A DNA stretch of 64,000 bases from Thuidium tamariscinum (taxonomy: Eukaryota > Streptophyta > Bryopsida > Hypnales > Thuidiaceae), in assembly GCA_947034885.2 (NCBI GenBank), contig OX344754.2:23702501-23766500 (forward strand), written 5' to 3'. Positions 1 to 64,000 of this stretch are shown in pieces. The position numbers and the translations under genes were made by a program. A model generated the notes under the pieces. The model saw only the letters and a program-made list of their open reading frames with translations. It had not been told where the DNA came from and did not search any database. Position 1 is the stretch's first letter; every line of letters begins with the position of its first letter.

Positions 1-109
1 ATCTGATCTTGATAGGAAGGCTTTTAGCTATGGAATGAATATCATAGCTATGGAACGACTATCATAATTGGTGGGTATTTCTCCCCATCTTAGAACCTTC
101 TGCTACTAC

Positions 110-1328
110 ATAAGAAATGAAGATACAAATCGATGGGGATGTCGCCAGTCAAAATGCCGTTTAGGTTCTTCATTCTCTTAAAACAAGATCCCTGTTTCCC
201 TCTACTACACGAGCTTTCTCCTTCATCATTGTACTCCATTGCATTCATGGAGGTCGATGCCAGATCACCTGCACAATCATCAAGCCGTGGTAGCAAACCC
301 TCGGACGTGGGATTGCAATCTTGAGTAGACACTCTGTTGGCATTTGAGCTACCTCCTGGCAGTTCGGAAGCAGAATAATCCTGAAGAGATTCCTTCACTC
401 TTGTCAAGAAGATCCTATTCTTCTTCTCAAATAGGTCGAAGGCCACTTGATACGCCACCATAGCTGACGAGCCACCATGCATCAGCTGCTGCAGAATCCT
501 CGCAACTTGGTGAGGCTCATCCAATAGCATCAAACACTGGCAGAGGCTCAAATAGTCCGGCTCGCCCAGTTTCTTGTAACTCTTCACCAAGAGACGGAGC
601 ACTTCGTGCCGAAACTCGCGACAATTTACGAACGTCTGTGAGAGTTTGAGACAGTATGTCAACTTATTTCCGGCGTTGGGGCCTCTGGTAATGGCCTCCT
701 CCAATTTATCCAACCTTCGACATTCCAGTGCAATCCCTACTGCTTGCTCCGACCTCCCATCCAGCAGACACTGATCCAACACCCTGTCCACGACCGCAAC
801 CAGCCGGGGATCCAGAGAGAGGCCATCTTCTCCCTTTTCCAGCCTCAAATTGCTGGAGATGTATTCGTCAACACACTTCGCAACCAGCGTTTGCACATAC
901 TGAGAACCATCCGCGACATTGAACAGGGAAGCTGCTCCGAGAGCATATGTGAGCGCCTCACTAAGCTCCCCGAGGTGGAAGAAGACCTTGGACGCCACCA
1001 GAGCTGCCAAATGCCGGTGCTGGAAGTGCTCGTCCTCGTACAACGCCTCGATCTGTGTGATTTCTGCTGAAATCTCCGGCCAGAAGTGCTCCATGAATAC
1101 GTTGAGGTTGTTGAGCGCATGAAGTTTGAGAATGGGGTGTTGCTCCTTGAGCATATTGAGCAACCCTGTTGCGGTGCTCAGCACGGGCAATCTGCACCGT
1201 CCGGGTGTAGGATTTCGTAGGGATGCATCCGTGGAGGAGTTCAGTAGCTTCTTCCTCTTCTTCCCCGCTCTGTCCGCCCTTCCTTTTCCCGAATCCATGG
1301 GAGGAGACCTTGCTCGTGACGTCGCCAT
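110..1328 (-). CDS. RPN2: 26S proteasome regulatory subunit RPN2/PSMD1, 5' exon (partial)
   Basis: This is the amino-terminal part of the large non-ATPase base subunit of the 19S proteasome regulatory particle. Conservation starts about residue 50 (GLLNMLKEQHPILKLHAL) and runs through the helical repeats (FWPEISAEI, LYEDEHF, AALVASKVFFHLGEL, YALGAASLFNV, KCVDEY). It ends at the GILTGDIPIDLYLHFL block, about residue 400 of this roughly 1000-residue family. The open frame stops at 90, but just before that a GTAGTA donor (bases 109-104) would end the exon at 110 with a single T. A following exon could then supply the conserved Tyr of the FLYSH motif. I therefore read this as a live 5' exon whose remainder lies left of the window. 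Odd points are a basic amino-terminal extension of about 50 residues (KKRKK) and one uninterrupted 1.2-kb exon in a gene I would expect to have several introns. A retrocopy is the alternative. Confidence 0.85.
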
Positions 1329-2607
1329 GTCACTCAGGTCCTCGACACAACCCTAGATTTTTCATCGTCGGAAGAAATCTTCCTCCAGAGAGTTGGTAAT
1401 CAGCGGAGCGCTCTTGTGCAATCCTTTGACGTGACGTGTTGAAAAGTCGTATTGCAGTGAATCTGTGTGAACCAAGAGACAGAAGAGTAACCCTAAAGCT
1501 GCTGCTGGAGAGACCTCTAAGAGAGAATCAAGTAACAAGGAGAGCATCATTTTTTCTCAATTGTGTCCAAGAATCCGGAACGTGCAAGAGTCGTTGCAGT
1601 GCAGGGAGGCTCAGGTTTGCACCCTCACATCGCTGCTCGCCTCACGTCAAATGCACGAGATTCCAAAGGTGTACTTCTCCAGGACTTGCTCCACAGGGGC
1701 CTCATGAGACTTTGTTGGATTCTATGTCTTCGCCAGTTGTGCGTTTCACAAGAGCCACTTCCATTGTTGGAGAGGTTCCCACTGTTTGGAGGGAACCTTT
1801 GAATATTTGAATTTTGAGGTGAGGAGCCGTTCTCCATGTTGAAAACTCATCTTCATTGTTGTGATTAGGGATGTTTTCATGCTCACAACTCATCTTCCTC
1901 TACCAGTTACAGAATTGAGAGAAGACGAGGTTTCAAAGCGCTCACAACTTTTGGTCCTCCTATTGCTCCAATATTAATCATGTTGGAAACATGAATGTCA
2001 ATCAATCTTCCTTCTAATTTACTTTGGAATTCATTAGTGAATGAGAATGTACCATATAAATGGAAGTCTTGGTGTGATGGATGAAGTTTTTTAAGATTAA
2101 TTGTGTTACTCTCTTCAACATGGGCAATGGGATCACATTTTTAATTACTTCTTCAATCATTATAAAAGCGATTATCGTTCATTATTGGTTAACATAAAGT
2201 CTAGATTAGGGTTTGGCATTTTGGGAAGGTCGCAATGCAATTTATACTTACATTGTAACCTTGGCTTATTGTAACTTGTGATTGCAAGAGGTTATCCATT
2301 TTGTACTCTATATTTATGATATTTAAGTGTAATGAGACTAAAAGAATCATTACTCGATTAATGTCTTTTGTGCTTACTTTGTAATGGAATGCTTCTATCT
2401 ATTGTTATTAGTGAATGCAATTCCTTGTTGGAACTCCATCTTTATTATGATTGAAATTTCTTTTATGAGTAAAACTACATCAAATGATTTCAATATCATT
2501 TGTGCATTTCTATGAAAGATATTTGATATGGATTTAGGAGTTCAATGTGACATTTTCTTGCATTTTTGTTTTTATATACTATTTGCATTGAAAAAATGAC
2601 TATTGAA
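1329..2607. other. Intergenic DNA upstream of RPN2
   Basis: This stretch should hold the RPN2 promoter and 5' leader (minus strand). The first 500 bases are relatively GC-rich; the rest is AT-rich. Short open frames here have no recognisable domain and look like chance. No repeat or RNA gene was seen. Confidence 0.4.
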
Positions 2608-3182
2608 TTAACCCTAGAACGTCTGGATCCATCTCCAAAATTGGCTACTTTGGAAAAATCATTATAAAGTATTATTTGTTGGAATATTTTGGACTTGATG
2701 TACAAATAAAAGTTGTAGATTATGAATTTCAGATTCAATCTATACAGTTAGATTCACCAATGCTATCATCAATTTTTTTTTATAAATTTTGAAAAAGAAA
2801 ATTCTGAATATATTCTGAATTCAATTACAAGCAAAATATTATCATTTTCTGAGTGAAACTTGTTGGAATGGATTTGAAATGAGGTTCTCTTCATATGCTC
2901 ATTTTTTGAAATTATTTTCTTCTTTCAATCTATGACCTCATTTTTGCAAACCCAATTCTGAACTAAAATCATTGCAATTTTTGGCTTGACAAACTTCCAC
3001 ATTTGTAATTTTAGAAAAATATAAACTCTAGTAACACCAAATCCAATCGACAGATAGGACAAAAACTTGATGAAGTATCACCACAAATTAGATGACTTTC
3101 ATCCAAGCTGTAATGAGAAAGAAAACTGAGTTTCATTTTGTACATCGTCGAGAAATTGGATGTTGGCGCGCTTAGGGGTTAA
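2608..3182. mobile_element. Possible TTAA-bounded small transposon (copy F)
   Basis: The right end, TTAGGGGTTAA at 3172-3182, belongs to the CCCCTAA...TTAA end type found five more times in the window. Its inward reading CCCCTAAGCGCGCCAA resembles copy C. The proposed left end at 2608 (TTAACCCTAGAACG) is a poor match, so the extent is uncertain. There is no coding content. Confidence 0.35.
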
Positions 3183-3549
3183 TCACTAAAAGATTAGGTT
3201 CAAGTTTAAAAAATAGAAATCCATGAAATTCTTTATTCATATAGTTGAAGGACTTACTTTGAATTCCATGGTTGTATCTATAATTTCTAACTAGATAAAA
3301 TTAATAAAAATTTAAAATATTTCTAAGTTTTTGACATTTTAGTAAATAGAGCTCTAAAATTGAAACTACTAGACTAATATAGATTTGACTCAAATTTTTG
3401 GTTTCTTTGATAATACACTAGTAGTACAATGTAAGTTCTAGAATGCAAGTGGTTAGATATATCATCTAATATTGTTTGTTTATCCATTAGTTATATCTTT
3501 TCTTCTATAAATCTTTTTTGAATTAATACCCTTTTTTTACACTGAGATC

Positions 3550-4490
3550 TTAACCCCTAAAGCACCAAATTGTATTTTTTGATTTCAGGCAGCTCATTAC
3601 AGATGGAGTTTTTTTTCTTTTCTTTTTTGAAATTTTTACACAACATGTGCCCAAGGAGTAGCTTTAAGGCATTACTATTTTCATAACTTTTGACTATATG
3701 TTTTAAAATGTTATGACGTAATATGCTGTTTTTTCTACTCGATGGGCAGTCCAGGTAGAAAAAAAACTTCTTTAAAAATTACTTTTTTAAGTAACTAAAA
3801 TTTTTAATTGGTTTCTTTGATTTTTATCTATGTAAAGCTTTGAATCATTCCATTTGATTAATGAGTCAAAAGTTATGAGGATTTTTAGTTTGAGGTAGTT
3901 TCGGCTACTTATAGAATCCCTAAACTACAAAAAAAGTTTGAAATTCTTTATTTAATTCAATTTTTAATATTTTTGAAAAAAAATAAAAACATTGGGTGTA
4001 TATTTTTTAACACAACATTACAACCATTGGGATTGCCTTCTTTTAACTCTGTAAATAAATTGTTAATAATTTAGTATTTTGGCTCATTTTCTACTTCTTA
4101 CTACTTTCTATTTTTTTCCTATACATTGTACAATTCCAAATGATCTGAAAATTTCCAAGCATGTAGCCAACTTCACTTGAAAAATGAATTTAAAGAGTTA
4201 CAATCATTTTGGACATTTTTCCACACAAATTTGGTCTTATGAAGTGCAGTTGCCCGTATTTTCGCAATGGCAAGAAAATGATTTTTGTCACTTCAAACCC
4301 TAATATCTTGCAATCTACACGGTGAAAATTTCTGAATTTTTTTTCACATCTTTTTAAACTTGTTCTCTAAAAGATCCTATGGTTACTTTTGTCCAAAAAT
4401 GTTTTTTTCTTAAAATTTGGTAGTTGTCTAAAAAATGACAGTTTTGAAGCGGTTTTGGTGAAAACATAGTCAAAAACCTCTAGGGGTTAA
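3550..4490. mobile_element. TTAA-bounded small transposon (copy A)
   Basis: The copy opens TTAACCCCTAAAGCACC and closes CTCTAGGGGTTAA, giving short inverted ends of 6-8 bp beside a TTAA duplication. The 0.9-kb interior is AT-rich and non-coding. The end type (TTAA target, CCC start) is typical of piggyBac-like non-autonomous elements, but no transposase is present to confirm the family. Confidence 0.5.
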
Positions 4491-6184
4491 TATAGTAGCG
4501 GTGTCATTTTTCAATAATGTTCAAAAAAGAAGTGAACAATGCTAAGGCATTGTACATATTCTCTAAACACATCTTTGTCACTCAATAATCTACTTTCATC
4601 ACGATACGCTTCTTTGATTGGTACAACATTTGATGCGAGTGGCCTACTAGATGGTAGTGCTAGTGAATAAGATATAAGCTTTTTTTTTGAGAATATAGGA
4701 CAAGTCCACCTTTAGTTAGAAAAGGATTGAAACTATATTGTCTTCAAGTACAATAGAGAATTTCAAGCCATAGAAGGGCTATTTTCTTTTATGAAATTGC
4801 AAACCTTGAAAATATCATGCCAAATTAGTAGAACTAGTTCACACATATTTCTACTAGTGAAAGTACTTGAGAGAGGCAATACCATTTTGGATATGAGAAA
4901 ACAAATTGTACTATAAGTAATGGTTTAGGAAATGAACCACAATATCAATTACCTCAAGCACTTCTATATGGTCTCCCTCTCATTGTGAGTCCTACAAAAT
5001 TGTTGCCATTCAATGTCAGAGTAGAATTACATAGGGTTTGATCTTAGTGGACATTGCAAACAACTAGTTTGCAAGAAATGCATCAGCAAACTATAAAAGC
5101 ATGTCCATATTGATAGGAACATTCACTTAATAGATTCTAGACTACAATCTAAGTCTCAAAAAAGCATTTCTCTCATCTCGACCCCAAAATATTGCCATTG
5201 TTGTTGCTATGCTCATTCTTCTAGCATAATTTTACTTCTATATTGAAGGTATTTTCCTTTCCTAGACTCTTCCTTCGTACCAAACCATACCCTGGAAGCC
5301 CACAAAGATGCACAAACCACTCTTTTGATCTACAAAAAAGAATGCACTTATGACCTTGAACTTCAAATATAGAAAGGTGAAATGTGAATCCTAAACCTTG
5401 AAGTTAATTGTAAGCATTCACTATCATGATGCAAGGAACATTTATTGAGTTCAAAACAATGACAGACAACCTCTATGACTAACACATTTGAAAAATGCAA
5501 AAGGTAAGAGAAGGTGAATAACAAGTAGTCCAAAGAAGAAAGCTTACAATATGCAAAGAAAATTCAACAACAACAATGGCAAGAAAAGAAGAGAGCACTA
5601 AGAGCAAACATGAAAATAGTTGAAGAAGTGACCACAAAAGGTTTGCACCAATAGAGTGGAAATGGGCTTGAAATCTAATGATTCAAAATAATGCTAGAAA
5701 TTGTACTAAAATATAGACATAATAAGACACATTTTCATTAGTTGATTTCAAATTAAAATAGATCATCTTAATGACTATAATCCTAATAAAAATTAACTAG
5801 TAAAAAATACCAAAATATATTACACAAGTACATAGTGATTAGTAGATTTATTGTTTCTAATGTAGGAAAGTCACAAAGTATCACAAGATTGGAAAATCCA
5901 ACAATATTAATTAAAAATGAGTACAAAAAAACTATTTTAAGAAAATGTAGATGAAAATTATTATTTTCCATCCTTAAGGCCTCTTTGAAATTATACAAAG
6001 GACATAGAATGATCTCTCATGCATTTCAATGTTAATTTTTGAATCATTTCTAAAATGGATTTAACGGGAATAGTTATTGACTTTCAAAATATATCACACT
6101 TGTGTTTAGAAAGTCAAGAGCATTTTGGGCATCCATTCCAAAAACTTGACCTTAAAAATTAGAAGAGATGTTTTTCATATAAAA
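4491..6184. other. AT-rich intergenic DNA
   Basis: No gene, tandem array or element with clear ends was seen. It separates the TTAA elements from the left target duplication of the 20-kb transposon. Confidence 0.4.
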
Positions 6185-6190
6185 TGACTA

Positions 6191-6316
6191 AGGCCTTATT
6201 CATTAAAATGAGACAAACTGTAGTCTCATTTTAAGAACTTTCTATTTTAAGGCCTAAAAAGCTTTCATTAAATTGAGACTGCTCATTAAATTGAGACTGC
6301 TCATTAAATTGAGACT
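6191..6316. repeat. Left terminus: TIR, hairpin and 18-bp tandem repeats
   Basis: After the terminal inverted repeat, TTAAAATGAGAC and GTCTCATTTTAA form a 12-bp stem with an 8-base loop (about 6203-6234). An 18-bp unit, CATTAAATTGAGACTGCT, follows 2.8 times in tandem (6266-6316). A related TTAAATTGA word occurs in the right end, so this may be a subterminal transposase-binding region. Confidence 0.65.
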
Positions 6317-6788
6317 TAAGAATGCCAAAAATTATTCTTTATTTAAATTCTTTTATTTCTACAAGTGGTAAATATCCACTATGAACATCTATATTTCTTC
6401 TTTTCATCATTTATTAAAAGTAAACAAAGTAGCTCAAAACATTTTCAAGCTCGATGTGGTTTTTATTAGACACTTCTACTTTTTACAACACACATGTGAA
6501 GTTTGATGATGTCACACTTTCACTCCTTAAACTTGTCACATATTCTTCATATAAGAAATCTTTTGCACATACAATTTTGAGATGCAAAGGTAGAAAATAT
6601 GTATGTACTATTAATAGAAATCATAATTTAATACATAGCCACTACAGTGTGACAGAAGACATATTCATATCTTGTACTACATATGTAATTCTGCAAATAT
6701 CATTCTCATAACTTGTAACTACAATAGGAAAAATAATCTAATATTTGGAATACAACAACTCAAACCTACTACTACAAGTATGAAATAT
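6317..6788. other. Left subterminal DNA / transposase 3' flank
   Basis: This AT-rich stretch lies between the left terminus and the transposase stop codon. It probably includes the transposase 3' UTR. One 85-codon open frame on the plus strand shows no domain. Confidence 0.4.
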
Positions 6789-9659
6789 TCATTCTTCCAT
6801 TGACTCATTCTCCTCATCGTTGCGCTCATCGTTGCACTCATCAATTGCAAAGGCTGCCAATGATGCCTTAATGATGCCAATCTGTAGATTTGGAATCGAT
6901 ACTTTAGGTTTTTTGGTGTTCTCTCGAAAACGAGGCTTCCAAGCCGTTAGGATACAGCCCGTACTAGACCATGTTGGCTTAATCACGGTGTCTTCACGCC
7001 ACACATTTCCTTGTTTTGTGTCCCATCCTTCATATGTATCCATATTAATGTGCCGATTCGAGGCAGGCGTCCAATATTGAATTCGGATCATATGCATATG
7101 CCCTGGATCTGGACTTGGAGCCGTAATGGCCCTAGCAAGCCAAAATGGTTTTGGATCACCATTAGCAGGACGCACTGCAATAAAAGAACCTTCATGCATA
7201 TCAACATTAACACGGAATGAAGGACGTGGACGATCACGTCTACGTCCAACAAACGGCACATCTTCTGCATCTTCCTCATGCAATGTGCCATCTCTTTGCA
7301 TTCGATCTGTCTCATCCGGAGCAATCCGGGAAGCCGGCCAAAATCCATCAAGTAATGCTTCACGCGCTTGAAGAGGTGCATCAAGAGCTGCTCGAACAGC
7401 CTTCCAATAATCTTCCAAGGCACCATTCTTCCGCCTGAACTCTCCTGTATAATCATCATTTGCCATTTTCTTCCAATGCGCAACAAAACCATTCAATCCC
7501 TTCTTTATGTATTCAAAATCCTTCATCTTCTCTGGAGCAAGAGGTCGAGGATTGCCACTCGGCACTATAGGAAGTCCATCTTCAGTCTCGGACCACAACC
7601 TAATTCCTTTGCCATCCTCTGGCAACCACTTTGGATCATTACACAAATTTTTATACTCCATCAAAGGCCATCCATTTGAATCCATGAAAAATTTGAATTG
7701 TTGGGCTTTTGAATGCCCACCTAGAAAATCCCCTCCAGTGCCCAAATACCCCTGAACAAATGTTTTGAAGTCAAGAACTTCCTCAATGAAATGAGGAATC
7801 ACTGGGTGCGTTTCACAATCCATAAAGGATTTCATGAGCCTCGGAAGTGTTGGATAGCTACTTGTCTTCAACCTCAAGCTCCAACGACCAAAAAGAGCAT
7901 CAATGTCTTCGTGAGTGTGTCCTACAATGAGGAAATTGATGTAAACCTCACGAAAAATGCCTTTGCATACAAGCAAAGAGCAAAAAGCAAAAACATATCG
8001 ATTCTTGTTGTCCCCTGAAGCATTGTCTAATTGCAATATTAGCACCGGTGGAAGAGGTTTAGCCGGAAGTGGTTCCTGTAGAGGTGGAAGAAGGGAATCC
8101 AAGCAAGTTTCTGCTCCATTCAACATTGCCTTTGTCAATGTCGATTGGTCCCTCTCTATAGAAAATAACTTGCGCGATGAATTCTTTGGCGCTCCTTCCA
8201 AATCACGCAACAACCTCGCAATTGATCCAATGGTATGATTTGAATCTGTTGGATAAATGCTCAATCCGTAGTGTGCATATCGTACGTCGCCATGACCATG
8301 AGCAATCATACCTGTAACTGCTACAGGCATTTTCATGAAGGATTCAGTTACTTTTGTCTTGTGAGAGAAGTGCGGAGAAGCTGTCTTCGAATGATCCATC
8401 TTATCGTGAATGATGCACAACATCTTCTCAGGTTCTAGTATAGAAGTGCGACGATTAGAGTAATAGTACTCTCTATGAGACTCCTGCCCTTCATTATGGG
8501 ACTTGTAAAGATTAGTCCACTTCAATTTTGACTCAGCACCAATACAAGCTTTCCTTAGTTGCTTGTAGGTATCACAAACGCCACATCTAGAAAACGTATC
8601 TCCACGAGCCTTTGGAGCATATTCTGGAAAAGAAGCACGACGAATGTTGCTCAAACCGCTTGAAGATATTGGGGGCAAATCAAGCATTGCATTGGAAGAA
8701 TTGATTTCTTCTAATTGCTCACTCCAACGAAATGAGGACGGCAGAACCATTGCTGTGACTTTCTCGCCTGACTCAAGTGTCCTAGTCTTGTGTGGCATTT
8801 GATCAGCATCTGACTCAATAAGAGTTCGAAGTGTAGCAGTAGCTTGAACTGTATGCATGCGAGGCTTTTTGGTTCCCACATTTCCATGAACCTCTGCTTC
8901 CTCTCCACTTCTGGCTTTTCCTTTGTACCTGTAGAATGTACATTTTGCAATCCCATGAATTATCCACCAAGCAGTAGGACACACCTCTCTACCTTTCAAA
9001 GTTATCCACTCCTTGCCTTTATCGTCTTTGTGGATCTGTCTATGCACCTCTAGAAGAGTTTTGTTACGAGCCTTGAAGTCATTTCCTCCATACATTTCAG
9101 TTCGTATTGCCTGGATTTGTGCACGTGGAAAAGGTTGCACACAATTCTTCTCACAACAATTTTTTGTTGAAACTGTAGTGATTGATTCCATAGTCAAGAG
9201 AAGTTCTTTCTTGGGAGGGATTTGAGGATCAACTCTTTCGCGAGTTGTTTCATATGATCGAACCCCCTTACGAGCTCTTCTGCTAGAGGGGTTCATGGCC
9301 ATGTTGTATATGTGTGTCTGATCATGATCATACAGACGACCACCATCATAAAGAAACACTCTCTTAATATGCCAAGACCGTAGTGACCACATGTTCCCAG
9401 AAGAAAAGAGCTCCTTGTTCAAAGACTCCGCAATCTGAATGGCAACTCGGTCATCACCGAGAGACTTTCCATCGTGGTCTACAACCAGACCGGGATCAAC
9501 GTTTTGACAAATTCCTCTAGCAACATCCACCCTGTCATCGTTTTGGAGAGTAACAGACTGTGAGACCCATTTTGCACGAGGAATCCCCTCGCACATTTGA
9601 ACATCGTCAGGTAGAGTAGGCATTGGATTTTCAAATTCCTCAGGTCCATGAAAATCCAT
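6789..9659 (-). CDS. DUF7869-type transposase-like protein (956 aa)
   Basis: This is probably the DNA-cleaving and joining protein of the 20-kb element. An N-terminal region is followed by a Cys pair cluster (CCEKNC, about residues 168-173) and an AWWIIHGIAKCTFYRYK block typical of the family. A CGVCDTYKQLR zinc-type motif comes next. The RNase-H-like core has three acidic sites: IIHDKMD (about 415-420), LQLDNASGDNKNRYVFAF (about 543) and LIVGHTHEDIDALFGRWS (about 581). The spacing and wording match proteins annotated DUF7869, which are abundant in transposon-derived loci; a DDE/D catalytic role is inference. The frame also opens upstream to 9749. However, a good acceptor (CAATTGACAG) ends one base before ATG 9659, and a palindrome lies upstream of it, so I place the main coding exon start at 9659. 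Further small 5' exons are possible at 9.7-10.8 kb. Confidence 0.8.
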   Translation of the reverse strand: MDFHGPEEFENPMPTLPDDVQMCEGIPRAKWVSQSVTLQNDDRVDVARGICQNVDPGLVVDHDGKSLGDDRVAIQIAESLNKELFSSGNMWSLRSWHIKRVFLYDGGRLYDHDQTHIYNMAMNPSSRRARKGVRSYETTRERVDPQIPPKKELLLTMESITTVSTKNCCEKNCVQPFPRAQIQAIRTEMYGGNDFKARNKTLLEVHRQIHKDDKGKEWITLKGREVCPTAWWIIHGIAKCTFYRYKGKARSGEEAEVHGNVGTKKPRMHTVQATATLRTLIESDADQMPHKTRTLESGEKVTAMVLPSSFRWSEQLEEINSSNAMLDLPPISSSGLSNIRRASFPEYAPKARGDTFSRCGVCDTYKQLRKACIGAESKLKWTNLYKSHNEGQESHREYYYSNRRTSILEPEKMLCIIHDKMDHSKTASPHFSHKTKVTESFMKMPVAVTGMIAHGHGDVRYAHYGLSIYPTDSNHTIGSIARLLRDLEGAPKNSSRKLFSIERDQSTLTKAMLNGAETCLDSLLPPLQEPLPAKPLPPVLILQLDNASGDNKNRYVFAFCSLLVCKGIFREVYINFLIVGHTHEDIDALFGRWSLRLKTSSYPTLPRLMKSFMDCETHPVIPHFIEEVLDFKTFVQGYLGTGGDFLGGHSKAQQFKFFMDSNGWPLMEYKNLCNDPKWLPEDGKGIRLWSETEDGLPIVPSGNPRPLAPEKMKDFEYIKKGLNGFVAHWKKMANDDYTGEFRRKNGALEDYWKAVRAALDAPLQAREALLDGFWPASRIAPDETDRMQRDGTLHEEDAEDVPFVGRRRDRPRPSFRVNVDMHEGSFIAVRPANGDPKPFWLARAITAPSPDPGHMHMIRIQYWTPASNRHINMDTYEGWDTKQGNVWREDTVIKPTWSSTGCILTAWKPRFRENTKKPKVSIPNLQIGIIKASLAAFAIDECNDERNDEENESMEE

Positions 9660-9692
9660 TCTGTCAATTGCAAGTAAAACAATCAGAAGACA

Positions 9693-10537
9693 TATCACCG
9701 ATTCAACGATAAGTAGTACATCCGCAAAATCAAAGGAATCCAAGAACATGTATCGATCAGGAAAATTTCACGAATGAAAGGATGTCCGCTCAATCAGCAT
9801 ACTCCACTCTCAGAACATTCAAGATGTCACATTATTTCTATCGTATGTGAAGAGGACTTCATCACCAAAAAGAAAATAGTTATCACCGAGTCGATGATAA
9901 AACAAGCACTGCGGATATCATCAAGTCCGTAACCAAAAATGGTATACGATCTCTCTGCTTCCACATTAAGAATACAAGAAATACATTTATCACCGATTCG
10001 AGGATACATACGAATCATGACATCACCTTACTGAAATTGGAATATTTCAGGCCATTTCCAAAGACTTCCTACCTTAAAAACTAACACTTTCATTCGTGTT
10101 CAAATTCAAGCTAATGAGTATCGTCGCATCGATGATACTTTGTGAAACAAATCGAGAAATTCTGTTCATTATTTGTTCAACTACAACATGTTACATCCAT
10201 GAAATCGAAAATAAGCATAAGTGACCTTCCTGCCGAAGATGGTCTCAAGAACATGAAGGATTTGTTGACAACAACGCATAATCCACTGTGTGATCTGATG
10301 AGGAATTATCCTCGACTCGAGGATACTAATTACTATAAAGATGACGGTGAACTTCTGTGTTTTATAGAAATCTTCTCAAGATTATGACCCGATGAACTAA
10401 GTTCAATTAGTCAAAATGAACACAATAAAGTTCGACAGGAAGTGAACTCATAGTAGAAATATTATCATCGACCGGACGATAACTACGAGGTACCAAGGGA
10501 AATTGCAAATCCATATACTATCGTCGAGTCGATGATA
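9693..10537. repeat. Seven 19-bp dyads upstream of the transposase exon
   Basis: Copies of TATCVTCGANTCGABGATA start at 9693, 9881, 9988, 10119, 10307, 10463 and 10519, with a decayed one at 9916. The copy at 10307 (TATCCTCGACTCGAGGATA) is a perfect dyad. They lie in the presumed 5' introns or leader of the minus-strand gene; the nearest is about 31 bases from the acceptor at 9661. The intervening sequence gives no convincing exon, though short 5' exons cannot be excluded. Confidence 0.85.
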
Positions 10538-11284
10538 CCAGCTAACATCAGTGACTTCTAGTGATTCCTAAGTATCTAAAGTAATTGGTACACGGCGGAG
10601 GACAAGGTCACGGTCCGGTATTTCCGTCGACATTCTCGGGGACAAATCGCAGACTTCGTTTGCACACAAGCATTACATACATATCGATGTTCACTGTAAC
10701 ACCTAACCTCCCACCCTGATCCTATGGATACGTGCTCATTGAAAACACAGAGAACAAAAAACTTCAGAAGAGCTAATTCCGCACTGTGCACTGAAGCCAT
10801 GTACCTGTAAGCACCCAAGGACTATGTAAATGCTGTGTACTCAAAACTACTCCATTGTGTGTTGAAGCATTCCATCACGCAGCAAAAATGATGGCGGCAA
10901 TGAAGACGACGACATGGTGCGCGGGAGCTACAACATGAAAAGGGCTGGTATGTGAGAAAAAGCTCCTCTATGGACCCGAGACTCACAGTAAGGGCGGGGA
11001 AAAAAAGCGCGTAACGGATCCAATTTGAATTTTGTTGGGCCCACAGTCCCTACCTCACCATTTCATGGAACTTTGCTAAAAATATTTTGAGCGTCTGGTG
11101 GTGCCTATTGTCAGGTTCGTGCCACCGAATTGCGGAACCACTTTTCTTTTACACCTAAGGGTTCTCCACTAAAAATGGTATTTGTTGACTTCCTGGACTT
11201 GTAGCTTAGGATTCCTTCAGATTTCTAAAAGCAGATTCTATAATGTCCATTGCTAAAGCCTTCCAAGGTGTCGCAGTCAAGGGT
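10538..11284. other. Putative 5' region of the transposase gene
   Basis: This segment is more GC-rich than the flanks. A minus-strand 80-codon frame (10576-10818) contains closely spaced Cys residues (CNAC...CPREC) and could be a 5' exon, but no splice site links it convincingly to the main exon. The promoter for minus-strand transcription may lie here. Confidence 0.3.
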
Positions 11285-11455
11285 CTTTAGGGTTTAGGGT
11301 TTGAGATCAGGGTTTGGGGTCCCCGTTTTGGGTTTAGGGCTAGGGTTTCAGGGTTCCAATTTCTGGTCTGTCATAAGGGGTTAGGGTTTAGGGTTTAAGG
11401 AATTAGGGTTTAGGATATTAGGGTTTAAGGATTTAGGGTTTAGGGTTAGGATAAT
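11285..11455. repeat. Interstitial telomere-like TTTAGGG repeats
   Basis: Repeated GGGTTTAGGG and GGATTTAGGG words form a degenerate Arabidopsis-type telomeric array of about 170 bp inside the transposon. Similar single words recur at 17.3-17.5 kb. The array is too degenerate and too internal to be a chromosome end. Confidence 0.7.
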
Positions 11456-13822
11456 TCCTTCCTTATCAAAGCGTACAGACTAGGGTTTAGATACAATTCC
11501 TTTAGGTTTTGAGGGGTTTAACCAATAAAAGCCTAGGCATTGACAATTATATTATTTTGGGAACTCTAAAGTGAAAAAAATTTAATTGTATTCTTCTTTG
11601 TAGTAGTAGAGAATGTTCAAGAGATTTGTGAACACAATAATTTGTTTTCCAAAAGAGTGAATTCTATCATTCAGGTTTAGAGTCAAAAGACCTAGATTAA
11701 TTGCACATAATGTTCATAGCATTTAATGTCTAATCTGGAACTTCCATCTAGGACTAATCTACATTATATATTTAGTGGTCTTTAAATACACATCATGTAT
11801 TTCTTACAAAAAAGACAACCAAATTATTTATCCAAAAGAACTTCCTTACCTTCGATGTCATGAAATTGATGTTGTAACAGTTGTCCATAAATGGGTCTAA
11901 AGTTCAATTCTTATAAAACACTCATCTACCATGACCAAATTTAGCTTGGGTTAAGGAGGTCATCCTATAATTCTTGAGAAGAAAAAGGAAAGCACTGTAA
12001 TTTCAAAACCCAAAACTTGCATACTTCCGAAGTGAAGAAGATGACGTTGAAATCCTGAACTAAAAAACACTATAGTACTTTTAGTGCTCATGAATATGTG
12101 TTTCGTCTATAAAAATAGAATTTCACACCATTGAATATTGACCTCCTTCTAATAAATACAAAATATGAAGTTTTCTATAAAAGAAAGAATTTCACACCAT
12201 TGAATATTGACCTCCTTCTTATAAATACAAAATATGAAGTTTTCTATAAAAAAAAATTTTACACCATTGAATATTGACTTCCTTTTTATAAATACAAAAT
12301 ATGAAGTTCAGGGTTTGGGTTTGGGTTTAATTTCAATGGAAAAGTTGAAGATGTCATTCATACAGAAGTTCAATGCCTACTCATATGTATTGAGTGTCTT
12401 GTACAATGAAGACCATAATAAATTTGTAGAAGTCTATGGAATGACTTACATTTTGAGTGTTTCATGTAAGTATTCAATTTCATGTTCTGAAATTGGCCAC
12501 TTCACTATCGAAGATTCAGAACTCACACTCCTTTTTGGGAAATAATGCATTATTTCCACAAAATTAAGTTTTATATGCATAGGTGCCCAATACATTTGAT
12601 AGAAGTATGAATGTCCTACCACCTGAATATTCCATATCCAAAAGAACGTTCACGGTACCAAAGTGCGTGATAGCGCAGTCTTCAACACAAACCATTGAAA
12701 TAGAAATTGAACAGAAAGGAAGAATTGTTTCATCCTTGAAAGACAATACATTCATTATCATGTGATCACTTAACATTGTTCACGAAGATAAAAGCATTTC
12801 ATACATTATTTTGATGAGAAGATTATAAGTCACACCTAATGTTCTATAAATTCTAACATTATTTCCTTATATATTCATTGTATAGCAATGTAGATAGAGT
12901 ATGTGGAATACTTTGCGTGCACGGGCAGTACAACTGAATGATGGCAATATATCTAAAGCGCAACAATTCTTATTTGACAGTATGGCAGTTGAGCCGTTGA
13001 GATAATAAGTTAGTATCATTAATTTGATGAGAATGTGTTACTATAACTTACAATCATGACTTGCAATGATGACTCTTTCGGAAGATAATGTAATTGAAGA
13101 AGTGGTCACTTTTAACCCTTTAATGACCAATTGACCACTTTGAAGTTCATTTTGGCACTTTGTGTCAAGTACTTATTATAGAACATCTCATTTCAAAAAA
13201 ACTTAGAGAACAATGCCATTCTAGTGTCTCTATAAGCCCCTAACAAAGCCAATTTCAAGGAAATGTGTACAAAAATGCATTAGCTATTCTTGTCTGAACT
13301 TTAATTACTTGGCCCTTGGGCGGGACTATTAGACGTGATAGTGGGTCCGTGGTTTATGTGCACGGGCAACACAATCATGAGGATGTATGAGAATCATCAT
13401 GGGCTTAATGGCACCTAGAACAGCCTTTTCCTCGCTGCCACCATGGGAAAGCTTTGTGCCAACGGAATTCTTCAGCTATTCAACTCATACTTGAATTTGG
13501 ATTGTTCAGAATGTTCGACTGTTGAGATGGGTTTAGGGTTTAGAAAGCAATGTTAAACAGGTAATGATTTGGAAGATGACAAGTTGGAATGCCTGGGCCT
13601 TCAAACCATATGCTAGCTCAAAATGAAAGTGAAGTTGCTTGTTGGAAACCTTACCTCCTAGCTAGTATATTACCTCCTAGCTAGTATAGGTATTGCAAGT
13701 CTTGATTAAAGTCCCACTATGCCATTTAGGAATTTTTAGTAATCTGGACTAATTTTGAAGCGTCTATTCTTCAGTTTGGGCTTGACAACGTGCACAAAAC
13801 CCTAAACAGTATTCAACAGTAG
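11456..13822. other. Non-coding interior with 68-bp tandem repeat at 12109-12308
   Basis: Three tandem units of about 68 bp share CACCATTGAATATTGAC and AAATACAAAATATGAAG. No gene was recognised in the rest. Two stretches with GTGCACGGGCA (about 12,918 and 13,360) hint at further old insertions. Confidence 0.5.
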
Positions 13823-14476
13823 TTAACCCCTAATTGCCCAAGGCACCAAAATCTGGTGTTTGCAAAACTTTGAAGTTAAATAAGATCCAACCAATTTTCT
13901 ATTTTTAGTAGTTTGTATTTTTAGAAAGTTCTTCTAGAAGTCTAGTTTCAGTGTCAAAAATTCGATCTGGAAAATGAATGATAGTGATTTGTTTATACAA
14001 GATTTTGTACATAGGTACCCCTTGCAATCTTGACTTTCCGTAGTGTTGAGAGCTCTTGAAAATGAGCCTCAAATACACTGGATCTTGAAGAAAAAATCAC
14101 ATTCAAAATTCATTTAAAAAAATTGTAGAATAGATTTGAGGAGCCGTAAATTGATTGGAGTTGTGCATGTTAGGCCCTTTCACCTCATATTTTTTTGGTC
14201 ACCAACTTTTTAGATTTAACTTGCAAAAAGAAAATAAAAATACTTTAAATCACTCTTGCAGTTTTAACACCCTCATGGTCAAACATTATAATCTTTCACT
14301 CCACAAGTGTTATTGTTGTGTTTTCTTTTCCTATGTAATCTCTAACATGTCTAGTTTGAATTTGTACGGTTACAATTCAAAAAAGATTGATACAATTTAT
14401 CAATATGTTGGCATTTTGTTCAACTTAGAGCAAATTCTAAGAAGCTAGAAACAGGCCTTGGGCAGTTAGGGGTTAA
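13823..14476. mobile_element. TTAA-bounded small transposon (copy B), nested in the 20-kb element
   Basis: The inverted ends CCCCTAATTGCCCAAGGC and CCCCTAACTGCCCAAGGC (right end read inward) agree at 17 of 18 positions and are flanked by TTAA on both sides. The copy is 654 bp including the duplications and does not code. It inserted after the 20-kb element and is the best-defined member of this family in the window. Confidence 0.8.
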
Positions 14477-16107
14477 TCAAAGACACATTCTTTTAAAGTC
14501 TCCTACATTTGTGGTAAATATTGAATTATAAAAAACAATTAATGTCTTTGCTTTCTTCACATATCCGGGTGCCTTGCAAAATGAATGTAAGGTGATCCTC
14601 TGAAGGTATCAAAATGTTAAAAAATAATAATAATAATTTATAAAATAATAATGCTTGTCTTTTATTAGAAGTGTAACGAAAATAATAATTTTTTTAATAA
14701 AATAATTATGATTGTCTTTGAAAATAAGTACATTATTTTGGAAATTTATTTAGATTGGATTGGATTTTGTGTAAAAGCCTAGGCAATGCCCAAAGACTGT
14801 ACACAGTAACTAGAAATCATACACATTTAGGGCAATATTTCTCCTGGACAATCCTTGAACTGAAGGTTACAATCTTCTCTTACGTTTATGTAAGATGACA
14901 TGTGTAGAAGGGGTTGTTCCCTTTGTCCTTTTGGGAAGTTTATGTAATAATTGAAGAAGCTTCAATTCATTTCTAATGTCCTTGAGTTCTAATTCTATTC
15001 CAATTGAATGTCTTAAGCTTCAATTGAATGCCTATTCCGTGGTATTTGTATTTCATTTCCACTTCCCTTTCACTTTTCTTTTTTTGGTTTACGTTTTCAT
15101 TTCCGATTCCCCTTAATTAATTCATTGTGTGTTATAGTGTACTTTGCTTTCAAAGTTTCACCTCATTTTCCCTCTTCCAATATTCCAAATTTTTCCTTAG
15201 GCACTTCTGCCACATCAATTAAACTAAGCCCAATATCAAATTTGTCAAAATTCATCAATTCAGAATGTCGGTCACCTGAATTCTTATTCAAAAACATGAC
15301 ATCTTCAAAATTATATGGTAAATTTTTTTTTAATTGTAAAGATGACATTCATTTTATGTACTATTTTACTAACCTAGGATTTAGGGTGCCATTGAATAAA
15401 TCAAAGGCTTACTCTTATGTTCTTCATATGGCTAAATCGAAGGCTTAGTTATATGTTCTTCATATGGCAAAAACAACTTCCTCTCTGTATAGTGTACTTC
15501 GCTTCTTTATTTAAAGATTACTCTTACAACTATGGTGGGAACTCTTTGTAGACTTCATTAAAATAGTTGAATTTCCCAATGGTAATATTCCTAATTCTAT
15601 ATCAGAGTTGAATTAGCAATTTCGATACCCTTAAAAGCTTAGTTGTACAATATGTACATGATGGTTTGCAAAATGAAAGAGCTAGGATTATTTTCATATT
15701 TATTACCAAGGTTGATCACGCGAGCTCTAACTTACATAGTTCAAATTCATTTATTTCCATAATTGGAGAATGGGTCATTGACTTTGGAGTTTTGTGCTTT
15801 AACTTGTATACCTAAGATTTTTTTGGTTTTAGGGAATTCAATGATTTATATAGTCTGATAACCCTACATGGAGAAAACAACTAATTCTTATGCTGTTAAT
15901 CCTAAAAGACAAGGTTTTGTGTTTCAACCAATTTTTCCACGCATTTACATAGTGTTGCATACAAATGCAGTATCACTTCGTAGAATATGTGTGGAAATTT
16001 ATTCAAGAGGTAGTGTAATTCTAATTTTGTTTTGACTTTTATGTCTATTTTTTCTCTTCTTCATAAAAACTATTCACTTTATTGAAGAATATGGTGTAGA
16101 AATAGGA
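14477..16107. other. AT-rich transposon interior
   Basis: No gene was recognised. An open frame of 107 codons at 15125-15448 overlaps an antisense frame and shows no domain. Imperfect AATAATAAT runs occur near 14,625-14,710. Confidence 0.35.
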
Positions 16108-16352
16108 TATGGGAAATAAGGCGGGTCTAGATAATAGAGGCAGGTATGGGTATGACAGGCGTGTATGGGATTCAAGGCGGGTATTGGAATGAAGGCCGGG
16201 TACTAGGGCTGAGAGGCGGGTATGGAGACTGGGCGGGTATCTCAATGAAGACCGGGTACTAGGGCTGAGAAGCGGGTATGTCACCAAGGCGGGTATCCCC
16301 ATGATGGCCGGGTACTAGGGCTGAGAGGCGAGTATGGAGCCAAGGCGGGTAT
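16108..16352. repeat. GC-rich minisatellite (GGCGGGTAT / GCCGGGTACTAGGGCTGAG)
   Basis: GGCGGGTAT alternates with GGCCGGGTACTAGGGCTGAG in three to four imperfect higher-order units of roughly 60-80 bp. The array sits just upstream of the GC-rich stretch proposed as promoter and leader of the plus-strand genes. Confidence 0.7.
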
Positions 16353-17518
16353 CGAAATTCTGCAAGCCCACGACGAAGTTCACAAATCGAGTTTAGGGTT
16401 TGGTGCTCGTCTTCCTCATTTTGTGGGTTTTGTGTTCGTCTTCCTCGTTTTGTGGTTCTCCTTCTCTGATCGGTCGCACCTTTGTCGCCGCTCCTTACTG
16501 TCTCGGTGCGCGGGCAAGTCTCGAGATTTGGCGCTCCTTCTTTGCAGCTCGGTAGTCTGTCGGTTCGTTTAGGAGTCTCGCCGCGTGGGTCCAATTCGTT
16601 CCTGCTTCTCTCGGTGGTCTCTCGGTAGTCTTTCAGTGCTTGAGCAACGTCTCGCTGCGCGGGGAGAATCTCGGTTGGTGGAGCGCATTGGTGGGTTATA
16701 AGTTGTGTGTAGGAAGAGGAGGAGGGTGCATTTGTGTTGTTGTTTTTGTCATTGCTATTTGGTAGCTGGCGATTTGGCATTTGTGTTTTTGAAAGCACGT
16801 GCACGTCGGAGAGGCGTGTTGGAGGCGTATTGGAGGTGTTTATCAGCAAGCGAGGCACATCGGAGGCGCTGCAGCGTCGCCAACCCTAATTTTGAGGGTA
16901 AGTTTCTTTTGGCTTTAGGTACGAGTGTTTTTTTGAATCCAGGAACTTCCAATTTCTGCGTTTCCTGTTCTACTTGGTTGGCTTCAGGGGATGAGACCGT
17001 TTGCTAAGCTGAAAACATTGTCTGTGTAGGTACTGTTTGAGGGATCCCTTGGAGAATCGTTGTTGAGGACGAGTGCAAGCGTTTGGTTGTGTTAAGGGAG
17101 GCCAGGGTGCGTAGCTGTAGCAGTTGGAAGTGGAAGGAGAAGGTGATTTCATGACCTCTTCCATTCTGAAGTAATTTTGTAGCATTTGTTTCTGGATTTG
17201 GTTAGGGGTGCAGAGCTTCAGATGGTTCACTGAAGACATTGTTACTGTAGAGTTCCATAGGCTTTGTGAATCCTGACCTCTTCTCTGTAAATCGTGAAAC
17301 CGTGGACCCTGAGGTCCTATTTGCAATTAGGGTTTATGGTTTAGGACTCTAAAATCGACCTCAACTTCAGAGGAGAGGTACCGCTTACCTCTTCCCTTAG
17401 GACTCTGAAATCCTACTTTGAATTAGGGTTTAGTACCACGGCCCTAAAATCCTTCAACAGAATTGTAGAGAAAACACCACGTCAGTAGGGAATTAGGGTT
17501 TTACGGACTAAACCCAGA
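16353..17518 (+). promoter_or_regulatory. Putative promoter and leader of the plus-strand transposon genes
   Basis: The base composition switches to GC-rich here. A consensus donor (GAGGGTAAGTTT, about 16,896) could start a leader intron that ends at the acceptor TTGATTTCCACAG just before ATG 18604. Overlapping open frames on both strands look like composition effects. The promoter assignment is inference from position. Confidence 0.35.
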
Positions 17519-18558
17519 TATCGTCGATTCGAGGATAACTTTACAAAGAACTACAAACAACTAAGTCACCCTAGTCCAGGTTTCTGAGCAGGTCAATCAT
17601 TTATCGTCGATCCGATGATAATATAGCATATATGTTATACCAATTAAAATTCACCTCTTTAGCCCTCTAACCAGCTCTTCAGCTTATCCTCGACTCGAGG
17701 ATATCCTCTTTTTCCCTTATAGCAAAAAAAAGATGAACTTAAGACTCCTGCAAGGTTATTAGGTCTCAGAGAGTTTCACGGTTATCATCGAGCTGATGAT
17801 AACGTCGAGAATATTGTGTTCACGGTTGTCACGTAGTCAGTGACAACGTAGTGGATTGGTATGAGAGCCTTTAGAGTAAGAAAAGTTCCTCAAATTATCC
17901 TCATAGAGCTTCAATTATAAAGAAAGTTATAACCACGATCATTACCCACCAAGTACAAAACTAGTACTTTGATATAGGATGTTGAAATTTTTCCACACTG
18001 TCTTTGAGTAGCAGTGACCAAAATATGAAGCCTGTACATGTCGTCCTCGTTATCACCGAGTCGATGATAACTAATAGACTGTGTTTCGCCACAGAAATCA
18101 TGGGACTTCTTTGATAGTCTCTTAGAATCAATGATAACAAGCAAAGCAATTATCACTTCCAAGGGCCAGACATAAAAATAATGTTTCATCGAGTCGAGGA
18201 TAAGGTGGGCTCCATTCTGAAAACCTCAAGTATCCAGTAGCTTCGTATTGAAAAAACATAAGAAATTCCGACGTTGGTCTCTGTCGTATGACGACAAGCC
18301 TGCTTCACAGACGTTCATGCAGCGATGTCAATTTCCATTGACACGTACTAGATTAGCGACTGCTATCATCGACTCGATGATAGCAGGCATCTTCTCCGCA
18401 AAGAAGACACCCTTTCCGTCGTGGGATCCTTAGAAGATCCTGGTTTAACCATCTAGTAGATAAAACTTAAGGTTATCTCTTACATGGAACTGTGTCTTGG
18501 AATTGCAAAGATATTCATTACATTGTGCGATGAAGAATTTATCATCGCATCGATGATA
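17519..18558. repeat. Eight 19-bp dyads in the leader intron
   Basis: Copies start at 17519, 17602, 17685, 17783, 18051, 18184, 18364 and 18540. The copy at 18364 sits in a 25-bp perfect dyad with one central base (18361-18385). A ninth, diverged dyad at 17825-17847 (GTTGTCAC...GTGACAAC) keeps two-fold symmetry with changed bases. The last copy ends 35 bases before the acceptor at 18593. No exon was recognised between the copies. Confidence 0.85.
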
Positions 18559-18603
18559 AGCAGTTTATAACATTGTGAAATTGATTTCCACAGGAATCTC
18601 CAA

Positions 18604-21600
18604 ATGGATACCCTTGATGGCTACGACTACTCCTCTACAGCACACCATTTGGAGCCATTTCTGAACCCTTTAGAAAACGAGCCATTCATCGCAGAGATGG
18701 CGGACACGTATGGTACACTTTGGAAATTCAAGGATCACATAGACACGTGGAGTTTTGGGGTGAACTGGTTCCGAAACTACGTATACCTCCGATATCGCGT
18801 GCGGGGTACGAATACTTTCATGCCCTGGAACATGAAAGAGAAGGTCATTCTCATTGAAGAGCACCATGTGAACTTTGTCGTCATTGTACTTCGTGCTGTC
18901 GACGAGGCGGGGAGACCTGAAGATCACTGCCACTCCATCGTTCTGGACGTAAATTGTTCCCACGGCAATTTCGACCTTCCCAATCTTATGACGTTTTTGG
19001 AAGGTTCTCAGATGGAGTCCTTGAATGGCCAATTCGTAAAATCAGGATACGTTCCTTGGAAAAGCAGCACAGCCAAGTCCAACGCCGCAAGACTGCGATT
19101 AATTTTCCAGACTTTGGACCGATATGCCCTGGAGAATGTTGAAAAACAACCTGCAGGTGTTCGAAGCAACGAACAAATGCAACCACCACGACAGCAAAGT
19201 GAAAGTCGGAAGCCAAGATCAGCATCTGCTGCAGGGTCGGGTGGTAGGGCCTCAAGACCTGGATCAACAAGGTCTGAGCCCAAAAGACAGGAGCCCCCAT
19301 CATCCGGAGATGGGGAGTCAAGCCGCAAAAGGAAGAAAACCGGGAACAGCAGACCTGCAAGGGGCTGTAGTTCAAGTTCCGCCCTCACAACAGTTTCGGT
19401 TCCCACAACGGCAAGCAAAGATGAGGTACCAGTACACGAGAAGTTCCAGAAAATTCAAAAACAATTCTGGGCCGACCACAAGACCTGCTTCTTGTTTGAC
19501 GACGCTGCTATGAAGATTGACATCAAGCAGTGCATTATTGCACGGCCACACTATGTCATTCGCACATTGCAGAGAGATATAGTGGACGCCGTGAAAAAGG
19601 AGCTTGTCCAGCTCATAGATGTCAAGCAGCGGCAGAAGGTTTGCCTTACACCTGTCGACACGAATAAGAGATTGCTGTAGACAAGACCGGAATCGTGGGA
19701 CCAAATCAAGAATGGCCAATTCATGATCATCAACGGCCAACATAGCATAACGGCTTCTCAGGAGCTTCAGAAGGCTAGGTGCGGGGAGACCCGGAAAATT
19801 GAATTGAAGACGTGGGACGCCTATATTGTGTGGACTCTAGATGCGACCAAATTAAGAAACATATCGAAGTTCTACAACTGCACTAACCACCTTGACCATG
19901 CCCAGCCCACATGGGGCAATCAAATAATTAGTTGCAGGAGAATTTGGATAACATACAAGCGTCCCACGGATACTCGCACTGAGGACACGACAAGGAAGAA
20001 CAAGGCAGTGTGGTCTCTAGATAAGTACAAGGTAAGAATTGTTTTGGGTACATTATCGTCGAGTCGGTGATAGGTAGGTTGGGCATGTGAGTCGTCTTCT
20101 TTTGCAATTTTCCAAAGGCTGACTTGTCATATTATTATTTTGATTTCTCCCTTTATTTCTTCTGAATCTATCGAAGAGATCCAAGGTATCATCGAGTCGA
20201 CGATATTACTGGAAATGAGGTCAATATCCTACAATACCTGACTTGCTTGTCGTGTAAAATGCAGAGATTCACGGATGCAGTAATTGAGCGCTTTCAGAAT
20301 ATCAACCCTGAGCGGGATGGCGCCTCGATAACTAGCACTTCCGATCTGAAGAATGAAATCCAAATTATCACCCTTCCCGATAATTTATGGATACTCTGGA
20401 AGAACTTCTTGACGAAGCACGCAGACGGAGACTTGATCGACCCCTGCGCCTTGACACCATACAAGAAAGTGAAGGGCTTCAAGATCAAGAACATGTCGTT
20501 GAAGCGGGAGTTCTTCAAACACTTCGGCCACTTTACAGACGTTGATTTTGGAGCGAATGCTGCTCATCTTCTAGGCGAAACGCCGGGACGTCTTGCTATA
20601 TATCCCAAGGTTTCGGTTGCGGCAACTAGGATCTGTGTTCCAGATAACACAACCCACAAGGAGTGGGTTGAGAGGAGGAAGAGGAAAAAAGTTATCCTCC
20701 AGGATCTAATGGCCGTGAAACCTGACCTCAGATTTTTGAATGCTGGTGGCGACGTTGTGGACACCGCATGGAGAGCCTGGAAAGCACGCCACAAATTCAC
20801 TTCGGCGTCGTGGGATTTCTTGCTGACTCACCCTTCGGCAGATTATTACAAGAAACGCCTACGAAATGAGGGTTGGTTGAAGCGTGCGAAAGACCTCGAG
20901 AAGCAATTCCCCGCGGTTCTGCATATGTTCACAAGATTTATGCAGTTGAAGTATCACCTTCCTGAAGAAGGTGGCGAAGTGCAAGTGCGTGGGGTAGACA
21001 TGAATGCCAAAGCGTTGGTGAAAAGCTCTACCTATCAGTACGAGAGCAGGGAGGTCAACTTTGCGCTCGTGGACTTCAGAGAAGCGCCTAGAGCAGAGGC
21101 CACCGAAACTGAACGCCCCATCGACCCCTTCCTCAAGTTTCTTCATGTGAATCTTCAGCCGAAGCTGACGGACCCAAACATATGGCTCTTCGTGCTGAAG
21201 AGCAACAGCGACTTGAAGGCGGCAAAGTTGTTTGCCACTAAACATCTTGCAACTTACGAGTTCACTGTTTGCACGTATTCTCCGGGCAGAGCGGAGTTGT
21301 TGGGCAACCTCTCCAATCGAACGCCAGCGGTAGACGTTCTTCTCATGTTCTTGTTCAAGAAGAACAACTACTTCGCATCCTCCAGTCGCGATTTAGTGAA
21401 GAAGAAATATTCCGTTCTGGTGGAAAATACGTATTTCTGGGATTGGGGGAAGAACACCGAGGCGAAGTGGAGGATAGAGACCACGGAACTACGCATGGAG
21501 TTCTATCTAGAAATGCTGCAAACCTTTGCGAAGCCGAACGAAAACGTTTTAGGTGTTTATGCCGGAGCGAAGTTCATGCTGGCAGCAAAGGTGAGTTTCT

Positions 21601-23555
21601 TCCTGTCCTGATTGTTATCCTCGCATCGGTGATACAGTCCCCCTCGGTTTACATGTTAGTTTCAGCCATCTTTGCAGTGACGTACATGACATTAGATTGA
21701 TGTCAAGATGTATCATCGAATCGATGATACCGCGGGGTATATGAAATGTTGTCTTTTTATTCGTAGTACTGACGATATAGTTTTATTGGTTCCTTGATAT
21801 GTTCTGCAGATGTTTGGAGCATATTATTATGCCTTCGTTGATAAGAGGGATGTGAAGGCATATCTGGCAATATCTTACCTGGCCAAGAAGATGGATTGGA
21901 GGGATTTTATGATGTCAAATTCCCCTTACTCCATGACCTACGTGAAGCCAGCTACTCGTATCGCCGATGAGGATCGTTCGGATTCGCCTGCCACACCTCC
22001 CATGATCTCACCGGTCGCAGAGGACAACCTAGACGTTCAAGAGAGGGAGAATGTTGGCCCACAAGTGACAACCGATCCAGGTGTGCAAGGGCTCGATGAG
22101 TTTGGAACGAACACGTTCCAAATTTACTTGTGGATGGCAAGTGCAGAGGTGACTCCACAAGCTGCACAATCTTCACAAGCTCCACAAGCTAGCGTACAAC
22201 CAGTAGATGAACAGGATTTGGAGCTGGTCGAGTTGCAGGATGAGGAAGGAGATCCATCAAAGTCTTCTTCTTCCGCAGAAGAGGAAATTGAGGGAGATGA
22301 CGAGATGGAGACAGACTCGGAGTTCGAGCGACAGAGAGGCGAGGGTGGAGGGCGAACACAGGAATATGATGACGATCCCCTTGACTTTGGAGATTAGGGT
22401 GCTTCTTTCCTGAAAGAAGGGTCCGCGGACGACGACGTCGTCATGCAAGAGGCAGCGCAAGATGGTGTACGCGCGGAGGGCACCTCTACCCAAGGCATCC
22501 CAGCGCCAAACGCCGTGGATAAGGACGGGAAGCCCCTGTTCTACGACTTCGGCAGTGACGATGATCCACTCGATCATCCTCACGAGTCCGATAACGACGA
22601 TGAGGACCACGACGGTGCTCCGAAGCAGACGGAGCTGAAGCCGCTGATACTTCCTGATGGCAAAGTGATGAAGGTAGAGAGAGACCACTGGAAGGAAGAG
22701 GAAGAGAAGCGAGAACGACGCGCAGCTCGGAGGGCTGAGAATGCGAAGAAGGACAAAGAGTTGGCCGATGCGCGCGCACAAATCATCGAGGTGCAGCAGG
22801 ACTCGCAGCAGAAGATTTCGCATCTCTCCAGTCAATTTGAGGAGCTGAAGAGGATGTTCCAAAGTCAATTCAGCCAGGGCGGGACTCCTCCAATGTCGCA
22901 GACCTCAACGCCAGCGTTTTCAATTCCAACACCTCCCGCTCCTACGGAGGTCGCAGTCCTTGTGGCTGGACTTCCTCATCCTCAAGTCGAGGATAAGCAG
23001 CTCGCTTATCCTCAAGTCGAGGATAAACAGCTCGCTTATCCTCGAGTCGAGGATAACGCTCATGTGACCTCATTGACCCACGATGAGGTCGTGGCGTGCA
23101 CACCAGCATCACAGTTGACTCCATGTGTGGTCTCACCTGATGTAGGTGCTTTTCAGATTCCCCAACCAAGGGGACCTGTACTAGAGGAGGCTCGCGACTA
23201 TCGTCGACTCGACGATATTCTGGAGGATACAGGCGAGAAAGACTTAGGCACACCTGCACCAGTGTGTCAGATGTCGGAGCAAGTTGAAGTCTCAGCGGAA
23301 GTCTCTTCTCCCGTGGACGATGTAGAGAAGTTAGACTATGGAGAGAATGATGCTGACGACGTTGTCTCTGGAGAAGGCGATGTGGATGCCCTCGCCGTTG
23401 CACTCGGAGAGCAAGCCGCCCTGGACACAACTGGGTCCGCGCAGGTACAGAACTCTGACCCTTACCGCTTTGATTGACTTCAGGTAACTTGGAAAGTGGT
23501 CATGAATCTCATTTGTACTCATGGTTTCTGGCAGGAGGAGGTCGCAACTCCTTGA
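18604..23555 (+). CDS. ParB-like / methyltransferase-like transposon protein, multi-exon, frame interrupted
   Basis: Exons are inferred at 18604-20031, 20265-21590, 21810-23444 and 23535-23555; all three joins are phase 0 with GT-AG ends. The first about 190 residues are a globular domain I do not recognise. A Ser/Arg/Lys-rich linker follows, then a ParB/DGQHR-like motif (MIINGQHSITASQEL). A long alpha-rich region leads to a C-terminal block, NENVLGVYAGAKFMLAAK plus FGAYYYAFVDKRDVKAYL, that resembles motif I of beta-class DNA methyltransferases. An acidic, coiled-coil tail ends the frame. ParB-methyltransferase fusions are known in bacteria and phages; the link here is inference. TAG codons stand in frame at 19678 and 22395, with the same frame open on both sides. 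The gene may therefore be decayed, or it may be several shorter genes. AATAAA at 23681 is a likely poly(A) signal. Confidence 0.6.
19681..20031 (+). other. ParB/DGQHR-like motif region
   Basis: The hydrophobic-strand-plus-GQH pattern (GQFMIINGQHSITASQELQ) matches the core of ParB/sulfiredoxin-fold and DGQHR domains, in which a Gly-[EQH]-[RH] turn binds nucleotide. The segment starts right after the TAG at 19678 and runs to the donor at 20032. The similarity is by eye only. Confidence 0.5.
20032..20264 (+). repeat. Intron A (233 bp) holding two dyads
   Basis: The donor AAG|GTAAGA and acceptor AAATGCAG|A bound an intron whose two dyads lie at 20054-20072 and 20187-20205. The first begins 22 bases after the donor; the second ends 59 bases before the acceptor. 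Confidence 0.8.
21500..21900 (+). other. Degenerate methyltransferase motif I split by intron B
   Basis: Exon residues VLGVYAGAKFMLAAK join FGAYYYAFVDKRDVKAYL. The family pattern is VLDxFxGSGTTxxAA, then GRxxxGxExxxxYxxxA, with the motif at the C-terminus as in circularly permuted beta-class enzymes. The Asp and the GSGT loop are not conserved, and no (D/S)PPY motif was seen upstream. A binding or structural role is more likely than catalysis. Confidence 0.45.
21591..21809 (+). repeat. Intron B (219 bp) holding two dyads
   Basis: The donor AAG|GTGAGT and acceptor GTTCTGCAG|A bound an intron with dyads at 21616-21634 and 21711-21729. The second is perfect (TATCATCGAATCGATGATA). The first begins 25 bases after the donor, much like intron A. 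Confidence 0.85.
22443..23477 (+). other. Acidic, coiled-coil tail region of the ParB-like frame
   Basis: Asp/Glu-rich runs (SDDDPLDHPHESDNDDEDHD) precede a charged coiled coil (EEEEKRERRAARRAENAKK and on to QQKISHLSSQFEELKRMF) and a Pro/Thr-rich stretch. It lies in the same frame as the preceding exon after a TAG at 22395, so it is either the tail of that protein or a separate gene starting at ATG 22443. If intron 23445-23534 is not spliced, the frame ends at 23477. Confidence 0.55.
22950..23270 (+). repeat. Four dyads in an open frame; possible retained intron
   Basis: Dyads at 22977, 23007 and 23037 lie 30 bp apart in tandem and encode AYPQVEDKQL repeats; a fourth is at 23199. A GAG|GTCGCA donor-like site at 22950 and a GTGTCAG acceptor-like site ending at 23270 would remove exactly 321 bases (107 codons), in phase 0 like the other introns. 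The region could be an intron that stays open when retained. The donor is weak. Confidence 0.55.
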
Positions 23556-23680
23556 TTGCCTGGCGCTGACGGAGAACCCGTCTGCGGCGGAAAACGTGTA
23601 GATTAGTGTAGAGTACAAATCTCAAGAGTGTATAGTTTTTGGCGGACTAAAATTTTGAAATGTATATACTAAGCGACATC

Positions 23681-23686
23681 AATAAA
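23681..23686 (+). terminator. AATAAA poly(A) signal after the ParB-like gene
   Basis: The canonical hexamer lies about 125 bases after the last stop, in an AT-rich stretch and upstream of the next gene. Confidence 0.5.
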
Positions 23687-23949
23687 AATATATACTTCAC
23701 GATCTACAAACTGTGAATGGTGTCTAATTGTACTTCACTGTCTATGTTTTGACTCAGCTTGAAAAAAATGTAAGCTTGCATCGCCCGCGACCCACGAAAG
23801 CACTTCCTACTAGAAGGGCGCGGTCGAGTAGAAAATTACAATGCGTGTCTCCGCACTCTGCCTTTACCAGTTCCGCATGTAACCAGGTAACTCCAAATTC
23901 TTTGTTGTCCTGCTTTTATCAGGTAGGATCGGAGGGGCGAAGAGAGGTC

Positions 23950-24750
23950 ATGCGGAGGATAGACCGTCCTATGATGCCTCCGCCCAGGAGGAAGTGGCTG
24001 AACATTGTCTTCGACCTGAACGGGGTGTTGTGCCACACCACAATGAAGTCCTACGGAGACAAATTCAAACCGTACAGACTCGAAGACAATGTTCTGAGCC
24101 ATCAGAACCCCACGATCATCGGCCACAAGGCGGTGTTCGCGCGACAGAACGTCGCCGAATTTCTCCGACACGTTTCGGAGATAGCGAATAAAATCGTAGT
24201 GTGGTTGTCCATGGCCAAGAGAAACGCGGAACCGATCGCGGAATTCTTGTTCCGGGGGTGCAGACCGCCCTACAATGTCTTAGGCCAGGAGCAATGCACC
24301 AAAATAGAAACAGCTCCTGGCAAATTTTTTCGTTGGGGAAAGTCGCCCTTGTTCATGAAATTCCTTGAGGGCGATCTCATGGGCACTGACAGTCAGGGCG
24401 CGTCGTTCTTTGCGCACGACACCATCCTCATTGATGACTCTCCCGAAAAGAGTGTCCTCAATGTGAGTGGAAACACGCTCCTTCTGGAGTCGTGGACCCA
24501 CGATATGCGCAGGGACGACGTGCTCATGGGGCAGCTCCTGCCGTGGATCCGCCGACTCCACTCGGAGTGCGACCCGGAAGGGGAGTTGCTCGAATACGTC
24601 GACGACAACCGGATCGGCGTCAATCCGCTAGGCCGCGACGACGCCCACTATAAGGAAATAGTGGGAGCGATGAGGGAGTCCGCCGAGGTCATGGGGGCTC
24701 GATTTGATAGCTTCAACACGGGCCTCATTGCACCGAGGCGACGTCGTTAG
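23950..24750 (+). CDS. FCP1/NIF-like HAD-fold protein (266 aa)
   Basis: This is a HAD-superfamily protein of the FCP1/NLI-interacting-factor group, which dephosphorylates phospho-serine in proteins such as the RNA polymerase II tail. Motif I is IVFDLNGVLC (about residues 22-31), motif II VVWLSMAKRN, and motif IV ILIDDSPEKS. The second acid of the usual DxDx(T/V) is Asn here. I recall a DLNG form in some plant FCP1-like proteins, but it makes standard phosphatase chemistry doubtful. ATG 23950 is preferred because the domain begins soon after it and an acceptor-like TTTTATCAG lies just upstream. The frame is open to 23728 without homology. It sits inside the 20-kb element, in line with the ParB-like gene. 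AATAAA at 24841 is a likely poly(A) signal. Its role in transposition is unknown. Confidence 0.75.
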   Translation: MRRIDRPMMPPPRRKWLNIVFDLNGVLCHTTMKSYGDKFKPYRLEDNVLSHQNPTIIGHKAVFARQNVAEFLRHVSEIANKIVVWLSMAKRNAEPIAEFLFRGCRPPYNVLGQEQCTKIETAPGKFFRWGKSPLFMKFLEGDLMGTDSQGASFFAHDTILIDDSPEKSVLNVSGNTLLLESWTHDMRRDDVLMGQLLPWIRRLHSECDPEGELLEYVDDNRIGVNPLGRDDAHYKEIVGAMRESAEVMGARFDSFNTGLIAPRRRR

Positions 24751-24840
24751 AATTAGACTTTTTTGTAGTGGCGCGCATTCAGGGAGCACAGGCATATCGT
24801 ATCGTATCATATTTTTTCATGTATGACATAATTTTTTGTA

Positions 24841-24846
24841 AATAAA
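24841..24846 (+). terminator. AATAAA poly(A) signal after the HAD-fold gene
   Basis: The hexamer lies 91 bases after the stop at 24750, in an AT-rich stretch before the next open frame. Confidence 0.5.
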
Positions 24847-24905
24847 ATATATTCAATTGTATATATATCACATTACTTCGTTCTTTTAGAAGATGTCTTT
24901 GATAA

Positions 24906-25889
24906 GTGGATGATAATTTGACATGTACTCATGGAGAGAATTCGACGGTGGGTTCTTGTAACCATTGTGCAATGCAGGTTTCAACCTTTCACTCTGTTCC
25001 AACACACAAAAGACAGAGGCTCACGAGGAGCCTCCTCTCGGGGTCACTCAAGTCGCAGTCCATTGACAGTTCTGAATCTGACGGTGGGAGCTGCGAAACA
25101 GCTCCCGTGTCCAAGCCTTACATGTTGCGTTCGGCCGCCGACGCGGCGTCCGCGGCCATAGACTTCAACAAGGGAAACATCGAGGACGGCGTCGTCAACA
25201 GTCCCCCGAGTCGCACATCGGGGAGGACTCCCATCTGCTCGCCTTCTCCGTTGAGGCGGACATCCTCGAGTCCAAGGCGATCCTGGTCGCCGGATCCGCG
25301 GGCGGATGCTGCGACGAGTCGGAGATTAGAACTTCCCAACGACGATGTTGGGGGGGATCCTCGATGCGAGGATGCGGTGCCGTCGTCTTCCCCGGTGCCC
25401 GCTAGCCCCACCAACAGAGTGAAGTCGACTATTAGACCAGTGCCAGACACAGTGGGCGAACCTACCTCGACATATGCAACTCCCTGTTTACCTCAACTCC
25501 ACGATAATCCAACCCGTTCGTCACCGTCCACGGGAGCTAGACGTCTCTCATCCTCGGATAGTCTTTTTCGTCAACGTATTATTAGAGATCATCGACGTTC
25601 TCTCGACGCCAAGTCGAGTGGAACTAGTCCAGCGTACGTAGGCAATGAGAAGGCGTCGGTGCCTAGGTCGCGTGAACAATATTCGAAATCCCTTTCCACT
25701 TCAAAAATTCCTCAAGACATGCGCAAGTCAAAACGAAAAGCCACTGCATCTCTTTGTCTGAGCGAGACCGGCGCTTTGCATAGTGGAAGTAGCACGCATT
25801 ATTCTTCTCGACGCGAGGACATCTTAAGAGGTCTTGCAAAGCTGAAAGCCATGGAAGCAGGAAAGGGAATTTCTGGAACGAAAAAATGA
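24906..25889 (+). CDS. Ser/Arg/Pro-rich disordered protein (327 aa)
   Basis: I do not recognise this protein. The N-terminus has Cys/His residues (CTHGENSTVGSCNHCAMQ) that could bind zinc. The middle is low-complexity Ser/Pro/Arg, and the C-terminus is basic with a short helix (REDILRGLAKLKAMEAGKG). Codon use and GC content match the neighbouring transposon genes rather than the AT-rich flank, which supports real coding. A decayed dyad lies in the frame at 25356-25374. It is the last gene before the right terminus. A structural or DNA-packing role would fit the composition, but this is a guess. Confidence 0.55.
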   Translation: MDDNLTCTHGENSTVGSCNHCAMQVSTFHSVPTHKRQRLTRSLLSGSLKSQSIDSSESDGGSCETAPVSKPYMLRSAADAASAAIDFNKGNIEDGVVNSPPSRTSGRTPICSPSPLRRTSSSPRRSWSPDPRADAATSRRLELPNDDVGGDPRCEDAVPSSSPVPASPTNRVKSTIRPVPDTVGEPTSTYATPCLPQLHDNPTRSSPSTGARRLSSSDSLFRQRIIRDHRRSLDAKSSGTSPAYVGNEKASVPRSREQYSKSLSTSKIPQDMRKSKRKATASLCLSETGALHSGSSTHYSSRREDILRGLAKLKAMEAGKGISGTKK

Positions 25890-26567
25890 TGCCCAAGAAA
25901 GAGAATAATGTTTTTTAGAGCACGTGGTACTTTACTTTTTTACTAAAAATAAAAAAAGACGTCAACAGAATTTACATTTAGAAGGTCCATGCTTCATACT
26001 ATAAATAGAAAAAGACGTAAATGGAACTAAGATTTTGAAGGTCCGTTCTTCATATGTAGTCCTATCTGTAATTAGTATCCAAATGGACATACAGCAATAC
26101 TATGAGAGGATGGAGGCTTCATTCATATACAATGAACCTCTACAATTTTTCTTCATTCAATGTGAATCATAAACTTTCATGATGATGTATTTCTTCATTG
26201 AAGGTAAATCATAAAATTTCACTATGATGTATGCACTTGAAGGGAGTATCTAGGGAAGGCTCACATACCTTTTGTCAAAGTCTATCAGCCGCTAATGCCC
26301 TAGTCTATGTAGTAGTTCATAGACTTGCCCAAGTCTATCAACTCTATTGGAATTGAAGTTCCATGTTTTTCTCCATAGTGCACATCACGCCCCTATGAAG
26401 ATATGTCAGTGACCCACGGATATTGCTTGTTTTGAATTATTGAAAACAACTTTAAGTCCAATTGTATTTATCCTTGGATTCAACAACTTCTACCTCAATA
26501 TGAGTTTGGCACTCAATATTGAAAGTCTCAAAATGACTATATTGTATCAATTTAACGAATAAGGCCT
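25890..26567. repeat. Right subterminal DNA and right TIR
   Basis: An imperfect tandem duplication of about 60 bp (about 25,940-26,060) shares AAAAAGACGT and GAAGGTCC...CTTCATA. The last 26 bases are the right inverted repeat, ending AATAAGGCCT at 26567. TTAAATTGA and GAGACTTTC words (read inward) echo the left terminus. Confidence 0.65.
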
Positions 26568-26736
26568 TGACTAATCTTTTGAATGTAGATTCTAGAGTAA
26601 ATTTAATACTACTTATATTTCACAAATTTGGAATTATTATTCTTACTACATCACTTTGGAAATTATTTGACACTTGAACTTCCTAAGGCAAAATCTTCAA
26701 AACCCATGAATTTCTAGATTCTTAAAACATATATAT

Positions 26737-27066
26737 AAGAGGATTTCTAGCTGGTTTACAAGACTGTGAGTTCCCAAACGTTGGGAACGCATTGAAAACT
26801 CTGGGAATGCGATGCTGATGTGGTCAAGCGACTGCCACGTCAAAAAATACTAATTTTGTATTAATTTTAATTACTTATTAAATATTCTTAAAATATTTTT
26901 TTAAATCATTTTTTGCTCTTTAGTACATTCTGAAGTTTTTTGGAAAAAAAATTTTAATTTTTTTTTTCAAAATTCAAAAATTCAGACCAGCAACTGGTCA
27001 GCAACAGTGGGAATAATTTTAGGGAATACCCCTGAAACGGTCTTCTGGGGGCCCAAAAATCCTCTT
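26737..27066. mobile_element. Possible small MITE
   Basis: The inverted ends AAGAGGATTT and AAATCCTCTT are 310 bp apart, each with AT outside. The interior is AT-rich with a GGGAA-containing left part. The short ends make this tentative. Confidence 0.4.
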
Positions 27067-27413
27067 ATGCAAAAACCTACTATAGCTTTAATTAACATTT
27101 AGAGATTGTAGTAAGAAATGTTACAAAATTTATTTTTACTTCAAAACTCTACATACAAAACAAAAAATTGAAACAAAAAAAATATTAAAAATATTTCTAG
27201 AATTCACCCACCCAATTTCCACTAGAACATTAGAACCATACTTTTGCATTTAGAAACATAATTCTTTGGCCAAATAATTGTGCAACTTGGCATTGCTCAA
27301 AATGCATCTCATATCATTAAAACAAGGCTTATTTATAATAACGTACCAAGTTGCCTTCGTAAGAACAAATCTTCAATTGATAGACAAAATAAAACTACAG
27401 TCATACACAACAT

Positions 27414-30400
27414 CTAGAATCTAACAAAGGTTTTGTATAAGTATCTAATCTTGGCATTTCTATTGAATACCAACCTCAACAACCTTAGGAAAAACAAACT
27501 AATGCCCAATATGCATATAAATCCACCCAACAATGTAGGATAGAATAAGAGGCCATCGTGTCGCCAAGAATATTCTTCTGATACAACGGAGTTTGACGCA
27601 GCTCCAAAAGAAATAAGTACACCCAAAACTGACATAAGAAGGAAAAATATTGCCATAGCAACAGTTCTTTGTGTGCGTTGCCACTCAACATATATCCCCT
27701 CTTGAGGCATCGGAAGAGATGGTACAACTGCAAACAAAATGGATGCAATAGCAAGATAAAATGACAAATTGTTGCTCACCATAAAAACTCTTATAGACAA
27801 ATGGGTGTCTTGTACTCCACCTTCTATTGAACCTCCTCCATATCCAAGTGGTGGTTGTAATGGCCCCACAAAAGAAGCAGTTGCAACTAAAGCTGCAACA
27901 ACTGCAATTGCATTAGCAGCATCGTTAAGGCTCTTTTTGGCTTCCAATGTTTCTTGTGCCATCTTTTCATGCCACCAAAGTTGTACTTCTTTTGGAGCTC
28001 GTGGTCCCGGGTCTGCAAATCTCCCTTGGTTGTCTTTCTCCCAAATGTCAACACCAGCTTGCAATAACATAGTGACACAAGCTTGCCTTCCAAGATACGA
28101 TCTAGGAGTCATTTCTATATCCTCTGGTTCTTCTTCATATCTACAAGTGTTAATATCTAAATATCCAAGATCTACAAAATTGAGAAAACGACCAACCTTA
28201 ACCTCTTCATGATCTCTATATCTTGGTGTCATTGCATCTGTTGCATAGTGTAGAGCTGTGGCCCCTTGAAATTTGGCTAGTGGATTAAACATTGGATTGT
28301 CTAAAAATAATCGTAGGGTATTAGGATTTCCTGATGCAGCTGCAAGAAGTAAGGCTGAAACTCTTTGGAAGTTTTCTTCCATAGTAGTATTACTTTCAAG
28401 CTTCCGATCATTATAGATGTCACAAAGCTGCATTAATATCAAAGGATTTGTAAGTAAACACTTGAAAATACACTATAATTAGATACTATAAATAAATAAT
28501 GCATTCAAAAATATAATTTAGTTTATTTTTGTCTAAAAGTTTCAATTGGTCCTTGCTTTACCTTCAAAAATCCAACATATTGATTCCACTATTTTTCACT
28601 CAATGGCATTGTATAAATATATAACTTTGGATTGGGAATATTGAATATTATGAATCCATGTAAAAGTAAATTCAATAGAATGTAATATTGTTTGAATGCA
28701 TTCTTCATCAACCAATTATACTTCAAATTTAATAAGATGTACATTTTTATACTATTATTTGTATGTATTATTATATTTATGAAGAAAAAAGACAAGGTAA
28801 ATTTGTTTCAAATCAAAATAAATTCTTTTAAAGTGTAGAGATACTTACTTTTAGAAAGCAAATTGACTTCAATCTACTACTTCAATTGTTTCCTTAATCC
28901 TTTAATCACAAATTTTATGTTTTAAGGCTTAAAATAGCTTCAAAGTACTTAAATCTAAAGGATGGCTAAAATCTTCATTTGTATTTATTCATTAACAAAT
29001 CCAACTATAGGATCTCTTGGTTACCTTGTTGAAGTGCATCCTTCTAAAATTTTAGAATAAGAATCCATACCAATTGCAAGATCATATTGCTCTCATTTAA
29101 AAATTTTATGTTTTCAATTCTCCCTAAAGGTTAGGTTTCATCTTTCAATTTCTTTACACAAAAATGTATAGATCCTATAATTTATTACCCTCTATAATAT
29201 GTTGAAAAAATAAATTGGAAATACTTGAAGAAAAATTAAACAAAATTATTACATATTCAAGCTTCATAAAGATAGTAAGTAGAAAAAAGTATATATGATA
29301 TGATTTAAAACTCTAAATTGGTAAAAATTGAGTTATGTAGTTGAAAAGTTCCAATCTCAATGGAGAGGTGTAATATTGAATATAATGAAAAATCTACATA
29401 CAATGATTTATTTTATTTTCAAAAATATTTATATTGTTTTAAATAAAAGACTTCAAAGTTTATTTCAAAGTAGAGATTTTATAATTGTCCACAAACATTG
29501 TCATACTTTATAGTCATTCTTCAACCATACGTTGTAAGAAAATTTCAAATCCAAAAAATAAAAATTCCATTTTAGTGAACTTACTGAAAATGCTATATTG
29601 TCCCAAAAGACACCATTTGGTCTTCGAGGGATTAAGGTGGAATTTCACCCCGAACATAAATCCAACTATGTTTTGCACCTTCTACTACCTTGCTTTTCAT
29701 TTTGTCCAACATTTTGAGAAACAAATTCTTTGCCTTAGCATCCTCATATGACATATAGAACCTTTGATTTTGGATTCATTCTTTCTTCAACAACTTCAAT
29801 CTAATTTAATTTGTAAGAAAATTCTTTGACCTCAAACCTTAATATTGATCTTTACAAACAAATTTCACATTTTTTTCATTACTATTATCAAAATAAGAGT
29901 TGTCTTCTATATTTCTTCTCCAACACTTTAAAAGGAAATTAAAAAATTAGAAAACTTTAATACATTGGCTTAAAAGGTTGAATAATTAAATTATATATCC
30001 TATTTAAAACTTTCAAGAAATAGTGGGGATACAAACATGACTTTAATGCAACAATAGGTGGATAAGTACCTTTGACCCAAGTAGTGCTCTTACTACATCT
30101 GATAAACCCATAATTGCAGCCAATTGTAAAGGCGACCAATATGATCTTTTTTCACGAATCTCTTCATGATCTTCATTTGGCCTCTCTGGTTCATAACCAC
30201 ATTGAATGTATCTTTTGAATAGGGCACGTACATCCGTGCGAGGGCACTTGAGAAGATGTTCCACACTTTCTACATGATTGTTTAAGATAGCCAAATGCAA
30301 GGCCGTCTTGGCTTCATTTTCAAATTGAGGATTCCATAGTCCTGTGCTTGTCCTTGCATTTACATCTAATCGTTCATCTTGCAAAAGCGCTTTCAAATTT

Positions 30401-31524
30401 TGATGATCTCCAGGAGTGGCAGCTAAATAATGTAAGGTAGTCCACCCCCTCACATCCTTTGCATTCAAACACCCTTTATAAGCATCACCTTGAGGCAATA
30501 ATTCCACAAGCTCAAGAATGTCTCCATATTTCGAAATCAAATGGAGTGGGGTTTGGCCTTGTGCGTTATGAAGCTGAAAAAGGTAAGTCAAGACCTTGAC
30601 AGATTCAGATGGCTCCAGATTTACGCATTTACTTATAATAGTCTTTACATATTCTTTTGCTTTACTAAAGCCTATATTTTCGCAAGCGTAGTGAAACTGC
30701 AGCTTTTGGCGTTCAAGTACAAAGTTGTAATTGTCATCAAAGTGATAGCCGGATTCTAGACTTTCAAAGGCTTCCTTTGAAGTCTCCCCTTGCATAATTT
30801 CAACTACTTTGTCCCTCAAATGTTGGGATGCATCAGAACTACATTGTTGTATCGATGAAATTCTTTCTAGGAAACTTGAATCCAGAGCAACCAAAGCATC
30901 CCAAACTTCTTCGGGACAAGTAAACCATGCCATGAGAAGAGCTTCAGCCTTAAACATACCACATTGTGCTCTGCGGAGCTCAATCGAAGAAATCCTCGCT
31001 CTAGATATCTCGTCCTCAAATTGATTTTCATCTTTGAATAAATCAATAACTTGACATAGAAGTTGTATGCATCCCCTATGAACTGCTGCATGCAAAACCG
31101 TCCACCCGTGCGGACCTGTTTGGGCCACTAGAGAAGGATTTGCTTCCAACAAAGCCATGAGGGCTTTGCAATCTCCGTTCTCTAGGGCATCATACCATTT
31201 AGAATCAATTGCAGCCTCTCTCAACCCCTTGTCAATGGATTTGGGAGCAGGTGGCTTTGGTTTCTTGGTCTTGCTAGTCATCACCGCTACGTGTAACACA
31301 ATTCGACCCTCTGGACCCAATGATTGGACTACCACCCCAGGATTGTTCTTCGATTGCTCCACGATCTCGTCACATTCCTTCCTCTCTAAACCGCAAATCT
31401 CATCAGAGTCTCCAGTGGCCTCAACAGCTTGAAGATTAATATTCAACTCGATTTTTGAATGGCTGGAACTTTCAGCAGTTCCAATATTTAGGTCATAACC
31501 AGCTTCAGATGAAGGCCCGGCCAT
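27414..31524 (-). CDS. Ankyrin-repeat membrane protein with PGG-type domain (two exons)
   Basis: This is an ankyrin/ACD6-ITN1-like plant protein, a family of membrane proteins in defence and salt responses. Exon 1 is 31524-30070 (485 codons) and exon 2 is 28427-27414. The donor CAAAG|GTACTT and acceptor TTAATGCAG|C join in phase 0 to give 822 residues. Ankyrin-type units include HGWTVLHAAVHRG, QGQTPLHLISKYG, RGWTTLHYLAATPG, KTALHLAILNNH and, in exon 2, GATALHYATDA. The C-terminus has a PGG-like start (NAIAVVAALVATASF) and four hydrophobic segments. MAGPSSEAGYDLN at 31524 is chosen as the start because the extra upstream 53 codons (to 31683) look non-conserved. The 1.64-kb intron (28428-30069) holds AT-rich DNA with no recognised element. 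The gene lies 0.85 kb beyond the right end of the 20-kb transposon. Confidence 0.85.
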
Positions 31525-31739
31525 TTTGCAATGGAAATAGAGTCTTCTAGGCTTATGACCAGCAAAGATGATTGGATGCAGCTCTAACTTGATCTCTTTG
31601 ATCGATCTGCACACGCGCAATACCAACATGTGGTTGATTGCAAGAATGACTAGCTGGTTTTGTACTATTTTGGATGTTTTCATGTTTTTATTTAGTATTC
31701 TTGAAAATTAGAGATATGGATTTTGAGATATATAGACAT

Positions 31740-33150
31740 GTGACCAATGTATACACTATACACCATCATGAAGATAGGGATTTCATGAACAAAAAGTAGA
31801 GAAAAATTCTCTAAGTAGGAGAATTAGGAAAGTGTACATAAAATCTCAAAGAAATAGGTACTTTGAAATTTTAATTTGTACTCCCTCTATTCCACTAAAA
31901 ACCTCCAAAAATCTTCCCCTTGAGAAATTAATTGTATTTTAAGTCATAGTACTAGCAATACATGCATTCAAGAATAATTAACCCATCCCTTAAATCTATG
32001 CAAAATATCTAACTTAGGTGCTATTGTTTAGACATCCAAAATCCATGTGCAAACTATGATTTTTGAGCATAGTTTGTAAAAGTTGCCGCTTCTATTATAT
32101 TAAATTATTTAAAGGGGGGGGGGGGTAGTAGCACTAAGATTCTGGAAACGTGTTCCCTAACTTGAATAAATAGTTAAAAAAAATTAATTGACATTATAAT
32201 CAAATTTGCATAGAAATAAAGTGGTGACTAAATGCATTCTCAATACTAGTATTTGAAGGAGAAATTCATACAATGAGCTTTAAATGGGCAAGGCCAAGCT
32301 TGCAAATCTAAAGGTTTGTTCCTACATTGTTTCACTTGCCCTCACAAGGTTCTTCAACACAAAAAACTTGAAAAAACTTTGTACTAAATGATCAAAATCA
32401 AGAACTGGAGCTTTTTAGAGGAACAGAGGGAGTGCAAAATAGAAAAAAAAATTTACAAACAAACTAAAAATTGTCCGTTTGTAAAGGCTTAATGGTGATG
32501 AGCTTAAAACCATGTTTCATATTCAAAAGTGTGCACAGTAGAGACTCAAGAGCCCTATTTGCATGAGCATGGAAGATATAAAAAATCTACTCTTTTTTGG
32601 TTCCTCGCACATTAAACATGTCTACCTATTGTGGGAATAGACTACAGAAACTTCAGATCTAAATTGATCATTCAATAACTTTTGGTACTCTATAATACTC
32701 AAAATCCCTAAACTTGAAAGCATGACAAATTAGAAAAATAAACTTTTGAATACAAATCATTTTTTAATCTAAAGAAAATAAGGGATATGATAATAATGGA
32801 AACATTTGTCTTTGATAAAAAATTCAAGTTCATTGGGTTCATGCTTCAAAAGTTATAGCATGCATATGAAAAGTTCGTCACCCTCAATGAGATATGAATT
32901 TAGTTCCCACCAGTTTAGTCTTCAACTGAAACATCCTAACAAGCATGTTGAGTTACATCAAATTTCAAGTGTTGAGAGTTCAAGGGATTCATATTGATGA
33001 ACCAAAACAAGGTACTTGTGACACTCATGGGTAGACCACTTTAATTCCATCAGCATGGTGTTTCTACAATCCCCTTTGTACTATTGTGTACTCAAATGTT
33101 GAAAAAGCAATGAAGAGGATTTGGATATTGCACGATTCAATTGAGAGAAG
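31740..33150. repeat. Old copy of the long-inverted-repeat family
   Basis: Blocks such as AGAGAAAAATTCTCTAAGTAGGA and CTATTTGCATGAGCATGGA recur in the elements at 40.7-41.4 and 57.7-58.9 kb. Ends could not be placed. A G-run of about 13 lies near 32,115. Confidence 0.45.
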
Positions 33151-33156
33151 TTGTAT

Positions 33157-33450
33157 TTAAATGGCAAATTTAATTAAAATGGCAATATTCCATATGCCAT
33201 TTTTTAGATCGTGTGGTCTGAACTAAAAGCTAACATCTAAGACAAGTATAGATTTTAAGACATCTAGAACTCATATAAATTTCAAAAATCTACAATTGAT
33301 TTAGATTTCATACTAAGTGGTTTGAAACATCTTGGATTGGTACAAATTTCAAAAATCTTTGATAGATTTAGATTTCTGACTATATTGTTTGAACTGTAAA
33401 AAGTGTGGAAGTAATGGAACTTTGCCATTTTAATGAAATTTGCCATTTAA
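33157..33450. mobile_element. MITE of the ATGGC(A/G)AATTT family, copy 1
   Basis: Inverted ends of about 35 bp (TTAAATGGCAAATTT...) match with few differences. The interior carries short dyads around a GTGTGGTCTGAA word. Its sister is at 44,109-44,438. Confidence 0.65.
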
Positions 33451-35955
33451 TGGTCAAATATGTTTATAAGGGCTTGTTTTGAAGTGCCAAAATTGACACA
33501 TTCAAGTGAACAAAGCTCTGAAAATAGGACCTTAACATCTGAGATTTCTCACATATACAAATGTCTTGGAAGTGTGAACCAATTTCTTGAAATGATTGCC
33601 ATTTTAATGAAAATGGAAATGATTTCAGAATAGAAACAAGTTACTCGCAAAACTGTTGACTTTCAGTAATTATGAAGGTCCTGCCAAGAAATTCTCAAAC
33701 AAGTAGACTCCACCCTCACTCTTTTTTGAGGTCAAAATCAGAAATCCCAAATTCGTAGCCACAATAAACTACCGAGCAGGGACAGGGACAGACATGGAGC
33801 ACCTACAAGTATTCCGATTACTATCCATATATATCATTGAAATCAATTGTCTTAATGATGCAAATAACGTCAATATGTTGTTCACGAGACGTCGATACAA
33901 AAACGTCAATATGTTTGTTAACGTAAGGTCACATGCGTAAAAAACTTCGTGTTTTAGATCTCCAACTCTGTGAGATATACGAGCGGTCACGGTGCTCTAA
34001 AACTAGAACCACCGGAATCAGTTGACACAATACATCTGAAATAACAGACAAGTGACTGGAAAATTAAAGTGCCAAGTTCTTTCAAATCTTGCCACTTTAC
34101 CGAATTTGACACTCATTTGATCCTTAGTATTCATTGAAAGGACGTTCGTGTTTCAGAACGCCAAAATTGAGAGATTGACTTGCACTATGCTCTTAAACGA
34201 GGGGGCAGTTGATCATGTGGGACCTCAATGGTCTATATCAATTCGGTGGTTCCTGACAGGCGTCTTGGAAAAAAGTTAAGCAAGATTCTGTGAAAAGTTG
34301 CCATTCAACGAAGATGACGTTTAATCTAAAAAACTAACTAGACTCAGTATGTGATTCAATCGCAAGATAAGTATCAAGAGCATCGAATCAAGAGTTCCAG
34401 GCTGAAATACTCACAGAACAATTAAGGTACACGTACACACCGCGCCTCGACTGGAACGCAAGAGCAGATCGAAGTCGAATTGAATTCGTCGGTATAATAG
34501 AAATAAGTTAAGTCCAAGTGTGCAGGAGACCTGATAATGCAAAGGTTTGCTCAAGCTTAAGGCGAACGAGGAGATCGGACGCTTTGATCTGCACAGACGC
34601 TATAATGAATATATATACAACAAAGACTTGACAAGTTTGCTGTCGGTACTGTGTATTTCCGGTCTGGGCCAAAGGCTGATCGAATCACTGCGACAAATAT
34701 ATGTATGCAAACCTGCACAGTAGAACACACTTCTCGTATGCGAGAAAAATACGACCTCCACCTCTGCAAATTTCCACGCTGACCCAATTTCAGCTTCAAA
34801 GGTTACAAACACCGTGCCTGATCGAGAGGTATGCGGATCTGTGAATATACTGACTACCAAGCCTTGATCGATCTACAACGCGATTACACACAAGATCTGC
34901 AACGCTGGTACGTCCAGAATGACACTACGAGGGAGGGCTGAATTTTAAGCAAGTGCTGAGTGCGAGACACCTGAAGCAGCGGCAACCTCGCTTGAGGAAT
35001 GGTCGGAAGAATGGCGGGGTGAGTGCCTCCCACTCCCCTTCTCTGTCCAACTTAAGAGGGGCGCCAGGAGCATTCATCACGCCCGCCCGCCCTTTCCGTT
35101 GGTCTGCACGGGGGTGGCCCGGGGATCCTTCCGGCGCCATCGCCGAGGTCGTCGCTGCTTTAGTCTAGTCCAAGAGGACTGATCGACCGCGTGAGAAACA
35201 GCGAGCAGCTAGATTCCTCTCGCCCGAGGTCTGTACAACGTCAGGTATTATTAGTTGGAGTGCAGGCTTGGTCGATGGCCTAGACGTGAGGAGCACGCGT
35301 TCGATTTCCTTGGGCGAGTTTTGCTCAGCAGTCCGCGGGTTGAAAATGGGGTGCCTACAGTTTACCAAGGTTTGATTCCGGCAATGACCAGGGAGATCCC
35401 TGTGTGGAAAGATTTGGCGAAAGTGGGTGGATTTTCTCACTGTAGCAGCAGTACACCATGCACAGAATTATGGAGGGTGGTCCCTCCAAAAGTCCAAATT
35501 GAAACCACTGTGACTGAGCCACGACAATGGAATCTGGCTCCAAGAAGTCAGAAAAAAACCAACCTGGGCAATCTTTAATGGACTTCTTTGTTTTGAATTT
35601 GTTTTTTATTAAACAAATGAAACGGAACTTCATTGCCAGGAAAAAAAAGTACCCCGAAAAGTACTGACCTGCCAACCACTTAATGGACTTCTTTGGAGGT
35701 TTGTGTAGCACGTTCTGCACAACCTTTCATTATCATACCATACAGTAATAAGTGTTCGTCTGCAAGTGGCAGACTGATCGACTTCAGGCGGGCGGACGTT
35801 GAATTCGGCGACCTCAGACTTCTCACTTTGAATGCCATTTAATGGAGAGGACCAGCCGATAACGCACAGGGTGACTGAGTCAGTGTCACGATGTTTGCAG
35901 GGCAATTCGTTTAAAAATAGGAAAGTTTGGAGGACCCAAAAGCAATCCACAAGCC
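33451..35955. other. Intergenic DNA with a GC-rich stretch at 34.9-35.4 kb
   Basis: Open frames on both strands in the GC-rich stretch (for example 34925-35168) show no domain, and neither strand shows codon preference. I see no supported gene. Confidence 0.35.
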
Positions 35956-36108
35956 AGTTGCACGTTTCTGGCGGTAGAAGTACCCAATCCGAACCAGTGA
36001 TCCCTCATGCCAACTTGCCAAGTCCAGCTCTCAAGTTGCACGTTTCTGGTGGTAGAAGTACCCATTCCCAACCAGGAATCTATAATGCCAAGTGCGGCTT
36101 TCAAAGCA
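35956..36108. repeat. 78-bp tandem duplication
   Basis: AGTTGCACGTTTCTGG(C/T)GG followed by TAGAAGTACCCA starts at 35956 and again at 36034, giving two imperfect units. Confidence 0.7.
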
Positions 36109-36364
36109 GTTAAACCCTTCCATCGAAGGTGGGCAAGCTGTGTAAATTCTATTTTCTCCAGGTGAAAGTAAAAAAAGCTCCCTATTTTGGGCCATGTCGA
36201 GGGTTTGTTTGAGTTCTTTCTTAGCTAATTCAGGGTCTTCAACTGCAAATATGAATTCAGGATTTTTTTTTAAATTAAAAAAATTTACAATAAATAAAAA
36301 CTTGCATTTTTTTCCAAGGTAAATCCATTTGCTAGGCCCACCTTTGATGGTAGGATTTAACGGC
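36109..36364. mobile_element. MITE with CCATCGAAGGTGGGC ends, copy 1
   Basis: The left end TTCCATCGAAGGTGGGC and the right end read inward, TACCATCAAAGGTGGGC, are inverted repeats. A TTAA-like word is next to each. A longer relative lies at 61,646-62,512. Confidence 0.6.
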
Positions 36365-36472
36365 TTGCCCATTGGATGGTCAAAAAAGCTCTGTAACTTA
36401 TAAGGAAGCCTTTCTTTAATTCTACAACCTTAGATTTGTAAAAAGTACAAATATGGATATCCATAATGGACT

Positions 36473-36684
36473 CACTACAAGAGAAAGGGGTGTTTTAAGT
36501 ATAGTCCTAGAGATAACATTTTAAGTAATGACCTTTTTAGGAGATTTTAAGTAAGAAATAAGTGTCTTTCTAGTAAAATTTTACTAGAAAGACACTTATT
36601 TCTTACTTAAAATCTCCTAAAAAGGTCATTACTTAAAATGTTATCTCTAGGACTATACTTAAAACACCCCTTTCTCTTGTAGTG
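36473..36684. mobile_element. CACTA-type MITE: perfect 212-bp palindrome
   Basis: The element opens CACTACAAGAGAAAGGGG and closes with its exact complement. The two 106-bp arms show no mismatch and no spacer (centre 36578/36579). ACT is duplicated on both sides (36470-36472, 36685-36687). The CACTAC start and 3-bp duplication are diagnostic of the CACTA (En/Spm) superfamily. It has no coding content. Identity of the arms implies recent insertion or arm correction. Confidence 0.92.
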
Positions 36685-38605
36685 ACTAGTGGACTTGGCA
36701 TTACGAAATATCCCATAAGGCTCTCAAGCCTCTTCGCTCTTGAGCATTATCTAGTCCATATCCAACCAGTAGGTGCAATTATTTCCAACCATTGTTGGAA
36801 GGGATTTCCAACCAAAACTTAGAATGTTTTCTTTTTACCCTTCAAGATTGGGACCATCAATTTTATAACACATATCCCATAGTAGTGAGTAATAAAGTAA
36901 CTTTGAATGATCAGAATTGGAAGACCATGTATATTGTGAATGGATTCAAGCCAACTTCTGGCTTCCAAAATTTAGGATAATTTAAATTCAAGGAAAAAAA
37001 TCATAAAAATTAGCAATGCCTGTCATTTCTATTTTTTACACAACAAAAAACTTGCATTGCCTTCTATTCCTCCACAACATGCATGGAATAGTTTTAAGTA
37101 CTTTACTAGAGGTGGTTCTACATGCAATACTTGAAATGTAGAGGAATGGACAACATAGCTCCATTGATGAGAGTTTAGCCTTAAAAGAAGACCTATCATT
37201 GAGGAAGTGAGACCAAAATGATTCAATTTTTGGACCAGTAAAGTACAATTGATTGCCATCATCCATTTTGGATTACCTAAGTAGTTGAGCAAATTCAAAG
37301 TATAGATATGTTGAGTGAATTTTTTTTCCTATATACAAAAATTGATTTCAAAAAGAAATCTTGGAATTTTTATAATTTTTTATTCCAAACCAAAATTAAC
37401 AAGAATTTTCTAGGTGAAGATTTCTTTTATCCTACACTGATTAAATAAGTTGTCTTTTCTCCAGCCAAGGGCTAGTTGCAAAATCAAGAGTATTCATAGC
37501 CAATCATAAATTTATAATGTGCCATATGTGTATGTACCAACCATAATTGATTGTTTACATCTTCAATTGTATGGAAATGCACCATTCTAAGATGTGAAAA
37601 ATAGGAGGTTGGTTGAAAATGGGTGATTTACTTTAGGTGCATTCTTCATTTCTACAATAATCTTGAAAATCATCCATTGACTACTTTTGAGTCTCAATAT
37701 CCTTCCAAGGTTGATTAGGACAGGTTTTTTAGAAGTTTGAATGTGTTTCTATTATTTGAAAATTTATAGTTTCTTTACAAGTTAGGTTTCTAATAATGTA
37801 GGTTATGAAAATGTAGAATTATTTTTTACTACCAACAAATTTTTGATTGATTATTCATAGAAGATAGGAACCATATCCAAGAGATAAATGATTTGAACCT
37901 AATTATGGATTTGTAATTAGAATAAAGTACAAGCTTCTTTGTCTTGGCCCCCCATGTAAGGGATTGAAGGCCAAGTACAAATGACATCTAGAGGTTGTAT
38001 ACCTTTGTCAAATAAGGAATTTGAGCTAGACTATCTTAGAGGACTATACTTATTATATTGTCCATTGGTGAATATAGTTGTTTAGAAGCACATTATAAAA
38101 CCTCTATAAATTCTTATCTTGTATTAATGCCTTCTATTTATAAGAGCCTACCTAGGATCAATTTTTGTACATCTAATATTTGTATTTCAAAATAAATTAT
38201 TTATTTACACAACATTTGAAAAACGCATGCTTAAAAATCACAAATCTTATTGTAATTCATATTAAGATTTTATAAAATTTCAAATACTAGTTGAAAAATA
38301 GAAACTATGCTCAAATGTTTATTTGAATAATTTTAATGTAGTTGCTTGAGTCACAAGGAAAATTGATTCATTGTACACATGCAATACAAACAAAATTTTG
38401 ATAATAAATTGACCTTCTCTAGAAAAATTGGACTTCCAAGGTTTTCTTATTCTAAGATGTTATCTAAAGTATCCCTTTCTATTATTACTTTTCAACTACG
38501 GCTCCTACCTACACTTGTTCAAGATTATATCAATACACAAATATTGAATCGGTATAAATGCAAGATACAATTCAAAAAGAGACAATAAAATGATATTTGT
38601 AACTT
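36685..38605. other. AT-rich intergenic DNA
   Basis: No gene or bounded element was seen. Open frames at 37029-37298 lack any recognised domain. Confidence 0.35.
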
Positions 38606-39080
38606 AGAAGGTCACTGTAAGAAACACTAATTGTTTTTCCTTCTCAATGAGAATGGCTCTCTTGTAATCTTCTATATAACTTTTGAATAAAAAAATATTC
38701 AATTCTAATGATCTTGATCATAATTATATCCCTTATTTTCAAAAAACATTTAAAATTATTTTATAATTAAAAGTCAAAATTTTAAATTTATGACATTTTT
38801 AGATTTAGGATTTTTGAATACAAAAGGTGGTTTAGACTAATAATTCTTAGCACAATTTCTTGCAATTTTGTTCCTATAATAGGTGAACATGTTCCTACCA
38901 AAGGACATCTAAAAATACATCATTTCATATCTCCATGTTTATGCAAGTAGCCTCCCTTGTGCACATGCACTTCTAATTAATAATGATGGTTTTGACTTCA
39001 TTTTTTTAAATCAAATCTCATCATCATGAAGTCTTCACTAATGGCTAGTTTTTAGTTTCTATTCCCCAAAACTATTGTCC
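38606..39080. repeat. Truncated arm of the long-inverted-repeat family
   Basis: It begins AGGTCACTGTAAGAAACAC and runs parallel to 57.7-58.15 kb (shared ATGTTCCTACCAAAGG-like and TCATCATCA words). The partner arm was not found. A C-run of about 12 lies near 39,180. Confidence 0.5.
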
Positions 39081-40482
39081 ATACAATGAACTAGCCAACA
39101 ATGGTTTGTTTTTTTGAATTAGAAAACTAAAACTTAAAAGAATAAAAAAGTATGTAAAAACTAAAAATTGTTTCAGCCCCCCCCCCCCAATTTTTCTTAA
39201 ACATTTAAGAATTACTTAAAAATAATTAATTAGTATTATCTAGCATAGTAGTCTCTTGACCACATTAGCTTGTTTACGTGGTAGAGTTTCTAAAGTCATT
39301 AGATGTTTTATTTGTACAATTTGACGTGGCACAAAGACTGCCTTGTCAAATAATAATATTAAAAAATTATTTATTTTAATTTTTAATTTTTAATATTTTT
39401 TTTAATTTTGATTGTTTACAAAAATGGGAACGTGCCTGAAATAGTCTTCTAATCCCTCAAAAAAATCTAAAGTTTCCACAACATTCTCAAAGTTCCTATA
39501 GTATTTCCATAGTCCAAGAACCCCTAGTCTTTTCACTCTTTTGGAGGCCTTAAAAATCATGTAATGGCTAAGTAAGTTTCACAATATTTCAAAATTCCGC
39601 AAATGAACATGATTCATTAATAAATAGCAAGTGCAAAATTTCCTAGTTAAATATATGTTTTTGCTTGGTGTAAGGATGTCAATACTGGATTTTCAAAATG
39701 AATTAATTTAACAACACCTTCTATTAGATTTAAATTGCTATTTATTTTTTCAAAAAATATGAGCATTCCTCTCTATGTAGCCTCCAAATAGATCATTATC
39801 CTAAAATTCTTGGACCTATAATCTTGCAAACAATTAAACTTTTTATGCTTTCACTCTATATGTTCCCATTTTGTTGCAAAAGATGTGAATTCTTTTTATT
39901 GATATTTTTAGAAGATACAATAACACGTATTCTACAAGTTGTAGAAATTTTAGTTTAAAAAAATTCATATAAAATAAAGTATAAGTATGAAAAATCTGAA
40001 AATTTCACCACATATATATAGTATGGTGCAAACCATCATCAAACCTTTGTATCATTATACAAATAGAAAGTTGGTAGACCATGGTGGCATGGTTATACAT
40101 CCAAAGTTCAAATGGTGATAAATTGTTAATTTTTGGAATTTTCCCAAAACTCACAATGGACTAAAAACTAAAGTTGAAGACCTTCATTTTTTTAGTTGGA
40201 TTCAAATTCATAAATGATCATTTTCATGGATAAAAATGAAATCAAGAGCTAATGAACTATAGAAGCACCATATACACTAAAAAGGCAATATCTTGTGATA
40301 CATTTTTTAAGCATCAATCTTCCAATGTAGAAAAGTCATAAAATCCTCAATGTAGCAATTTTCAACACCATTGAAGCAACTCCGCAAAGAAGGATTGGAT
40401 GAGAACAACATACATTTTCATCTTGCCAAACATTTGTTCTAAAGTCATCCTAATGCCAAAAATTGGTGGAAGTTTGAACTTG
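39081..40482. other. AT-rich intergenic DNA
   Basis: No gene was seen. A stretch at 39.25-39.45 kb (GACGTGGCAC, then AT-rich, then GGGAACGTGCCTGAAA) vaguely resembles the small element at 26.7-27.07 kb. Confidence 0.3.
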
Positions 40483-40483
40483 A

Positions 40484-41940
40484 TTGCAAGAAACACCTTT
40501 CCTATTTTGTGTCACACATTGTATTTTGATTTTTTTTTGGCCATAACTTTTGTGTTTTAGCTCCAATTGACTCAAGATTTGTAGGGAAGGTACTCATAAC
40601 TATCATAAACCTTCCATAATTTTTTCATAATTTTCAAAAATAGTTTACTATCCAAAATAGACCCCAATTGGATGTCACACTTGGCAATTTAGGGGTTTTC
40701 AATACCTGAGGGGTCGTTGCAAGAAACACCTACCAAAAAGCGTAGCGTTTTGCAACGTAGTCTTTTTTTTCCGGGAGTACTTTAAAATTAGAAAAACAAG
40801 TTTTAAAAAAAGTGAAAAATATGTTTCATATATAAACCTTCAAGAAGAATATACCCTAGAAAGGAAAAGCATAGGAAAAATCTCTAAGTAGGAAATCCAG
40901 AAAAGTACAAAATCTCATGAAAATTAGTACTTCGACATTTTAATTTGTAAAAAATAGGAAAATCAATTTTAAGAAAAACTATAAATTGGCCATTTGAGGA
41001 AAGTTGATTTTGATGAGATTTGACCAAAAGTTCGATCTTAGAACCATTACCATTGTTCAAAAATTGCGTGCCAAAAAAAAAATTTGTACTCATGTGGAGG
41101 ACATAAAAAAACATATTTTTAAATTTTTTTTTGGAATTTGTAGGTTTTACACCTATGCAAATAGACCATGAAAGTTTCGTCATCAAATCATAAAATTTAG
41201 ACACTGCGAACGTAATGATAACCATAAACGAAATTTTGTGACGCTCAACGAAAATGTTTTTTAAATATAAAATGATTTTTTTTAATTTCTGAAAAATAAG
41301 GGATCTAATAAACTTCAAGTTAGGTATGTTCAATAAAAATTTCATTTTCATTGGACTTAATCTCCAAAAGTTATTGTAGACAACAAAAAAGTGGTTCAAA
41401 TTGTGACATGAAATAGGACAGGTGTTTCTTGCAATGACCCTGAGCTATACCTTTTTTTAATGATTTTAACATGAAATTTGGATGAGATGGTCTTCTAATA
41501 GACTTCTAGCTTTCTAGGGAAGGATTTAAAGAAAAAGTTAATTTTGTGAGGTGTGGAGGTTTACAAAGTGAGCTCCCTTCTGCTTGTATTTTGAAACATA
41601 TAAAATATTATTTTGGTGGGTTTTTTTGTGAATGACCATCTCCATAAAGTTGTTGCAAATGAACACTTTTTATTTTTTGAAAATATCTATTTTTACTATT
41701 TTTTCCTAATTAAAACATGAAGGTATGTATTTTCTGGAGGTTTGGCACTTTTCAAGTTCTCCTACTTAGAGAATTTTTCTATCCATTTCCTTCGATGAAA
41801 ACCTTCATCTTACGGGTATATACACTATTCATATTTTTCAAATTTAAAAAAAATTAATTTTCTAATTTAAAAGTACTCCCGAAAAAATCAGCCGAACGCA
41901 ACAAATAAGACTTGTGTTTCTTGCAATCACCCTTCACGGT
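40484..41940. mobile_element. Nested pair of long-inverted-repeat elements (TTGCAAGAAACACC ends)
   Basis: The outer ends are GATTGCAAGAAACACC (about 40,484) and GTGTTTCTTGCAATCACCC (about 41,930). Inside, another copy runs from GGGTCGTTGCAAGAAACACC (about 40,708) to GGTGTTTCTTGCAATGACCC (about 41,437). The outer sequence matches 57.5-57.69 plus 58.9-59.3 kb. No transposase was found. Long inverted ends suggest a Mutator-like origin, but this is not established. Confidence 0.55.
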
Positions 41941-42651
41941 TAATGGACTAAGTTATCTTGAATGACTTTCCAATCCAAGTCACGATTTACCAAAGCTCAT
42001 TCAAAATCACAAAAAAATTGAACAAATCAGAAGTCACTAAATAAAAGACTGATGGCATTCGATTACAAAACACAGTAAAACTTTGTGTACGTATTCACAT
42101 ATCGGACTCCAGAGACCTGAGCCATTCGTAACAGAAGTAACTGCTATCAATACATGATGCCATTCCCATGAAACCTACTGTAGCTAGGAAGTTCGTCTAC
42201 TTGCAAACACCGAACCTCCAAGCTAATCACAGCGGCTGCAGAAACTCTCCCCTGCTCTGAGTTCACATTGTGAACTACCAGCACCGAACGTTCTTAATTG
42301 TCACCAGGTGCACTGTGAGAGCACTCAAACACGCACGGCATAATCTCATCACATATGTATGTTTGCTAATAGATTTTGTCCGAATACATCAGGTCGTCTA
42401 GAGTGACTTTAACATGCTGATTCAGGGTGCAGTTTCTGCAAGTGTGCGTCCGTCCTTCCGTAGAAAAGGGTCGTATGTTATCTCGCAAATTCAAAAGACT
42501 AATTGGTCACAGAAGAAAAACATGAATATATAACCAAGGTCTGCTATTAATTGATGTAGCGCTGATCGATGTTCATGAATTCCTTGACCAACAAGCAATG
42601 GAAGGATCAATTCAAATAATGGCGCAGACTGATCGACGGATGGCAGGCAGG

Positions 42652-49657
<7,006 letters not shown>

Positions 49658-51473
49658 TGTGGCAACTTCCACAACAGCCTCCCAACAGGCTTTCAAGAAG
49701 GTGGCTGTCGCGAAATCTATTTTTACTCTTCACTCTTTTTCTTTGAAGTCCAAATAGTTTCATCTGACCTGTGCTTATGTTTTTGTATCTACTACCTAAC
49801 TTATTAATCTACCACCATTTTGAACGTGCTCTTCTATAAGTGAACTTCAAGCTCTACAAATGGCGATTATATTCTACTCTTATGCCCTCGAGCTGATTCT
49901 ATTCTATGCAACTTGTTGGGCTTCATTGCAAGGCTCTTCTTCTACTAACAAGCCAGAATAAGGTTCTTGTTTGATGCCATGAAAGTGCTTCTACTCCAAT
50001 ACTCCATGCAACTTTTTGAGCTGCATTTGGGTTTGCACTCATTGCAAGGCTCTCTCCTTTTCAAAACAAGGTTTTGAAAGTGGAGAAACAATAGGTTGCC
50101 CTGATTTTCAACCATTGCAAAATGCGTCAAATTGTATTGGGCTCCAAGATGCTAGAAATGTGCAATTTGTGACTTAGCAGGTGGACATACTAAGGATTTG
50201 CACAATTGTGTTTGTTTGTGGGAAGTATTTTGTTCAAAGAATACAGTCGTTCAAACAAGCGTCTGCTCAGCTCCCATGATTCACACAATACATCTTCCAC
50301 AAGGTCCAGGCCATTTTCACAATTTAGGCCATCTTACCTACTTAACACAATGACCACATACAACAAGGTATAGAAAGTAGAAAATGGACAATTCTTGTGC
50401 CGAAAATATGTGGCGGCATCGCTTCTTTCAATACGGTAACAAAATTCAAGATCATTGCTCCAGAATATGCAACAAATTTCTATGACCTAGTGTTGTGACC
50501 TGTGTTGTTTCATTAGATTATTGAATGCATTCTGAACCGGGTGACGCATGCTTGCAGCTACTCGGAAACCTAATAGATCATCAAATTGCGTGAATTCTTC
50601 TCTGAACGTACGCCAATCCATGAGCGTCGGTATAATTGAGGACGAGGACCGCGCCGCAGAGATGACGAGAGGGCCGCGAGTATTTCCACTGGAGCCCAAA
50701 GGTTGGGTGGCATCATGGCGCTTCCAATCCCAATGCCGGGCTCAAGTCCGGAACTCTGGATGTAGCATTTGAACAGAGCTTCAATGATGAGAAAGATGAC
50801 AGATACATCCTTGTCAAATTTCCAAGGGAACCAATACTTCAAAATTCAGTATTCATTACGTTACTGCAACGGGTTCTATGTCCATAGCAGAGCTAGTACT
50901 CAACCTAGGTTGCATCAAGACGTATCACCAAAGGTTCTATGACAAAGATTGACGGTTCTACGGTGGAGTAAAAAGCTAACAGTACGTTAAATGAAGAAAT
51001 ACAGAGGGAGTAGATACAGGTTCTAACTAAATCAATCCCTGGAAGTCCTGAGTTTGGGTTAATCCCACATTAGCTTCACGAATTGATTCCCAGAGGAGAA
51101 AACTATGCTCGTATCATTTCCATTCAGATGGTTAAAGCAAACACTTTCCGGACCTTAGGTCTGAAGAGAAAATACACGACAATCACACGAAACACTTTGA
51201 AAACAGAGGATTCGTTATGTTGGAAATACCTCGCTCCCGAGAAAGAAAAGATAACCACTGCATGGTAACGCAGTCTTTTGTGATACCTATCCCGTATCAT
51301 GAAGTAAACAGAGCAGACAGGGTGTGCCACAAAATTGTACTCTAACCTTGTCATTCTAAGGTCAAATTGATACACGAAAGGAAGGAATAGCAGTTACATA
51401 CTTTGAGCAAGCTAATGAAAATCCCTTCATGTACAACAATTGAAGTCCCTAAACCATAATTATCTCTGATAAT
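49658..51473. other. Intergenic DNA between hexokinase and plastid S10
   Basis: This holds the hexokinase promoter. Overlapping minus-strand frames at 50,487-50,842 have gene-like composition (MDWRTFREEFTQFDDLLGFR) but no recognised domain or clear splice partners. Confidence 0.35.
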
Positions 51474-53070
51474 TTATGACAGCTTTACTTCTACGTCAAC
51501 ACCAGCTGGCAGGTCGAGTTGCATCAAAGCGTCGATGGTTTGAGCATTGGGATTCTCAAGATCAATAAGTCGCCTGTGTGTCCTGATCTCAAAATGCTCA
51601 CGAGAATCCTTGTTGACATGAGGTGACCTCAACAAACAGTACACCCGCTTCTTGGTGGGCAGAGGAACTGGTCCCATGGTCTTCGCGTCGGAGTTCCGTG
51701 CAGCTTCCAAGATTTGCTGGCATGCTTGCTCGATCAAGTCAACCCAGTATGAACGAAGCTTGATGCGAATCTTTTGCTTCGTTGCGGTCTGATTGGCATA
51801 AAAACAAGTAGGTTAAATTGTCTAGCAGCTAAATAAGAGAGGACAGAAAATTGCAGGCGCAAGAGAAGCACTGACGGTTTTCACAAGGGTTGCAAAATAC
51901 CAGAGGTGCTTCAGCAGCAACAGATGCCCGCACCGTGAGCCTTGGGAAATTGGGAGTAGCTGAAGTCTGCGCGGCAGATTGAAATACCGCTCTTGAGCTG
52001 CCTACCACTCCATCGGCCCTCAACCCCTCGAATGTCGACAAATGAACCTACAGTACCGAAGTTTGGATTTAGAAGAGATTTGAAAACACATCAAATTTTG
52101 ATTTGTCAGGCAATTCCGCCTTCTCTTGTCACGGCAAGGTACTCGGGTCACGATTCTTCACTTCGTTTGAGCTCAACACTCGGAGGCATCACCAATCAGG
52201 AAAGCCTCACACGACCAGTAACCCTGTCCCGATTACGGCGCTACATTTACCAGGCAAATAAGACGCTCACAAGTAAACTTCAGATAAAAATCAACAGCCG
52301 GAAACTCCTGCTAAATACTAATTCCAACCGAAATTATGTTTTCTCAAGGATTAGTCATCCACTTCCAGAACTGCGCACAAAGAATACCAAATCTCAAGAG
52401 CCCGACCTACAGAAACCGACTTGCGAGACCAAACAACCATTACTACCGTGCACATTATAACATTTTCCGATCAAGAAACCTCAATTACAGTCCGAAAGAT
52501 TTTATTCAAGAAAGCCCAATGCATGCAAGGAACCCGAATTACAGGAACCAACTTGCCAGACCAAATAGCCATTCATACCGTGTGCAGCACGACATTTTCT
52601 AATCAAGAAAGCTCAATTACAGTCCGAAAGAATTTATACTAGACAGCACAATATATGCCAAGAGCCCGACCTACAAAAACCGCCTTCCGAGTCCAAAAAC
52701 ATTACTACCGTGTACGATACGACATTTCCTAATCAAGAAAGCTCAATCCAGTCCGAAAGATTTTACACAAGAAAGCACAATGAATGTCAAGAGCCCGACC
52801 TGTAGAAAAAGACTTCAAAGACCAAAAATCAATATTAACGTCTACATTAAAACATATTCTACTAAAGCAAGATCAATTGAATTCCAAGCACTATAAACGA
52901 GAAAACCTAGAACCACAAACAAGCCCATGGCCAGCATTCGAAATGTGCGAGAGGAGGAGACTAACCGCGCAAGGCGAAGCTCTGGAAACGGTCACGCGGG
53001 AGGGAGAGACTGAAGACGCGAGAGCGGAAGGCAAGGCCACAGCAGCAGCGAAAGTTGCCGTGGACGCCAT
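51474..53070 (-). CDS. PRPS10: Plastid 30S ribosomal protein S10 (uS10c), nuclear-encoded, three exons
   Basis: uS10 binds 16S rRNA in the head of the small plastid ribosomal subunit. Exon 1 (53070-52966, 35 codons) is a Ser/Ala-rich transit peptide beginning [20 protein letters not shown]. Exon 2 (52047-51901, 49 codons) finishes the leader. Exon 3 (51788-51474) holds the mature core: [57 protein letters not shown] and [12 protein letters not shown]. All joins are phase 0 with GT-AG ends, giving 188 residues, close to the Arabidopsis homologue (about 190). The PVPLPT and FEIRTH motifs are diagnostic. The 918-bp first intron carries a 131-bp tandem array. Confidence 0.95.
52395..52870. repeat. 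131-bp tandem repeat in PRPS10 intron 1
   Basis: CAAGAGCCCGACCTAC-like starts occur at 52395, 52526, 52659 and 52788 (spacing 131, 133, 129). They share TCCGAAAGA, TCAAGAAAGCTCAAT and TTACTACCGTG words. About 3.6 copies are present, diverged from one another. Confidence 0.85.
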
Positions 53071-56000
53071 AGCAGCAAACTGAAGAATTCCCGATCAAGT
53101 GAGAGCATGAGCGACGCGATAGAAGAAGCTTCACGCTTTGCTGAAGCCTTTGGATAAGGGCCTTCGGATGAATGAGTAACGAATAAAATGGATGATATCT
53201 CGCCCTGGCTACCGACGTCGACGCCCTTTAGTCCTTTTATAGAATAATGAATATAGAAATGGATGGATGATATCTTCGTCTCGGTCCTAACACAACTGAA
53301 GATGTCGACTTGTGGAGGTGCATTGTGGTTTCTGAGTATGATTAAGGCGCGTTTCGGGATCCCGAGGTGAAGATGTGTGCTTGAAGATTGTTTGAATGAG
53401 ATCGATGATTCCTCCTCTTCAATTTTCGGCGTTTTTGCGAGTTTTGAACCCCTGAGATTTTTTTGTTGCGTGAATGACGATATGCCTGGAGATTGAAGTC
53501 CCTCAATTTAGGGTTCACAGAGTTTTTTGTTCACCCCACTTTTGCAAATTCTGGCAGAACTAGATTTAAACTCATCGTTCTCTTTGATATTTTTTCCAGA
53601 AAATGCGGTTCATTTAAAGAGGCGGGATTATTAGGGTTACGGAGGGTTTAGTTTCGACTGAATTTCGTTACAGTGTTTCACGATGAAGTCGTGAAAAACA
53701 CAGGAACTGATATACGGGAGATCGGAATACAGGTATTCACAACCCGATTGATTAAAGTAGAGTACAATCTGTTTTACAAGTTCGCGCCCAGTAGGTTAGA
53801 TTATTTTTTGCATTTTCTGTTGTTTCCATACAACGAGGCTGGTTTCAGTGTTAAGTGTCCTTCGAATTCCATCACAATGTTCAATTGCGTTCATGCTTTT
53901 ATAGAGTTATGCTATACAGGAAGATTCAACCAAAATGCGGGCAATTAATGTACAGGAACTCAATAACCTAATTGATCAAATAATTTACAATCTGTTCACA
54001 ACAGTTCGGTCAGATTTTTTCTTCCCCGCGAGTTTAGTCCTTTCGTTCTCCATGGCACCGAGCTCTATTCTTGAACTCCAGGATCCCCTGTTCCAAGCCA
54101 TGCGGGCGGGGGGTCGCATCAGCTTCCCCGCATCAGTAGCCCTCGTGTGAGAAGAAGAGCCTGTTGTGTGAGTCCAGGCAGCAAACGATGAAGAGGACAA
54201 CCAGGGGCGCTATGAACAGGCATCCGGGGTCTGAGAAATCGGGAAAGTCTGTCAACATGCTGAATCCCTCTTAAAGTTCCCGCGGGATCAAATTCGGCTC
54301 ATGAGTATCTGGCTCCCGGTGTGCCACACAAAATTGCGTTCTCTGCCAGTTGAATTAGATCTTTCCTCGAGCGAAGAATAATACTGTGCTTCCCTTGAGT
54401 TTTAAGTGTTTTAAGTGGCGATTCTGCACATGAGGCGGAGTTCTTGAAGGAATGCAGGATGCGATGGAAGAGGAGAAGAAGGATTGGTGAAGCGTCGTCG
54501 ATTGGAGTGAAAAAATTTCAGGAAGCGGTGCGTCTTGTCGGTTTGCATCAGTGGTCCCATGTATGATTTGTGTACAAACTGGTTGCTGAAAGGTTGGGCC
54601 TACGACCACCTTTTCAAACTTCAATATCCCTTCTCCCGTTCTGATACGATACATGAACCAGACTTAATGAATTCCGGTACCAAAAAGATTTCATCAAGAT
54701 TTCGTTGTGGAGTTCTCTGGATGTCATTTGGGTTCAGCAAGAAGCTACAAGGGAGGAGATTTGGGGAGGACCTCACACGACAAGCAACCTAGTGCAACGG
54801 GGTGAGAGCTTCTCATAGCGAAGCTGCTTGTTTTGAATGAAGGAGCTTAATTTGTTCTGCCAGTTCTACAGAAGGCATGATCGTTTGAGGCCTTACGAAT
54901 GGAATTTCTTGCAGCACAGTTCAGATACGTCTTGATAGGAGCAAAAATTCATGGTCTTCAACAACACCGTACGCGTGTTCACTTCTTTTAACCAGAGAAA
55001 AGCTAAGTGTGCCCAAAAGCCAGACACTCGGTGTTTGCATCGAAGTCCATACTCGGCTACTCGTTTAATACTCAATTCACATCATCATGTCCAAAATATT
55101 AGAGTTTCGACATTCAGCTGTCCGTCTCAGAAATGAATCTGAGAGTAATTTAATTGAGTGCACTTTCAAGAAGTTCTAAGTTACATAGGGCCTGAATGGA
55201 TTTGTCGCAGCTGTTTTGTGTACCCAATTGTCAACAGTTGGTATTACAATTGTCAATCCAGGGACTCCAGAAGGCAGATAACCGCTGCCGAATTGTTTCA
55301 TTCTTCCGGGGTAATGTAACAATTTTGTAGCTTGCTACCCCTGGTTAATGTGACTCCAGGATCCCTGTGTCTGGTCGCCATCACTACACTGATTAAAATC
55401 GTACCACATACTCTAGGCCACAGTGTTTTATGAGGGTCCACCCCATCACAGCAGTGCTTTTACCGAAATAACTGTGATTCATTTCATTCCAACTGGTTGA
55501 AAAGTTGTTTCTATGAACTCACTTGTGGATGGAAAACTGTGCAATTCAAATTATTGAAATTTGTTCAAATGGACGGATACATTTACACACTGGTTTCATT
55601 CACCCACAGGATACGGTGATTCCAGAGCAACTATTTTAAACACACCGCAGTCCTTCGATGGACGCATGCTTGCATTAGCCACTGCGCAATCTGCAGCAAC
55701 TGCATGTATTGTGGGTGTCTCTCTCTGTCTGTCTGTCTGTCTCGATCTCGATCCATCGGTGTGATTCAGATCGCTGCACACAGACAGACTGATGAGAATC
55801 TGTGAGTGCTGCTTGGTGGACAAATCGAAGTCGAACTAAGTTCTAATCCCGGTTAGCTGGGAATTAATTCGAAGTTACGAACAATACATATGTACCAAGC
55901 TAGCTACGGTAGAAATTGACAATTAATCTTTGCCCCCAAACAACAGTATCTAAACTTGGTAGATCATTGTTATATGTAGCCTAGCTAGCCTGGCTTGCAG

Positions 56001-57529
56001 ATCGAAGCTTCTAATCTCTACTGTCGCCTCCAGCTTAGCTCTGTGTTTGCATTATCAGGTCTCTCTCTTACTTGTACCTCAGCCTCGTCCTCATTCCGAA
56101 GGTGGCTAGTTTTTTACATTATTTTAGTGATCTGTTTGTATTTAATAATCTACAGGGAAGGGGTTCGAGGTCAATCACTACTCAAGAATGTGATCACATT
56201 TATATTGAACTGCGGAGATTCTGAATCTGGAGTTTTAGGATTTAGTGCTTTGAATTCGAGACTCTCTTTGGGACTGGGACGGAGGACGGAGGTTTCGCTA
56301 TTGTCGTGTTGTTGCTTTTTGTTCGTGGTCATGGAGGAAGGGATGTTCTACGTAGATATGTAGCTATTTTACAAAAGAATCCTAAAACTAATTTAATTCT
56401 ATGCTTTACTGAAACTAATAGATTAAATTTTTTTTCTTCGTGCATTTTGAATCACGGAAATCATTATATTGGTGGTTCTTTTTGTGAGTAACCATCTGTA
56501 GAGAGCTATTTTATTTTACCTTTTAGAATCATCTTCGTTTTTCTACAAATTAAAATGTCAAAGCATCTATGTGTTTGAGATTTTGGCACTTTTTTAGTTC
56601 TTCTAGTACCAAAAAAATTATCCTATACTCTACATTCCTAGGGTAAAATCTTCTTAGCCCCTTGAGGCCTAACAACTTTCTTGACGATGGAGATTTTCAA
56701 TGAATTCTCCCACTTTTATATTTATTGCACATAGATGTACTTCAATTTTTGGTTTTGATTGTACAAAAGACTACAATTTTGTCTAGTATGCATGGAATTA
56801 ATTGTAGAAATATTAAGTGTTAGACTTTTAGATTATAACAATTTGGGATGATCACCTTCATTGGCAAAAAAAATGTAGCTTCAAAAGAAGAATTATTACA
56901 AGAAGATGATAAATGCTTTTTTTCCCCCCCAAAAAAGTTGTATTAGAATTCTCTCAAATTAGTACACATTTTCAAACAAAAGGGGTCATAAGCCAAAATT
57001 GACCAAATCGAATCCTACAAAATTTAAGAAACTTTATAAATGCATCAATTTTTTAATTTAATAGATGATGTTCTTAGTATATTGTTTGGAACATCTTCAA
57101 AAAAATTGGAATCATTCTCATTATATTGTATTTTTAATTACATTAAATTGAACCTTCTATTTCTAAAAATGATGAAAATACAAATTTTAAATTGTTTTCT
57201 CTAGATTGACATTGTTTATATAGAGTAAAGAATATAAATGTTTAAGAAAATGTTTTAGAGAGTTGTGCACTCTAAGTCATCTTAGGTACTAGTCTATGTC
57301 TTAGATTAGTATAAATGGAGAATTGAGGGACATTACTCCTCATTCTCATCAATGTCAGTTGTACCTACCAGATTCCTATCAATCTAAGCCTTGCCTTAGA
57401 ATTTCTAACTCTAATCCATCTTTTTTTTTAGGAATCCCCTCCATTCTAATCTTATTATTGGTCTTGTTTGAGGAGTCTCTTCAATTCTAATCTCAATTCC
57501 ATCCAAGAGTTCCATCCGACAACAATAGA
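53071..57529. other. Intergenic DNA upstream of plastid S10
   Basis: The first few hundred bases should be the PRPS10 promoter. A 41-codon minus-strand frame near 54,150-54,265 encodes a hydrophobic stretch but has no homology I recognise. A CTGT/CTCT microsatellite lies at about 55,725-55,750. Beyond 56.5 kb the DNA is AT-rich repeat remnants. Confidence 0.35.
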
Positions 57530-57691
57530 GAAGGTAGTTGTGACTATCATACACCTTTCATAAATTTTTATAATTGTCAATAAAAGCATACTATCCAAAA
57601 ATAGATCCTAATTGAATGTTGCAATTGCCAATTTAGAGGATTTTACTACTATTTAGTATCCAAAAAATTGAATTTTGAGGTGAAATTTGGA

Positions 57692-58913
57692 TGAGGGGTC
57701 GTTGCTAGAAACATTGGTTGTTTTGCAGTAGCGTTTTTCAAAACTAATTTTGGAAAATGCTATAACTTTTGAGTTGTCAATCCAATATCCAAAACAAAAA
57801 AATTGTTTCTAGATTTTTAGATTGCAATTGTATCTTTTGTTTTTCCAAAAAAATTAAAATGATTTTATATTTAAAATTCAATTTTGTTCATTTGTTACAC
57901 ATTTGGAATTAGGGTTTTTGACTAAGAAAAGTGGTCCAAATTAATAAATTTTAGCTGAAATTTTTGTGGTACATTCCTATAGTAGGTAGACATGTCCATA
58001 TCAAAGGGATTGAAAAGTATATTATTTTATGTTCTCCATGTTCATGCTCTCTTGCATGTGCACTTCAAACTAATAATAATGGTTTTGACCTCATTTTTTG
58101 ATCAAATCTCATCATCATTAAGTCTTTACAAATGAACAATTTTTAGTTTATTTAGTTTCACTATAGTATTTGTTTTCTTTTGTTTATCACAGATTCATTA
58201 TATGCTTCTTTGGTTTCAATTGGCATTTAAAATCAACTATAACCATGTGCAATAACAAGGCATTTAATGGAGGAGGGTATTTATCCCCTCCAAAGTTTTT
58301 TTCTCCCCTCTATTATTTATTATAAATTAAAACCTCAACATACCCCTTTTCTATCCAAAGTTCTATACCCAAAAATACGTAACAAAAAATACAAACTTTG
58401 ACGTTTTAATTTGTTAAAAATAAAAATAAAAATTTCAAAGAAACTAAAAATTGGCCATTTGTGAGGGCTTGATGATGATGGCATTCAATCCAAAAAATGA
58501 GGTCAAAATTATCTTTATCGTCTAGAAGCGTATGTGCAAGGGAGGCCTATTTGCATCAATGTGGAGGATATAAAATAATGCATTTTTAGATGCCCTTTGT
58601 TTGGGACATGATTGCCTACTATAGGAATCTCTTACAAAATTTTCAAATGAAAATCATTAATTTAGACTACTCATTTGTATTTAAAACCCCTAAACCTAAT
58701 TTTGTGACAAATTGACAAAATTGACTTTTAAATATTATTTATTTATTTTTAAAAATTGAAAAATAAGGGATACAATTATAGTCAAAATAACTAAAAACAA
58801 TTTTTTTTTTTTTTGGCATTGAGTTCATAATTCAAAAGTTATAGAAGATGATAAAGGAGCCACTCTCATTGTCACAAAAAAATAGGTTGGTGTTTCTTGC
58901 AATGACCTTGCAG
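57692..58913. mobile_element. Long-inverted-repeat (foldback) element with TTGCAAGAAACACC-type ends
   Basis: The left end is GGGTCGTTGCTAGAAACA and the right end GGTGTTTCTTGCAATGACC. The arms (about 57.69-58.15 and 58.42-58.91 kb) are inverted and diverged copies, for example ATTCCTATAGTAGG against CCTACTATAGGAAT. It has inserted into an older element: the host sequence GAAATTTGGATGAG...TGGTCTTCTAATAGACTT is unbroken at 41,470-41,510. There is no coding content. Confidence 0.6.
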
Positions 58914-60216
58914 TGGTCTTCTAATAGACTTGTAGCTAATGGATGAAGGAATTTTTAAAATAATTAATTTTGTGTTGTGTGGAAGTCTACAAAGTGAGTT
59001 TCTTTCCACTTGTATTGTAAAACATATTAAATGTTATTTTGTTGGATTTTTTGGTGAATGACCATCTCTATAGAGTTGCTACAAATGGTCTATTTTTATT
59101 TTTTGTATTCACTTATTTTTACTATTTTTAACTAGTTTAAACATCAAAATACCTATTTTCTTAAGGTTTGGCACTTTTCAAGTTCTCCTATTTAGAGAAT
59201 TTTTATATGCATTTCCTACCTTGAATTTCTTCATCTTAAAAGTGTATACAAAAGTCAAATTTTATAAAATTTTAAGATTAGTTTTCTTATTTTAAAATAC
59301 TCCTAAAAAATTCATGAGTACTGTTGTAAAATGCAATAAATAATATAAGTAATTCTTGTTATATATTATGTCTAACAATGCATTTTTGAATGTAGTGAAT
59401 CCATTGGATAAATTTTGGAGCTCCTCACAATAAAGATAGGCATTATTAAACATGAGCCCTGAGCAATTGATGAAGCTCACAAACATTTGCAATGCAATCC
59501 ACTAATTGCCTTTCCAAATAAACTTTAAACTTTTTACAAGTTTGTAATAAGAAATTGAAATTTCTATCTTTAGAAATGCATTCTATAATCATTTAAACAA
59601 ATAAACAAAAATTCAAATTTAGACATTTGACAATGAAAATTAATTGCTTAAAAAACTAGCAAAAAATACCAAAATGATACTTACCAAAGCTAAATCATGT
59701 TGAGTGCACTCCAATTTGATGTGCTATAGATATGATTTTCTAGGTTTACCAAGCTCACCTTTGGTTAGATTTTGTTGGGATATATTTTGGTTGTCAAGTG
59801 CTTAATTTCCAAAAGTAGAAATTCCAAATTCTAGTTGTGAACTAATAAAAAGTTAGCAATTGACTCAAAAAGACAAATTGCACTAGGATGCCTTGAAGAT
59901 GACCAAATATGCATCCTAAAGTGCCTTAATCTTTGAATGCCACATTACACAATTAGTATTGTCTATTGGAAGACAAAGAATCCTTCTTTGTGATACAAAA
60001 TTCCTTTTTCTGCGAGATATAAATAACCTTTTTTTGCCAAGAATTTTTCATTTCTATTCATAATGTACATAAAAGTACTTGATTTGGATGGAAAAGTGGA
60101 TGAACATGATTGAAAAGTGTTTTTGGTCCAAAAGATGGATGGATACAGAAGTACGATGTTTCCATCTCTCACCAAGTTTTAATTGATCGCCAACTTGGCA
60201 CTTTCTCAAAAAAAAA
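58914..60216. other. Remainder of the outer old element and AT-rich DNA
   Basis: 58.9-59.3 kb matches 41.48-41.9 kb (shared GGTTTGGCACTTTTCAAGTT). The rest shows no gene or bounded element. Confidence 0.4.
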
Positions 60217-61078
60217 TTAACCCATAAACGTCGACACAGACGTTTGGCGTTTGATGAATGACAAGGGAATTTCCCATACATAATGAAAATACAACTATTC
60301 ATCCCTGATTATAGGGGTGGAAAGGAAAAATCTTTTCCGGTGCTTTGACTTGCAATGAGTGGTTTTCAAATTTGATATACCAAAGCTTTAGAGCATCCCC
60401 ATGCTAGAGCCTTCAAGCAAGGGCGTCAAATGGGATTTGACATGGGTTCATGGTTGGTGAAAGTGCTTCATGCCCCATGCCTACACTCTTAATTGACTCA
60501 CTAAACACATCTCCCAAGTCAAAAAAACTACCTTTAGTAAGCTAGGTGCAAGGTGTCAGGCCAAGTGTTGAGCCTTCAAGCTCCGAATGGCTGAAAATTC
60601 TCTGAGAGTGTGCCAGATTGAGGTAATCAAGATTTAGTGAGCCACGGGGAAGAAACACAACAATTGAGTGTGATTATTACTTTGAAGTTTTTGTTGGGTA
60701 AATATTTTGTTTGGAGTGCCTGGCATGGGGCAGTTTCACAAGGCAAACACTCCACATTATCAATTTGCAGCCCTTTGGCGTGTAGGCATGGGGATGCTCT
60801 TACACGGTATCAAAATGCATCATTTTCGATGGTCACCCGTCCATCCTTTAACCCTTGAACGACGGACTGGTGACCGTGAAAATCATGTATTTTGATTCCG
60901 TGTGACATCATCTACTTTGGAAAAGCCAAATATATTCATTCGAAGTCAAAGCCCTGTAGAAGATTTCCCCTTTCCACCCCTAAAACCGAGGACCAATGGT
61001 TGCACTTCCATTCTACAAGGGAAGATTCTCTCTCATTCTGCGGACGCTAAACGTCCTCTTCGACGTTTAAGGGGTTAA
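60217..61078. mobile_element. TTAA-bounded small transposon (copy D)
   Basis: The left end CCCATAAACGTCGACACAG and the right end read inward, CCCCTTAAACGTCGAAGAG, are inverted repeats flanked by TTAA. The ends differ from copies A-C after the CCC start, so this may be a separate subfamily. It carries a nested Tourist-like element. Confidence 0.7.
60391..60799. mobile_element. Tourist-like (PIF/Harbinger) MITE nested in copy D
   Basis: The ends GAGCATCCCCATGC and GCATGGGGATGCTC are perfect inverted repeats, with TTA duplicated at 60388-60390 and 60800-60802. The 3-bp TTA duplication is typical of PIF/Harbinger. The element is 409 bp and non-coding. Confidence 0.8.
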
Positions 61079-61139
61079 CGGTTAAAGAAAAAAAAAGGGC
61101 AACCCACTCAAAGCAGTCATCCAGTTTCAAATGTTCACG

Positions 61140-61235
61140 ACTGCCCGGTCCTGTACGAAAGGCTGTACTGTACTGTGCGTGCACCCCCACTGAAGCTCTA
61201 CTGTACTGTACAGTACGATACTGTACCTCCGTCCT
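61140..61235. repeat. Short TGTAC-rich simple repeat
   Basis: CTGTACTGTACTG and CTGTACTGTACAGTACG blocks form self-complementary runs just right of copy D. Confidence 0.6.
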
Positions 61236-61645
61236 TGCCGTTGGCCCCCTCCAGTGAATCCCTGCAAGTTCCAAGCAATTTCTTTTGGGGGTATTGAAAT
61301 TAAAGTTGGTTCCTCGGCACTATTTTTGGAACAATCCGAACTCCAAAGAGGGCCTCTGTCATTGGGTCACTGGGTGCTACCCAACTATCCATTGGTTGCA
61401 AAAGGAGCTGAGGAATCTCGTGAGAATATCCCCAAAACCCATCGGTTCTAGGGTTCCACCTGTCTGACTTAACGGGCTCTCCGTGCATGTATGCCGGCCC
61501 CACTGCAAATAGGAGTACGCCACCAATCGACCTTCACCAAATCACCAACGTAGTGGGCCAACGGCTGGGGTTCCGTCTGTTGCAAACATTTAAACTGGAT
61601 AAAATATACGTGACTGAGGTCCACCGCCCTAAATGCAGGACGTCA

Positions 61646-62512
61646 AATCCTACCATCGAAGGTGGGCCCAGCAAGGTAAAATTGTGGGTTCTGCGGAGTA
61701 AAAGTGAAAAAAAGAAATATTTTGTATTGTGTCTAGGGTATGTTCCTAACCACCTTCCACTAATTTGACTAAGGCCAAAACAACCATTCCCGCACATGTT
61801 CCTTGCAGTGGATTGTAGATTCACCCAAAAGTATCAGTAGACTTCCCTTAATGTGTCCACTACATGTATGATTGTAATTTGCTGACACAACTGAAAGACA
61901 CACAGGGAAATTTGGTTGGCTAAGTGCTGATTTTCGCAGGGGTCAGTTTTGGGGGCACCTACAGGACAATTCCACAGGTCTAGGGAGCCAACACTTTGAA
62001 AATTTGTAGAAATTACATATTGTACCTGAAAAATCTAATTTTTTTCAATATTCATGATTTTCACTCACTAATACTAGAAAAAATATCATTTTTAGAAAAC
62101 TTTGCCTCTAACTATGCTGAATTCCTTACTTGGACGGTTTTGGGTGTTTCCACTGTAGGGTGAGCTGACCCCCTTGCTCGGCCAGTCATGAAAATGCTGA
62201 AATTTTTATTTTCCACGTATGAATTTGTTTGCAAATTCTGAATTCGTATTTGCAATCAAAGGATCCAAATTAGGTAGGAGTGGTTTCCTAGGTAAATTAT
62301 TCTAGCACAAAATAGGAAGGTTTTTTTTTCTACTTGCACCATTAGAATGACTTCGAGTGGCCAAGTGAGGGGGCTAATTCACCCTGATTACTAACTTCAT
62401 TTTGGGTCTAATTGCAAATATAAATTTAGAGTTTGCAAAAGATTTTTAAAAACTCTTGCATTTTCCCAAAGGTAAATCCACCTTACTAGGCCCATGTTCA
62501 ATGGTAGGATTT
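61646..62512. mobile_element. Element with CCATCGAAGGTGGGC ends, longer copy
   Basis: The left end AAATCCTACCATCGAAGG and the right end CAATGGTAGGATTT are inverted. Both terminal regions match the 256-bp copy at 36,109-36,364. No target duplication could be fixed. Confidence 0.5.
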
Positions 62513-62832
62513 AATGTCCTCTGTCCAAATTTGGAACCCCCATCCGTCCGCAACAGACAAGAAGGTTCACAAGGCAATGGTATCAGGGGCCACAGTGAAG
62601 TGCCCCCCTCACTCGGACCCTTAGGAAAATGCTCAAATTTTTTTTTTTTTTTTCCATGCATAATAGAGTTTGTAAATTATGAATTCATATTTGTAATTAG
62701 AGGCCCTTTATTAGTGAAGTGGGATGTATGAAGTAAATTAATCAAGCACGAAATAGTGGGCTTTTATCTTTACTGGCATCCCTAAAATAACTTGGAGGAG
62801 GCAAGTGAGGGGACTAGTTCACCCTGATCGTC
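62165..62832. repeat. Two direct ~200-bp repeats
   Basis: Segments at about 62,165-62,394 and 62,597-62,832 share GAAAATGCT(G/C)AAAT, a GAATTC(G/A)TATTTG core and (C/G)CAAGTGAGGG, CTA(A/G)TTCACCCTGAT at the end. The second partly overlaps the edge of the element before it. Confidence 0.6.
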
Positions 62833-63337
62833 ATTAGGGACTCAAGGAATTAAGCCAATTGACGTAAGTTAATTGGAATGCGGACACTAATGAAATGAGA
62901 TGCTTATTGTTTGCAAACATGAAATTTGTTCAAAATTTAACTCTTATTATTAACCCGGTATAGGGATGCTAATAAGTATGTGATGGATGATTAAAAATTA
63001 AAAAAGTGTTAATGTTCATGTATAGAATTTTGAGTGAAAGGAAAGGTTGTGCATGGTAGTTTGCCCTCTAATGAGTGACCTAGAGAATTTTTTTAAATGA
63101 ATAATTATACAATCCTAAAGAAGATGATTACCATGGTGATTAACCTAGCATTTTATGGTTAAATGACAAGTATAGAGTTGGGGACAAAATAATTAATTCT
63201 TCATTTAAACCTTCATCCTATAGTTTAAAAAAAAATTGAGTCAACTACTGAAGTTCAATTTATTGAGTCTAGATTCTTTTCCCAATCTCAAAATTGAAAA
63301 AAATTCTAAAGTTCAATATTTTATTGAAACTAGAACC

Positions 63338-64000
63338 TTAACCCCTCACCGCCCAAGCCCCAATCATGTCAAAAAACAACCCTACTTTTCAAGTGTTATA
63401 AGTCTAAATGGGAGTAACGTATGAAAATCTAAACTATACAATCTTGTAGTGTGCATGTTGAGGATGTTGTAGATCAAATGTGGAGTCATTTGATTGTACA
63501 GATTGAAAGATTATAATGTTTTAGTGTTCAAAAAAGATGTTGAAATTTTCTTAAAAACACATTCAAAGGTGAAATTTGATTTCTAAAACTACTCAAATGA
63601 AAAAACTTTAAACTACAAAATGATTCAAAAAGAAAAGAAAAATACTTTGGTGAAAGAAAATATCATTAAATTGACTCATTGTGTTTGCAAAATTGTTTTG
63701 AAATGTCAAAAAATAGTGAAAAAAGTATAAAAAAATTACATCTATGGCTAAACCTTTCTTTACTAAATTGCTTCTTAGTCACTCATTAGTTCTTGGATTA
63801 ATATGAAATTTGAACCACAAAAACTAGATTAGTATGCTCAACTTTTCCAACAAAAATTGTTGTAAATAGACCACGGAAAAAGAAGTTATAAGTCGCCAAA
63901 GTTCACTGCACTCCAAAAATGGCAGGGTTTTGAACTTCAAATTGCTCCCAAACATTCAAAACAACTTGTATTGACATGAAAATTTTACCACAATAACTAG
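63338..64000. mobile_element. Left end of a TTAA-bounded element (copy E), cut by the window edge
   Basis: TTAACCCCTCACCGCCCAAG matches the start of copies B and C (CCCCTNANNGCCCAA). The right end lies outside the window. Confidence 0.5.

Follow-up and report, generated by a model that had tools for sequence, protein, structure and literature searches.

Results

A 19-bp dyad confined, within the window, to one transposon

Why does a single moss transposon carry more than twenty copies of one 19-bp palindromic sequence? The original prediction was that the dyad TATCVTCGANTCGABGATA, seen in 23 copies only inside a transposon, would be bound by a symmetric dimer. We analyzed the whole 64-kb stretch of DNA (the window) in which they occur. 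With up to three mismatches allowed, the window holds 24 matches (9 are exact, while 9, 5, and 1 have one, two, and three mismatches, respectively), where 0.09 were expected (mean of 100 dinucleotide shuffles of the window; maximum 1). All 23 copies were recovered, each at exactly the position reported for it. They lie within two mismatches of the pattern, but only 9 of the 23 fit it exactly; reading position 6 as T or C and position 14 as A or G raises the number of exact dyads to 13. Three decayed copies had also been proposed. The one at 25356 is present, with three mismatches. The copy at 9916 has six mismatches and, judged by eye, consists of the left half alone. The 19-mer at 17825 has 15 and overlaps another, unlike inverted repeat, GTTGTCAC...GTGACAAC (recognized by eye); the best register there, 17827, has seven. 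These last two were not accepted as dyads.

The absence of dyads outside 6.2–26.6 kb of the window was confirmed. With a relaxed pattern and up to three mismatches, 24 of 24 matches fell inside the element and none in the flanking 43.6 kb. Exactly four mismatches gave five matches inside and two outside in the window, and five mismatches gave six inside and 11 outside. In a collection of viral contigs, the relaxed dyad was found in 25 stretches, at one site each and with no clusters.

The dyads do reside in a transposon. The element is 20.4 kb long and is delimited by terminal inverted repeats (TIRs) of ~27 bp (sequence AGGCCTTAT..., termini AGGCCT) and a 6-bp target site duplication (TSD), the direct repeat TGACTA (Table 1). 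A 7-bp duplication, TGACTAA, is a possible alternative, with which the ends are less symmetric. Because a DUF7869 protein is encoded between TIRs bordered by a TSD, we class this as a DUF7869-encoding TIR element; the protein is probably its transposase. The DUF7869 gene may really start at 9659, where its reading frame contains an ATG closely preceded by CAG. The large gene, ORF B, has three predicted exons with phase 0 at the junctions; in this copy its frame is disrupted by two TAG codons, one at 19678 and one at 22395.

Table 1. Coordinates (window positions) of the transposon, its predicted genes, and the dyads
Feature	Position	Strand	Details
Whole transposon	6191–26567		TIR pair, TSD scan, extended TIR alignment
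Left TIR	6190–6216	+	imperfect similarity continues to nearly 70 bp
DUF7869 ORF, 986 aa	6789–9749	-	Pfam PF25273, E 1.9e-45
Cluster A, 7 dyads	9693–10537		9693, 9881, 9988, 10119, 10307, 10463, 10519
Cluster B, 8 dyads	17519–18558		17519, 17602, 17685, 17783, 18051, 18184, 18364, 18540
ORF B	18604–23477	+	predicted exons 18604–20031, 20265–21590, 21810–23477
2 dyads, ORF B predicted intron 1 (20032–20264)	20054–20205		
2 dyads, ORF B predicted intron 2 (21591–21809)	21616–21729		
3 dyads, 30-bp tandem repeat, ORF B exon 3	22977–23055		
Single dyad, ORF B exon 3	23199–23217		codon phase as in tandem trio
NIF/FCP-type phosphatase ORF	23728–24750	+	dyad-free; PF03031, E 1.2e-11
ORF D, 327 aa	24906–25889	+	without family match above threshold
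Decayed dyad in ORF D	25356–25374		3 mismatches
Right TIR	26542–26568	-	TIR pair and extended alignment

Dyads concentrate upstream of genes and in predicted introns

Cluster A lies 5' of the DUF7869 gene or at its very start, and cluster B lies 5' of ORF B, between a good splice donor at 16898 and an acceptor at 18594. Putative introns would thus lie at about 16.9–18.6 kb and also at about 9.66–10.8 kb. Dyad density per kilobase is 7.4 upstream of the DUF7869 gene, 7.3 upstream of ORF B, 8.6 in intron 1, and 9.1 in intron 2. None of the 23 falls in the 10.56–17.5 kb interval, in exons 1 and 2 of ORF B, in the NIF gene, in ORF D, or in either end segment. Within ORF B, four of eight dyads occupy the introns, which make up 9% of the gene length (P = 0.004); with the tandem trio collapsed, the count is four of six (P = 0.001). 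Overall, 19 of the 23 avoid predicted coding exons when the DUF7869 frame is taken to start at 9659; a start at 9749 lowers this to 18. The dyads nearest the element ends are 3503 and 3351 bp away. The avoidance of the ends, together with the preference for predicted introns and upstream regions, points to gene control rather than transposition. A synonymous-site calculation for the coding dyads at 23037 and 23199 gave P values of 0.006 and 0.002, which carry little weight because the test is partly circular, the sites having been chosen for matching.

CpG protection was considered as support and rejected. With the dyads masked, the CpG observed/expected ratio is 0.69 in dyad-bearing non-coding DNA. 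The ratio for dyad-free DNA is 0.42 when the CpG-richer 16.0–17.5 kb segment and two short gaps are omitted, but the difference shrinks to 0.69 versus 0.58 once all dyad-free non-coding segments of the element are counted. CpGs within the dyads are intact in 41 of 46 cases, a figure that is partly true by definition of the pattern. When over-represented words of 8–10 nucleotides were sought in the element with the dyads masked, the top words (at most 12 per length) were telomere-like TTTAGGG words, joined among the 8-mers by the GCGGGTAT tandem repeat.

The dyad resembles the site of a protein dimer

The two-fold symmetry about a free centre is borne out by the sequence. Each dyad carries ~28.6 bits of information and has sharp edges. 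The outer arms read TATC/GATA in 21 of 23 dyads and are off by one base in the remaining two; a weak extra T is found outside the arms (26 of 46 half-flanks). The flanks are hardly more alike (mean identity 0.305, 250 pairs) than control places (0.297 ± 0.006), which indicates that nothing beyond the 19 bp is kept. Half-sites are almost always paired, 17 of 18 left halves and all 19 right halves standing in dyads. Positions 5 and 15 are complementary in 10 of 21 cases (shuffle mean 8.05, p = 0.24) and thus do not covary. Paired half-sites without covariation fit a protein dimer on double-stranded DNA better than a hairpin, and a DNA hairpin is disfavoured. In single-stranded DNA folding of four dyads, complementary arms gave z scores of -3.35 and -4.00 against shuffles, whereas the two dyads with non-complementary arms (0.39 and 0.66) folded no better than shuffles. 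The symmetry, the paired halves, and the absence of covariation are as the original prediction of a dimer site would have them; binding itself is a prediction from sequence.

Two modes of origin were tried and rejected. Insertion of the dyad with target duplication is not favoured, as the 21 dyads considered (all but 22977 and 23007) show no excess of direct repeats around them. Duplication of larger units is contradicted by flanks that are essentially unrelated, save in exon 3, where three dyads form the 30-bp tandem repeat. Over 18 spacings, helical phasing was 0.07–0.22 at 10–10.5 bp, with a nominal maximum of 0.46 at 11.5 bp.

Searches for a binding protein

Profile searches with Pfam and NCBIfam placed none of the element's proteins in a DNA-binding family above the curated cut-off, and neither ORF B nor ORF D matched any Pfam family above cut-off. 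Matches below a cut-off or lacking one (MMS21_N, Nup35_RRM_2, Rrn6_K-rich, Dynactin_p62, Zn_ribbon_TOP3B, and others) were set aside. Two single-sequence AlphaFold models of element proteins were unusable (pLDDT 29.4 and 30.7). Viral contigs contained no close relatives of the DUF7869 protein, the ORF B exon-1 piece, or exon 2; the DUF7869 protein was not found in phages, and searches for ParB_N and DGQHR in two viral records were negative in both. A literature search yielded no mention of DUF7869, and the dyad sequence, in four versions, was not found as text.

Discussion

We favour, at close to even confidence, the reading in which a symmetric dimer, most likely encoded by the element, binds the dyads and keeps the element's main transcription units expressible, as VANC does on VANDAL elements. 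The foremost candidate for this dimer is the product of ORF B. It would load onto the two main transcription units at numerous points, within introns as well as 5' regions, and would keep both units expressible, either by countering host silencing or by activating transcription directly. The binding-site part of this reading draws on the excess of dyads over expectation and their confinement, within the window, to the element, the sharp high-information site, the strict pairing of halves, and the non-coding density. Several observations count against it: no element protein fell in a known DNA-binding family above cut-off, four dyads lie in coding DNA, neither ORF D nor the NIF gene carries an intact dyad, and a 28-bit site recurs in some 20 unrelated contexts.

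The same anatomy, in which each main gene is preceded by palindromes resembling operators, would be seen if the dimer instead repressed the element's own genes and held transposase dosage low. We consider this self-limiting operator unlikely, as dyads also lie inside introns and are spread over 0.8–1.1 kb, and a succession of so many dyads suggests that protein loads along a whole stretch of DNA. Intronic sites, and a spread over such distances, would be unusual for simple steric repression. The TATC/GATA arms and the weak T beyond them would suit a host transcription factor exploited by the element, for which the dyad would be an inverted GATA pair around TCGANTCGA. Plant factors usually read less than ~28.6 bits with strict pairing, and the host flank lacks dyads, although 43.6 kb is too little DNA for exclusion; we regard a host factor as improbable. 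It is also distinctly unlikely that the dyad is a functionless, very short palindrome that spread within the element by itself or by conversion. Unrelated flanks and sharp edges would agree with spreading, and it is hard to believe that 28-bit sites arose by point mutation, but direct repeats are not in excess, placement is non-random (introns and 5' regions, with the 10.56–17.5 kb interval empty), and no copy lies outside the element within the window.

A parS-like partition or pairing site, for which ORF B would supply a ParB-like binding domain, seems very improbable to us. NGQHSITASQEL in ORF B resembles a ParB/DGQHR signature by eye only, and the size of parS is comparable to that of the palindromic dyad. 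Against this, exon 1 with its stop read through gave no ParB/DGQHR match (Pfam to E 10, NCBIfam to E 5), PDB sequences gave none, a 214-aa piece had no phage or plasmid match by tblastn, and the ORF B structure model was unusable. The literature on ParB with transposons or bryophytes yielded nothing useful beyond PMC12730594. There is very little chance that the dyads are transposase-binding sites for excision or insertion, akin to the subterminal TNPA motifs of CACTA elements, which are repeated and partly inverted (PMC2613891). The distance of the nearest dyads from the ends and the empty end segments largely refute it.

The CACTA elements En/Spm and Tgm are nevertheless similar in carrying many copies of one motif, and their TNPA/TNP1-type proteins are element-encoded motif binders with little sequence conservation between families (PMC2613891). 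The CACTA motifs are subterminal and needed for transposition, Tgmt* repeats lying within 159 and 732 bp of the element ends (PMC2613891), whereas the dyads lie more than 3.3 kb from both. CACTA termini and a 3-bp TSD also contrast with AGGCCT and TGACTA here. A literature search for the TnpA/Spm 12-bp motif with demethylation found nothing. A search on transposon-encoded palindromic anti-silencing turned up TET/JBP transposons only: KDZ and Plavaka are eukaryotic DNA transposons whose TET/JBP accessory gene is thought to aid escape from methylation (PMC12730594). The 6-bp TSD of the dyad element differs from the 8 bp of Zisupton and the 7 bp of two Kyakuja families (PMC12730594), and a Pfam scan of seven element ORFs matched no TET/JBP family. 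For giant fern or moss transposons, the only related subjects among the matches listed were fungal Starships and a transposon-tool review.

Among known systems, the nearest parallel is the anti-silencing of VANDAL elements by VANC in Arabidopsis, of which the dyads would be a variant in a different transposon. VANA21 is the transposase gene of VANDAL21. Motif-bearing repeats occupy introns of the VANB21 and VANC21 genes as well as the region upstream of VANA21 (PMC5735166), which further backs the binding-site reading. VANC motifs are described in PMC5735166 and PMC10398659 as 8–9 bp long, in one orientation and in tandem repeats, with VANC binding and demethylation demonstrated. In contrast, the dyad is a 19-bp palindrome in a DUF7869 element, occurs also in an exon, and has its binding predicted; only three of the 23 are in tandem, so the same-orientation tandem arrangement is absent, and this counts against likeness to VANC. 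The Pfam search of ORF B and ORF D recognized no VANC-like protein above cut-off. It is possible, if doubtful, that anti-silencing or self-activation arose independently of VANC, with one dimeric element protein recognizing only its own family in a plant transposon of an uncharacterised DUF7869 group, whose introns and 5' regions would be marked by the long palindromes. The predicted dyad is so specific that such a system would make a clean case for direct checks of protein binding, of demethylation, and of whether the dyad is confined to the family. Judged from one copy of the moss element, this system and that of VANDAL21 and VANDAL6 share a motif that is dense in the transposon and mainly non-coding, and both carry extra genes. 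For the VANDAL elements of Arabidopsis, it is documented that transposon proteins counter silencing in a sequence-specific manner (PMC5735166 and PMC10398659); if our reading is true, the moss element would be a second such system, in a different transposon and with a longer, palindromic site, and self-recognition would seem to evolve repeatedly.

Structure and Gene Content of the Element

The dyad, a 19-bp two-fold symmetric site, was first noted inside a transposon, and inverted repeats bear out the presence of such an element: they are 27 nt long, 89% complementary and 20.3 kb apart, and the best alignment of the ends extends nearly 70 bp. The direct repeat TGACTA flanks the element (AGGCCT...AGGCCT). 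Immediately inside the left terminal inverted repeat (6265-6316), the 18-bp unit TCATTAAATTGAGACTGC is repeated exactly about three times (2.9 copies), which makes it a candidate subterminal transposase site.

We infer that the transposase is the product of the DUF7869 ORF, DUF7869 itself being listed as of unknown function. The reading frame of ORF B, a large gene with three predicted exons, is otherwise open and contains two in-frame TAG codons (19678-19680 and 22395-22397). Both may reflect decay of this copy, which the two codons mark as at least partly dead. The NIF/FCP-type phosphatase ORF inside the transposon carries no dyads and is probably cargo or a captured gene; ORF D, which follows it, gave no match in a family search. 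Judging from an RPN2 gene, ankyrin-PGG genes and telomere-like TTTAGGG words, the host is presumably a land plant. By eye, we take the ORF at 42652-43083 to resemble the C-terminal part of hexokinase; it is perhaps a processed copy.

Features of the element and their dyads (segment limits were chosen after the sites were seen, save those fixed by ORFs and splice sites)
Feature	Coordinates	Strand	Dyads	Dyads per kb	Remarks
Upstream of DUF7869 ORF			6 in 811 bp	7.4	
DUF7869 ORF		minus	1 in 2961 bp	0.3	986 aa; E 1.9e-45
Upstream of ORF B			8 in 1103 bp	7.3	
ORF B exons	18604-20031, 20265-21590, 21810-23477	plus			phase 0 joins at GTAAG/GCAG and GTGAG/GCAG sites
ORF B intron 1 (predicted)			2 in 233 bp	8.6	
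ORF B intron 2 (predicted)			2 in 219 bp	9.1	
ORF B exon 3			4 in 1668 bp	2.4	three in one tandem repeat
NIF/FCP-type phosphatase ORF	23728-24750	plus			E 1.2e-11; downstream of ORF B

Within the Window, the Dyad Is Confined to the Element

A scan of the window recovered all 23 listed dyads, each exactly where it had been placed. Allowing up to three mismatches, the 64-kb window holds 24 matches (nine exact, nine with one mismatch, five with two and one with three), all within 9693-25374; 100 dinucleotide shuffles averaged 0.09 matches and never gave more than 1. Among the decayed copies also proposed, that at 25356 is borderline, with three mismatches, whereas those at 9916 (six) and 17825 (15) were not upheld. 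With a relaxed pattern that also allows T/C at position 6 and A/G at position 14, the first matches in the element exterior appear at four mismatches (2) and five (11); the interior counts are 5 and 6. Palindromes per se are not element-specific, since 19-mers with at least eight of nine complementary arm positions number 22 inside the element (13 being dyads) and 23 elsewhere in the window; it is the dyad sequence that is specific. The relaxed dyad occurs in 25 stretches of a viral contig collection, one site apiece, a rarity that is uninformative on the host.

Constraint Seems to Act on Paired Half-Sites

Pooling 46 half-sites gave TATC[ACG]TCGA, with 14.3 bits per half-site and 28.6 bits per dyad. 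Outside each arm there is a weak additional T (26/46), and the next seven positions lack a clear preference. Comparison of the flanks, 20 bp on each side, over 250 pairs of sites (pairs closer than 60 bp excluded) gave a mean identity of 0.305 and a highest of 0.475. This is scarcely more than for control positions taken from the same segments, with a mean of 0.297 ± 0.006 and a highest value that averaged 0.498. Direct repeats show no excess at the borders of 21 dyads. The 28-bit word sits in some 20 unrelated contexts; it might have reached them through old duplications whose flanks have since decayed, or through conversion over short tracts, traces of which other copies of the element would need to show.

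Halves hardly ever stand alone: of 18 left half-sites 17 lie within dyads, as do all 19 right ones. Positions 5 and 15 show no compensation (10/21 complementary, shuffle mean 8.05, p = 0.24, leaving out the two tandem copies at 22977 and 23007). Four copies were folded as single-stranded DNA; the pair whose arms are complementary folded better than shuffles, and the pair whose arms do not match did not. Taken together, these results suggest that what is constrained is a pair of equal half-sites in duplex DNA, the signature of a dimeric binder.

Dyads Cluster Upstream of Genes and in Predicted Introns

None of the 23 dyads falls in 10.56-17.5 kb, exons 1 and 2, the NIF gene, ORF D or either element end, and the closest lie 3503 and 3351 bp from the ends. 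A subterminal role in transposition, as described for CACTA elements (PMC2613891), is a poor match for these positions.

The single dyad of the DUF7869 ORF may belong to a leader or intron because an in-frame ATG (9659) comes after it. The eight dyads 5' of ORF B are bracketed by a donor at 16898 (score 9.4, the highest in 16.0-18.6 kb) and an acceptor at 18594 (8.4), with a stronger rival acceptor at 16943 (10.6) and weaker donors inside the bracket. Minus-strand donors at 10804 and 10072 score 8.0 each, and the CAG preceding 9659 falls under the scan threshold. On these scores, and with introns predicted from sequence alone, it is possible that every dyad outside exon 3 is intronic.

Other repeats share the element. 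A 69-bp tandem repeat (three copies, 12106-12308) lies in its dyad-free middle. Plant teloboxes can recruit regulators; 13 of the window's 16 telomere-like AAACCCTAA/TTAGGGTTT words lie inside the element, seven near 11.3-11.4 kb (11287-11441) and three directly before the cluster 5' of ORF B (17327-17501).

CpG Content and Searches for a Binder

A full dyad contains two CpGs; 41 of the 46 are intact, partly by definition. With dyads masked, CpG observed/expected is 0.69 in dyad-bearing non-coding DNA versus 0.58 in all dyad-free non-coding element DNA; the latter value falls to 0.42 if the stretch at 16.0-17.5 kb, richer in CpG at 0.83, is dropped together with two short gaps. Intron 1 alone has 0.45, and the median of 1-kb windows outside the element is 0.43. 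We do not take these values to favour local protection from methylation. A CpG-richer stretch, which may be a promoter region for ORF B, begins with about 3.2 tandem copies of a GC-rich 56-bp unit (16173-16353).

Nothing convincing was found for ORF B in Pfam and NCBIfam (all three exons), PHROGs (exons 1 and 2) or PDB sequences (exon 1), or for the DUF7869 ORF against PDB sequences. Single-sequence AlphaFold scores were 29.4 for an exon-1 piece and 30.7 for a DUF7869 piece, neither usable. A ParB-like stretch suspected in exon 1 was supported by no search. Viral and phage searches yielded no relatives; the one on viral contigs picks up nothing more distant than close relatives of an individual protein. 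The analysis rests on one broken element copy.

Comparison with VANDAL21

In VANDAL21, a family-abundant motif is reported to lie 5' of VANA21 and within introns of VANB21 and VANC21 (PMC5735166); it is bound by the element's own VANC protein, and methylation is lost locally (PMC5735166; PMC10398659). The present element is similar in carrying its motif upstream of genes and in predicted introns. By analogy with this anatomy, we consider it most likely that a dimer encoded by the element would load on the dyad clusters and, once loaded, would keep both transcription units expressed. Unlike the VANC system, the present element has sites of a different length and symmetry, no tandem arrays outside exon 3, and other proteins.
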